Below, one piece after another: positions 1 through 46,395 of a stretch of DNA of 46,395 bases. Source of the stretch: an uncultured Candidatus Poseidoniales archaeon. Its GTDB lineage: Archaea; Thermoplasmatota; Poseidoniia; Poseidoniales; Thalassarchaeaceae. The DNA lies in the NCBI GenBank assembly GCA_902573115.1, contig CACGIM010000001.1:1-46395 (forward strand), in the 5' to 3' direction. How positions within the stretch are numbered: the stretch's first letter is position 1; every line of letters begins with the position of its first letter. Made by a program: the position numbers and the translations under genes. Below the pieces are notes generated by a model. The model was not told where the DNA came from. It made no database searches and saw only the letters and a program-made list of their open reading frames with translations.

Positions 1-131
1 CATCATCTAATGTCTCTCCAGTTGTTAGTATTGTCATGTAAGTTGTAAGGGCATTATGCTATTAATATTTGAGGGAAATCAAAGGGGCGGTGAATTGTAC
101 TCGGGGGCATCATATTCCCTAGAGTATTACG
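1..131. other. Intergenic spacer at window edge
   Basis: No coding region is visible here. It lies downstream of the minus-strand membrane-protein gene that ends at 132. Its right half (about 91-131) holds one copy of the GGCATCAT-type intergenic element described separately. Confidence 0.5.
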
Positions 132-133
132 TC
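91..133 (+). repeat. GGCATCAT-family intergenic element, copy 1
   Basis: Positions 97-121 match 14811-14835 at about 23 of 25 bases: a GTACTC, a G-run, then GGCATCAT and TTCCCTA. The copy sits directly after the stop codon of the gene at 132-1592 and ends in a TTACGTCA sequence. Similar TACGTCA or TACGTGA sequences occur beside the copies at 5.8 and 14.8 kb. Function is unknown; a terminator or protein-binding site is possible. Confidence 0.5.
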
Positions 134-1592
134 ACTCTCTTCGGAACTCAATGCCAATTGCTCTCGCTATTTCTCGTGCCATTTTTGTGGAGTCGTCGAA
201 TGTTTCCACCATGCTCGTGATGTCCAATTTCCATTCACCCTCTTCATCGGAGTGTCCGTGGATTTCGTATTCGCGATGCGTTGTGGTGGTTCTGTTCCCA
301 TCCGAGTCGGTGTCTGTTTCTGTCCATTTGTGGTATCTCAGGTAGAGTGATTCCGATAGGCGCCTCTCCTTGACTCTCCAACTGTGCCCCCGAATCGTGC
401 TATCAAAAAACAATAGGTCGGTGCTGTGCTGTACGCGCAGACGATGGACGGAGAATATTTTGATAAGCCATCCAAGCATAATAAGTGGACCCAAGAGGGG
501 TAAGAGCCCCATCAACAAATATGGTAATTCGGATAGTCCCATTTCTCCAATTGGCATCTCCTCGAATGGCAACTCCTCTACGCTTCCGATTACCCAAATG
601 ACACTAAAGATGGAGGCGAATAATACGGCAATGGTCCCGGACACTGCTCCCCAGGGATCTGATGTAAAATCCCGATCATGGCCAAAGGGGATAGGTTCAG
701 GCTTCTCTTCCACGCCTATTCGGAACTCAATGCCAATTGCTTCCGCTATCTCTCTCGCCTTTTTTTGGTAGGGTGGGTTGTATGGATTCTCGGGTTCCGC
801 CAATTCGGAAACCAAAGCTTCGATATCAAGCTCCCACTCCACCCCCTCGCTCGAGCGGCCGTGGACCATTGCATCGTCCCCATCTTCGTCGGTCTCGAGG
901 TAAACTGCTTCTGAGAGGCGCCTCTTCTCGGAGAGGAGCCCGAGCCCCCTAAGCGGAGGGAGCCCGAGCCTGAGCAACGTAGCCTGGTAGACCAGTCGAT
1001 CCCTGCTGTGCTGCACGCGCAGGCGTTCTTTGATTACGCCGGCCCACCATAATAAGAAGCAAAACAATCCAACTAATGTAAGGGGAATCCCCATACATAC
1101 AAACCCCACTAGTCCCCCGTCTTCGTGATATGGATTCATTATCGAGAAGAACAGTAACCAGACCCCCACCCCCCCGAAAATAATTGCTCCTGGTACTACA
1201 AAAAAGGAAAAAGCAATGATGCCTATTACTGAGGGGGGTTCCGCTGTGAAATCCTTGTCGAGTTTCGGAGGAACGGCTTCGTCGTCGTCTCCCAGGCCTG
1301 AGTCTCGGCCCTTCCACCAAGTCTGGTCCATAGACCATTTTTTCTCATGGTCTGTTTTTCCAAAACCCTCTGGAACGCCCCATTTCTTGATGTAGAAATC
1401 AACAGGAACTGTACCATTTCCCCTATCTACGGCATAGTTCTCATCGTAAATCTCCTCCACCACTGGTGCAGGCCCATCATACGTCAAGTACCAATCATCA
1501 GGGACATCCGGGCCACTCTCAGTCCCATCTGGCCCAATCCAGTTATTTTTGGAAATTGGCTCCTGGCCTCCATCACTATTCCCAGGACCCAT
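132..1592 (-). CDS. Membrane protein with internal duplication
   Basis: A 486-residue protein of unknown function. It has a soluble acidic N-terminus (about 1-120), a pair of membrane helices (about 121-190), a soluble module (about 191-295), a second pair of helices (about 313-380) and a second soluble module (about 383-486). The two modules are clearly duplicated: each begins with LRVQHS after a membrane segment, contains RRLSE then YL, has an EW(E/K)LDI strand, and ends with an (A)REIA-AIGIEFR motif. The underlying DNA is also nearly identical at 139-179 and 718-758, so the duplication is recent or kept similar by conversion. The modules probably face the cytoplasm. No enzyme motif was recognised. 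Confidence 0.75.
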   Translation of the reverse strand: MGPGNSDGGQEPISKNNWIGPDGTESGPDVPDDWYLTYDGPAPVVEEIYDENYAVDRGNGTVPVDFYIKKWGVPEGFGKTDHEKKWSMDQTWWKGRDSGLGDDDEAVPPKLDKDFTAEPPSVIGIIAFSFFVVPGAIIFGGVGVWLLFFSIMNPYHEDGGLVGFVCMGIPLTLVGLFCFLLWWAGVIKERLRVQHSRDRLVYQATLLRLGLPPLRGLGLLSEKRRLSEAVYLETDEDGDDAMVHGRSSEGVEWELDIEALVSELAEPENPYNPPYQKKAREIAEAIGIEFRIGVEEKPEPIPFGHDRDFTSDPWGAVSGTIAVLFASIFSVIWVIGSVEELPFEEMPIGEMGLSELPYLLMGLLPLLGPLIMLGWLIKIFSVHRLRVQHSTDLLFFDSTIRGHSWRVKERRLSESLYLRYHKWTETDTDSDGNRTTTTHREYEIHGHSDEEGEWKLDITSMVETFDDSTKMAREIARAIGIEFRRE

Positions 1593-1674
1593 GTATTACG
1601 ATGGAGGGGGCGTTATTTACTGATTCGTCATGCACCCTAAAAATCCTTCAAGGCTGGCGCCCCCTCATAGTACC

Positions 1675-1872
1675 ATGTCGGCGGAAGAAGATAGTTGGTT
1701 CAGTAAAGTCGGGCGAACTGGTCTCGGAATGATCATTGGAACGCTTCTCATATATGTCCCCGCAATAATAGGCGGTTATTTGGTCGGAGGTGTTGGATAT
1801 TTTTCAGGGGCCGTTTTGGGGTTGGTCATTGCCATTAAGCTCATGCGGAAAGGTATCGAAGTACACGTGTAG
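1675..1872 (+). CDS. Small two-helix membrane protein
   Basis: A 65-residue protein with an acidic N-terminus (MSAEEDSWF) and two glycine-rich membrane helices joined by a short GGVG turn, ending in a basic tail. The frame is open 15 codons further upstream, but the first of those codons lie next to the start of the divergent neighbour. The ATG at 1675 gives a typical small membrane protein and is preferred. The family is not recognised. Confidence 0.6.
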   Translation: MSAEEDSWFSKVGRTGLGMIIGTLLIYVPAIIGGYLVGGVGYFSGAVLGLVIAIKLMRKGIEVHV

Positions 1873-1955
1873 CTCCATCATTGCGTATTCTCCATGGTGG
1901 GACCCTAGATTTACTAATACCTTTGGGATTAACTAATTATCTAAATTATGCCCCA

Positions 1956-2618
1956 TTATTCTGGACCGCGGATGCTTCTAATTGCACCCATCACGCTCAT
2001 CAGCTTATTTGGAACTGGGGCCAAATATAACCTACCTGTTCCGCCGATTATGTTCACGAAGCCCTCTCCCCCTGCTACTTTCGAGAGCATGCCCTTGCCA
2101 AGTAGCTTGGTCTCGAAATTTAGAGACGCATCCCTAGCTACCGCAAAATTGCCATCCACAGTGATTACGTCGTTTACCATGTCAACTAATTGTACAGGCC
2201 CTTGAGAATGGATCACAACTCTTCCACTCCCTTTCACTGAAGTCTGGAAAATTCCTTCTCCTCCAGCAAGCATGGCCATCCCCTTATTCCGGAAGACTCC
2301 AACTTCGATAGAGAAATCTGAACAAATGTAGGCCCCTTGATCGATAACCATTTCGCCATCCAATTCAATGATACTATACTCTCCGAAGGTAGGAGGCCCA
2401 AAGAAAACATCACCTGTTCCCGTGTATATTGGTCTAAAGACGTCTTCTCCCGAGACCATTGACTTCAGGAATCCGCCAACACTCGGAGCCTTCGTCGTCA
2501 TCTCGATATTACCATGCATGTAGTGCAAGGCACCCGACTCAGAACGAATACTGTCCCCATTCAGAGTCACCTTGACCATTTTTAGCCCTTCATTATCCAC
2601 TACCTCAATTTCTGCCAC
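1956..2618 (-). CDS. AIM24 / TIGR00266-family protein
   Basis: A 220-residue protein resembling the AIM24 (DUF124) family, whose members form a double beta-roll related to tryptophan RNA-binding attenuation proteins. Family signs are the opening GDSIRSESGAL, the internal GGEGIF and GGEGFVN strand turns, and the regular glycine-rich beta repeats throughout. Length matches the usual 210-260 residues. The molecular role is not settled in prokaryotes; the mitochondrial member organises inner-membrane complexes. The ATG at 2618 is 23-28 bp downstream of a TTAATT box inside a tandemly duplicated promoter segment, which fits a leaderless transcript. Confidence 0.85.
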   Translation of the reverse strand: MAEIEVVDNEGLKMVKVTLNGDSIRSESGALHYMHGNIEMTTKAPSVGGFLKSMVSGEDVFRPIYTGTGDVFFGPPTFGEYSIIELDGEMVIDQGAYICSDFSIEVGVFRNKGMAMLAGGEGIFQTSVKGSGRVVIHSQGPVQLVDMVNDVITVDGNFAVARDASLNFETKLLGKGMLSKVAGGEGFVNIIGGTGRLYLAPVPNKLMSVMGAIRSIRGPE

Positions 2619-2636
2619 ATTCCGTCGAATACCGGC

Positions 2637-2676
2637 GCATAATTAAGACTAATCTTGCATAATTAAGACTAATCTT
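2637..2676 (-). promoter_or_regulatory. Tandemly duplicated 20-bp promoter segment
   Basis: Two perfect tandem copies of a 20-bp unit occupy 2637-2656 and 2657-2676. Each unit contains AATTAA, read as TTAATT toward the AIM24-family gene. The proximal TTAATT lies 23-28 bp before the ATG, where an archaeal TATA box sits for a leaderless messenger. The distal copy lies 20 bp further out, close to two helical turns. The duplication is seen directly; the promoter role is inferred. Confidence 0.55.
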
Positions 2677-2831
2677 GCTTGTAACAAATGGGCCCTTAGA
2701 TTATGCGGGAGGCATCTATGATACGTTCTATCTAGAACGGGTTATACCCATACCTTTAGTTTACACATAAGTATAGTGGGGGGTCCTGTCTTCATTATTG
2801 CAGCACAACAGATAGGATGGTCATTGGCAGT

Positions 2832-3056
2832 CTACCAGCATTCATCGTCCTGATCATCATGACAATGGTGTCTATCGGATTCAGCATGTTCTGCCGTATT
2901 GTTCTCTTCATGCTGATGATGATAATCTTCATCGCCATGGTGATGAAGGCCGGGCTCATCGTCGTGATGGTCTGGATGATTATCTCTATCAACACATCCA
3001 GCAAGAGCGGATGTCAGCATTAGCAATACAATAATCATTGGTTTTAGTTGACTCAT
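2832..3056 (-). CDS. Histidine-rich metal-binding lipoprotein (small)
   Basis: A 74-residue protein with a signal peptide and a lipobox (LAGC, cysteine at residue 21), so it should be lipid-anchored outside the membrane. The mature part of about 54 residues has 13 histidines in clusters (HHH, HHQH, HHCH), many Asp and Glu, and two more cysteines near the end. This composition suggests binding of zinc, nickel or copper at the cell surface. No characterised family was recognised. The opposite strand has a methionine-rich open frame that is only the shadow of the His codons. Confidence 0.7.
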   Translation of the reverse strand: MSQLKPMIIVLLMLTSALAGCVDRDNHPDHHDDEPGLHHHGDEDYHHQHEENNTAEHAESDRHHCHDDQDDECW

Positions 3057-3120
3057 ATCCTTTAGTCAATATTCGATTTTTTAGTATTTCTTACACAGCA
3101 TCTACTTGGGTGCCCCTTAT

Positions 3121-3188
3121 TGACGCCCGCATCATAATGGGTAGGGTAGCTGACGCATACATCATTAAGCGGCCCCCATAATTACGTC
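3121..3188 (+). repeat. Two direct repeats upstream of a small membrane-protein gene
   Basis: Two 18-bp copies of a TGACGC..(G/A)CATCAT sequence lie at 3121-3138 and 3151-3168 and match at about 14 of 18 positions. A GGGTAGGGTA stretch separates them, and a TTACGTC sits just before the start codon at 3190. They belong to the CATCAT-type intergenic family found across the first 16 kb. Their position suggests a promoter or operator, but this is untested. Confidence 0.4.
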
Positions 3189-3189
3189 C

Positions 3190-3399
3190 ATGGACTTAAC
3201 GACACTTGATTACATTAGGATTTTGATTGGCGTGGCTATACTCCTGTATGTGGCAAATTGCTCGGTCAATCAGAAAGTATGGATTCGTAAGACGTTTTCA
3301 TGGGGGGCGAGAGAGGAGTATCCCAAGATTTTCCAGATGAACATTATTGGGGGATCATTGATTGGATCATTTTTGGTTGCAAGTCCTTTCTTGTTCTGA
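3190..3399 (+). CDS. Small two-helix membrane protein
   Basis: A 69-residue protein with two hydrophobic helices, about residues 8-25 and 50-68. They flank a basic-aromatic cytoplasmic loop (QKVWIRKTFSWGAREEYPK). It begins at an ATG with no close upstream alternative. It has its own spacer on both sides, so it is probably transcribed alone. No family recognised. Confidence 0.55.
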   Translation: MDLTTLDYIRILIGVAILLYVANCSVNQKVWIRKTFSWGAREEYPKIFQMNIIGGSLIGSFLVASPFLF

Positions 3400-3513
3400 C
3401 ATCTTCCCTACCCTCTGACTAGCCCATGACTCAATGGAATCTCAGTGGGTAGGATTATTGACGTCTGCATAAGCTAGGGACAAAATAATAAATGAAATTT
3501 CAGTGGGAAATTC

Positions 3514-3795
3514 ATGTATTGCCGAGTCAATCAAATCAAGTACGACGCCTCAAGGAAAGACGAAGTCATTGAACTCTTGGAAAGCCAACGTGAGACCATG
3601 ATGGGGCTTACTGGCATCCAATCAGTTTACACAATCGAGATAGCCCCTGGAGAGCTTACAAGCATTGCAGTATATGACACAAAGGAAAATTTTGATGCTG
3701 CCACTCCCGAGGTAGGAAAGATCATGGGTGGTTTTGCTGCTTTCTTCACTGCTCCTCCTGTTGGAAATGAAGGACCAACCATCTTCAATTTCTGA
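3514..3795 (+). CDS. ABM-like small ferredoxin-fold protein, paralogue 1
   Basis: A 93-residue protein resembling antibiotic-biosynthesis-monooxygenase (ABM)-like dimeric alpha-beta barrel proteins. It has an N-terminal strand (MYCRVNQIKYD), a helix ending in a conserved GIQSVYTIE strand, an S(I)AVYDTKENFDAA segment, and a C-terminal helix followed by PP and a last strand. The protein at 17047-17334 has the same length and landmarks, so the two are paralogues. ABM folds include oxygenases, haem-degrading enzymes and stress-response proteins. No catalytic residues can be assigned here. Confidence 0.7.
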   Translation: MYCRVNQIKYDASRKDEVIELLESQRETMMGLTGIQSVYTIEIAPGELTSIAVYDTKENFDAATPEVGKIMGGFAAFFTAPPVGNEGPTIFNF

Positions 3796-3860
3796 GCTAA
3801 GGTTTCAATGGGTAGGGAGGATTATGCCGGAGAAATATCCTTGTGTACTTCATCCTTTGA

Positions 3861-4223
3861 TCAAGCCTCTACGTGGAAGAGCTTGTTGTAAATTGACCAT
3901 CTGTCGCCTTCTTTGACTAGGGACAAAGAGTCCAAGAAAGATATCCCGAGATACTTGTCTCTGACCTTCGCTGTTGCCGTGTCGCCGTTTACCTCGCAGG
4001 ACAGAATTTCAAACTCAACTGTCCCGGGCTCCTGGGCTGAAACAAAACCTGCGAAATCAGATGTTGAAAGCTGTAGGAAATCCCCATTGAGATATCCCAC
4101 GACCTTCGCATTCTCGTGGAATGCCTCTGTGACCATGTCGCCACTCGACTTCTCCATACTTTCAATGTACATTTCTATTACTTGGTTTACTGCATCTTCT
4201 GCGGTCATATAATTCACATTCAT
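3861..4223 (-). CDS. NTF2-like (SnoaL / lumazine-binding type) protein
   Basis: A 120-residue protein with the NTF2-like cone fold signature. It has an N-terminal helix containing AVNQVIEMYIESMEK, an FHENAKVVGYLNGDFLQL strand pair, and paired strands with VEFEILSCEVNGDTATAKV. It ends in the DSLSLVKEGDRWSIYNKLF strand typical of the putative lumazine-binding (DUF4440/Lumazine_bd_2-like) subgroup. Members are ligand-binding or small-molecule-processing proteins, and the exact role cannot be read. An alternative start is the internal ATG at 4208, five codons in. Confidence 0.75.
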   Translation of the reverse strand: MNVNYMTAEDAVNQVIEMYIESMEKSSGDMVTEAFHENAKVVGYLNGDFLQLSTSDFAGFVSAQEPGTVEFEILSCEVNGDTATAKVRDKYLGISFLDSLSLVKEGDRWSIYNKLFHVEA

Positions 4224-4315
4224 TAATTCCGGATAATCCTTTTCCCGGCATTACTCTCGATTAGTATTCGGTCTAATGATGAAGAATGCGCAATGAAGGC
4301 TACCGTTAAAATCGG

Positions 4316-4621
4316 TCATTCCCACCAAGGCGACTCTGCTTCTTCACTCCGCTCGGTCGCATCTTTCTCACCTTTTATGGGCATGGGGATGGCTAAATTA
4401 TCGCGTTCTTCTTTTTCACGCTTTGACTGTTCGATGTTTGCGGCAATGGCTCTGCCCAATTCGCCGAACGTAGATTCTACGACAACGTAATACGTCACCC
4501 ATGCCATTGGTCCGCACACAACCAGGAATATTGTATAATCAACTACGTCGTTTTGAATGAGTACGAAGAGGAACAAAAGTATGATCCAATCTAAGACTAT
4601 TGTTATCTTCAAAATCCCCAT
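4316..4621 (-). CDS. Small membrane protein with charged tail
   Basis: A 101-residue protein with two hydrophobic helices (about residues 5-22 and 29-48) and a long, charged, probably helical cytoplasmic tail (IEQSKREKEERDN and beyond). It ends in PWWE. The ATG at 4621 opens the hydrophobic segment directly. The family is not recognised. Confidence 0.5.
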   Translation of the reverse strand: MGILKITIVLDWIILLFLFVLIQNDVVDYTIFLVVCGPMAWVTYYVVVESTFGELGRAIAANIEQSKREKEERDNLAIPMPIKGEKDATERSEEAESPWWE

Positions 4622-4693
4622 GAACTACTTATCCCCAAATAGCACTAAAGTTTCTTAACACCTAACCTTTTTCTTTTGTTAAAAGCGAATTAA

Positions 4694-4727
4694 GCCTCAT
4701 AATCGCTAGGGATTATTATGTCCGTAA
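4694..4727. repeat. Imperfect palindrome of the ATTATG family
   Basis: A CATAATC arm and an ATTATTATG arm flank a central GCTAGGG in the spacer between two same-strand membrane-protein genes. The arrangement resembles the clearer palindrome at 6165-6194. No gene is visible in the 4622-4749 spacer. Confidence 0.35.
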
Positions 4728-4749
4728 CACCTACTGATAATTCCGGTAG

Positions 4750-5691
4750 TTAGGCCTGTTTGCCATCCCACCATCTTTCAGAATTGGTTTCATTGACACG
4801 TGCCACTCTCCATTCCCCCCATATCATTCCTCGGGCAATTGATAGGACAAAGAGTCCAAACATCAAGAATGGTATCGAGAAAGCAATCATAAATAGTGAG
4901 ATTGGGTCATCTGACATGTCTTGCTCTATTCGATAAATGAAGTAAGGGATCAATGTGAAAGTCAATCCGAAAAGGAACAAGAGCGTCGCAACAAAAACAT
5001 CTACTATTCTACCATCCTGCTTCGCACCCGAGTTCTCCTTCTTTGACCTCTCCAGAAAATCGGGCCCCCACGGCTTAGTCTTCTTCAGGCTGAGCTCAAG
5101 GATATCGCACAGCTTTCTGATTTTCTCGGGAACATCTGCGTCCCAATCGGGCTCCCAAGGTTGGGGCTCCTCTAATTTTGGTAGCTTGTGAATCACTGAA
5201 TCGGATATTATTGCAAAAAAATCATCGGTGGTATCTGGACCATCCGGATTGCGGAACTTCCTGGTCCAGTGGTGGACTGCAGAGACTTGACCCAACTCGA
5301 GATGAACTACCTCTTCGAGCCCGTTCAGGGTTTCTTTGTAGTGGAACTCCAAGCCAGCCTCCTTGCTCACCACCATCCTTGTCAAATACATACTTGATTT
5401 CCCAGACAGCCCGGAAAGGAAACCGCCAAATTCAGATAACCTGCGATTGCTCCATGGAACTTCGAACTTCAGGTCGATCTTCTCCGGGTCCAATCGTGAC
5501 TCGGAGGGCCACAGAATATCACTCCTCGAAGACCGACGATAACTCATCCAAAATACTAGAAATAACAAAAGTAATGTTAGAGCGCATAAATCGTTAGAGA
5601 AACCATCGACATTTCGCCTAAGCCAGAATTCAATCCATGCCCATGCGAAGACCACCAGTAGAGCAGATGCCAAGTCTTTGCGATCCACCAT
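4750..5691 (-). CDS. Four-helix membrane protein of unknown function
   Basis: A 313-residue protein. The first two hydrophobic helices (about 7-24 and 33-49) are followed by a soluble domain of about 170 residues with alternating beta strands (GLEFHYKETLNGLEEVVHL and similar). Two more helices (about 228-252 and 262-287) and a short polar tail follow. The soluble part is probably cytoplasmic. It has no recognised family or catalytic motif. It shares the two-pairs-of-helices layout with the protein at 132-1592 but no convincing sequence. Confidence 0.65.
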   Translation of the reverse strand: MVDRKDLASALLVVFAWAWIEFWLRRNVDGFSNDLCALTLLLLFLVFWMSYRRSSRSDILWPSESRLDPEKIDLKFEVPWSNRRLSEFGGFLSGLSGKSSMYLTRMVVSKEAGLEFHYKETLNGLEEVVHLELGQVSAVHHWTRKFRNPDGPDTTDDFFAIISDSVIHKLPKLEEPQPWEPDWDADVPEKIRKLCDILELSLKKTKPWGPDFLERSKKENSGAKQDGRIVDVFVATLLFLFGLTFTLIPYFIYRIEQDMSDDPISLFMIAFSIPFLMFGLFVLSIARGMIWGEWRVARVNETNSERWWDGKQA

Positions 5692-5746
5692 TGGGGTCGA
5701 TGGAGGGAGCCTTCTTTACTCATTCGTCATGAACAATAGGGAAGGT

Positions 5747-5826
5747 GATGCCCCCGAGTAACACGGTTGCTTTGTGACGTATCCATAACCCTGGGATACG
5801 TGAATTCCACTGGCATCATAGAGGGG
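5747..5826. repeat. Composite intergenic element, copy D
   Basis: Two segments recur at 14.7-14.8 kb. Positions 5747-5781, read on the minus strand, match 14791-14825 at 31 of 35 bases. Positions 5793-5826 match 14688-14721 at 30 of 34 bases and contain ACGTGAATTC and GGCATCATAGAGGGG. The two segments are 11 bp apart here and 69 bp apart in the other copy, with different relative order. The spacer (5692-5842) holds no gene. Confidence 0.6.
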
Positions 5827-5842
5827 ACCCCTATCTGATGAC

Positions 5843-6160
5843 ATGTCTGAACCTCAGGTCGACAATCCACAATACTCACGACGAGGGTGGAAAATAGCAG
5901 GACTAGGACTACTCATCACATTCAACTATGCTTTTCTTTTTCCTCCCGTAGGTGATCTATTCTTTGACGACGGTTTTTCCTATTTGTATTGGTCTATTTT
6001 CACGGTTTCAATCGGAACGCCGATTGCATTTGTTGGATTGTTATTGTCAATCAGGGACAAATGGAAAATTGGTAAAAATATCGTGATTGAAATTATCTTT
6101 TTGATCGCCCTTTTTGGAAATGCATTTTTCTGGGCAACACTCGGTACCATCGGAGTTTGA
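5843..6160 (+). CDS. Small three-helix membrane protein
   Basis: A 105-residue protein with a polar N-terminus and three hydrophobic helices at about 17-35, 47-68 and 77-100. The segments between them are rich in aromatic residues. It stands alone between two repeat elements: the composite element upstream and a palindrome directly after its stop codon. No family recognised. Confidence 0.55.
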   Translation: MSEPQVDNPQYSRRGWKIAGLGLLITFNYAFLFPPVGDLFFDDGFSYLYWSIFTVSIGTPIAFVGLLLSIRDKWKIGKNIVIEIIFLIALFGNAFFWATLGTIGV

Positions 6161-6164
6161 ATTA

Positions 6165-6194
6165 GGCATCATATTCCCTAGGGAAGATTATGCC
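6165..6194. repeat. 30-bp near-perfect palindrome
   Basis: This sequence reads GGCATCAT...CCCTAGGG...ATTATGCC and pairs with its own reverse complement at 13 of 15 positions. It begins 4 bp after the stop codon of the gene at 5843-6160 and precedes the end of the convergent gene at 6221. A bidirectional terminator or a dimeric protein site would both fit. It is the clearest member of the GGCATCAT family in the window. Confidence 0.6.
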
Positions 6195-6220
6195 CCTGCC
6201 CTAATTAATTACTTCAGAAA

Positions 6221-6778
6221 TTATGATTTTTCATCTGCTTCTTGAAAATCTCCGATTTTTTCCAGTCCCGGAGGAAAGGGAACAGTGTCGCCATATTGTG
6301 TCTCAGATCCGCCTTCGATTTTTGACTCAGGGCGGTTTTTGGGTTTAGGTGGTCTTTTCTCAAAATCCTGAATAGGAGGATTTTTCCCCGTCTTTTTTTT
6401 ACCATTATTGCTTGGCTTTTTACGTTGAGTTTGGCTGATGGAGTCATTTCGAATCCTCTCTATGGTTCTTATGTCCCATGACTCTCTGAATCTCTGAAAG
6501 TAAATGGCAATTCCACCAATGAGGAAAATAATCGACTGAATTAAATTTATGAAAAACGCTCTTTCATACTCTTGGCACAAATCTTCCAGCAGTGGAGTTG
6601 AATTGCACGTTTCAAATGCTTCATATTTATCCCCAATATCATATCCCAAAGTTATTGAAAATGAAATAAAAACAAAGGCTATGATTAGGATTGAGTTATT
6701 GTATAGTGTTCTTAGATGAACAAAATGCTGTCGAAGTTCGTTGTCCACCATAATCAGCCCGACATAGTTGTCCGACAT
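6221..6778 (-). CDS. Two-helix membrane protein with basic tail
   Basis: A 185-residue protein with two membrane helices (about residues 29-47 and 76-93) separated by a loop with two cysteines (TCNSTPLLEDLC), which could form a disulphide outside the cell. A long cytoplasmic tail follows, first rich in Lys and Pro (KKPSNNGKKKTGK), then acidic. A second possible start is the methionine at residue 10. The family is not recognised. It lies immediately outside the left inverted repeat of the restriction-modification cassette. Confidence 0.55.
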   Translation of the reverse strand: MSDNYVGLIMVDNELRQHFVHLRTLYNNSILIIAFVFISFSITLGYDIGDKYEAFETCNSTPLLEDLCQEYERAFFINLIQSIIFLIGGIAIYFQRFRESWDIRTIERIRNDSISQTQRKKPSNNGKKKTGKNPPIQDFEKRPPKPKNRPESKIEGGSETQYGDTVPFPPGLEKIGDFQEADEKS

Positions 6779-6817
6779 TAACCCAATGAGTCCGATTGGC
6801 GCATGATGCCCTTTGAG

Positions 6818-6847
6818 AACCCTATGAGTCGTATAATGGTCAGAGGG
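6818..6847 (-). repeat. Left inverted repeat of the R-M cassette
   Basis: Read on the minus strand it begins CCCTCTGACCAT and ends CATAGGGTT. It matches the right copy at 9722-9751 in 26 of 30 positions. It lies 35 bp beyond the stop codon of the endonuclease gene. It is also the left arm of a local hairpin with 6857-6878, so the spacer at 6779-6881 is highly structured. Confidence 0.6.
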
Positions 6848-6881
6848 TACCCATTGAGTCGTATACGGATCATAGGGGGTT

Positions 6882-8261
6882 CTATATTCGACTCATGCTT
6901 CTTTTCCGATTTAGAATAGATTGGACGAAATCTTGGTTTAGCCAGAAGCACTGTCTCGTAATGTCACCCCATGGACCTATGTCTCTAACAGTGTTGTTCT
7001 TTGCCTTGGGCCTCAGATGAAATATTCTGGTTTCCTTTGCCTTTGGGATTTCATTCGCACCATTCTCAATTCTCAGTATGTCCCGATGCATTCGCCATTC
7101 TTCTTCCATTATTCTCCACTCACTATCTGATGGTTGCCATAGAACTGGTTTTCCAAAACGAACTTCAGTCCATGGAACCTTCCTAGATTCTCGGATAGTT
7201 GGCACGAAAAGTATGGCAGAAACCTCTTCAGACATGAAGTGGTCTTCGAATGTTTTAGTTTCAGTAAGTTCAGCGATGTCAATAGCCGGAAAGGAAGTTG
7301 CTTCCCAAGTCCTTTGAGTGCTAGGATTGATCGGCACGGTCTTCAAAATTATCCCAATATCATCTAATTCAGCGATTCTTCTTCCTCCCTTTCCGCCCGT
7401 CAGCCACTGTCTAACTATTCTGTATGCGTAATCCTTGGACCTTGGAAAAGGAAGGCCCAATTCCGCCATTACTTCCGCGGTAGTTCGCCCTTCTATCTTC
7501 TCTAGTTTTGATCGGCATGCTTCCAATGGGTCGTCTTCTTCGAAAATTCTCAGTGACCCGATTCTATTCGTGTAACATTCCCAAATTCCATTCATATAAG
7601 CTACTTTTAGTGAAAATGCCCTCCTCATTGCGGGCTCAGAACCGTGATGATATGAGACAAGATCCCGCTTTCCTCCGGATCCTTTTCGTGCAGCAGATAG
7701 TGTTTTGAAAAAGCGTTCAGATAGCCTATGAGCAGATCCTTCGGACACCATTGATTGGCATAGCGACCAATCTTCTTCCAAAATAGGATCTATGAATGAG
7801 TCGGGCTCCCATATTGATGCTCCCTTGACGATGCATTTCTCCCTCTCTCCTTTAGGTTCGTGTGTAACGAATACATTCAGGATTCTATTCATTTTTGTAC
7901 GAGCATGTGAAGATGGCCATACTTCTCTTGGTAGCTGGTTGTAATTTATCATGCCAATTACTTGTCTTTCCTTAACTCGCCATTTTCCTGATCCTTTCTT
8001 CAACGGGACAATTTTCAATTCTAGACCCGGCATTTCAATTCCGGGCCCAGACGCATCCGGAAAATCCGCCTCTGAACGACTATCTAGTCCCAATCCAAAA
8101 GCCGCCTGAATCGCATTACCTACACCACCCTTTCCAGATTCGATATTGGATTCATCAATCCGTATCTCTAACTCATGCAGAATCTGGCCAATTGTCTTAC
8201 CCCTCATGCTCTTCCCATGCTGCTCGAGAGAAGATATCGAATCTGGGTCTGGTGGCCTCAC
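6882..8261 (-). CDS. Sau3AI/MutH-like type II restriction endonuclease
   Basis: A 459-residue protein predicted to cut unmethylated DNA, probably at GATC as Sau3AI does. The N-terminal catalytic domain shows the conserved GKTIGQIL helix (about 21-28), then a catalytic-type D66 (with D69 nearby), E81 and K83 in the LELK motif, followed by the family's KERQVIGMINY strand (97-107). Length agrees with Sau3AI (about 490), which has a second MutH-like domain used for regulation; the remaining 330 residues would be that part. The start is a GTG at 8261, needed to keep the upstream helix. It is divergent from its methyltransferase. Confidence 0.85.
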   Translation of the reverse strand: MRPPDPDSISSLEQHGKSMRGKTIGQILHELEIRIDESNIESGKGGVGNAIQAAFGLGLDSRSEADFPDASGPGIEMPGLELKIVPLKKGSGKWRVKERQVIGMINYNQLPREVWPSSHARTKMNRILNVFVTHEPKGEREKCIVKGASIWEPDSFIDPILEEDWSLCQSMVSEGSAHRLSERFFKTLSAARKGSGGKRDLVSYHHGSEPAMRRAFSLKVAYMNGIWECYTNRIGSLRIFEEDDPLEACRSKLEKIEGRTTAEVMAELGLPFPRSKDYAYRIVRQWLTGGKGGRRIAELDDIGIILKTVPINPSTQRTWEATSFPAIDIAELTETKTFEDHFMSEEVSAILFVPTIRESRKVPWTEVRFGKPVLWQPSDSEWRIMEEEWRMHRDILRIENGANEIPKAKETRIFHLRPKAKNNTVRDIGPWGDITRQCFWLNQDFVQSILNRKRSMSRI

Positions 8262-8340
8262 AGGGGACCGTCTAGACCATACAATTCAATATTTTACCAT
8301 GATCGAGATCTTCAATAACCGTGACTTATGAGATATCATA
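8262..8340. promoter_or_regulatory. Divergent R-M promoter region with paired GATC sites
   Basis: This 79-bp spacer separates the start codons of endonuclease and methyltransferase. Two GATC sites lie at 8301-8304 and 8307-8310. A TAAAATATT sequence on the minus strand (about 8287-8296) is 26-35 bp before the endonuclease GTG, where an archaeal TATA box belongs. The GATC pair therefore sits just upstream of the endonuclease promoter and inside the methyltransferase promoter zone. Methylation-dependent control is inferred. Confidence 0.5.
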
Positions 8341-9729
8341 GTGAGCATCAGAGTTGTTGAACTATTTGCGGGTGTTGGAGGCTTCCGCATAGGTTTCGAA
8401 GGTGCTCCGGGAACAAGTAGCAACAATAGATTCAGGATTGTATGGGCCAATCAATGGGAACCGAGCACCAAGAAACAACACGCAGCAGAAGTATATTCAG
8501 CTCGCTGGGGCCTATCCCCAGATAATGAGAGGCCGACATTATTCACTAGTTCATCCGGCCAAAACGATGTTTTTGTGAACGAAGACATCTCCACCATAGA
8601 AGCTTCAGAGATACCAGAACACGATCTCCTGTGTGGAGGTTTCCCTTGCCAAGATTATTCTGTTGCAAAGACTCTTGACAAGGCAAAGGGACTCTCTGGG
8701 AAGAAAGGTGTACTTTGGTGGGAAATACATCGGATAGCAGAATATCATCGCCCATCGTACCTACTCTTGGAAAATGTGGACCGACTTCTCAAGTCACCTA
8801 AGGGCCAGAGAGGTCGAGACTTTGCGGTAATGCTCGCATCACTTGAGGATCTAAATTATGTCGTAGAATGGAGAATGGTAGACGCATCATCTTACGGTTT
8901 TCCTCAAAGAAGGAAGCGAGTTTTCATCCTGGCACATGGACAAGGGACTCCAGGCCATGAAGCCCTCACTAAGGGTGGCTCGCCAAAGTATTGGATGGAG
9001 GAGGATGGAGCACTGGCACGCTCACTACCTATCCTCCCAAACAACGACGGCGAACCCACTTGGTTCTGTTTGCGGGAGAATAAAAATGATGATCTTGCAG
9101 ATGTTTCTGATAATTTCAACACCGGAAAAGGTGGTAAAGACCCAGGAAGCCCATTCCTAGGAACAGGTGTGATGGTAAATGGTAAAGTTTGGACGTCTAA
9201 AACAACACCCAGAGATGTAAAATCTACGCTTACACTTGGCGATATTCTCCAAGATTCTGAGAGAGTTGCGGATGAGTTCATTCTAACTCCGGAGAGCCTG
9301 AACCATGAGAGAGGATGGATATATCTGAAAGGAGCAAAACGTGAATTACGGACTGGAACTGATGGCTTCACATATCGCTACTCAGAGGGGCCCATTACAT
9401 TCCCAGATGCTCTGGACAGGGCATCGAGAACGATCATTACTGGCGAAGGTGGCAAGGGAGCCTCTCGATTCAAGCATGTAGTAAAGTTCCGTCCTACGAA
9501 AGAACAAGTAGAGAGAATGGGCTTGAGTTCAGAGGGTGCATCACTTGTTCGAGAAAAAATCGGTCTAAAACTCACAGAATGGGTACGGAGGTTGACCCCG
9601 ATAGAGCTTGAGCGACTAAATGGTTTTCCAGATAACCATACCGAAGGAGTGACTGATGGAAAACGGGCATTCTTCATGGGTAATGCTTTGGTATGCGGTA
9701 TAGTCAGTCGTATAGCTGAATCCCTCTGA
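8341..9729 (+). CDS. DNA (cytosine-5) methyltransferase of the R-M pair
   Basis: A 462-residue enzyme that transfers a methyl group from S-adenosylmethionine to cytosine C5, protecting the sites of the divergent endonuclease. All landmark motifs are present in order: motif I FAGVGG (9-14), motif IV GGFPCQ with nucleophile C103, motif VI ENV (about 145), motif VIII QRR (about 185), and the C-terminal motifs IX/X (LTPIELERLNGFPDN, then MGNAL). A target-recognition region of about 200 residues lies between VIII and IX. Sau3AI's own partner is also a C5 enzyme. The start is a GTG. The stop codon lies inside the right inverted repeat. Confidence 0.93.
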   Translation: MSIRVVELFAGVGGFRIGFEGAPGTSSNNRFRIVWANQWEPSTKKQHAAEVYSARWGLSPDNERPTLFTSSSGQNDVFVNEDISTIEASEIPEHDLLCGGFPCQDYSVAKTLDKAKGLSGKKGVLWWEIHRIAEYHRPSYLLLENVDRLLKSPKGQRGRDFAVMLASLEDLNYVVEWRMVDASSYGFPQRRKRVFILAHGQGTPGHEALTKGGSPKYWMEEDGALARSLPILPNNDGEPTWFCLRENKNDDLADVSDNFNTGKGGKDPGSPFLGTGVMVNGKVWTSKTTPRDVKSTLTLGDILQDSERVADEFILTPESLNHERGWIYLKGAKRELRTGTDGFTYRYSEGPITFPDALDRASRTIITGEGGKGASRFKHVVKFRPTKEQVERMGLSSEGASLVREKIGLKLTEWVRRLTPIELERLNGFPDNHTEGVTDGKRAFFMGNALVCGIVSRIAESL

Positions 9730-9751
9730 CCATCATAGGCCTCACAGGGTT
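9722..9751 (+). repeat. Right inverted repeat of the R-M cassette
   Basis: It starts CCCTCTGACCAT and ends CACAGGGTT, matching the left copy in inverse orientation at 26 of 30 positions. Its first eight bases are the last codons and stop of the methyltransferase gene. The same type of box, CTCTGA, recurs at about 9763, 9864 and 9905 in the following spacer. Confidence 0.6.
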
Positions 9752-9754
9752 TGG

Positions 9755-9863
9755 GCAAGTACCCCTCTGACTATACTATGTTCTCAATGGGTTGCTAGTC
9801 TGGACCCACTGACCACAATTCGAATCCCAGATACCGACTGACTGCTATACCTCTCACACGCTA
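9755..9863 (+). repeat. 109-bp direct repeat, copy 1 (before kinase gene)
   Basis: It matches 12473-12581 over 109 bp without gaps at about 91 identical positions (83%). Well-conserved blocks are ACCCCTCTGAC, GTTCTCAATGGGTTGC, CAGATACCGACTGACTGC and CTCACACGCTA. It fills much of the 295-bp spacer between the methyltransferase and the kinase gene; that spacer contains no other gene. A TATA-like ATAAATCAT lies at about 9981, some 40 bp before the kinase start. Confidence 0.65.
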
Positions 9864-10024
9864 CCCTCTGAAACGTATAGGAGCTACAGGGGCAAGGGGG
9901 TATTCCTCTGAGAACCGCATAGGAAAATCGCTATCATTAATTCTCAAGACGTGACGGCATAATTGTTGCTTATCTGTCACATAAATCATTTTGATGGATG
10001 CCCATTACGTAGGATTGATGCTCT

Positions 10025-12400
10025 ATGAATTATGATATTGGCTCGAAAAATGGAAATTATGTCCATACTAAGAAGCTCGCGCCTCTCTTTGCAATTTTAT
10101 GTTCCTTAGTTTTGGCCGCTTCGGCTTCCTCAGCCTCAGTGGGAATAACAAGTGCCTCCAATTCTACAAATCAGAGCAGCAACTGGTCATCATCCTTCGA
10201 TGAATACCAAGCATATGACGGAGATTATGGGACAACTGCAAAGATTCGCGTGAGTAATTGCTGGGTTGATCAGGAAGATCAGGAATGCACAGAAGGCGCC
10301 TATCACGAGGAGGAATTCCGCTTCACCACCGAACTAGACGAGCCCTTCGCGGTAGGAATTAGAATTAACATTTCATCAGAAAATGCCTCGATAAATGCAC
10401 TCACCGGGTTTTTTCTCCTTGACTACGATGCTGATCAGTTTGAGTTAATGTTAGACATCAGCGGCACCACAACTGACGAAATACTCTATCATTTCATGAC
10501 ATATCCCCGGCACAAATCCGAAGAAGGACAATTGACATTAGCAATTTTTTCCCAGCATACCAATTCAGCGAATAATCATACTGTATTGCTCGTGGAGATA
10601 AGTGAAATCGACTTCGTATTGGATTCTGATACCGATGGTTGGTTTAATTTCCAGGATGCCTTTCCCTATGATCCAAATGAGTGGATGGACAGCGACGGTG
10701 ACGGAGTCGGTGACAACTCCGACGACGACATTGACGGCGACGGCATCACGAACGACAAGGACGACTTCCCCCTCAACAGCAGCGAGTGGGCGGACAGCGA
10801 CGGTGATGGCACTGGCGACAATTCTGACACCGACATGGATGGGGACGGCGTTGGTGACAACGCTGATTCAAGCCAGATTGAAGAGTTCGTTGAGGATGGT
10901 CCCGAGGCTCCTGAGGTGGTGGAAGAGCGATTGTGGGAGTCTTTACAGGAATGGTTCGTAATCCTCCTCATATCTGCCGTTGTTCTTGTAGTGTCGATTG
11001 GAGTTTTAAGACCAAGGAGCCAGAGCCCGGCCGAGGACCGAGTCAAAAAGAAGGCCGAAAGGAGGAAAGTATCTGAGGAGCGACATAGGAAGCAGGTCGC
11101 TGAGATAACAAGGCTAGAAGTGGAGATGAGGCTCAACGACTTGAAGGCCCGAGAGAGCTCGATGACCAAGGAAGATTACATTCTAGCCAGGATCAAAATC
11201 AAGGCGATTCCGTTCGACTTCTCAGTTATCGGGCGGTCTGGAGGGGTTTTCGATGACTTGCAACAGATTGACGGTATAGACGAGTCTCTAGAGAGGAGGC
11301 TCAATTCCATGGGAATAACGAACCTGGGGCAACTGTCTAGGATGGACGATTATATCTCCGACGAAGTTAACAATACAATCGACTACATGCCAGGAAGAGT
11401 AAGGAGGCAACTCTGGGCGGAGCAGGCACAGATCTTAGTCGAGGATGTTCCTCAGGTACCTTTCTTCGAGTCTGATTTTCCAATCACTGGCAGCAACGAG
11501 ATGGAAATCCCCCCTGAAACCGATCGTCAAAGTATCCCCAAGGAGAGGGGGCAGTCGGAAATCGTGCAGAAGGAGGGTGGAATGATCGATTCTAGGAGGT
11601 TCGTCAAGGTCCGCAAGCTACGTGCGGAAGGGGGAATGGCCGAGGTTTACCAAGCGAAGGATAAGAAAACGGGAGATTTCGTAATATGGAAGCAAGCCGC
11701 CCCCAGTAGAACTCTTTCTGCGAAGGAGGCCAACAGGGTGCTTGAAAACGAAGTAGAGGTCCTTGAGCGTCTGGACCACCACAGAATACCGAAATGCATC
11801 GACTCCGGCTTCCTTTTGAACGAAGAGGGGGATCTTGTTTTGGCCCTCATCATGGAACACATCGATGGAGGGAGTCTCGACGATGAGATGAAGACCTTTG
11901 TGAGAAGGGGCATAGCCCAAAGTCTGGATTACGTGATTAAGACCATGGTTCAATGCTGCGAGGCCCTTGAGTACATGGCAGATTTAGATCCCCCCCTATA
12001 CCACAGAGACATCAAGCCGCACAACATCATGGCTCATCCTGAAAGGGGAGCGGTCCTAATCGACTTCGGTCTTGCCAAGGAGGTTGCCGCTGGCTCCGGA
12101 GTGTCCCTTTCCGCAGGCGCACATACAGCTGGCTGGTCACCCCCGGAGAGGGAAAGGGCAGAAACCGGGACATTCACGGATGTTTACAGCCTCGGGCAGA
12201 TACTTTGGCACATGCTGACCAATGAGCCAGCTGGGATATACTCTGAGGAGAGGCGAGTCGAGGCTATTACCAAGGCAGGCCACCCAGAGTGGTTGGCAAG
12301 ACTGGTCAACCAAGCAACAGTCCCCGACGACCCGAAAAGGAGGACTCAAACGGTTTTTGAATTTAGGATTAGGCTTGAGAACGAGGGCAGGCTCCCTTAG
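10025..12400 (+). CDS. Transmembrane Hanks-type Ser/Thr kinase with Ca-repeat ectodomain
   Basis: A 791-residue predicted receptor kinase. In order it has a signal peptide (about 15-38), an ectodomain, and acidic thrombospondin-3-like repeats (DSDGDG, DIDGDGI, DMDGDGV; about 200-285) that should bind calcium. One membrane helix (about 309-330) and a charged coiled coil (about 340-385) follow. Next is a helix-hairpin-helix module with IDGID..LERRL and later GRVRRQLW (about 409-475), then a kinase domain (about 526-790). Kinase landmarks are EGGMAEVY in place of a full glycine loop, a lysine near 555, HRD with D662 plus N667, and DFG with D680. The first loop glycine is replaced by alanine. It is flanked by 109-bp direct repeats. 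Confidence 0.88.
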   Translation: MNYDIGSKNGNYVHTKKLAPLFAILCSLVLAASASSASVGITSASNSTNQSSNWSSSFDEYQAYDGDYGTTAKIRVSNCWVDQEDQECTEGAYHEEEFRFTTELDEPFAVGIRINISSENASINALTGFFLLDYDADQFELMLDISGTTTDEILYHFMTYPRHKSEEGQLTLAIFSQHTNSANNHTVLLVEISEIDFVLDSDTDGWFNFQDAFPYDPNEWMDSDGDGVGDNSDDDIDGDGITNDKDDFPLNSSEWADSDGDGTGDNSDTDMDGDGVGDNADSSQIEEFVEDGPEAPEVVEERLWESLQEWFVILLISAVVLVVSIGVLRPRSQSPAEDRVKKKAERRKVSEERHRKQVAEITRLEVEMRLNDLKARESSMTKEDYILARIKIKAIPFDFSVIGRSGGVFDDLQQIDGIDESLERRLNSMGITNLGQLSRMDDYISDEVNNTIDYMPGRVRRQLWAEQAQILVEDVPQVPFFESDFPITGSNEMEIPPETDRQSIPKERGQSEIVQKEGGMIDSRRFVKVRKLRAEGGMAEVYQAKDKKTGDFVIWKQAAPSRTLSAKEANRVLENEVEVLERLDHHRIPKCIDSGFLLNEEGDLVLALIMEHIDGGSLDDEMKTFVRRGIAQSLDYVIKTMVQCCEALEYMADLDPPLYHRDIKPHNIMAHPERGAVLIDFGLAKEVAAGSGVSLSAGAHTAGWSPPERERAETGTFTDVYSLGQILWHMLTNEPAGIYSEERRVEAITKAGHPEWLARLVNQATVPDDPKRRTQTVFEFRIRLENEGRLP

Positions 12401-12472
12401 AGTCTGACTATATCAGGGTTTGATTGGTCCAATAGAGGACCCAATGACTCGAATGGTGATCAAAGGGACTAG

Positions 12473-12581
12473 GCAAGCACCCCTCTGACAACACTCTGTT
12501 CTCAATGGGTTGCATGGGAAAACCCTCTGACCTCAATGCGAGTCACAGATACCGACTGACTGCGATACCGCTCACACGCTA
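12473..12581 (+). repeat. 109-bp direct repeat, copy 2 (after kinase gene)
   Basis: Same orientation and length as 9755-9863, about 83% identical. The sequence directly before it, 12403-12423 (TCTGAC..ATCAGGGTTTG), also resembles the start of the right R-M inverted repeat. The spacers after the methyltransferase and after the kinase are therefore homologous as a whole, with about 50 extra bases in this one. No gene is visible in 12401-12653 apart from an unlikely extension of the next frame. Confidence 0.65.
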
Positions 12582-12653
12582 GGGAATGTGATGCCCCCTG
12601 ACGTTGCACTACGGACCAAGGTAAGTTCAAACCAAGTACCCCCCTTTCCTAGG

Positions 12654-12917
12654 ATGCCGATGCTCAATCCGATAAGGGCTATGGAACCGCCAGAGGATGA
12701 CGATCCCGACAATAATGGACATTCCCTTTGGTGGAGCGACGAACAACTTGAGCAACTTGAAGCATACTCTAGAAAAGACGGTTATTTCTTCAATAACCGT
12801 GATGCGGTTGGTTGGATTATTTTCTTGAGCCTCGTACTGGGTATTATTGCATTGATGCTCCTGTATTTTTGGTCGTTGCCCTCCTCCAAACCTCATAATT
12901 TTGATGCGTTCCCGTAA
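12654..12917 (+). CDS. Small single-helix membrane protein
   Basis: An 87-residue protein with an acidic N-terminus (EPPEDDDPDNNG), a WWSDEQLEQLEAYSRKDGYF amphipathic segment and one strong membrane helix near the C-terminus. The frame is open back to 12588, but the upstream part begins in a GTGATGCCCC intergenic motif. Starts at 12654 or 12681 (MEPPEDDD) are more likely. No family is recognised. Confidence 0.5.
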   Translation: MPMLNPIRAMEPPEDDDPDNNGHSLWWSDEQLEQLEAYSRKDGYFFNNRDAVGWIIFLSLVLGIIALMLLYFWSLPSSKPHNFDAFP

Positions 12918-12926
12918 GTATCCCTT

Positions 12927-12998
12927 ATGGCAGTCCTGGCTAAAATCATCTATGCATGGAGATTCGAGCCAAACCACCCTGAGGATGATGAAGAATAA
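12927..12998 (+). CDS. Possible 23-residue microprotein
   Basis: A short frame starts 9 bp after the stop of the preceding membrane protein and encodes MAVLAKIIYAWRFEPNHPED plus a short acidic end. The basic-aromatic start and acidic end look protein-like, and the spacing suits a second cistron. At this size chance cannot be excluded. Confidence 0.22.
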   Translation: MAVLAKIIYAWRFEPNHPEDDEE

Positions 12999-13033
12999 CA
13001 TTGAGCCTGTATTAGAGGGGGGACCTGTACGAG

Positions 13034-13175
13034 GGCATCATTGAGGGTCCCGCCAGGGGACCCTTGCTGTTGTGTCCCGAATGCTTGGGGTGCTAGCCCA
13101 TACCCTCAATGATGGAAGCATCACAGAGTTACCCTTGCACCGCGAGGCATCATAATCTCTACCCTAACTGATGCC
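13034..13175. repeat. GGCATCAT-family elements in the 13-kb spacer
   Basis: Two members lie here. One at about 13034 has GGGCATCATTGAGGGTCCC followed by a CCAGGGGACCC complement, which can form a hairpin. The other at 13146-13175 begins GGCATCA and ends TGATGCC, a perfect 7-bp inverted pair around CTCTACCCTAA. Apart from the short frame at 12927, the spacer 12918-13214 holds no gene. Confidence 0.45.
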
Positions 13176-13214
13176 ACCATCAGCAAGGGATACTGGATTA
13201 CAACCATGTCCTGG

Positions 13215-13451
13215 TTACTCTATGGAGAAGATTGTTGCTATATTCGACATCATCCAGGATGAGGCGGCGAATAATTGCAACCAATCCCCTGTAGTGCTGA
13301 TGCCATATGCGAACACACTGAGAATCCAGCATAGGCTGGCGACCGTCTGCCCAAGCCAGCCGACACTCATGATTTTCTTCATCCGAGTCTGAGGCGTTCC
13401 AGAAATGCCCCCCATGTCGCTCAGATCTGAATTGGCACTTCCACTCAACAT
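13215..13451 (-). CDS. Small membrane protein coupled to FAD oxidoreductase
   Basis: A 78-residue protein with a polar N-terminus (about 1-28) and two hydrophobic helices: WLGQTVASLCWILSVFAYGI, then WLQLFAASSWMMSNIATIF. The ATG at 13451 overlaps the stop of the upstream oxidoreductase gene in ATGTTGA, a typical translational-coupling junction. This supports the start and suggests the two proteins are made together, perhaps as a membrane partner for electron transfer. The family is not recognised. The longer upstream frames in this region ignore the coupling. Confidence 0.55.
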   Translation of the reverse strand: MLSGSANSDLSDMGGISGTPQTRMKKIMSVGWLGQTVASLCWILSVFAYGISTTGDWLQLFAASSWMMSNIATIFSIE

Positions 13452-14611
13452 GAGACGCACTCCTGCCCACAGCAAGACAGATCATCCAGATACATCCCCC
13501 AGTCTCTGTACGCTTGTACAAAGTCATCAGTCTGTATGCCCATAGAAGACGCTATGCTCTGGGCCACGACAGCAAAGCGCTGCCTGAATTTGAAGATGAA
13601 GCAGAAATCGTGATTGTCGTGCCGGACAGAGGGGCCACAGAGGTAGATGCCAGGGACTTTTGTCGACTCATCGCGCTCGTTAAGAAGTGGAAATCCATCT
13701 TCCCTCTTCTCGAAAAGGTGCGACACCAAGGCATGGCTGCCATCAAATCCACCAGCTAAGAGTGGTTGTGTTTTGGATCTGAATACCTGGCCATCTTCGG
13801 ATTTCAGCTCATATTCCCCATCTACTAGTTCAACCGAAGTAACGGCGTTTTCTGGGAATAAGGTGACCTTCTCTTCGAATCTTGCTTCCCTCATCCGCTC
13901 GTAGGTGAAGGTTGACAGTGAAGCGCTTGGGTCCGAAGCATCTAGGCCCCAAGGATCGTCTTTGTCGAACATTATGACCTTCTTGCCGCGCTTGGATAGG
14001 TGGTAAGCGGCATCGGTTCCGCTTTCGTAACCGCCAATGACCAGGAAGTCGTCACCATCCAAATCAGCATAATTTGCTAGGGTTGCTGTGTGTCGGCACA
14101 GCTCACTTCCTGTGAATCCCCCCAACCTGGGATAGAGGAACTCTCCGGCAGCCCAAATCACGTTTTTCGAATAGATGGTCCAATCATTTGTTTCAACCCT
14201 AAACACCCCCTCCTCGTTTGTGATTTGCACGACTTCGGCATTCTCTCTGACAGGCAATTCGAAGAATTCAGCGAGATCCTGGAGATGTTTGGCGTACTCA
14301 CTTCCATTGGGGTGCTCGATTCTCATGTTGTATGCGGGGGATACACCAACCGCGATGGAATTCAGATCCAGCATACCTATCGAGTTACTCGGGAACGACG
14401 GCGTGATGAATCGGGTCTCATCCGGCCATGAAGCGAAGGAAGAGCCGACTACCCCCCTATCGATGATGACGAAGTTACCTACACCTGAATGAGCGAGAGC
14501 GATTCCAGACCCTATGCCGGCTGCACCGGCGCCGATGATAATGGCATCAAACACATCTTGGGTGTCCTCTGATGATTCCAAGACCATGCTCACCTCAGAT
14601 TCTCTTTCCAT
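13445..14611 (-). CDS. FAD/NAD(P)-dependent oxidoreductase, Cys-rich C-terminus
   Basis: A 388-residue flavoprotein of the two-dinucleotide-fold class (flavin monooxygenase / thioredoxin-reductase-like). It has an FAD Rossmann motif GAGAAGIGSG near residue 27, a second NAD(P)-type fold at VIGGYESGTDAAYHL in mid-protein, and a late IYLCGPSVRHD segment that resembles the FAD-closing motif. The C-terminus ends SCCGQECVSC, five-residue-spaced cysteines suited to redox exchange or metal binding. The frame opens with TTG at 14623, but the ATG at 14611 follows a GGAAAGG Shine-Dalgarno-like sequence and is preferred. Substrate unknown. Confidence 0.82.
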   Translation of the reverse strand: MERESEVSMVLESSEDTQDVFDAIIIGAGAAGIGSGIALAHSGVGNFVIIDRGVVGSSFASWPDETRFITPSFPSNSIGMLDLNSIAVGVSPAYNMRIEHPNGSEYAKHLQDLAEFFELPVRENAEVVQITNEEGVFRVETNDWTIYSKNVIWAAGEFLYPRLGGFTGSELCRHTATLANYADLDGDDFLVIGGYESGTDAAYHLSKRGKKVIMFDKDDPWGLDASDPSASLSTFTYERMREARFEEKVTLFPENAVTSVELVDGEYELKSEDGQVFRSKTQPLLAGGFDGSHALVSHLFEKREDGFPLLNERDESTKVPGIYLCGPSVRHDNHDFCFIFKFRQRFAVVAQSIASSMGIQTDDFVQAYRDWGMYLDDLSCCGQECVSC

Positions 14612-14687
14612 ACCTTTCCGCAAATTAATAGCAATTTAAAATAAACTAATAATCCATGAAGTTCAAATTAATACATTGACAACTCTA

Positions 14688-14825
14688 GGGTAACGTGAAT
14701 TCTACAGGCATCATAGAGGGGCCATTGGGTCACCCCTCAATGACAGATCCCATCATTATGGGTCTAGTAGGTAGAACCCATGATTACGCATACGTGACAA
14801 AGTAACCGTGGTACTCAGGGGCATC
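14688..14825. repeat. Composite intergenic element, copy E
   Basis: The left part (14688-14721) matches 5793-5826 at 30 of 34 bases. The right part (14791-14825) matches the reverse complement of 5747-5781 at 31 of 35 and continues into GGCATCATCTTCCCTA, matching the element at the window's left edge. The middle (about 14745-14780) contains another CATCATTATGGG. The spacer 14624-14860 has no visible gene. Confidence 0.6.
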
Positions 14826-14860
14826 ATCTTCCCTACCCTTTGACTCGATTTGCTGGGACT

Positions 14861-15343
14861 TTAATTCCACCACTCCTCTCCTTCCGGCGTTGTCTCCTTG
14901 AATACTTCTTCGACAAAGGAAGAGGCTTTGAAAGGCCCCTCCTTATCCAGATTGGTTTTCTCTGTTCGGAGAATTTCTTCCCCGTCAAAGTAGCGTATCT
15001 CTAGCCAGTCATCCTCATCGTCCTGGGAGCTTGTGAATGTTAAGTCTAGGTTCCTCCCCATCTTCCCAGTATCTTCAAGGTATATTTTCGCGCTTTCCCT
15101 AATACTCTCGGTCTGTTTCCAGAAATCCATCATCGTCCTGATGTGTAGCGTTACCTCTTTGCCGTCGATCTGGGCTCGGAGTGATTTTCCCTCTTCGTCG
15201 AAAATATCGTTTTGGCTCGTCTTCACCATCCAAATCAAACCACTCAGAAACTCTCCAAGCTCCCCCGACCTAATTTCCTTCAATTTTCCAAATCCTATGA
15301 ATAAGACAATGAATAGGATAAATCCAATCTCTCCGGAATTCAT
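14861..15343 (-). CDS. Membrane-anchored protein of unknown function
   Basis: A 160-residue protein with one N-terminal membrane helix (GEIGFILFIVLFIGFG) and a soluble part of about 140 residues. The soluble part has alternating charged strands and helices (KEVTLHIRTMMDFW, LDLTFTSSQDDEDDWLEIRYFDGEEI) and ends in EEWWN. It looks like a membrane-tethered cytoplasmic domain. No family was recognised. Confidence 0.55.
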   Translation of the reverse strand: MNSGEIGFILFIVLFIGFGKLKEIRSGELGEFLSGLIWMVKTSQNDIFDEEGKSLRAQIDGKEVTLHIRTMMDFWKQTESIRESAKIYLEDTGKMGRNLDLTFTSSQDDEDDWLEIRYFDGEEILRTEKTNLDKEGPFKASSFVEEVFKETTPEGEEWWN

Positions 15344-15475
15344 GTCCCTGTCAAAGGCATTAGGTATGTATAGATGTGGAAGTATGAATCAATGGGCTTT
15401 CAGTGGGCCGAATCAGTTCCTAGGGATGATGATGCAGCGTCATCTTCCATTCATTCATGACGTATGTGTAATGAT

Positions 15476-15551
15476 GGGGCCCTCTATTATGCCTACATCA
15501 TAGTGGGTACCCTAAGTGATGCGGGCATCATCAAGGAGCCCTTTATTATGC
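15476..15551 (+). repeat. Direct and palindromic CATCAT/ATTATGC elements
   Basis: Two copies of a G(G/A)GCCCT(C/T)TATTATGC sequence begin at 15476 and 15535. Between them lie a CTACATCATAGTGGGTACCC and a GTGATGCGGGCATCATC segment. The group sits 45 bp before the start of the pentapeptide lipoprotein gene and may hold its promoter. The rest of the spacer 15344-15596 shows no gene. Confidence 0.4.
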
Positions 15552-15596
15552 GATTACTGTAGAGGGTTTATCCCCTTCCCCCATTTACGAAAACCG

Positions 15597-16943
15597 ATGA
15601 AAGTAATTGCATTGGCTCTATCCTTGATTCTGCTTCTCGTCCCCCTAGCAGGTTGCACGGGAAACGATGACTCCAGAATTGGATGTCCGAACAGTCCTCC
15701 AGAAGGAACAACATGTGCCCCAAATAGGTCTTCAATCGTTACGGGAAATGATGAGCTTGGTTTGGTATATGCCAAAGAAGTCGACCTCAGTGGTTTTGAT
15801 CTCAGAGATGCCGACCTATCAGGAGCTATGCTTGCATATGCAAACCTCAGTAGGGCAGATCTCAGGGGAGCCGATCTCAGTGGAAGCATAATCAGAGGAA
15901 CCAATTTCATCAATGCCACCATTACAGGAGCAATCTTTGACGGTGCAATTTACGATGAGCATACTTTTTGGTATCCTGGATGGAATGACAGAGATGGAGA
16001 TGGCATATTGGATGATGGGAGAGTTCCCGAACAAATCAAAGAGGAAATGGTATACCTCGGGCCAGGATCAAATCTGGATGGAGTCAGCCTTGATGGTAGG
16101 CGGGATCTTTCTTTCCTCCCTGCAGTAGAGATGGACGGAATCGTGTTCCCTGGTTCCATTCCAGCCAACCTGTCACACTCAAGTCTCAGAGGGGCTAGCT
16201 TTAGGGACATTGACCTAGGCCTTTTCCTCACTGACTTTAGTGATGCTGATCTTACTGATGCTGATTTCTCTGGCTCAAGTTTAGTACTGGCCCGCCTTTC
16301 AGACGCCGATCTCACGGGGGCCAATTTTTCTGGAGTGTCATTGATGTATGCCGATCTCAGCGGTACAGACCTGAATAGCGCGGAGCTACACGACATTGAC
16401 GCCCGCATGCTTCTGGGATGCCCAGCGCTTCCTGATGGTTGGCTCTGCATTTCTGACCCATTCATGCAGCCCCCCTGTCCCGTTGGCGATGAGGAATCGG
16501 AAGAGGGGGCGGAATATGCCTTACTCATGGGTGATCTTCTGGACTCGTTAGATTTGTCCGATTGTCCATATTACATTCTTGGACCGACTGGGTATGTTTC
16601 GATGCCCATCAGGAATGTTGATCTGACGGGTTTGGACCTCAGCGTGAGGGCTCCAGAATGGATCAGTGCGGCAAACCTAACTGGTTGCCCCAGTAGCCTA
16701 TTTGAGGAATACATATGCACCGGGAGGGCTATTTTGGGGCCACTTGTGAGACTCATTGATGTCGATCTCTCAGGATTCGACCTGGCCGGAGTCAATCTGA
16801 GTGGATCATTAGTGTCTGGGGTAAATCTGACTGATGCGGATTTGAGCAATGCCGAACTGAGTGGTATTATTTGGCACGGTACAATTTGTCCCGATGGGAC
16901 CAATTCAGATGACAATGGGTATACTTGTGAGAATAATCTCTGA
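15597..16943 (+). CDS. Secreted pentapeptide-repeat lipoprotein with Cys-pair inserts
   Basis: A 448-residue protein with a signal peptide and lipobox (LAGC, about residue 20), so the pentapeptide domain lies outside the cell. Arrays of A(D/N)LS/ADLxG-type repeats form right-handed quadrilateral beta-helix segments at about 60-115, 195-270 and 375-425. Between them lie non-repeat inserts with paired cysteines in a recurring C-P-x(7-11)-C pattern: CPNSPPEGTTC, CPALPDGWLC, CPSSLFEEYIC and CPDGTNSDDNGYTC. These are likely disulphides outside the membrane. The ATG at 15597 starts the signal peptide; the longer frame begins in repeat DNA. Role unknown, perhaps surface binding. Confidence 0.82.
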   Translation: MKVIALALSLILLLVPLAGCTGNDDSRIGCPNSPPEGTTCAPNRSSIVTGNDELGLVYAKEVDLSGFDLRDADLSGAMLAYANLSRADLRGADLSGSIIRGTNFINATITGAIFDGAIYDEHTFWYPGWNDRDGDGILDDGRVPEQIKEEMVYLGPGSNLDGVSLDGRRDLSFLPAVEMDGIVFPGSIPANLSHSSLRGASFRDIDLGLFLTDFSDADLTDADFSGSSLVLARLSDADLTGANFSGVSLMYADLSGTDLNSAELHDIDARMLLGCPALPDGWLCISDPFMQPPCPVGDEESEEGAEYALLMGDLLDSLDLSDCPYYILGPTGYVSMPIRNVDLTGLDLSVRAPEWISAANLTGCPSSLFEEYICTGRAILGPLVRLIDVDLSGFDLAGVNLSGSLVSGVNLTDADLSNAELSGIIWHGTICPDGTNSDDNGYTCENNL

Positions 16944-17046
16944 AGTATATCATAATCCCTACGGTCTGTCTGTGGTACCACTCAGACGCACCCCTCTCTC
17001 TTGGAGGCTCCAAATATTTGAAATTTGAATTCATTTTCGCGATATT

Positions 17047-17334
17047 ATGTATTACAGGATAACCAAAGCAGAAGTACAAGCGGGCAAGTTTGAGGAAGCA
17101 ATGTCGACAATGGAGTCATTGAGGGACAGCATCGGCAAGATTAACGGTCTTGTAAGTAGCAACCTAGTACGAATAAGCGAAACGGAAATGTTAGGAGTTG
17201 CTGCTTATGAAAGTAAAGAGCATTTAGAAGCGTCACAAAACGAATTCAATGAGCTCATGGTTAACATGATGCCATACATGGCTGGACCCCCCGAGGTATC
17301 CTTTGGGGAAGGAGTATTTTCCTTCAACTCATGA
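17047..17334 (+). CDS. ABM-like small ferredoxin-fold protein, paralogue 2
   Basis: A 95-residue protein with the same landmarks as the one at 3514-3795: the MYYRITKAEV first strand, a GLVSSNLVRISE strand after the first helix, GVAAYESKEHLEA, a hydrophobic helix with MMPYMAGPP, and a final strand FSFNS. Both lack the longer loops of classical monooxygenases. A GATATT sequence lies immediately before the ATG. Probably a dimeric alpha-beta barrel protein; the activity cannot be read. Confidence 0.68.
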   Translation: MYYRITKAEVQAGKFEEAMSTMESLRDSIGKINGLVSSNLVRISETEMLGVAAYESKEHLEASQNEFNELMVNMMPYMAGPPEVSFGEGVFSFNS

Positions 17335-17356
17335 TTGGCCCTATGTGCCTCATGAT

Positions 17357-17536
17357 TCACCAACTAATGAAAACCCAGTACAAGATGGCAAGACTTGCCA
17401 CACAAAATGACACCACATAGAGCGTGGCCCCCTCCCCAAAGCTCAAATCATTCTCAAACCGATTTGAAAATAGAAATGCCAAGAATAAGAACACTGCTAT
17501 GTCGATTATGACAAAAGTGAGATATGGATCAACCAC
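17357..17536 (-). CDS. Small two-helix membrane protein with GTG start
   Basis: A 59-residue frame without an ATG. It encodes (M)VDPYLTFVIIDIAVFLFLA, a charged loop with NRFENDLSFGEG, and a second helix ending in YWVFISW. The two clean hydrophobic helices and the charged loop look like a real protein, and the frame closes upstream at a TAA seven codons before the GTG at 17536. It lies downstream of and on the same strand as the gene at 17614. Nothing else explains this 280-bp stretch. Confidence 0.42.
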   Translation of the reverse strand: MVDPYLTFVIIDIAVFLFLAFLFSNRFENDLSFGEGATLYVVSFCVASLAILYWVFISW

Positions 17537-17613
17537 GGAAATTCGTTTCTTTGTACCTTAAACCACATTTTTAGAGTTGCTTATTCACAACCATCCTGAT
17601 AATTGAAGACCAC

Positions 17614-18219
17614 TCACGTGCTGCCCTTTTGACCCCAGTAATTTCCTTCCGAGATTTGAACGAGCTCTGGCTTGGAATTGTTGTTCTTTATCGATACAAG
17701 TATGGAGGTTAGGAGTAGTATGCCGCCGCACACACCGCAGCAAAATGTCCAGATTACTGGATCGATTGAGCGGTCCACCAACGTGCTTTTACTGTGATCG
17801 TCCTCTTGGTAGTATACGTTCACCGTGATGCCTATTGGGAGAAGGGTCGACTGGACATCCTCCAAGCATCCGCCTTGGCTACTAGGATAGCTAGTCACGA
17901 GTACCGAGTCGCTGCCGTGGTAGGATACGCCATTCACAGAGTAAGTGTAGTTCACGTCCGCGGTGCAATCATACTCGTAGTAGGTATTGCACACCCTAGG
18001 TCCTCCTCCCCCCCTGGTACAAGACTCCTTTTCCATGTAATACTCATAGTACTCGGTCCCCTCCTCAACAGTCCCTATTGTGGAAGGGTCTACTTCCTCG
18101 GAGAAGTATGAAAACGCCCAGATTGCCAGCCCGGTTATCAAAGCGAAGAAGGAGATTCCGAATGCTTCCTTCATCGATAGCCAGCTGACCCCCATGAAGC
18201 CGTCGTCAGTCCAACCCAC
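17614..18219 (-). CDS. DUF3592-like two-helix membrane protein
   Basis: A 201-residue protein with a membrane helix at about 18-37, an external domain of about 115 residues, and a second helix at about 158-180 followed by a short basic tail. The external domain has strands around VNYTYSVNGVSYHG and VNVYYQEDDHSKSTL, the pattern of DUF3592 domains. It also has at least four cysteines (SCTR, VCNT, DCTA, GCLE) that could form disulphides. Function unknown. It could start at the methionine at residue 16, which would place the first helix nearer the N-terminus. Confidence 0.65.
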   Translation of the reverse strand: MGWTDDGFMGVSWLSMKEAFGISFFALITGLAIWAFSYFSEEVDPSTIGTVEEGTEYYEYYMEKESCTRGGGGPRVCNTYYEYDCTADVNYTYSVNGVSYHGSDSVLVTSYPSSQGGCLEDVQSTLLPIGITVNVYYQEDDHSKSTLVDRSIDPVIWTFCCGVCGGILLLTSILVSIKNNNSKPELVQISEGNYWGQKGST

Positions 18220-18341
18220 GGTTGGTTCCGTAGGCTTGCAAACTTAATGTTGATGACGGAGTTTAAGTTTTCTAGCGTTTTTCTCAGAATTCTGAATGGG
18301 ATGTTAATGAAGACCCAACGGGAACGATACATGTCGTAGTC

Positions 18342-18372
18342 ACCGACTGAGTAGGATACGACCTAAACGCTA
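18342..18372 (+). repeat. Short relative of the 109-bp repeat
   Basis: Positions 18342-18372 align without gaps to 12551-12581 (23 of 31 identical), with the conserved frame ACCGACTGA-N5-ATAC-N8-ACGCTA. It lies 65 bp before the methyltransferase start. The other two copies also lie upstream of same-direction genes. Confidence 0.4.
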
Positions 18373-18388
18373 TCCTTCCCCTCGCCAA

Positions 18389-18396
18389 TTTATAAT
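18389..18396 (+). promoter_or_regulatory. TATA-box-like sequence
   Basis: TTTATAAT in an AT-rich tract lies 41 bp before the preferred ATG (18437) of the following methyltransferase gene. That distance allows a transcript with a leader of about 15 bases. Promoter assignment is by position only. Confidence 0.4.
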
Positions 18397-18436
18397 CGTG
18401 AAAGGAATCATAAACAGTTGGAGGATAGTCAATCCA

Positions 18437-19294
18437 ATGCCTGAACACAAATACATCTTGGGCGACTCAAGATCGATGGAAGAGATTCCAGATGAGTCGG
18501 TTAACCTCGTTGTGACCTCCCCCCCTTATTGGAACTTGAAGGATTATGATGGCGGGGGAGACGAAATCGGCCAGGGGGACTCTTCGTATCAGGAATATTT
18601 GGCGGGCCTCTTTGGTGTGTTCCGAGAATGCACTCGCGTTCTTACACCAGACGGTAAAATCGCAATCAACATAATGCCGATATTTCTGACAGGAAAGGCC
18701 ACGAAGTTCAATCGCCGCGTCACAAAGACTGTTCTTTCCGACCTAGAGAGGTTCTTTGAGGGACTTGGGAACATGTTCTTTCTGTCACTTTACATTTGGG
18801 ATAAGCGGAAAATTGGCAGGTTCTCATCATGGGGATCCTATCCTTACCCTCCTAACCTGCTATCTACATATCCCTACGAATGGATAGTGGTATTTTCAAA
18901 AGAAGGAAAAAGGAAGCCAGTCGCGAAGTCGGTAAAGGAATCGAGCGAGCTTACTCACGAAGAGTGGACGAACTGGGTTTGCAACTCAATATGGGAAATG
19001 CCTCCAGCGTCCGCAAAAAAGGAGGGGCACCCTGCTCCATTCCCCGAGGAGTTACCACGTAGGCTAATCAAGATACACACCTTTGTCGGGGACACCGTGC
19101 TTGACCCGTTCTCTGGTAGCGGGACGACAACCAAGGTTGCAAAGCAGCTGGGCCGGAACAGCATTGCATATGACATAAACGAAGAGTATTTTGAGGCATT
19201 CAAGAAAAAGGTCGGATGGAACCAAAAAGGACTAAACGAATCCCATAATTACGAGTTAATCGATAGAAGAGGGAAAATGGTGTTAGGCTCTTAA
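18437..19294 (+). CDS. DNA methyltransferase, N4-cytosine/N6-adenine beta class
   Basis: A 285-residue S-adenosylmethionine-dependent DNA amino-methyltransferase. The catalytic motif IV TSPPYW (27-32) comes first and the cofactor motif I DPFSGSGTT (about 223-231) last, the order of the beta class. The SPPYW form is most common in N4-cytosine enzymes. The frame extends upstream to a GTG at 18398, but the ATG at 18437 (MPEHKYILGD) matches the usual short N-terminus before the catalytic motif. No endonuclease is adjacent; the only neighbour is a second methyltransferase, convergent with a 15-bp gap. Confidence 0.88.
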   Translation: MPEHKYILGDSRSMEEIPDESVNLVVTSPPYWNLKDYDGGGDEIGQGDSSYQEYLAGLFGVFRECTRVLTPDGKIAINIMPIFLTGKATKFNRRVTKTVLSDLERFFEGLGNMFFLSLYIWDKRKIGRFSSWGSYPYPPNLLSTYPYEWIVVFSKEGKRKPVAKSVKESSELTHEEWTNWVCNSIWEMPPASAKKEGHPAPFPEELPRRLIKIHTFVGDTVLDPFSGSGTTTKVAKQLGRNSIAYDINEEYFEAFKKKVGWNQKGLNESHNYELIDRRGKMVLGS

Positions 19295-19309
19295 ACGAGC
19301 ACTCTGGGC

Positions 19310-20368
19310 TCAATGTTTAGTCCATACAATGACCTGCTCTTTCCGATCAGTGTTGTTTACATTGTCCCAAATCTGACTGCTTGAACCAGTGTATCCACGT
19401 TGCTTAACATAATCTGGCTCCCAGTCAACCAACTCCGTGAAAAATTCACCGCCGTTTATCACGCCATCCTTGGTTTTCTTGTCCCCGACTACGAAAATTG
19501 CCTTGCCCCCTGGTTTCAACACATTCTTGATTTCTAGCATAACCACCTTCATATCGTCCTTGTATGTTGAAAATTTTTGGATTAATCCTTTCTTGATGTC
19601 AGATCTTTCATGTTTCGCCATGATTTCATAAACAAACTTCGTGTAATAAGAAGTGTAATCCAACGCGTCAAAATATGGCGGACTAGTGTATACGACGTCT
19701 ACAGAGTTCGCAGGTATAATCTCAGACAATCCCCTAGTGTCATGCTGGTGGATTTCTGAATCGGTATCCGCGAGAAGGTGGGGGGAGTTTTTGTTTACTT
19801 TATCATGGAATTTCCCAAAAAAATCAATTTCACGAAGTGGATATTGGATAGTTCCTATTTGGTTACTGGACCACTTGTAATGATTGCAACCTCTCGCAGA
19901 TAGAGCAATTGCCCCAAAAAACGCACCTTTTTCAAAGTCATTCATCTCACTGAAAAACTGCTTTAACCTCATTATTTGTGTGGCTGTTTTAGGGTGAAAG
20001 TGCTTCCTTGGCCAATCGGCCATTTCTTCTACTTCCTCTTCACCAACCCTCATCGCCTTCCGAACCATTAAGTCTGCATGATTAGCGTCAAAGAATTTGG
20101 ATGACATTGTTTTGGCTTTTGATATGGTTATGGCAATCGGATTGTTATCGACCCCGATGGCGCGGATTCCAACTTCCTGTGCCTCGGCCACAATCGTACC
20201 GGAGCCACAAAAGGGGTCCAGCAGACAAATTCCTTTTGGGAATTGATCGATCATATTTCTTGCATCAATAGCTGAAATCTTTCCCCTGTAAGGGAAAATT
20301 CCATGAATCGAATTTGGATTGTTAACGGACTGTAATTGCTTCAAAACGACTTCGTAATCAAACATCAA
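19310..20368 (-). CDS. DNA methyltransferase with motif order I then IV
   Basis: A 352-residue predicted DNA amino-methyltransferase. An N-terminal PYRGKISA segment is followed by motif I LLDPFCGSGT (49-58), an acidic VDNNPIA strand end (73-79) and, much later, motif IV TSPPYF (228-233). Between them, about 80-220, is a target-recognition-like region with RGCNHYKW. The order I then IV differs from the convergent partner at 18437, so the two are not duplicates. It may methylate the other strand of an asymmetric site or act alone. RNA methylation is a less likely alternative. Confidence 0.82.
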   Translation of the reverse strand: MMFDYEVVLKQLQSVNNPNSIHGIFPYRGKISAIDARNMIDQFPKGICLLDPFCGSGTIVAEAQEVGIRAIGVDNNPIAITISKAKTMSSKFFDANHADLMVRKAMRVGEEEVEEMADWPRKHFHPKTATQIMRLKQFFSEMNDFEKGAFFGAIALSARGCNHYKWSSNQIGTIQYPLREIDFFGKFHDKVNKNSPHLLADTDSEIHQHDTRGLSEIIPANSVDVVYTSPPYFDALDYTSYYTKFVYEIMAKHERSDIKKGLIQKFSTYKDDMKVVMLEIKNVLKPGGKAIFVVGDKKTKDGVINGGEFFTELVDWEPDYVKQRGYTGSSSQIWDNVNNTDRKEQVIVWTKH

Positions 20369-20455
20369 CTCAACCCATTCTCTAGTCGTTCAACCCAAGT
20401 AGGTTCGACATTGTTGAACATCGTCAAAGGCATATAGTAATGCCGTTTTTAGGGT

Positions 20456-21181
20456 CTAAGACATCTTATTGAGATGCTTCAATGTCATCTCGTGGTCCAT
20501 CTTATTGTAACCATCCTTGTCTACGCAAGCAATCTCCACGGTATCGTGGTTGAGGTCTTCCTCCAACGAGTCCCGCAATGCTTCCAATCCTAGTTTTATT
20601 GCGGCGTTTTGGGTCATTCCTGCCTTCCACTTTTCCTCGAAGTAATCAATCGCAGTCGATCTGCCCCTTCCGATTGCACCGGCGTTGTATGACTGGTATG
20701 CGCCTGAAGGATCTGTCTCGAAGAGATGGATGCCGTCTTCGTCTATCCCTGCGATTAGAAGCGCGGTGCCAAATGGCCTTGCACCGCCATACTGGGTGAA
20801 GGACTGCTTGTAGTCGCACATCTTCTTGACAAGTGTTGAGACTGGAATCTGATCTCCGTAAGTCATCCGGTTAACTTGGCATTGTACCCTTGCCCTATCA
20901 ACAAGTTGTCTAGCGTCTGCCACGAGGCCCGAGGTTGTGATTCCTATGTGATTGTCGATTTGGTACATTTTCTCTATTGAGTCAGTGATCACTAGTTTGC
21001 TCTGTACCCTTTTGTCGACGATGAGGACAACGCCATCCTTGTACACGAGCCCCACAGTTGTGGTTCCCCTCTTGACAGATTCTCTGGCGTACTCTACTTG
21101 GTAGAGCCTCCCATCTGGGGAGAATGTAGAGACCCCGTGATCATATCCCCTACCACTTGGCTGCATCGCAATCATCCCCAT
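20456..21181 (-). CDS. psmA: Proteasome alpha subunit
   Basis: A 241-residue subunit of the 20S proteasome outer ring, which gates entry of unfolded proteins and docks ATPase regulators. The alpha-subunit signature YDHGVSTFSPDGRLYQVEYARE appears near residue 13 (here spanning the N-terminal gate and H0 helix), followed by KRGTTTVG. The catalytic threonine of beta subunits is absent, as expected. The frame runs a further seven codons upstream, but ATGs at 21181, 21175 or 21166 match the normal short N-terminus. No beta subunit is in the window. Divergent from dph6. Confidence 0.95.
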   Translation of the reverse strand: MGMIAMQPSGRGYDHGVSTFSPDGRLYQVEYARESVKRGTTTVGLVYKDGVVLIVDKRVQSKLVITDSIEKMYQIDNHIGITTSGLVADARQLVDRARVQCQVNRMTYGDQIPVSTLVKKMCDYKQSFTQYGGARPFGTALLIAGIDEDGIHLFETDPSGAYQSYNAGAIGRGRSTAIDYFEEKWKAGMTQNAAIKLGLEALRDSLEEDLNHDTVEIACVDKDGYNKMDHEMTLKHLNKMS

Positions 21182-21260
21182 GCCATAATGGACTCTTATC
21201 AATCTTGGTCGAGGGAAGACTCAATCAGGGGGGCATTTCGTCGAATAACAAGGTGCCGAA

Positions 21261-22016
21261 GTGAAAGTTGCGGTTTTGTCATCCGGGGGCAAGGACTCCT
21301 CTTACGCTGCTTGGTGGTGTGAGCTCCAAGGATGGGAAGTTACCTGCATTGTGACTGTGGTTGTGACTGGTGGAGATTCTCTTATGTTCCAACTCGAAAA
21401 TACGCCGGTAGCAGCACTTCAGGCCAGCTCAATGGGGGTTCCATGGCTACCAGTAAGAACAGAGGGGGAAGAAGGGGCCGAGATTAATGACCTGCAAACG
21501 GCGTTGTCGGGAATTATTTCACCTCACGAGGTACTTGAGAGTATTTGGCCAAGCGGCTTCTTGAAGCCTGACGGGCTAGAGATTCACACTGGTGTGCTCG
21601 AAATTGATGCATTAGTATCCGGGGCATTAAGATCTGATTTTCAGAAAACTAGGCTGGAAATGATGTGCGAAAGGTTGGGGGTCAAATCCTTCAGCCCTTT
21701 GTGGCACAAAGGTTCTCGGCAACACATGAGCTCCCTGATCGATCATGGATTTGGTGTGGTGATTACTTCTGTTTCCTCAGAGGGCCTAACCGAGGAATGG
21801 CTAGGCAGGAAGCTGGACAATAGTACTCTAGAGAGGCTCCAGTCGCTATCTGAAAAATACCGATTTAATCTAGACGGAGAGGGCGGTGAGTTTGAGACAA
21901 TGGTCGTATCGGGGCCACACATGGAAGGCCATATTGTATTCCAGCATGACGTTTTGTGGAATGGTTCGAGAGGTTCAATAAAATTGGATTCTTGCTCCCT
22001 TCACCAGTATCGCTAA
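21261..22016 (+). CDS. dph6: Diphthine--ammonia ligase
   Basis: A 251-residue ATP-pyrophosphatase-family enzyme for the last step of diphthamide formation on elongation factor 2, turning diphthine and ammonia into diphthamide with ATP. The PP-loop SSGGKDSSYAAW (7-18) binds ATP. The family's GDS(L)MFQ, LVSGALRSDFQKTR and GEGGEFET(M)V motifs follow in order. The start is a GTG at 21261. The next gene (purB) begins 38 bp downstream of its stop on the same strand, so the two may be co-transcribed. Confidence 0.92.
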   Translation: MKVAVLSSGGKDSSYAAWWCELQGWEVTCIVTVVVTGGDSLMFQLENTPVAALQASSMGVPWLPVRTEGEEGAEINDLQTALSGIISPHEVLESIWPSGFLKPDGLEIHTGVLEIDALVSGALRSDFQKTRLEMMCERLGVKSFSPLWHKGSRQHMSSLIDHGFGVVITSVSSEGLTEEWLGRKLDNSTLERLQSLSEKYRFNLDGEGGEFETMVVSGPHMEGHIVFQHDVLWNGSRGSIKLDSCSLHQYR

Positions 22017-22054
22017 TCTCAAACAGTGGGTGCGACTCGGGCGACTCGGTCAAC

Positions 22055-23407
22055 ATGCCAGTGTCACCCCTAGACTACAGGTACGGAAGGGAAGAAGCAA
22101 AGGAAATATGGTCAAGAGAAGGAAGGCACTCAAGGTTGTTGGATGTCGAAAGAGCTTTGATTTGGGCTCACTCAAAGATGGGCAGGGTTTCACCAGAGGA
22201 CTACGACGTTATCGCGGAGATTTCTGATGCAGGGATAGTGACGGCAGACAGAGTTGACGAGTTAGAGGCAGAAACCAAGCATGACATCATGGCGCTGACC
22301 AAGGCAATGGCTGAAGCTGCTGGCGAATCTGGCTGGTGTATCCATTTGGGTGCGACTAGTAATGACATAGTTGACTCGGCTGTGGCTTTGCAAATCAGGG
22401 ATAGCATCTCAGTTCAGAATATTTCGTTAAAGAAGCTCATTCTAAACATGTGTGAAATCGCGGAAAGGGAGAAGGATACTACAATGCTCGGCAGAACGCA
22501 CGGCCAGGCTGCAGTGCCAATCACATTTGGCCTAAAGGTAGCAGTGTGGATTGACGAATTTAGAAGGCATTTGGACCGGTTGGAAGAGATGACACCAAGA
22601 TGCACAACTGGAAAGTTTCTGGGGGCCGTTGGTACAGGGGCTGCTCAAGGCGAGAGGGCATTGGAATTACAGGAGCTTGTCCTAGGGAACCTTGGACTAG
22701 AAGTCCCTGTTGCAACCACGCAAGTAGTTGGCAGGGACAGGTACATCGAGTGGGTGGGTTGGATGGCTAATGTATCGACCACTGTGGAGAAGGTACTTCA
22801 GGAGATAAGAAACCTCCAGAGGACTGAAATTGGGGAAGTATCGGAAGCATTCGATTCCGAGAAGCAGGTCGGTTCTTCCACGATGGCTCACAAAAAGAAC
22901 CCGATTACCGCGGAGAATGCCTGTGGACTGGCCAGAATCGTTCGATCGATGATAATACCGTCATATGAGAATGCATTACTTTGGCACGAGAGGGACCTGG
23001 CTAACTCCTCGAGCGAGAGGTTCACACTCTCTCACTCGATGATTCTGCTTGATGATATAATTTCCAAGTGCGACAGGGTATTGCTGAAGCTTGAAGTTAA
23101 CAGGGAAAGGATGCAGGAAAACATGGAGAACCAGGGAGGCTTGATTATGGCCGAGAAAGTGATGTTGGAGTTAGTCGATAGGGGTATGCCTCGGGATGAA
23201 GCTCATGAGGAGCTCAGGAAGGCCTCTATGGAATCGCTAGACCGCGGGGTCAACCTAGAAGTAGCATGCAATTCATCAAATGCAATCATGAGTTTGATCG
23301 ATCCGGACGAGTTATCTGGATTCTTCAAACCAGAATCCCATTTGGGTTCTTCGAGTGAACTGGTCGAAAATGCGATATCCATAGCAAAGAAGAGGTGCTC
23401 ACAGTAG
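22055..23407 (+). CDS. purB: Adenylosuccinate lyase
   Basis: A 450-residue member of the fumarase/aspartase superfamily that removes fumarate in two steps of purine synthesis: SAICAR to AICAR and adenylosuccinate to AMP. It shows HLGATSNDIVDSA, the TxxxGRTHGQAAVPITFG region, and the signature loop GSSTMAHKKNPI with its catalytic serine. The ATG at 22055 (MPVSPLDYRYG) matches the conserved N-terminus. The open frame extends 33 codons upstream, overlapping dph6, but is not needed. The last codons overlap the convergent gene at 23399. Confidence 0.96.
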   Translation: MPVSPLDYRYGREEAKEIWSREGRHSRLLDVERALIWAHSKMGRVSPEDYDVIAEISDAGIVTADRVDELEAETKHDIMALTKAMAEAAGESGWCIHLGATSNDIVDSAVALQIRDSISVQNISLKKLILNMCEIAEREKDTTMLGRTHGQAAVPITFGLKVAVWIDEFRRHLDRLEEMTPRCTTGKFLGAVGTGAAQGERALELQELVLGNLGLEVPVATTQVVGRDRYIEWVGWMANVSTTVEKVLQEIRNLQRTEIGEVSEAFDSEKQVGSSTMAHKKNPITAENACGLARIVRSMIIPSYENALLWHERDLANSSSERFTLSHSMILLDDIISKCDRVLLKLEVNRERMQENMENQGGLIMAEKVMLELVDRGMPRDEAHEELRKASMESLDRGVNLEVACNSSNAIMSLIDPDELSGFFKPESHLGSSSELVENAISIAKKRCSQ

Positions 23408-23689
23408 GGTGGGCACTAGAAGGAATATCGCTGTGACAGTGGCTACGGCAAAAAGAAGCATTATCATCGCATGGGGGCCATATTGGTTTGAGTCATCAAG
23501 AGCCACGCTAAAGAAGCCATCCTCAACGATTGCCCCCAAAAGAGAGTCTTCGGATTCCTGGAACTCTGGTGGTGGCCTTCGAGGTATTCGCTCCGAGGGA
23601 CCAGGCACATTTGAGTTGACTACTGATTGAACCCATTCAGGCGGTTGTACCTTGGGCGAGTTATCGCTTGAACCAGGTGTTCCTGCCAT
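23399..23689 (-). CDS. Tail-anchored small membrane protein
   Basis: A 96-residue protein with a proline- and serine-rich soluble part (SPKVQPPEWVQSV, RRPPPEFQES) and one C-terminal hydrophobic helix (AMIMLLFAVATVTAIFLLVPTLL), giving a tail-anchor topology. It overlaps the end of purB by 9 bp on the opposite strand. It is the last gene of a minus-strand run that also contains tiaS, gmhB and gmhA. The family is not recognised. Confidence 0.6.
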   Translation of the reverse strand: MAGTPGSSDNSPKVQPPEWVQSVVNSNVPGPSERIPRRPPPEFQESEDSLLGAIVEDGFFSVALDDSNQYGPHAMIMLLFAVATVTAIFLLVPTLL

Positions 23690-23726
23690 AACTACCGCAC
23701 GCCCCTAAAGGAATTATGCTTGCCGC

Positions 23727-23960
23727 TCATTCTTCATCCGGGATATTGAATCCAGCTTGCAAAAGCAATTTGTCCATCTCATCTATAGCTTCTGAATCAA
23801 GATTCGCTAGAGTCTCCGGATTTTTTGCTTCGCCCAGGAAAAAAATAGGGTCCTTTGAGAGCCTGAGTCTACGTTGTCTGATTCGTAGAATAATCCACAC
23901 CAAATACCCCGATGTCGCTACCAAACCAACTGTAGTAATTATCTGAAGGGGTTCAGCCAT
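23727..23960 (-). CDS. Small membrane-anchored protein
   Basis: A 77-residue protein with an N-terminal membrane helix (IITTVGLVATSGYLVWIIL), then a basic stop-transfer stretch (RIRQRRLRLSK) and an acidic cytoplasmic tail ending in PDEE. It sits 24 bp after tiaS on the same strand. No family recognised, but its context inside a conserved housekeeping run suggests it is a real gene. Confidence 0.65.
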   Translation of the reverse strand: MAEPLQIITTVGLVATSGYLVWIILRIRQRRLRLSKDPIFFLGEAKNPETLANLDSEAIDEMDKLLLQAGFNIPDEE

Positions 23961-23984
23961 GATATTGGATTCGCAATTCTCGTT

Positions 23985-25238
23985 TCATCTTGTCCCCTTT
24001 TCGATGTGAGAAATGGGTTTTGAAAGATGCCTCATGTTTGAAGGGGAGGGTTCCATCCACTTCCCCATGAGGAGTCCTGACAACGACTCAGGTCCCTCAC
24101 ATACCCATCTTTTGTTTTCGGTCTTCCCGCACTTTAGACATCTTAAGTCCTGTCCCTTACCAGCGCTCCTCATGGTTCTAGAGCAACACACCGGCCTGCC
24201 CAAGATCCGAGGGGAGTAATCGTTTACACGTAGCTTCTCCAAGTGGATAGCGCCATCCGGAGACGTCAATCCCCCCCAAGTTATTCTATCCCCAGGTATT
24301 AATTTCCTGAGAGTCCTGTTTATGGGCCCGGTCTCCGCAAAGGCCACAATTTTTTCACTAGAGATTCCTGAGAATACGCGAGTGAATGCGTGGCCCCCTT
24401 TGGTTTCGGATGGCATTGATGTGACAGTTCCTGAATGCATTGACTCGATATGATCGTCACTGAGTTGATTGGTAATATGTGAGGCAAAAGAATGGCAAGA
24501 CTCCACATCATTCCTTTTCTGAAGCCAGCTATGGGCCTCATTGACTACAGATTCTGAAGAGCCCCTAATGCCATAAAGGACTGGGCAGGGGGTCCTCGGG
24601 GCGATTATTCCATTTCCCTTCGTAGGATCCCTATTCATGAAAGTACGTGGGTGTTCCGTTTCAAGAGTTTGAACTGATTCTTTGCTAAGTACCCTCTTTT
24701 TGCCAATTCTGGAGTCTTGTCTCCATGCGATTAGTTCCCAGGTGGACTGCTCCCTCGGGCTCCAAGCTACAGCCGCACATGCCCCCACGACTCCAAACTT
24801 AGAGTCGGAATGTATTATCTCGCAGTTTTTCTTTGTGGCTTGATGGAACCTTTCTTCTGGATCTACGTAACCACGTACTGTCTGCCAGTACCATTCTTCT
24901 GGGAGGGGTTCGAAAGAAATCAACAAACACGGCGATGGGGCGAATTCGGACTTGGGGTACTGCTCGATAATTGAAAGCATCCTGCTGAACCACTCATTGC
25001 AGATTTGGATAAGTAGTTCTTTTTGTTGGATGGGCATCTTTAGTAGTGCCCCCAGAGCACCGTTGCCCCTTGTTCTTCTTTCTGCAAACGGCCATAATCG
25101 AACTAGCCTCCTTTCTAGAATTTCACAATCAGTTTGCTCGATTATGTGCATAATCAGGTCTTGCATCCTTTCAGTAGTACACCCAATTTCATGGTGGTCT
25201 GTATCATCCAAACCAATTCTGCAAGTGACTAACTGCAC
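23985..25238 (-). CDS. tiaS: tRNA(Ile2) 2-agmatinylcytidine synthetase TiaS
   Basis: A 417-residue archaeal enzyme that attaches agmatine to C34 of tRNA-Ile2 using ATP, so that the CAU anticodon reads AUA. The N-terminus carries RIGLDDTDHHEIGCTT, the conserved ATP/phosphate-handling motif. A central domain includes the NGIIAPRTPCPVLYGIRG segment, an OB-fold-like part follows, and the C-terminus has a zinc ribbon with CCSRTMR...LRCLKCG cysteines for tRNA binding. Length matches the family. It follows gmhB with a 4-bp gap. Confidence 0.93.
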   Translation of the reverse strand: MQLVTCRIGLDDTDHHEIGCTTERMQDLIMHIIEQTDCEILERRLVRLWPFAERRTRGNGALGALLKMPIQQKELLIQICNEWFSRMLSIIEQYPKSEFAPSPCLLISFEPLPEEWYWQTVRGYVDPEERFHQATKKNCEIIHSDSKFGVVGACAAVAWSPREQSTWELIAWRQDSRIGKKRVLSKESVQTLETEHPRTFMNRDPTKGNGIIAPRTPCPVLYGIRGSSESVVNEAHSWLQKRNDVESCHSFASHITNQLSDDHIESMHSGTVTSMPSETKGGHAFTRVFSGISSEKIVAFAETGPINRTLRKLIPGDRITWGGLTSPDGAIHLEKLRVNDYSPRILGRPVCCSRTMRSAGKGQDLRCLKCGKTENKRWVCEGPESLSGLLMGKWMEPSPSNMRHLSKPISHIEKGTR

Positions 25239-25242
25239 GTAA

Positions 25243-25881
25243 TTACCCTCTTCTGGGCACTATTTTATCGATTACGTCGGCGATACCGATTGTTTGGTCG
25301 CATTGGATGGCATTGACTCCGAATTTCCTTCCCGCTTCGATATCGGAAATTTGGTCCCCCACCATTATCGAGCTGGATTCGCTCGGCCTTTCTACCCATT
25401 GGTGGCCGTACATAATTTTGAGATCCTCCTGTTTGTTGTTTTCTGATGCCTCAATTATTTGGCGGCCCGCTTCAAGCATTCCGGGGTTGGGTTTTCTGGC
25501 CCAGGCATTTTCGGAAGGGTGGTAGGGACTGTAAAGGACCAAATCTAGAATTGCATCGCTATCTTCTTCGATCAACTGAGTTTCTAGTTTCTTGTGGATA
25601 AGTTCGAGTGTATCATGGTCCCAAAGGCCCCTTCCTATCGGAGATTGATTTGTCACTACGCAGATTCTGAATCCATATCTGCGGAGTCTGGCCACTGATT
25701 CACCCGAATTGGGCAATGTTTCTACCTCTTCCGGGGAGTTTACGTAATTATCCGACCATCTGTTCAGAACACCGTCCCTATCCAGATATGCTATCTTCCC
25801 TGACCAACTTTGATTGTGAGGGAGCGGTTTGAGCTCCAGAGGTGAATCCAACCTAGATGCGTGCCTATGGGGGGGGAGCAT
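25243..25881 (-). CDS. gmhB: HAD phosphatase, heptose-bisphosphate (GmhB) type
   Basis: A 212-residue HAD-superfamily phosphatase of the GmhB/histidinol-phosphatase subgroup. HAD motifs in order are YLDRDGVLNRW (nucleophile and acid Asp near 33 and 35), VVTNQSPIGRG (motif II), ARKPNPGML (motif III Lys) and VGDQISDIEAG (motif IV). In typical GmhB a zinc loop with several cysteines lies just before the KP motif. Here the same region (YSPYHPSENAWARKP) has no cysteine. It is 4 bp downstream of the SIS-domain gene, which supports a joint role in heptose-phosphate metabolism. Confidence 0.82.
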   Translation of the reverse strand: MLPPHRHASRLDSPLELKPLPHNQSWSGKIAYLDRDGVLNRWSDNYVNSPEEVETLPNSGESVARLRRYGFRICVVTNQSPIGRGLWDHDTLELIHKKLETQLIEEDSDAILDLVLYSPYHPSENAWARKPNPGMLEAGRQIIEASENNKQEDLKIMYGHQWVERPSESSSIMVGDQISDIEAGRKFGVNAIQCDQTIGIADVIDKIVPRRG

Positions 25882-25885
25882 GGAC

Positions 25886-26455
25886 TCACAGACCGTTGTT
25901 TGCTTTTATCGCCTCTTTCAGGATGTGGTTGATCACGAGCTGTAGATCTTCTATCCGTTCCATAGAGTCTGAAGGCACAATTATCGACACATCAGCAATA
26001 TCAACCACCTTTCCGCCTCCCTTTCCCAGATAGTCACCAGTCACTGCGACGGTGTAGCAACCAATCTCCTTTGCTAGTTCTAGGCCGTTTAGTACGTTTT
26101 TTGAGTTTCCTGAGCCACTGAATCCAACAACCAAATCTCCTTGCGCGGCAAATGTTTTCAGTTGGCCGACAAAGACATTCTCATAATCCGTATCGTTCGC
26201 CCATGCGGTCAGAGACGCTGCGTTATCCACATGAGAAATAGTCTTCAGGCCCAATTCCTTGGACCAATCTCCTGCACTGTGGGAAGGAGTGCCAGCACTC
26301 CCACCGTTACCGATGAAATGGACGGTCGAGTTTTTCTCTCTCGCTGCCTCCACCATTCTCCAAAATTCCTCCATGGGTGCTAATGGCATCTCTGACAAAG
26401 TTTCCACCAATGACTCGACGTAATCTTGGGCGAAATCTCTGAAATCGAATGCCAT
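25886..26455 (-). CDS. gmhA: SIS-domain sugar isomerase, phosphoheptose isomerase (GmhA) type
   Basis: A 189-residue SIS-domain protein resembling sedoheptulose-7-phosphate isomerase, the first enzyme of nucleotide-activated heptose synthesis. It shows GNGGSA, then SHSAGDWSKEL at the position of the usual zinc ligands, with Asp where GmhA has Glu. VGFSGSGNSKNV and a late QLVINHILKEA follow, with the Gln and His expected as ligands. The ATG at 26455 is preferred over one eight codons upstream. It starts a tight minus-strand run with gmhB and tiaS and is divergent from the archaeosortase. Confidence 0.84.
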   Translation of the reverse strand: MAFDFRDFAQDYVESLVETLSEMPLAPMEEFWRMVEAAREKNSTVHFIGNGGSAGTPSHSAGDWSKELGLKTISHVDNAASLTAWANDTDYENVFVGQLKTFAAQGDLVVGFSGSGNSKNVLNGLELAKEIGCYTVAVTGDYLGKGGGKVVDIADVSIIVPSDSMERIEDLQLVINHILKEAIKANNGL

Positions 26456-26577
26456 CGTTGTGTGTCCGGGGGAGGGCATCCTATTTACGGGTTAATGACG
26501 CCAATTTAATTGTGAACGATCCCGTGTCGTCTATCGTCGTTGATTTTTCGGGTTTATTGGAAATATCGGAAGTGACA

Positions 26578-27513
26578 ATGCAGCTCATGATCGGGACAGT
26601 TGGCTTGATACTTCTCGGTGTGGGATTTCACAGGCACAAAGATGGGTATTCTCGGATTTTCTCATCATTGGGTTGGCCCTTTATTGGGCTGTTTTTCTAC
26701 CTTTATTCGGGATATTTCGTCGAAATAGAGGACCCAGTTCTTGTTTTGATGACCGCAGGAGCACTACCTGCTTCTATTGCGATGTCATATTGGGAATGGA
26801 CAAGTGACGGGTCGAGCATCGATACCATTGTGTGGGCAAGAGGATTTGTTGTCTGGTCGATGATTCCATACTATATTGTGTTTGGAATCCCCCACCTGAA
26901 CATGGCATTCGTGCAGTTTACTGCTGTTAGCGCCGAACTACTACTCGAGTTTGCAGGCCTTGGCGGTTATGAGATCGGCCCCATGATGATAGAGAGGTAC
27001 CAACAAAACCCCATTCCAGTATCCGAGTGGGAGGGTAGCAGATTCGTGTTGAGTGAACCATTGGGAGAGGGTGGATTTTACGCCCCAATGACGAACAGTG
27101 AAGGGGATAACGTTGTTTCTTTCATCTTAGCATGCTCAGCGCTGCAGTCTATGGCTGTTTTTATTGGCGCAATTGTTGCCCTAAGCTCTGTTCACTGGAA
27201 AAGAAGGGCGAGAGCATTGTTGATTGCTGTACCCACAATCCACATCCTTAACGTTTTCAGAAATGCTGGAATTGTTTGGCTAACTGACGCATACGGAACT
27301 TGGACCTTGTTCGGAGGTCCTCTCGCCGAGGATATGGGGATTTTCGACTTCGCCCATAGTTATGCGGCAAAGGTCGCTAGCCTGTTTGCAATGTTCTTGA
27401 TGGCAATCGCACTCTTTGACCTGCTACCCGAGTTGCACAAGCACGTGATGAGGGTAATGAGGCCGGTTATCTCTCTCACTGGGAGCAAAGAACCCAAATC
27501 AAACGATTCTTGA
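26578..27513 (+). CDS. artA: Archaeosortase/exosortase-family transpeptidase
   Basis: A 311-residue integral membrane protein with about eight helices and the exosortase/archaeosortase catalytic residues: C186 in FILACSALQSM, R228 in LNVFRNAG, and H260 in FDFAHSYAAK. Archaeosortases cut C-terminal sorting signals (such as PGF-CTERM) of surface proteins and replace them with a lipid anchor. No substrate with such a tail is visible in the window. The third residue is His, as in exosortases. The start at 26578 is chosen for the first helix; GTG or ATG codons up to 26449 are possible. The 3' end overlaps the helicase gene by 15 bp. Confidence 0.85.
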   Translation: MQLMIGTVGLILLGVGFHRHKDGYSRIFSSLGWPFIGLFFYLYSGYFVEIEDPVLVLMTAGALPASIAMSYWEWTSDGSSIDTIVWARGFVVWSMIPYYIVFGIPHLNMAFVQFTAVSAELLLEFAGLGGYEIGPMMIERYQQNPIPVSEWEGSRFVLSEPLGEGGFYAPMTNSEGDNVVSFILACSALQSMAVFIGAIVALSSVHWKRRARALLIAVPTIHILNVFRNAGIVWLTDAYGTWTLFGGPLAEDMGIFDFAHSYAAKVASLFAMFLMAIALFDLLPELHKHVMRVMRPVISLTGSKEPKSNDS

Positions 27514-30500
27514 TCTTATTCTGTTGAACAGTTTTCCAGATAACGGCATGTCGTGCTCCCAAGCAAACTCCTTCATCACCCTGATTGCTTCTTTCTCTAG
27601 TTCAGAGTCGCCCACGAAATCAGTAAGCTCGATTTTATCGTTTCTGGTATTTGCCTTGAAGGCGGCAATCGGCTCCTCTTTGTGGAATACTAGATATGCC
27701 GACCCATAACCAAATCTCTCTCTCAAGAGACTGCCGAAGTAATGAATCAATGGATCCGAGGGAGGGATAACAAGATCCCTGGTCCTGTTGAGTGAGTTGA
27801 GTTCCTCAAGCATGTCAAGCCTCCCCCAGCAAATGTCTTGTAGATCGTCAACGAGGAATCCCTTGATCAATGTCCCATCCGTCTCAAATTCGTGCATAAC
27901 GTCGCTAATCTCCTCTGGGGAGAATGATGAGCCTGCTAGTCTTTCTAATTGCTTTAGGGTAATCACAGGGTAGTCCTTTACCATATCTCTAAGGTAATCC
28001 CTCTTGACCCCCCACAGGTCAATCTTAGGCAGTGGCTCCACGGTCTTGAATCCCCCCCTGTAATCTTGTATAAGGTGGCCACTCCTTACTAGGGGGGAGA
28101 CGAGTTTTCTGAACTCGGACCTGGACATTGCGTTCCGTTCCATGTACAAATCTGGGTCGTTGTTTTCTCTGAAGAATTGTAGAATCTCTTCGTCCTCAGG
28201 CTCAGTTGGAACGTTCTTTATTGAGAGCAGTCTCTGGAAATGCGAGTATCTTGCCCAAACAAGGTGGCCCCTTAGATTGGACCCCTGATGTAGCTGGTGG
28301 GCCGCGACCATGGAGTCTAGATTTACTCTGAACATCTCACAACGACCCCTCAGGGAAAAATCGTCTCTGAGCTCTGTGGAGTTCTCCAGCGCGAGGGTTT
28401 CGTTCTCCCATCTGCTGTTCTGATGGAGGCTGTGGTGGAAGAATAGCATCCTGTTGATCTGGTTTCTGGATCTTGGTTCCACCACCCCTCCTCTGATGTA
28501 CCTCTCTCCATCCCCCATAGAAGAGAAGCCGAGTTCCGAGAGTATGTTCTGGATGTTTTCATCGCAATCATGAACAGGAACGCCGTTGAAAGCATGTAGA
28601 ACTGAGACGTCGACGAGCCTATCCCTGTAATTCTCAAGAAGCTCTGCGAAGGTCACTTTGAAATCGTCAAGGTAGGAGTGCGGGATGTTGATGTCTTTGA
28701 TCTCCAGGTAGTCGTTAACTACGAACATCAACACCCTGCCAATGGGGTCCACTCCCTTGAATACTGGATAGTACCAACCTTGCTTCAACAGCAGCCTAAC
28801 CTCTTGGATGAACCTGCTACTGAAGGGGTCTGATTGGGCTAGGATTCGCATTTTTCTATCTTCAGTGAGTGGGGACATTAGTCTCTCGGCATCCTCCTGT
28901 GAGGAGTAGTAATCTGTTGGATCCGGCTGAAGAGCGACTACTCTTGCTATGTCACCGCTTTTCTCGAGGTCCCTCAGTGTATCGGCCAATTCCTCCACAG
29001 GCCTAGATACAAACAGCCTGAGCGTGTGAAGCCTTACCGGGCCGATTCTGGAAATCAGCTTAGCTAGTGCTTGGTCGAACGGCAGGGGTTTTACAACTCC
29101 GTGGAGTTTTCTGAATATCGCCATCGATCTCTTACGGTTTGGGACATCCACATACTGTTTGGCTACTGTTAGTTGCCTTTCTAGGTTGGAGAGAGCCGAC
29201 TTTAGGCTTCTCTGTATGTGGGCATTCTCTTTTCCCTTCGGGTATTCCGAGAACAAGTCTGTTCTGGAGATTCCTTCTTTGGGAATCTTTTCCAATAGCT
29301 CTTCTTCTAGCGGGCCGAACCAGGGCTCACTTCTGAGGCCCATGAACATAGGAATCTGCTCTTCAAGGGTATATCCGACCCGGTTGTGCAATAGCCGGCC
29401 GTTGTAAATGTCGGAGTCATGCTTTATGTCCTTCCAGTCTCTAAACCTGTAGTTCTCGACCCGATGGAGCAATTCCTCCCTCCTTTGAACTAGGGTTAGG
29501 TTTCTTATTGCTTCAGATGGCTCTTCGAACTTGGAGAAGGATTTGTTCAGGATCAATGTCTGTAGAGTGCGGTAGTCGATTACGTTGACTTGCCCCCCTG
29601 TTATCCGGTATTCGTCAATTCTCAGAATGAACTCGCCCTCGTCAGTTCTTGTGAAGAATCCAATGGATACTAGGTTCCTCATTTCTAGCTCCTGTAAAAC
29701 AGATTCTACCTGAGCCTTGGGGAAGGGGAGTCTTTTACTGAGTGAGTCTATCGTCTGCGGCCCTTCGGATCCTAGCATATCAAGGAGTTTTAGCCTCAGG
29801 CAATCCATCGGATCGGATAGTGATTTTTTTCTCCAGTTTGAAGCCTCCCCTCCTACGAATCCCTCTCCGATTTCATAGTTCAGCCCGCCGGTGTAGAGCT
29901 CCCTAAGATCGTCCATCTGGGCTGCTCCTGCGACTGCTAGGCAACCCAGGGTCCCGTGGACTTCAGTCATCCTCATCGAGAACCACTTGCCATCGATGTT
30001 GTCCAAACCAGTTCCCCTAACCTTGGTGATTAGATCTCTCTCTGCTAATTCGTGGACCCAGCCCCTTAGGGTTTCAAACTCGATGTCCTTGAGTTTTTCA
30101 CTGTAGAGGGGGTGTGTAAGTTGCCTCTCCAGACCTCCGCCCATATCCATCAATCGGAGTAATTCGTTTGCGTTGTTTGGTGTGGAAACCTTAGATTGGT
30201 AATACTCCTTGAGTTTCTCCTCGTCTAACTCCGTTGCAAGGGACCTAGCTCCAAGCAACCTTCTGAGGATTTCCGGATCAACGTCTTTGATCAGATATGC
30301 TCTGGTTCTCAATGAAAGTAGGTCTTCAAAGGAAGACATGAACAGGGTCAGCCCAAGTGGCGATGGGATTTTCACCCTCCTGTGGACTATGCTTACATTC
30401 TCTTCATCCATTCTTGAGATGAAAAACCTAAGCTGGTCCATGTCCAGGTCAGTAGTAAGGATTTCATTCATCGCCTCCCTTACGATTACTGAGTCTTCCA

Positions 30501-32796
30501 TCTTTCTGTGCCTGTTCATTATCTGCTCTGCTTTCTGCTGGAATTGCTTCGGACTGACCTCTTCCGCCCCCACTCTCCTGGGGTTAAGCATGCTTCTGGA
30601 GGAGACCTCTCTAAATCGCTTAGCGAAGAGTTGCGATTCAATTAGGTACTTGTGTAAGGTATCCTCGCTACCAGAACCCCTGAAAACTTCCGGGATAGAG
30701 GAAACCTCAATCTCGTGGCTGAGCTTGGCCATGAAGCCGTTTTCATCAAAAGAAAGCTCATGAATAGTTATGTTGTCCCTGGAGGCCATTCCTGCAAACA
30801 GATATCCCAGGGCAAGATTGAATGCCCTGCCCCTACAAGTTGTCACAACGTACGTTGGGAGGGGCGCTTCAACCTGTTCAACCAAGATCCTGTCCTTGGA
30901 AGGAACCTGGAATGTGGTTGCTGATTGTTCGTCGAGGAACTGTGTTAGTGCGTTTGCCACCTTTTTGTTAAGCCCTAGCACATCTACGAGAAATGGAGTG
31001 ATGCCATTCCCTGTTCTGTATTGGACTGATAGAATGTCTAGTAGCTCAAGCACCTCATTACTAAGCTCGCTACTTCTGCTGTTTGCTTCACCTGTCCAGG
31101 AAGGGATGGTTGGCCTGTAGCCAGTAGCTGGCGTTACGTTGACCCTAGTGCCGATTACACTGGAGACCCTGTATGTGGACCCCCCTAATAGGAAAACATC
31201 CCCATTCCTAAGGCTAGATACGAAAGAAGACGAAAGTTGTCCTACCAAGGTTCCATCGGATGTGAAGACGAGGTAGTTATTGTCCGGCGATATTGTTCCT
31301 ATGTTGGTGTAATATATCATTTGGGCATAGCCTCTCTTGCCAAAGCGATTCTCCTCCCAATCTACCCAGATTCTCCTCTCCTCTTCCAATAGATCCAGTA
31401 CCTCGATGTAATCGTCGTACGGTAGGGACCTGTATGGCCAAGATGCCTGAACGAGTTCGTAAGCCTCGTCTATGTCCCATTCCCTAATTATAGTCAAACC
31501 GATCATGAATTGCGCGAGAACATCTAGGCAATTCTGTGGAAACTTTAGTAAATCCATATTTCCGGACAATATCCCATTCTGTAATGCCACTATCTCCAGC
31601 AAATCGTGTGACGAAGTGGGTAGGAACCTAGCCCTTGGCAAACCCCCAACATGGTGTCCAGCCCTCCCTATCCTCTGTAGTGCGGTTGCTATCGATCCTG
31701 GAGAGCCGACTTGAATAACAAAGTCAACAGAGCCGATGTCGATACCCATTTCTAGGCTTGATGAAGAAACTACGCATCTCAGTTTGCCTTCCTTCAGCCT
31801 CTGTTCAACGTCGAGTCTGATTGTCTTGTCCATTGAACCATGATGGCCTTCTACTCCTTCTAGCCCGGCTATTTTGAGTCGCTGGACAAAGGTCTCCGTC
31901 ATGTTCCGAGTGTTGACGAATACCAGTGTGGTTGTGTGAGCCTCTACAAGCTCTTTTATTCTGTCAATATTGTGTTCTAGGATCTCCTTAACAGGTATGG
32001 AGGTGAACCTTGGAGAGGGGAGGATAATGTCCATATCCAGCTCCCTAGAACCTGATATCTTGGCGATTGAAACCCTTTGCCTAGACCCTTCGCCTTCCCT
32101 AGGATCACTTGCTACCAGAAATTCTGCTACGTCATTCAATGGCTCCATCGTAGCGCTTATTCCGATCCTCTGAACGTCAGACTCGATCACAGAGTCCATC
32201 AAAGCAAGACTCAGTGATAGGTGAGTTCCTCTTTTTGTTGGAACCAAAGAGTGCATCTCGTCGACAATTAGCCACTTCAATTCATTCAGGAGTGGTCTGA
32301 ACCTCTTCGAAGCTAGTGCTAGTCCGAGAGACTCTGGAGTTGTGATCAAAATGTGCGGGGGCTTTCTCAGCATCCTCTCCCTTTCTTTCTGAGGCGTGTC
32401 ACCGGTCCTCAGACCGACCTTGATTTCTTGGGCCCTGCCTGGCAGATAGCTTTCCTTTATTTCGGTCAGTGGGCCGATCAGGTTCTTTTGGATATCATTT
32501 GCTAAAGCCTTTATCGGGGAGATGTAAATGCATTGAACCGCATTAGTCAGCGTACCCTCAAGAGATCTACGAACGAGATCGTCTATTATTGATAGAAACG
32601 CCGTTAGAGTCTTTCCAGATCCAGTAGGAGAGCAAAGCAACAAATGTTCCTGGTCCAGGATTTTTGGTATAGCGACTTTCTGGGGCTCTGTAAAATCTTC
32701 GAACTTGTCATTGAACCAGTTCCTAACGGGAGGGGATAGCCTGGAGAGAATGTCTTCTGTATCTGCGACATCAGAAACATAGTTTATTTCTGGCAT
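27499..32796 (-). CDS. lhr: Giant Lhr-type superfamily 2 helicase
   Basis: A 1765-residue helicase, about twice the length of common archaeal Lhr/Hel308-like proteins and longer than bacterial full-length Lhr (about 1500). The N-terminal Lhr core has Q-motif TEPQK (37-41), Walker A SPTGSGKT (56-63), a DEMH box, ISATM, and QRIGRAGHH, followed by winged-helix and Lhr-specific regions to about residue 900. The C-terminal half is predicted to be repeated winged helices. Two segments (about 1315-1365 and 1672-1725) share a SDPF/L...Y.VF....PI... pattern like YcaQ/AlkZ winged-helix proteins. Likely role: DNA or RNA unwinding in repair. Confidence 0.9.
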   Translation of the reverse strand: MPEINYVSDVADTEDILSRLSPPVRNWFNDKFEDFTEPQKVAIPKILDQEHLLLCSPTGSGKTLTAFLSIIDDLVRRSLEGTLTNAVQCIYISPIKALANDIQKNLIGPLTEIKESYLPGRAQEIKVGLRTGDTPQKERERMLRKPPHILITTPESLGLALASKRFRPLLNELKWLIVDEMHSLVPTKRGTHLSLSLALMDSVIESDVQRIGISATMEPLNDVAEFLVASDPREGEGSRQRVSIAKISGSRELDMDIILPSPRFTSIPVKEILEHNIDRIKELVEAHTTTLVFVNTRNMTETFVQRLKIAGLEGVEGHHGSMDKTIRLDVEQRLKEGKLRCVVSSSSLEMGIDIGSVDFVIQVGSPGSIATALQRIGRAGHHVGGLPRARFLPTSSHDLLEIVALQNGILSGNMDLLKFPQNCLDVLAQFMIGLTIIREWDIDEAYELVQASWPYRSLPYDDYIEVLDLLEEERRIWVDWEENRFGKRGYAQMIYYTNIGTISPDNNYLVFTSDGTLVGQLSSSFVSSLRNGDVFLLGGSTYRVSSVIGTRVNVTPATGYRPTIPSWTGEANSRSSELSNEVLELLDILSVQYRTGNGITPFLVDVLGLNKKVANALTQFLDEQSATTFQVPSKDRILVEQVEAPLPTYVVTTCRGRAFNLALGYLFAGMASRDNITIHELSFDENGFMAKLSHEIEVSSIPEVFRGSGSEDTLHKYLIESQLFAKRFREVSSRSMLNPRRVGAEEVSPKQFQQKAEQIMNRHRKMEDSVIVREAMNEILTTDLDMDQLRFFISRMDEENVSIVHRRVKIPSPLGLTLFMSSFEDLLSLRTRAYLIKDVDPEILRRLLGARSLATELDEEKLKEYYQSKVSTPNNANELLRLMDMGGGLERQLTHPLYSEKLKDIEFETLRGWVHELAERDLITKVRGTGLDNIDGKWFSMRMTEVHGTLGCLAVAGAAQMDDLRELYTGGLNYEIGEGFVGGEASNWRKKSLSDPMDCLRLKLLDMLGSEGPQTIDSLSKRLPFPKAQVESVLQELEMRNLVSIGFFTRTDEGEFILRIDEYRITGGQVNVIDYRTLQTLILNKSFSKFEEPSEAIRNLTLVQRREELLHRVENYRFRDWKDIKHDSDIYNGRLLHNRVGYTLEEQIPMFMGLRSEPWFGPLEEELLEKIPKEGISRTDLFSEYPKGKENAHIQRSLKSALSNLERQLTVAKQYVDVPNRKRSMAIFRKLHGVVKPLPFDQALAKLISRIGPVRLHTLRLFVSRPVEELADTLRDLEKSGDIARVVALQPDPTDYYSSQEDAERLMSPLTEDRKMRILAQSDPFSSRFIQEVRLLLKQGWYYPVFKGVDPIGRVLMFVVNDYLEIKDINIPHSYLDDFKVTFAELLENYRDRLVDVSVLHAFNGVPVHDCDENIQNILSELGFSSMGDGERYIRGGVVEPRSRNQINRMLFFHHSLHQNSRWENETLALENSTELRDDFSLRGRCEMFRVNLDSMVAAHQLHQGSNLRGHLVWARYSHFQRLLSIKNVPTEPEDEEILQFFRENNDPDLYMERNAMSRSEFRKLVSPLVRSGHLIQDYRGGFKTVEPLPKIDLWGVKRDYLRDMVKDYPVITLKQLERLAGSSFSPEEISDVMHEFETDGTLIKGFLVDDLQDICWGRLDMLEELNSLNRTRDLVIPPSDPLIHYFGSLLRERFGYGSAYLVFHKEEPIAAFKANTRNDKIELTDFVGDSELEKEAIRVMKEFAWEHDMPLSGKLFNRIRSRIV

Positions 32797-32968
32797 TTTT
32801 CCACACCACCCTGCGCTTCAGGGACTCGATGCAATAAATGAATGCTTCCCACCGATATGTACTGATTGATAATTTATTCCCGGATTTAGAAGCTAAGTCA
32901 TCCAACTACCAAAATAGTTTGACAATCTAGGATGGCTTGAAAACTATGGCGATATCTCGGTAGTTGAA
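32797..32968. promoter_or_regulatory. Divergent promoter spacer between lhr and glyS
   Basis: A 172-bp spacer with no visible gene. AATTTATT at about 32872 and the AT-rich tract around it could serve as TATA elements for either direction. No repeat of the families found in the first 18 kb is present. Confidence 0.3.
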
Positions 32969-34687
32969 ATGACAGATAATAGTAGAATGTCGAGGCTTTC
33001 CTCGTTGCTTAGAAGGAGGGGTTTTGTTATGCCTTCTTTTGAGTTATACGGAGGTGTTTCGGGACTGATCGATTACGGCCCTTTGGGTGCAAGAATAAAG
33101 AGGAGGGTAATTCAGTCTTGGATCGATCATTGGAGCACCATACCTAATGTTGTCGAGGTAGATTCTCCGACTATTACACCAGAGTCGGTTTTGGTAGCTA
33201 GCGGCCATGTTGGCGAGTTTAATGACAAGATGTCCGAGTGTCAGTCCTGCGAGGGCACCTTCAGAACCGATCACTTGCTGGAGGGCTTTCACGATAGCCC
33301 AGAAACGCTAGATGCAGAAGAAATGGATAGGATAATTGGAGATAATAACATCAAATGTCCAAGTTGTGGTCTAGCTTCTTGGAATGCGGCAAGACCAATG
33401 AATCTGATGTTTGAAACGAGGATAGGGGCAATGGGGGGGTCCAGAACTGCCTACATGCGACCTGAAACCGCACAAGGTATGTTCATGTCCTATCCAGCCC
33501 TAAACAGGCATTTCAGACAGAGGTTACCATTTGGCGCAATACAGACGGGGAAGGGGTATAGAAACGAAATAAGCCCGAGACAGGGGATGATTAGGCTCAG
33601 AGAATTTAACATGGCAGAGTTGGAGTACTTTATCGACCCGAAGGACCCTCCTTCTGTGAATCTTGATAGGTGGACTCAGAAGGTAATGATGGTACCCGAT
33701 ACAGAAGGTCCTATCTCAGGGGAGAAGATGGTTAGCTTTCAGGAAGCATTCGATTCAGGAATAGTTGGGCACCCTACAGTTGCATGGTTTCTTGCAATGA
33801 CCTTTGAGTTTCTTACCAAAGTTGGAATTGAGTCTTCTAAGATTAGATTCAGGCAGCACGAAGGGAATGAAATGGCCCATTATGCGGCTGATTGTTGGGA
33901 TTGTGAACTGAATGGGGAGCATGGTTGGGTTGAAGTTGTGGGCATAGCAAACAGGACCTGTCACGATCTTCAATCTCACGAAGAGCATTCTGGCTCGAAC
34001 CTGCTTAGGGGGTGGAGAAAGTATGAATCTCCAATCAGTGAGAAACGGGAATATCTCTCTCCCGTTGGTTCAGTCATAGGTCCGACTTTCAGAGAACGGG
34101 CAGCTTTAGTTTCTGAGGCACTTAGCAATCTTACGGAAATTCCAGAAGTCCTTCCATTCTCATTGGCCCTATCAGATGGAAAGTCGGTTGAAATCACAGA
34201 AGATATGGTAATCCGTACGGAAGAGGATTCTGTTCTGACCGGAGAATACTTCACACCTCATGTCATCGAGCCTGCCTTTGGGATAGACAGAATAATTTGG
34301 CACATTCTGGACCATAATTATCAGGAATTAAGTAAAGAAGGGGAAGATTACACCATCCTTTCCCTCGAGCAAAATATAGCCCCTTATGATGTAGTTATTT
34401 TGCCCTTATTCGATAAGGATGGCATGGACATTATGGCGGATGAAATCTCGGATCGGATAATTTCAATCCCTGGTATTTTGGGAGTGAAAGACGCAAGTAG
34501 GTCAATTGGTAGGAGATATGCAAGATCCGATGAAATTGGTATTCCATGGGCAATAACGGTCGACCATCAGTCGCTTGAGGATGGGACAGTTACCGTTAGA
34601 AGGAGGGATGATCAGGCGCAGGTAAGATCGGATTTAGATTCCATTTTACAACTTTTGTCCTTGGGAACAATATCTAGCTTGTTTTAG
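32969..34687 (+). CDS. glyS: Glycyl-tRNA synthetase
   Basis: A 572-residue class II aminoacyl-tRNA synthetase of the single-chain dimeric type used by archaea and eukaryotes. It begins with an RRGFVMPSFELYGGVSGLIDYGPLG segment typical of GlyRS. It carries motif 2 in FRNEISPRQGMIRLREF (here YRNEIS...) and motif 3 in EPAFGIDRIIW, and ends with an anticodon-binding domain (APYDVVILPLFDKDG onward). Cysteines at about residues 93-96 and 132-135 (CQSC, CPSC) form a zinc-binding pattern seen in this subfamily. rfcL follows 11 bp later on the same strand. Confidence 0.96.
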   Translation: MTDNSRMSRLSSLLRRRGFVMPSFELYGGVSGLIDYGPLGARIKRRVIQSWIDHWSTIPNVVEVDSPTITPESVLVASGHVGEFNDKMSECQSCEGTFRTDHLLEGFHDSPETLDAEEMDRIIGDNNIKCPSCGLASWNAARPMNLMFETRIGAMGGSRTAYMRPETAQGMFMSYPALNRHFRQRLPFGAIQTGKGYRNEISPRQGMIRLREFNMAELEYFIDPKDPPSVNLDRWTQKVMMVPDTEGPISGEKMVSFQEAFDSGIVGHPTVAWFLAMTFEFLTKVGIESSKIRFRQHEGNEMAHYAADCWDCELNGEHGWVEVVGIANRTCHDLQSHEEHSGSNLLRGWRKYESPISEKREYLSPVGSVIGPTFRERAALVSEALSNLTEIPEVLPFSLALSDGKSVEITEDMVIRTEEDSVLTGEYFTPHVIEPAFGIDRIIWHILDHNYQELSKEGEDYTILSLEQNIAPYDVVILPLFDKDGMDIMADEISDRIISIPGILGVKDASRSIGRRYARSDEIGIPWAITVDHQSLEDGTVTVRRRDDQAQVRSDLDSILQLLSLGTISSLF

Positions 34688-34698
34688 TACTAATCTTC

Positions 34699-36222
34699 AT
34701 GGGGCGCCGAAATAAACACGCTTCTGTGGAAGGCCGCAAACACCCTTCGGATTGGACAGAGAGGTACCGGCCCGTTAGTATAGCTGAAATGGAAGGTAAC
34801 GAGGACAAAATTAGGAGGATCCGGTTATGGTTGGACACTTGGACCTCAGGAAAAATCCCAAAGAAGAGAGGTTTGATGCTTTCTGGCCCTCCCGGGGTTG
34901 GAAAGACCACCCTAGCTCATGCAGTGGCAAAGGAAAGAGGTTGGAGTATCGTAGAACTGAACGCCTCTGAGCAGAGAAATGCCGCTGCAATAAGGGCCTC
35001 CGCTACAAGTGGGTCGGAGAATCATTCTTTGCAGCATTTCTCGGATGGATGGTCCCCTGGCAAAACTGTGATACTATTGGATGAGGTTGATCATCTCAGC
35101 GGAGGGTTCGCCAAAGTCTCAGAAGATAGGATAGGGAAGTCCCTTAGCACGGATCAAGATGGTCCTGTCCTGAAAGGAGATTCTGGGGGTAAGGCAGAAC
35201 TCTTGAGTCTTCTGAGCAAAACCAAAAATCCCGTAATAATGACTTGCAATGACCAAATGAGGCTATGGGGCCGAGGAGGGGGTTGGAGGCAAAATAGGGA
35301 TAGGGTCCTTAGATTAGCTGAAAATGTGATTTTTGATAGGGTGAAGAGTGTTGACTTGAGGAGGGTCGCCCATCGAGTTCTGGACTCGGAGGGAATAGGG
35401 ATAGATCCTGGCTCTCTAGAGGCACTGATCTCGGATAACCCCGGAGACATCAGGGCCCTGATCAAGGACCTACAGTCGATGTCTTCTGCAAGTGACGGGC
35501 ATATTGATTTAACAATAGTTGAGGAGATTTCTGGCACAGTGGAGAGGGATTCACAGGTCAACGTATTCAATGCAATGAAGAGAATATATACAGAAAACTC
35601 CGGACAGAAGGCATCGAAAATACTTGTTAATTCGGACAAGGATCCGGATGAGATGCTGGCGTGGTTCGCTTGGAATAACCAATCCTTATTGGATTCATCC
35701 AGTTTATCTTCCATATCAAGCGCAATGTGCAAAGCAGACGGCTATTTGGCTGCTAAATTTACAAATCGAGCATTTAGATCTTGGTACTGGGGATCCTCAA
35801 TACCTGCACAAGCTGCGGTTTCGAAGAGTAATTTTTCCAAGTCCAATGAAGTGTTTGTGAGCTTCCCCGACTTCCTTAGGAGAGGTGGGGAATCATGGAG
35901 GACTAATGACCTAATTAGCCGTTTATCAGAGACTCTAGGATCGAGTAAATCATCTGTCCGAGAGGACATATGGCCCAATCTTCTCGCAATCCATGACTCG
36001 GATCTTGGCGGGGACCCGGAGGACTTTGCCGTGGCTAAGAAGCTCGGCCTTGGAGTGGATGGCCACTTGGCTTTGCATGGCATCGCAAAATCTAGTAGGC
36101 GGGCAAAGTCAATCATACAGTCCTACAATTCAGATAGCTTGGATGAGATTCAAGAAATTGTGAAAGTTGAGATTGATAAATCCGAAGATGAGGAACAATC
36201 CAGGCTTGACAGCTTCAGCTAG
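34699..36222 (+). CDS. rfcL: Replication factor C large subunit
   Basis: A 507-residue clamp-loader large subunit that, with RFC small subunits, opens the PCNA ring on primed DNA. It shows WTERYRP near the start, Walker A SGPPGVGKTTLA (about 56-67), Walker B VILLDEVDHL (about 119-128), sensor region VIMTCND, and a C-terminal domain with a SSVREDIWPNL helix. It ends in an acidic tail (DEEQ). It shares the strand with glyS and is convergent with trkH, overlapping it by 4 bp. No small subunit gene is in the window. Confidence 0.94.
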   Translation: MGRRNKHASVEGRKHPSDWTERYRPVSIAEMEGNEDKIRRIRLWLDTWTSGKIPKKRGLMLSGPPGVGKTTLAHAVAKERGWSIVELNASEQRNAAAIRASATSGSENHSLQHFSDGWSPGKTVILLDEVDHLSGGFAKVSEDRIGKSLSTDQDGPVLKGDSGGKAELLSLLSKTKNPVIMTCNDQMRLWGRGGGWRQNRDRVLRLAENVIFDRVKSVDLRRVAHRVLDSEGIGIDPGSLEALISDNPGDIRALIKDLQSMSSASDGHIDLTIVEEISGTVERDSQVNVFNAMKRIYTENSGQKASKILVNSDKDPDEMLAWFAWNNQSLLDSSSLSSISSAMCKADGYLAAKFTNRAFRSWYWGSSIPAQAAVSKSNFSKSNEVFVSFPDFLRRGGESWRTNDLISRLSETLGSSKSSVREDIWPNLLAIHDSDLGGDPEDFAVAKKLGLGVDGHLALHGIAKSSRRAKSIIQSYNSDSLDEIQEIVKVEIDKSEDEEQSRLDSFS

Positions 36223-37805
36223 TCCGACTCCCATGTCCTGGGGTGGAGTAGCACTAGCACGGTGAGCAATTCTAGACGACCCAGCCACATTAGAATGGTT
36301 GAGGCCATTAGTGAGGGGGTGCTCAAGCTTGCCCATGCTGCGGAAGCACCTGCGGGCCCGAAATCCCCCAAAGCAGGGCCAGTATTGCCAAGGAGTGAGA
36401 TAGATACTGAGAGGACGTCGGTCATCGTGAGGTCAGGCTCCAAGAAGGATATTGTAAGCATTGACGCTGTAACTAGAACCATCCAAGAGCTAACCATGCC
36501 AAGTATAATCCAGACCCTTTCCTCATCGACCACTGATTGGTTGAATCTGATCGCCACGACCTTCCTAGGCTGAATTATCTTCATGACTTCCCTCTTTGCC
36601 AGTTCAAATGCTATCCTGATTCTTAGTACCTTTAGTCCCCCACCCGTGGATCCGGCGCTAGCACCGATTATCATCAATAGAAGTAGCACGAACTGGCTGA
36701 AAACAGGCCAGTTCGCGAAGTTAGCGCTAGAGTATCCTGTGCTCGTAATTGAAATAGCCTGGAAGATGGAGTGCCTGATAGATTCGATTATCCCATAGCC
36801 AAGACTCTCCGATCTGTAGATATTTACGGCCATCGCCACCCACGCAATTAGGACAATTAGCAAGTAAGTTCTGAGCTCTTCATCCTTCCAAATTTCATTT
36901 GATCTGCCAGAGAACGCAAAATACAGTAAGCTGAAGTTTATGCAAGTAAGAAGCATGAAAATCATGATTATACTCTCAATCAGGTAATCGTCAAATTCCA
37001 TTATCCCCCCATCGGATGTTCCGAAGCCCCCAGATGGCATTGTGGTGAGAGCATAATTCACCGAATCAAATAGGCCCATTTTAGTGAATTGGAATAGAAG
37101 GACAGCCTGGATTATTGTTAATCCTACATAAATCCCCCATAGCTTCCTAGCAGTGCTCTCAAGAGTCATTCCGAGATTTGAAACGCTTGGGCCGGTTAGC
37201 TCTGCCCTCGCTAGAGCCATGCCCCCTCCTAATGCTCTCGAGAAAATCAAAAGACCCAGCATAATCACTCCCATACCACCTATCCACTGAGATAGCGATC
37301 TCCACAATATCAGGCTCTTTCTCTGACTTCCTACACAGTCATGGTCCGGACCTAGGTTCTGGCAAACAGGGCTGGTTGCTGGGTCGATTAGTGAAGCCCC
37401 GGTGGTGGTGAATCCGGACATTGATTCGAACCAAGAGTGTAGAAGGCCGTACATGATGTCCGAAAGAGTGCTATCCGAATCGGGGAACCAGAAGCCATCA
37501 AAAGGCCCGTGAAACATACCTCCTAGCCAGAATGGAAGTGAGCCGACAATCACTACTGGGATCCACCCCAATGCGACTGAGGCAAATGCTTCCCTGTCCC
37601 GAACTCTACTCGAAGCATCCGAGCTGCCAAAATTTGTGACCATTAGGTAACCAACAACTAGTGATAGGATAAGCGGAGGTAAAAAGGTCCTCGCTGAGGC
37701 TTCTACGCCCTCTGCATAAGCACTGTATAGCGTCACAATAGCGAGGGGGATTGCTACGAGGCCGATAGTCCAACCAAGGACTAGCCCTACCACTTCCCAT
37801 CGCAT
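36219..37805 (-). CDS. trkH: TrkH/KtrB-type potassium transporter membrane subunit
   Basis: A 528-residue integral membrane protein that forms the K+ (or Na+) channel-like path of the Trk system. The selectivity-filter regions are recognisable at MSGFTTTGASLI, TTMPSGGFGTSDGG, SITSTGYSSANF and LGNTGPALGDFGP, each at the M-P-M hairpin positions of the four repeats. Hydrophobic helices cover the whole length. trkA lies 1 bp upstream on the same strand, so the two genes are co-expressed as one system. Confidence 0.94.
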   Translation of the reverse strand: MRWEVVGLVLGWTIGLVAIPLAIVTLYSAYAEGVEASARTFLPPLILSLVVGYLMVTNFGSSDASSRVRDREAFASVALGWIPVVIVGSLPFWLGGMFHGPFDGFWFPDSDSTLSDIMYGLLHSWFESMSGFTTTGASLIDPATSPVCQNLGPDHDCVGSQRKSLILWRSLSQWIGGMGVIMLGLLIFSRALGGGMALARAELTGPSVSNLGMTLESTARKLWGIYVGLTIIQAVLLFQFTKMGLFDSVNYALTTMPSGGFGTSDGGIMEFDDYLIESIIMIFMLLTCINFSLLYFAFSGRSNEIWKDEELRTYLLIVLIAWVAMAVNIYRSESLGYGIIESIRHSIFQAISITSTGYSSANFANWPVFSQFVLLLLMIIGASAGSTGGGLKVLRIRIAFELAKREVMKIIQPRKVVAIRFNQSVVDEERVWIILGMVSSWMVLVTASMLTISFLEPDLTMTDVLSVSISLLGNTGPALGDFGPAGASAAWASLSTPSLMASTILMWLGRLELLTVLVLLHPRTWESD

Positions 37806-37806
37806 G

Positions 37807-39231
37807 TTAGCTCCCTAGCGATTTCTCAACTTTGCCTATGTCGTCGATCTCCAGGATGAGGTATATTCTGTCGCCCTCTATCAAACCTCCAACTTCGCCC
37901 AACGGTATCGAAGACAACTCGCCATCTTGCCCGATCCTCTCTAACATCACTAAATTAGCACCAATTGATTCCTCAACCTTTGGCAAATCATTTCCTAAGA
38001 GCCTGCTTCCAGAGTTTATTTCAGCGGAGATTGAGACTAGCGAAGGAATCCTAGGGATCGGCTCATAGCTCCCGGGCACATGCATGTGAATGGCTTTCAG
38101 GATCGACTTTACGGCCACCCTCCTCTTGCTCACAGGCCTTAGCCCAATCCTCTGAATCGCCTCCACTAGTGCCCTGTCCTTGAGAATCAGCCCTGTCCGG
38201 GAGACCCCTTTGTCGAAAGCCCTCATCGAGATTGAGATGTTCAGGTTATCATCAGAAAGAGTTGCAATTGCGATATCTTGGTCTTCAATTGCGAGCTCCC
38301 TTAGCAAGTCTTCGTCTTGTGGGTCACCGTGGATTACATCCAACCTCTTGTTAACCCCTATCGCGGATCCTACTATCGAATTTGCTGCATCTAGGTCTGG
38401 TTCGATTATAGTGACGTTGGAGCCCCTCTCAAGGTAGTAGTCGGCTAGACTGCTTCCGAAATTTGTCGCGCCAAATATTGCCACAGAGGGGCGTTCTGGC
38501 ATCTCCGAGTCGACATCCCCGACCAGTCTAGCGATTTCACCGAAGAATCTAGTCGAGCTGGTCACGAAAACTAACATGTCCCCATTTTGTATGATTTCTT
38601 TGCCATTAGTAATCGAGCCTTCCTCCCCCTTGGGTCTGGAGGCGATAATTCTCGGATATCCTGCTAACTCCTCCGATTTTCTAGTCGCCTCCCCTGTTGT
38701 CATGCCCACCAGTGGTGATGTTTCCTCTACCTGCGATACTACTATCCATGCATTGTCTCCAAGGGGGATGATGTCTTCCAATGTCGGGGAAACAAGCCCG
38801 GACACGAGTTGGTTTACGACCTCTTTTGAAGGACTGACGATAAAATTAGAGCGGGACCAGTTCTCCAGGGGGCCAGCACCCCTGGTGGGATCCGTTATGC
38901 TTTGATCCCTGATGTTTGCAATTGTGATGAGTCCGGAAGCCGTCCTATCGCCCACTTGCTCGCTGAATACCCTCTTTGAAAAAGCGCAGCCCAGCAGATT
39001 GACGTGGTCATCATTAGTAGCGAAGATTATGATTTCTGCATCGCTTATTCCCGCTCTGATTAATGAATCCCTGGATAATGCATTCCCCGTTATTAGAAGA
39101 CAGTCGAGTGATTGGGAATCACTTATCGCACTTGGATTCGGATCGATAAGGGCAACGCCCCTCTTTTCTCCCCTTAATGCCGCTGCGACACCTCGGCCGA
39201 CCTCACCGGCCCCTGCGATAATCACTCGCAT
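37807..39231 (-). CDS. trkA: Trk system regulatory NAD-binding subunit
   Basis: A 474-residue cytoplasmic protein with two RCK repeats that gate the TrkH channel in response to nucleotides. The first Rossmann fold begins IIAGAGEVGRGVAAAL (4-19). The second starts VAIFGATNFGSSLADYYLERG in mid-protein, with the acidic strand end TIIEPD. Each is followed by a TrkA_C-like domain; ISAEINSGSRLLGND in the last 100 residues belongs to it. In the second nucleotide motif the third glycine region is GATNFGSS, slightly unusual. It is upstream of and adjacent to trkH. Confidence 0.94.
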   Translation of the reverse strand: MRVIIAGAGEVGRGVAAALRGEKRGVALIDPNPSAISDSQSLDCLLITGNALSRDSLIRAGISDAEIIIFATNDDHVNLLGCAFSKRVFSEQVGDRTASGLITIANIRDQSITDPTRGAGPLENWSRSNFIVSPSKEVVNQLVSGLVSPTLEDIIPLGDNAWIVVSQVEETSPLVGMTTGEATRKSEELAGYPRIIASRPKGEEGSITNGKEIIQNGDMLVFVTSSTRFFGEIARLVGDVDSEMPERPSVAIFGATNFGSSLADYYLERGSNVTIIEPDLDAANSIVGSAIGVNKRLDVIHGDPQDEDLLRELAIEDQDIAIATLSDDNLNISISMRAFDKGVSRTGLILKDRALVEAIQRIGLRPVSKRRVAVKSILKAIHMHVPGSYEPIPRIPSLVSISAEINSGSRLLGNDLPKVEESIGANLVMLERIGQDGELSSIPLGEVGGLIEGDRIYLILEIDDIGKVEKSLGS

Positions 39232-39307
39232 TCAAAATACTGTATAGGTAGATTGGATATAATCCTGCGCCATGAGGTTAAGATTGGAAAAAACGTCAGA
39301 AAATACC

Positions 39308-40102
39308 CTATTCGTCTGATTCTACTAGCTTTCCCTTAATTCTGCTTTCTGCTCTTGATTGGTGTACGTCCGACTGGCGAAGGGTGCGCCTATAGGCTTG
39401 TTTTGCCGCCGGTGTCATCCCCGATGGAAGCCATAATTCCTGTGCTGGAAACCATGAAATCAGGACAATCGGAGCTATCAGAAGCAATGTCAACGGCTCG
39501 AAAACGGACAAAACAGTTACTATGACTAGTATTGCTCTTGATAATGCACTCTTGAGGTATGCCCTCAACCTATCATTTTCCAATATCCTGTACCCCTGCC
39601 AAGCTGATGCCGATGCGTGACCGACGCAGATCGTGATAGTTAGTAGGCAACCGAAAATCACGTTGGCGATCCCGAAACCAGTTGTTCCTTGCCATACCTC
39701 GGGGTCGAAAAGGCGAACGTTGAGGTGTGCTGACCTCATTGCACCAAAGCCTAGCCCTAATGTCCAACCATAAGGCGGGCTTGCCCTCAGGCCTACCGTA
39801 TTTGGTCGACCAAGTATGAATAACGCAAATGCGGATTCGGCCATAGCTATAATGATGGCAATTAAACTTACAGAGAGAATATTGGCTGTCCCCTCTCTTA
39901 TACTCCTCAGAACCATGAGGTCGATCACTGATGCAGCGATGACTCCGGCTACTAGGCCGAACAAGAGTGTCCTAACTGCTCCAGACAAGTCGTAAAAACC
40001 AGTCATCTTAGCTATCGTTCCCCTCCAACCTGCGTATATCCCGAGAAGTCCTATTGCGAATGCCAGTTGCATCTCCCACATCTCTATGGGCGCCTCGGCC
40101 AT
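39308..40102 (-). CDS. Multi-pass membrane protein of unknown function
   Basis: A 264-residue protein with about seven hydrophobic helices and a basic cytoplasmic tail (about 225-264) rich in Arg and Lys. Helix 4-5 carries conserved-looking residues (ESAFALFILGRP, GWTLGLGFGAMRSAHLN) reminiscent of membrane proteases, but no complete catalytic pattern can be shown. It lies between trkA (same strand) and the divergent srp54. No family was assigned. Confidence 0.65.
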   Translation of the reverse strand: MAEAPIEMWEMQLAFAIGLLGIYAGWRGTIAKMTGFYDLSGAVRTLLFGLVAGVIAASVIDLMVLRSIREGTANILSVSLIAIIIAMAESAFALFILGRPNTVGLRASPPYGWTLGLGFGAMRSAHLNVRLFDPEVWQGTTGFGIANVIFGCLLTITICVGHASASAWQGYRILENDRLRAYLKSALSRAILVIVTVLSVFEPLTLLLIAPIVLISWFPAQELWLPSGMTPAAKQAYRRTLRQSDVHQSRAESRIKGKLVESDE

Positions 40103-40202
40103 GACTATGCGATGTAGACCCCCCTTTCAGTACAGCGCTCCAGAAATTGTTGTCGGTTAATTCCCAGATAACGTTCAAACCACACGGATATCACGGACAA
40201 TC

Positions 40203-41558
40203 GTGGCACTCGAGGGCTTGAAGCGGAGAGTTCTGGGTTCTATCGGGCTTCTCAAGGGGAAAAGGAAAGTAGACGAGGAGACTGTGAAGGAGCTGAGTAG
40301 GTCCTTGAGAAGGGCACTCCTTGAAGCAGATTTCAACGTAAGGCAAGCCAAGGAGCTAACGGAGAGGATCGAAAGAAGAATGGTCGAGGAGGATCCTCGT
40401 CCTGGTGTTAGGCTCGAGACCCACGCCATGAACCTGGTGTATTCTGAATTGGTTAGGATTCTAGGGCAGCCTAAGGTAATCAGGCCCCACAACCAAACGG
40501 TATTGATGGTCGGATTGTACGGACAAGGAAAAACGACAACAACAGCAAAGCTTGCAGAATGGTGGAGAAGGAGCCATAGTGCGAAAGTTGCTGTGATCGA
40601 AGCGGACGTTCACAGGCCTGGTGCATTCCAGCAGCTAAGCCAGATGCTGGAGGGAACAGGAGTAGAGGTCTACGGCGAGCCGGAATCGGAAGATGCGTCT
40701 AGGATTGTCAGGAACGGCCTCAAGCAAGTCGGTAAGGCTGATATTGTAATCATAGATACTGCTGGGAGGGATAGTCTAGACGGGGATTTGAAGGAAGAAC
40801 TTCTGGAAATAGCCGAGGTTGCGAATGCAACAGAGAGGTTCCTTGTAATTGATGCCCAAGTTGGTCAGGCCGCTGGACCAATGGCCGACACATTCCACGA
40901 TCTGGTTGGCGTTACTGGCACCATTGTAACCAAGCTAGACGGTACCGCAAGAGGAGGTGGTGCGCTAAGCGCGGTTGCAACCACCGGAGCACCTATTGTT
41001 TTCGTAGGTGAGGGGGAAAGGATCGGTGACCTCGAGAAGTTTGAGTCGGACCGATTCATTTCTAGACTTCTTGGAATGGGGGACATCAAGGGACTGATCG
41101 ACCTTGCTCCCGAGGACATGGATGAGCAAGAGGCCATGAGGTTAACACAGAGGCTTATGTCTGGAAGATTCACACTAACCGACATGTACGCTCAGATGGA
41201 AATGATGAGCAAGATCGGGACCCTGGACAAGGTCCTATCTCACTTGCCAGACACAATGTTTGGCGGCATGGGGAATATGAGCGTCGCACAGAAGAGGCAG
41301 ATGCAGTCGAATCTCGACAAATATCGTATTGTTATGGACTCCATGACTCAAGAAGAGAAGGACGACCCCCTTCTACTGAAATCAAGCAGAATCAGAAGGA
41401 TCGCCAGGGGTTCAGGCTGTGAGGAGAAAGTAGTCAAGGAGCTCCTTAGCCAATGGAACAGAAGCAAGAAGATGATGAGGGGTTTTAGAGGCGATAGGAA
41501 GATGCGTCGGCAGATGCAATCAATGATGGGGATGGATGATGAATTGGGCCTAGGGTGA
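40203..41558 (+). CDS. srp54: Signal recognition particle 54-kDa protein
   Basis: A 451-residue GTPase that binds signal peptides and SRP RNA and delivers ribosomes to the membrane receptor. Domains are an N helical bundle (1-90), a G domain with P-loop GLYGQGKTTTTAK (about 104-116), DTAGRD, TKLDGTARGG and the insertion box between them, then a methionine-rich M domain (about 300-451) with MSGRFTLTDMYAQMEMM and an SRP-RNA-binding SRIRRIARGSG helix. The start is a GTG at 40203. The trmY gene follows almost directly. Confidence 0.96.
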   Translation: MALEGLKRRVLGSIGLLKGKRKVDEETVKELSRSLRRALLEADFNVRQAKELTERIERRMVEEDPRPGVRLETHAMNLVYSELVRILGQPKVIRPHNQTVLMVGLYGQGKTTTTAKLAEWWRRSHSAKVAVIEADVHRPGAFQQLSQMLEGTGVEVYGEPESEDASRIVRNGLKQVGKADIVIIDTAGRDSLDGDLKEELLEIAEVANATERFLVIDAQVGQAAGPMADTFHDLVGVTGTIVTKLDGTARGGGALSAVATTGAPIVFVGEGERIGDLEKFESDRFISRLLGMGDIKGLIDLAPEDMDEQEAMRLTQRLMSGRFTLTDMYAQMEMMSKIGTLDKVLSHLPDTMFGGMGNMSVAQKRQMQSNLDKYRIVMDSMTQEEKDDPLLLKSSRIRRIARGSGCEEKVVKELLSQWNRSKKMMRGFRGDRKMRRQMQSMMGMDDELGLG

Positions 41559-41562
41559 TCTC

Positions 41563-42153
41563 CTGGACAGATGGTTCGCACTCATAGGACATAGGGCACC
41601 GAGCTCGGGCGATTTTAGCTTGAACGACCTAACTGGCTCCGGAGGAAGGATAGATGTGCTTGCTAGAGCAGTTAACACGGCATTATTTGTTTCCCATGGC
41701 GTAAGAGAAAATTCACACGTCATATTGCATCTTCTCGGGGGCCAGGGTCCGATTAGGAGAGTTTGGTTTGATGGCTCCGAAATAGCAGGGGTTCGCCCTG
41801 ACGAAAGATCAATCGCAGGTCAGATCAGATCGATAATCAAGAAGCCAGTACCCCCCATAGGGCATTACGAAGTAATAACCGATGGCATTAGCCACTCCGG
41901 TGGAGGATTGGGCCAGACGGTATCCGAATGGCGATCCTCGGGCATCTTTCCCATTGTCCTAGATGCAGTGGGTGAGCCCCAAACCGTCATACCAAGAACC
42001 TCAAGTGTGGGCTTTGTACTCTCTGATGACTTGCCGCTATCAGTTAGTGACTTGGAGCACTTAGATGGCATGGAAAGGGTCTCTCTTGGTGATTCTTGGC
42101 TCCAGGGCCACTCCTGCATATCTGTGTTGCACTATCTCATGGACCAGATGTGA
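41563..42153 (+). CDS. trmY: tRNA (pseudouridine-54 N1) methyltransferase, start unusual
   Basis: An approximately 196-residue SPOUT methyltransferase that makes N1-methylpseudouridine at position 54 of archaeal tRNAs. LNDLTGSGGRIDVLARAVN, FDGSEIAGVRPDERS and the knot region GFVLSDDLPLSVSDLE identify it. In-frame codons before the first TTG (41620) encode WFALIGHRAPSSGDFS, the family's conserved first strand, so translation must begin further upstream. No ATG, GTG or TTG exists there before the stop at 41551. A CTG at 41563 follows GGTGAT. Alternatively one extra G after the ATG at 41571 breaks the natural start. Confidence 0.85.
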   Translation: MDRWFALIGHRAPSSGDFSLNDLTGSGGRIDVLARAVNTALFVSHGVRENSHVILHLLGGQGPIRRVWFDGSEIAGVRPDERSIAGQIRSIIKKPVPPIGHYEVITDGISHSGGGLGQTVSEWRSSGIFPIVLDAVGEPQTVIPRTSSVGFVLSDDLPLSVSDLEHLDGMERVSLGDSWLQGHSCISVLHYLMDQM

Positions 42154-43075
42154 GCCATGATGGGAAACCATCAGTTTCCTGCTCCAAAGAGGCGTCTAGA
42201 AGAGAGTCTGGCATTCCCAGCGGGTGATTCCCGGGCCAACTGGCCAATGGTGTTATGGAAGCATAGCCGGAGTTTATTGAATTGCAGTCGGTCATTGGGA
42301 TGTCCTCCTCGACTATCTTTGCTGCTCCGACCTCAAAGGCCACTCCGCTGTTGCCTTTGTCGAGCATGTCGGTGGCATTGTGGTACCACCTAGCGCCTAG
42401 AGGAACGGTTTGGAAAAGGCCGTTCCATTTCTCTGGTATGTTCATGTTGAGGAAGAGATTACCATCAACTAGCCAAGACCTGAGAGTACGGTTTGATTTT
42501 TCTACTGAGAGTGGCAATCCAGTTCCATTTGGCCTCAGAAGGTTCTTGGGCGGTGAAAGTACGACTTGGGAGAACCTATCCACTAGTTTGAGAGTGGCTT
42601 TTATTGAGTCGGAATAGTTCTCGTGAGCGTACGTGGCTAGGCTTACCGAGAAAGATGGCATTCCGTACAATGAAGCCTCTCGCGCGGCCGATACTGTCCC
42701 CGAGTGCAGAACATCGATGGAGAGGTTGGGCCCCCTGTTGATTCCTGAGATGCATAGCCAAGGACTGATCTCAGGGGCTCGTGACCTCAATCCCCCATCG
42801 ATTGCCACGATTACACAGTCACAGGGTGATCCGTCGAGTGAGAATATCCTAAGGGGGACTGATTCATGTTCCCTAATTTCTTCTGCGATATCGTGATGCT
42901 CCTCGAACGCCATATCGCTATTCAGTGAGAGTTTCATCCCACAGGCTGATTGCTCGGTCAGGGGTGCCAAAACTACGACGGGGTGCCCCTTGGAATGTAG
43001 TGCCTTTGCTAGATTAACGAGCCCAGGAGATCTTACCCCATCGTCATTTGTTAGGAGAATAGGTATTGGCCCCAT
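42137..43075 (-). CDS. surE: 5'/3'-nucleotidase SurE
   Basis: A 312-residue metal-dependent phosphatase acting on nucleoside monophosphates. It begins with LLTNDDGV (two catalytic aspartates near residue 9) and continues with LAPLTEQSACG, then SGINRGPNLSIDVLHSGTVSAAREA, whose Asn and Ser/His residues complete the metal site and active centre. The ATG at 43075 is 22 bp after the upstream transporter gene; a longer frame that would overlap that gene is unlikely. It is convergent with trmY and overlaps its last 17 bp. Confidence 0.93.
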   Translation of the reverse strand: MGPIPILLTNDDGVRSPGLVNLAKALHSKGHPVVVLAPLTEQSACGMKLSLNSDMAFEEHHDIAEEIREHESVPLRIFSLDGSPCDCVIVAIDGGLRSRAPEISPWLCISGINRGPNLSIDVLHSGTVSAAREASLYGMPSFSVSLATYAHENYSDSIKATLKLVDRFSQVVLSPPKNLLRPNGTGLPLSVEKSNRTLRSWLVDGNLFLNMNIPEKWNGLFQTVPLGARWYHNATDMLDKGNSGVAFEVGAAKIVEEDIPMTDCNSINSGYASITPLASWPGNHPLGMPDSLLDASLEQETDGFPSWLTSGP

Positions 43076-43097
43076 GCCCCGTGGACAGGGCTTTGGT

Positions 43098-44048
43098 TCA
43101 AGAAGGCGATTCTTCGTCGGTCTTCGCGCCCTCTTGGAGAGTGACCACCACGGCACCGACGATCATCAGGAAGCCACCAAGTATGGTGAGTGGCCCGATA
43201 TCTACCTCTCTTGTCCAAGCAAACCCGATTAGGGTACCTAAGACCGGTTCCATGAGCATTGTGATTGAGACGACAATCGGTGATACCCACCTAAGTACGG
43301 TGTTTATGCCAGTGTGCCCGCATAGGCCGGGCCCCAGGGAAAGGAATGCGACCCAAGGAAGCCATGACCAGTCGATCCAACCAAGGATGGATGACTCCGG
43401 AGTCAATCCGGAGGGGGAGGTCCCCTCTGCAGCAATGGAGTAGATGGTTAGCCATACTCCTGCCATCATGGTGACCGGGAAGGCATAGATGAATATCGGC
43501 ATGCCCCTTTCAGATCTTAGATAACGACCTGCCAGAAGGTAGCCGACTACGGTGACTGCACCTATGAATGCAGCAGCGTCGCCGTGGAGGGACGCGGTTC
43601 CCCCGTCACCTACCTCCATAAGGGCCAAAAAAGCACCAGTGAGGCCCAATGCAACGCCCACCAGATGACCTCTCGTGACCGCTTTGCCTAACAGGGGCAT
43701 TACGGCTACTAGAACCAGAGGGTGAGTGTTTACAAATAGCAAGCTATGGACTAGGCTTGTGTTGTCGAGAGACCATACCCAACTTCCGAAATGTGAGGCT
43801 AGGAAGAAGCTAGAGAACAGTAGCGCAATGGTTTCCTTTCCCCCAGGGATTCCATAGCCAGATTTTAGCGACTGGTACACGAATCCAGGTAGAAGAACAA
43901 GTGCTGTCCCCTGCATCCTCCAGGAGGCCCTCAGGATTGGTGGGACCCTATTCATCTCTTGCAGCACTATACCGCCGCTAGAGACCGCTAGCACCGCGAC
44001 AGCCAATAGAAGCCAAGCACCAGCAGGTGGGCTCCGGGCTCCGACCAT
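43098..44048 (-). CDS. EamA-family (DMT) transporter
   Basis: A 316-residue membrane protein with about ten helices made of two similar halves, typical of the drug/metabolite transporter superfamily. Marks are the LLFVNTHPLVLVAVMPLLG helix with GVALGLTGAFLAL in the first half. In the second half they are LGPGLCGHTGINTVLRWVSPIVVSITMLMEPVLGTLIGF, then ILGGFLMIVGAVVV. The substrate cannot be read. It lies between the OPT transporter (2-bp gap) and surE on the same strand, probably one transcript. Confidence 0.88.
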   Translation of the reverse strand: MVGARSPPAGAWLLLAVAVLAVSSGGIVLQEMNRVPPILRASWRMQGTALVLLPGFVYQSLKSGYGIPGGKETIALLFSSFFLASHFGSWVWSLDNTSLVHSLLFVNTHPLVLVAVMPLLGKAVTRGHLVGVALGLTGAFLALMEVGDGGTASLHGDAAAFIGAVTVVGYLLAGRYLRSERGMPIFIYAFPVTMMAGVWLTIYSIAAEGTSPSGLTPESSILGWIDWSWLPWVAFLSLGPGLCGHTGINTVLRWVSPIVVSITMLMEPVLGTLIGFAWTREVDIGPLTILGGFLMIVGAVVVTLQEGAKTDEESPS

Positions 44049-44050
44049 GG

Positions 44051-46357
44051 TCAGTCCGCCAGCTCGGCATCCATTACACCTGTCCGGGCTGGTGACGGAT
44101 TCTTTGTTATTGGATTGGATGGGGGGCTCTTACCGCCTCCACTGGGACCGAGGATTCCTGCGCTTCTGAACAGGGCGTAAACTGTCGCACCCAGTGTGAA
44201 ATTGATCAGTATGAATCCGGAGATCCTTGCGATTGGCCACCATGAGTTGTCGGCGATTCCGGTACCGTCCAGAACGGCTAGTATGGCGGCCTCAACACCG
44301 TAGAATGCCTCTCCGGTAAGGGCCCCTGCTGCTATCATGAACGTGAAGAGTAGCATCTGGGCACTCTTCTTCTCCGCTGCAGCCCCCCCTTCTTTTTTCC
44401 TTACCGATTCTACCACCGGCTTGAGCCTTCTTTCCTCCCACCATGACCTGTATGCGCCTCCGATGAGCATTGGGAACGTTGCAGGCGTGGGAAGGTACAT
44501 GCCCAGGCCAAAGGAGGTCCCCATGCCGGTTGCCCACTCTGCGAACGCCCCTAGGGCCATTCCTAGTAGCAATGCGCTCCAGTTGCCCTGGCCCTCGGCT
44601 AGAATGGTCGTGAAGTAGGCGAAGGCGTTAGCTTGAGGGGCCAGAAGCTCGATAGTCCCGTCCGCTAGGAGCTTCGACAGGAATATGGCCACACCCGCAC
44701 CTAGGATGGCACCAGGGACCACGCCCATGATGTTGCCCTTCGAAATGTGGTACGGCCTGTTTCCGATGTAGAGGCTGTTCTTGTAATCCCCAACCACCGT
44801 TCCGCTCATGCTTATTGCAGATCCGAAGACAGTGGTGCCAACGAGTGCCATGAGTACGGATTCCTCTTTGGATAGTCCGAGGTCAAGGTTAAGGAATATC
44901 ATCAACAGCATCAGTAGTACGATAAATGATGTCCCCGATACGGGCTCTATCCCGGTCTCGCCCATCACCCTTACTGCTATGGCACCTAGCAGGAATGTTG
45001 TCGAAAGTAGCACTATAGAGAATATTATCGATGGCACGGCTGGGTATCCTCCGACGACGAAAATAAGCGTGATCGCGATGAAGGACAAACCCATGAAGAT
45101 AGGTATGTGGTAAAGCGGCCACTCGTACCACCCCTTACCTTCCACGTACTCATCGCCTTGCTCGCCTGTGAATGCAGTAGCTATGTCTCCGAAGATCCCG
45201 ACGAAGGTTGGGGCCATCTTGATTAGCCCGAGGAATCCGCCACCGAGGATTGCCCCGATGGCCACTGTCCTGACTATTGAGCCAAATGCTTGCCACTGGA
45301 CAGTGGGTCCGAGCGTAGTTATGTTGACGTAGGACCCCTGGGCTGGGTCGTAGACAGGGACGTCTTGAATTACCGCTAGCGGGATGAGCCAAAACCATGC
45401 CAGTATTGCTCCGAGATTCACTAGTAGTGCCGCTCTGAACTTCATGAACCACCCGATTGCGAACAGCGTGGGGCTTATCTCGATACCAAGGAACGTGTAT
45501 GACATCGGGTTGCCCTTGTCGTAAGTAGTGATGCCACCGTATGGTGCGTATCCTTCGGAGAGCTCGCTCGGCTGGTGAATCCACCTCTCGGTGTAAACGG
45601 AAGCCAGCCCCCACTTCTCGCCGGATAGGGTCATTGCGAACCAGTCCGCTATGCTGCTCGGTGCACCGGCCAGCTTCTTAGACCACCTGACTGGGTAGTC
45701 TATCACGAACATCATCCCCATGGTGAGGACTGTCCAGATACCGACGGTTTTCAGGGAGTCCCTTGCAGCTTCGGCTGAGCCAGAGCTCACGTCCGAGGAT
45801 ATGTCTAGCATCTTCAGGGTGGCCTCGAAACCGGGCATCGGTAGTGGGTCCTCCACTAGCCAGACCCTTCTGAAAATGATGAAGTACATCACCCCGAGGA
45901 ATCCGGCGAACATGGAAGCGATGATCCCTATGAATGCCAGGTTAAGTGTGTCAACGGAGCTTAGCAGGTGGCCGTCACCGACTTTGTAGTCATCCGAGTA
46001 GGCCAAGAGGAATATCGCAGGGAATGTGAAGATGAACCCTGTCGATGCGTGAGTTGCGCCCGTGGTCGCGCTAGTTGCTATGTTCACCTCCGACGGGGTC
46101 CATTGTAATGCCATTCCAAGCAGGTATGCGACGTACCATGCCGCTGAGACGGCGAGTCCGATCTTTAGTCCGATATACGCGGTGACGCCGCTGAAGACTG
46201 CCCCTATCAGTACACCGATCAGGACCTTCCTGGTGTCCCAGTGGCTGATCTCGAAGGATTCGGAGAGGTTCTTCTCCTCCAGGTACTGCTCCAGCAGTCC
46301 TGTGTTCAGGTTGTTGTACATGTCTTCGTCTAGCCAGGTCAGTGTTCCCTTTTCCAT
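44051..46357 (-). CDS. OPT-family oligopeptide/metal transporter
   Basis: A 768-residue integral membrane protein of the oligopeptide transporter family, which takes up peptides or metal-siderophore complexes with protons. The first helix region GVLIGAVFSGVTAYIGLKIGLAVSAAW and the repeated glycine-rich segments (SATTGATHASTGFIF, GTSFIVLLMLLM, GVVPGAILGAGVAIFLSKLL) fit the family, with about 14-16 helices. The C-terminus is basic and soluble. The frame has no stop between the ATG at 46357 and the window end, so the true start may lie outside. Confidence 0.9.
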   Translation of the reverse strand: MEKGTLTWLDEDMYNNLNTGLLEQYLEEKNLSESFEISHWDTRKVLIGVLIGAVFSGVTAYIGLKIGLAVSAAWYVAYLLGMALQWTPSEVNIATSATTGATHASTGFIFTFPAIFLLAYSDDYKVGDGHLLSSVDTLNLAFIGIIASMFAGFLGVMYFIIFRRVWLVEDPLPMPGFEATLKMLDISSDVSSGSAEAARDSLKTVGIWTVLTMGMMFVIDYPVRWSKKLAGAPSSIADWFAMTLSGEKWGLASVYTERWIHQPSELSEGYAPYGGITTYDKGNPMSYTFLGIEISPTLFAIGWFMKFRAALLVNLGAILAWFWLIPLAVIQDVPVYDPAQGSYVNITTLGPTVQWQAFGSIVRTVAIGAILGGGFLGLIKMAPTFVGIFGDIATAFTGEQGDEYVEGKGWYEWPLYHIPIFMGLSFIAITLIFVVGGYPAVPSIIFSIVLLSTTFLLGAIAVRVMGETGIEPVSGTSFIVLLMLLMIFLNLDLGLSKEESVLMALVGTTVFGSAISMSGTVVGDYKNSLYIGNRPYHISKGNIMGVVPGAILGAGVAIFLSKLLADGTIELLAPQANAFAYFTTILAEGQGNWSALLLGMALGAFAEWATGMGTSFGLGMYLPTPATFPMLIGGAYRSWWEERRLKPVVESVRKKEGGAAAEKKSAQMLLFTFMIAAGALTGEAFYGVEAAILAVLDGTGIADNSWWPIARISGFILINFTLGATVYALFRSAGILGPSGGGKSPPSNPITKNPSPARTGVMDAELAD

Positions 46358-46395
46358 CGCCTCGAGTCCCGAGGCGGTTACGGGTTGCCTGTAGG

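Follow-up and report, generated by a model that had tools for sequence, protein, structure and literature searches.

The window (the whole stretch of 46,395 nucleotides that we analysed, from an uncultured Candidatus Poseidoniales archaeon) contains a divergent restriction-modification pair. The initial annotation had assigned the two genes to a Sau3AI-like system and placed them between inverted copies of a 30-bp sequence. The gene assignment was confirmed by domain and structure matches:

6882-8261, minus strand: Sau3AI/MutH-like restriction endonuclease, 459 aa (PF02976, E 1e-27; PDB 4pxg)
8341-9729, plus strand: C5-cytosine DNA methyltransferase, 462 aa (PF00145, TIGR00675; PADLOC MTase_II)

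As in Sau3AI-type systems, an endonuclease of the MutH/Sau3AI family adjoins a C5 methyltransferase, the arrangement that defines the class. The locus differs from these systems in that the endonuclease shares just ~25-27% identity with annotated Sau3AI-family plasmid enzymes and scores 198.5 bits against the NCBIfam equivalog NF040973, under the cut-off of 300, and in that the pair appears to be embedded in a cassette array. No close match to the endonuclease was found in 319 genomes of the order. It is a singleton in this set, and the restriction pair is thus accessory. The three nearest methyltransferases, from MAGs labelled Planktomarina, Euryarchaeota and Poseidoniales, reach just 60-62% identity, so that none of them identifies a donor. 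The closest (62%) lies in L166, labelled Planktomarina, a bacterium, alongside the two archaeal MAGs; misbinning is possible.

The inverted repeat (6818-6847 and 9722-9751) matches at 26/30 positions when inverted, compared with 11/30 when read directly. The second arm starts at 9722 and overlaps the stop codon of the methyltransferase gene, which ends at 9729, and a transposase is absent between the arms, all as originally described. Overlooked at that stage was that the arms are themselves palindromic in part (18/28 positions in arm 1, 16/28 in arm 2), each being a 28-bp near-palindrome of the general form CCCNNTGA-N12-TCANNGGG, which we call the B unit. B units are dyads of 28 bp (some 29 bp) and occur far above chance, with 4 exact matches of a stricter form in the window against 0.02 expected, and 7 distinct units in the genome against 0 in a reversed control. 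The window has further units at 6850, 9763, 9864, 12440 and 12481, and contigs 4 and 10 of this genome carry others. Among relatives, they are common within the genus and near control level outside it. The features surrounding the restriction pair are:

6820-6847: B unit, arm 1 of the repeat, 28-bp near-palindrome CCCTATGAGTCGTATAATGGTCAGAGGG; just outside the putative restriction cassette
6848-6849: TA core of a site with B half-sites on both sides, TCAGAGGG-TA-CCCATTGA; putative left end of the restriction cassette
6850-6877: B unit, forming the first bases of the putative cassette
9722-9749: B unit U1, arm 2 of the repeat, on the methyltransferase stop codon; first unit of a composite type-B element
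9763-9791: B unit U2 of the composite
9804-9861, plus strand: units U3 and U3b of the composite, with the end CTCACACGC before TA
9862-9863: TA core of a second site with two B half-sites, TCACACGC-TA-CCCTCTGA; putative right end of the restriction cassette
9864-9891: B unit with 2 mismatches, at the start of the next module
10025-12400, plus strand: gene for a protein kinase with thrombospondin type 3 repeats, in a neighbouring module (putative cassette 9864-12579)
12440-12579, plus strand: second composite type-B element, 3' of the kinase gene
12580-12581: TA core of a site with B on the left and A on the right, TCACACGC-TA-GGGAATGTGATGCC

The ~140-bp composite U1-U2-U3-U3b follows both the methyltransferase gene (9722-9861) and the kinase gene (12440-12579) and is found in other genomes; the block 9742-9863 is repeated at 12460-12581 (82%) and on contig 10 (79%). 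The kinase domain of the protein encoded at 10025-12400 resembles anti-phage kinases in PADLOC.

Although no other pair in the window matches as well as the two arms do, a unit in a relative (G018:C13) matches arm 1 equally well, at 24/28 positions. B units also adjoin unrelated genes (a kinase, an acetyltransferase and a pentapeptide protein) and occur in other species. Thus, the arms are members of a genus-wide family of intergenic palindromes, and the proposal that the 30-bp pair is unique to the restriction genes is largely refuted. The proposal of a paired 3'-end signal is not supported, since a terminator-like site is absent at both arms and the NN positions do not pair. An RNA hairpin or terminator was rejected more generally, as the NN positions pair less than in shuffled sequences and there was no Rfam match. 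The inner positions 11-13 of the unit are symmetric, pairing beyond shuffles, and NN positions 4 and 5 are not. Because pairing at position 13 would leave a two-base loop, the unit is more likely a double-stranded dyad site than an RNA stem. Single-stranded DNA folds of the composites, inspected by eye, show no simple attC-like hairpin. Viral carriage was considered and rejected: the type-A core has no viral match, and the type-B core has one, at the end of a 4.2-kb contig from which B units are absent.

Inspection of the sites revealed two interchangeable half-sites flanking a TA, namely B (TCANN-SSS-TA), taken from the 30-bp repeat, and A (GGCATNATNNTCCC-TA). All four arrangements around the TA (A with A, A with B, B with A and B with B) are present in the window. 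A half-sites number 10 in the first 20 kb and 0 in the remaining 26 kb; genomes of the genus contain at most 15 each, and the control 0. They lie at 31 same-strand and 35 opposite-strand gene ends, and this lack of strand bias speaks against a gene 3'-end signal for A sites also. Four further features of this region bear on the argument:

3411-3812: model cassette with a 93-aa gene, TA-CCCTCTGA...TCAATGGG-TA, with inverted B half-sites and TA at both ends
6165-6194: site with A half-sites on both sides, a 30-bp near-palindrome GGCATCATATTCCC-TA-GGGAAGATTATGCC; a junction position in relatives
14687-14835, plus strand: type-A composite, ~150 bp, ending in GGCATCATCTTCCC-TA, with many copies in the genus and its core inverted at 5737-5795
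16960-16961: island edge; 16960-20000 is 99.4% colinear with G026:C1 and the other side is unrelated

Window positions 1-16960 form a hypervariable island. Compared with relatives, 1-17400 splits into blocks of ~0.25-1.5 kb which recur shuffled and in both orientations. Just past the island edge, 18398-20368 contains two genes resembling N6/N4-type DNA methylases, colinear with the nearest relative. Single-gene blocks are 94-98% identical between species whose core DNA is 68-70% identical, and are found in either orientation beside different neighbours; the core yardstick is a single locus, XerA, and therefore thin, though the differences are large. Compared with G010, in which the XerA locus has 68.5% identity, blocks 3824-4304 and 3409-3818 reach 96% and a block of contig 10 reaches 97%. 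For 13216-14684 and G014 the values are 94.5% and 67.7% (XerA locus). Between pairs of relatives, two blocks shared by G010 and G026 are 98.2% and 96.5% identical against a core of 70.0%, and one shared by G012 and G016 is 98.0% identical against 82.9%. Since block identity lies so far above that of the XerA locus, these gene blocks move between species. Nearly all of the genomes compared are incomplete, fragmented assemblies. Contigs of relatives (G018:C13, G022:C28, G012:C10, G005:C69, G035:C2) often end in or near the repeats, as expected of multicopy sites in variable arrays.

The ends of these blocks are enriched in the half-sites. Of 37 distinct intergenic block ends, 19 are no more than 10 bp from a TA with an A or B half-site beside it (null 11.5%, p 3e-9), a value to be read with caution since these junctions were one of the sources of the motifs. 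Taken alone, A accounts for 15/37 ends (p 1e-8) and B for 7/37 (p 0.004), so that B sites are the more weakly supported. TA without half-sites is not singled out (17 of 55 block ends, compared with 20 for AT and 18 for CA), and such a plain dinucleotide count is weak because many ends fall within genes or inside half-sites common to both sequences; significance was reached only when the half-sites were included. At some ends the junction is exactly at TA: relative to the nearest relative, G026, they fall at 3813, 4708 and 16960, and several blocks, read by eye, stop exactly after TA with unrelated sequence beyond. The cassette at 3411-3812 is present in G010:C27 as the same 402 bp, inverted, 96.3% identical, beside other neighbours and with both ends exact, in a species with a core identity of 68.5%. 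In G026, its right flank is joined to an A half-site instead.

Homologous recombination between scattered intergenic repeats could also shuffle genes, the repeats themselves having some other role, such as protein binding. The repeats are multicopy and 75-90% alike, about half of the junctions lie away from TA sites flanked by A or B, and the units resemble double-stranded binding sites, with their symmetric positions 11-13 and asymmetric NN. However, homologous recombination requires longer identity than TA, and at several exact junctions the exchanged flanks of the same block have only the TA in common, for example CATCTTCCC-TA and GGTCAATGGG-TA. This disfavours homologous recombination at these junctions, and we consider it a rather unlikely explanation.

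We interpret these observations to indicate that the repeat is probably part of a site-specific gene-cassette exchange system, in which the restriction pair would be one module and whose sites would be those of neither integrons nor dif modules. Window 1-16960 would then be an array of small modules joined at half-site-TA-half-site, each module consisting either of an intergenic element or of one or two genes. A and B half-sites combine freely on both sides of the TA, which would allow modules to be joined in any order, and in either orientation since TA is its own reverse complement. A site-specific recombinase would cut at the TA. By analogy with the other cassettes, the restriction pair may move as one such module, comprising 6850-9861, with TA at 6848 and 9862, and ending on the right in a composite B element. 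In such a cassette, running from TA 6848 to TA 9862, arm 1 would lie outside and arm 2 inside. Removal of 6850-9863 would leave TCAGAGGG-TA-CCCTCTGA, a perfect palindrome.

The earlier proposal of a minimal mobile cassette moved in trans was therefore right in part. It fits the island and the small gene blocks with such ends that are common to distant species, and the blocks end at TA sites built from the motif first recognized in the repeat. The limits would have to be moved from 6818 and 9751 to TA 6848 and TA 9862, and movement of the restriction pair itself was not observed, neither a second copy nor an empty allele having been found (319 genomes of the order for the endonuclease). It is very improbable that 6818-9751 is instead a self-contained unit whose terminal repeats are the two inverted 30-bp copies. 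Nothing in the window matches either arm better than the other arm does, and the pair they enclose is accessory, but the same B units occur singly and in arrays by unrelated genes, and observed cassettes end exactly at the TA between units, which would put the two arms on different sides of the cassette boundary. Related restriction loci, those of the three nearest methyltransferases, lack the repeats.

The modules might alternatively be MITE-like non-autonomous transposons with half-sites at their ends, inserted into TA targets with TA duplication by a transposase acting in trans, the arrays being formed as one element inserted beside another. TA target choice and duplication are known for IS630/Tc1-mariner elements. 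TA does flank modules on both sides, the cassette at 3411-3812 has the inverted ends CCCTCTGA...TCAATGGG, and repeated elements of ~150 bp exist without genes. Nevertheless, the two ends of one module often differ in half-site (B and B, B and A, or A and A, across the TA), the sequence internal to the ends is not common to the modules, and the junctions coincide with the borders of other modules instead of falling at random TA. We regard this origin as unlikely.

The recombinase of an exchange system could be supplied in trans, and candidates are a tyrosine integrase on contig 10, the host XerA, or a serine recombinase of one relative. No recombinase was consistently linked to the arrays: PF00239 occurs in 1/28 genomes, and PF00589 proteins other than XerA in a few. 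Most genomes of the genus carry XerA-like genes. The contig-10 gene (L012:715-2253; 25714-27252 of the contig, minus strand) encodes a divergent 512-aa tyrosine-recombinase-like protein, with a PF00589 score of 18.5 bits, below the cut-off, and its 3' end overlaps a tRNA-Arg(TCG) gene. GGCATCATATTCCCTA is found 15 bp before its start, and array elements adjoin the gene, including type-A and A half-site sequence. G018:C15 (L162) has a homologue (86%) in the corresponding position, also beside array elements and preceded by a B-like unit; the contig-10 protein has no viral match. Within an array contig of G027 (G027:C5, L117:18954-19775) is a serine recombinase, the sole PF00239 match in the genus (28 genomes), which is thus rejected as a general enzyme. 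An enzyme of this class would fit a crossover of 2 bp at TA. The G027 gene adjoins a gene resembling, by eye, a GIY-YIG nuclease with a lysine-rich tail. Two other genes were observed. In G021:C9 (L161:1132-2547) a tyrosine-recombinase gene unlike that of contig 10 overlaps a tRNA-Asn gene, with A and B sites absent nearby, and an array contig of G007 (G007:C11, L064:6649-7071) contains a fragment resembling the C-terminal half of XerA, perhaps a carried-off or decayed gene.

Comparison with known systems revealed partial likenesses. The palindromes resemble BIME/REP and MITE-type repeats in being multicopy, intergenic and arranged in mosaic composites, but unlike those repeats they coincide here with the borders of gene blocks that moved horizontally. 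Integron gene cassettes and CALINs have been described in Archaea too (PMC9668308), and the main text of that paper makes no mention of Thermoplasmata or Poseidoniales. The likeness to integrons and CALINs lies in the small accessory gene cassettes, the short specific sites, the transfer across species and the arrays without a consistently adjoining recombinase (PMC9668308). However, where attC has its junction in a GTTRRRY/RYYYAAC box, the junction here follows the TA of SSS-TA-SSS, with TA between G/C triplets and no GTT. The fixed polarity of integron sites also has no counterpart, given the near-equal strand distribution of A sites and cassettes in both orientations.

In dif modules, known with their pdif sites from Acinetobacter plasmids (e.g. 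PMC6449649, PMC13141974), genes likewise lie between ~28-bp dyad sites in inverted order and without an enzyme of their own, and mobilization in trans by the host Xer is thought to occur (PMC6449649, PMC13141974). The B units are such 28-bp dyad-symmetric sites, and the genus possesses XerA-like genes. Dif modules differ in that crossover is central in the 28-bp site, whereas several junctions here lie at TA between units and none is listed at the centres, and in that here the half-sites are of two types. The array-site sequence also differs from the dif sequence. Thus, the array sites match neither integron nor dif-module sites. Such arrays are not described in the titles and abstracts of the Poseidoniales papers found, a set of incomplete coverage.

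This genus of marine archaea may possess a cassette-exchange system of its own, with a palindromic TA and interchangeable half-sites that would permit any order and orientation, and which is neither integron nor dif module; we advance this broader reading tentatively. If correct, abundant uncultured marine archaea would trade single genes, defence genes included, across a 30% difference in core DNA, and an orientation-free cassette system would join integrons and dif modules. The site is defined, SSS-TA-SSS with A or B half-sites, and so can be searched for and tested.
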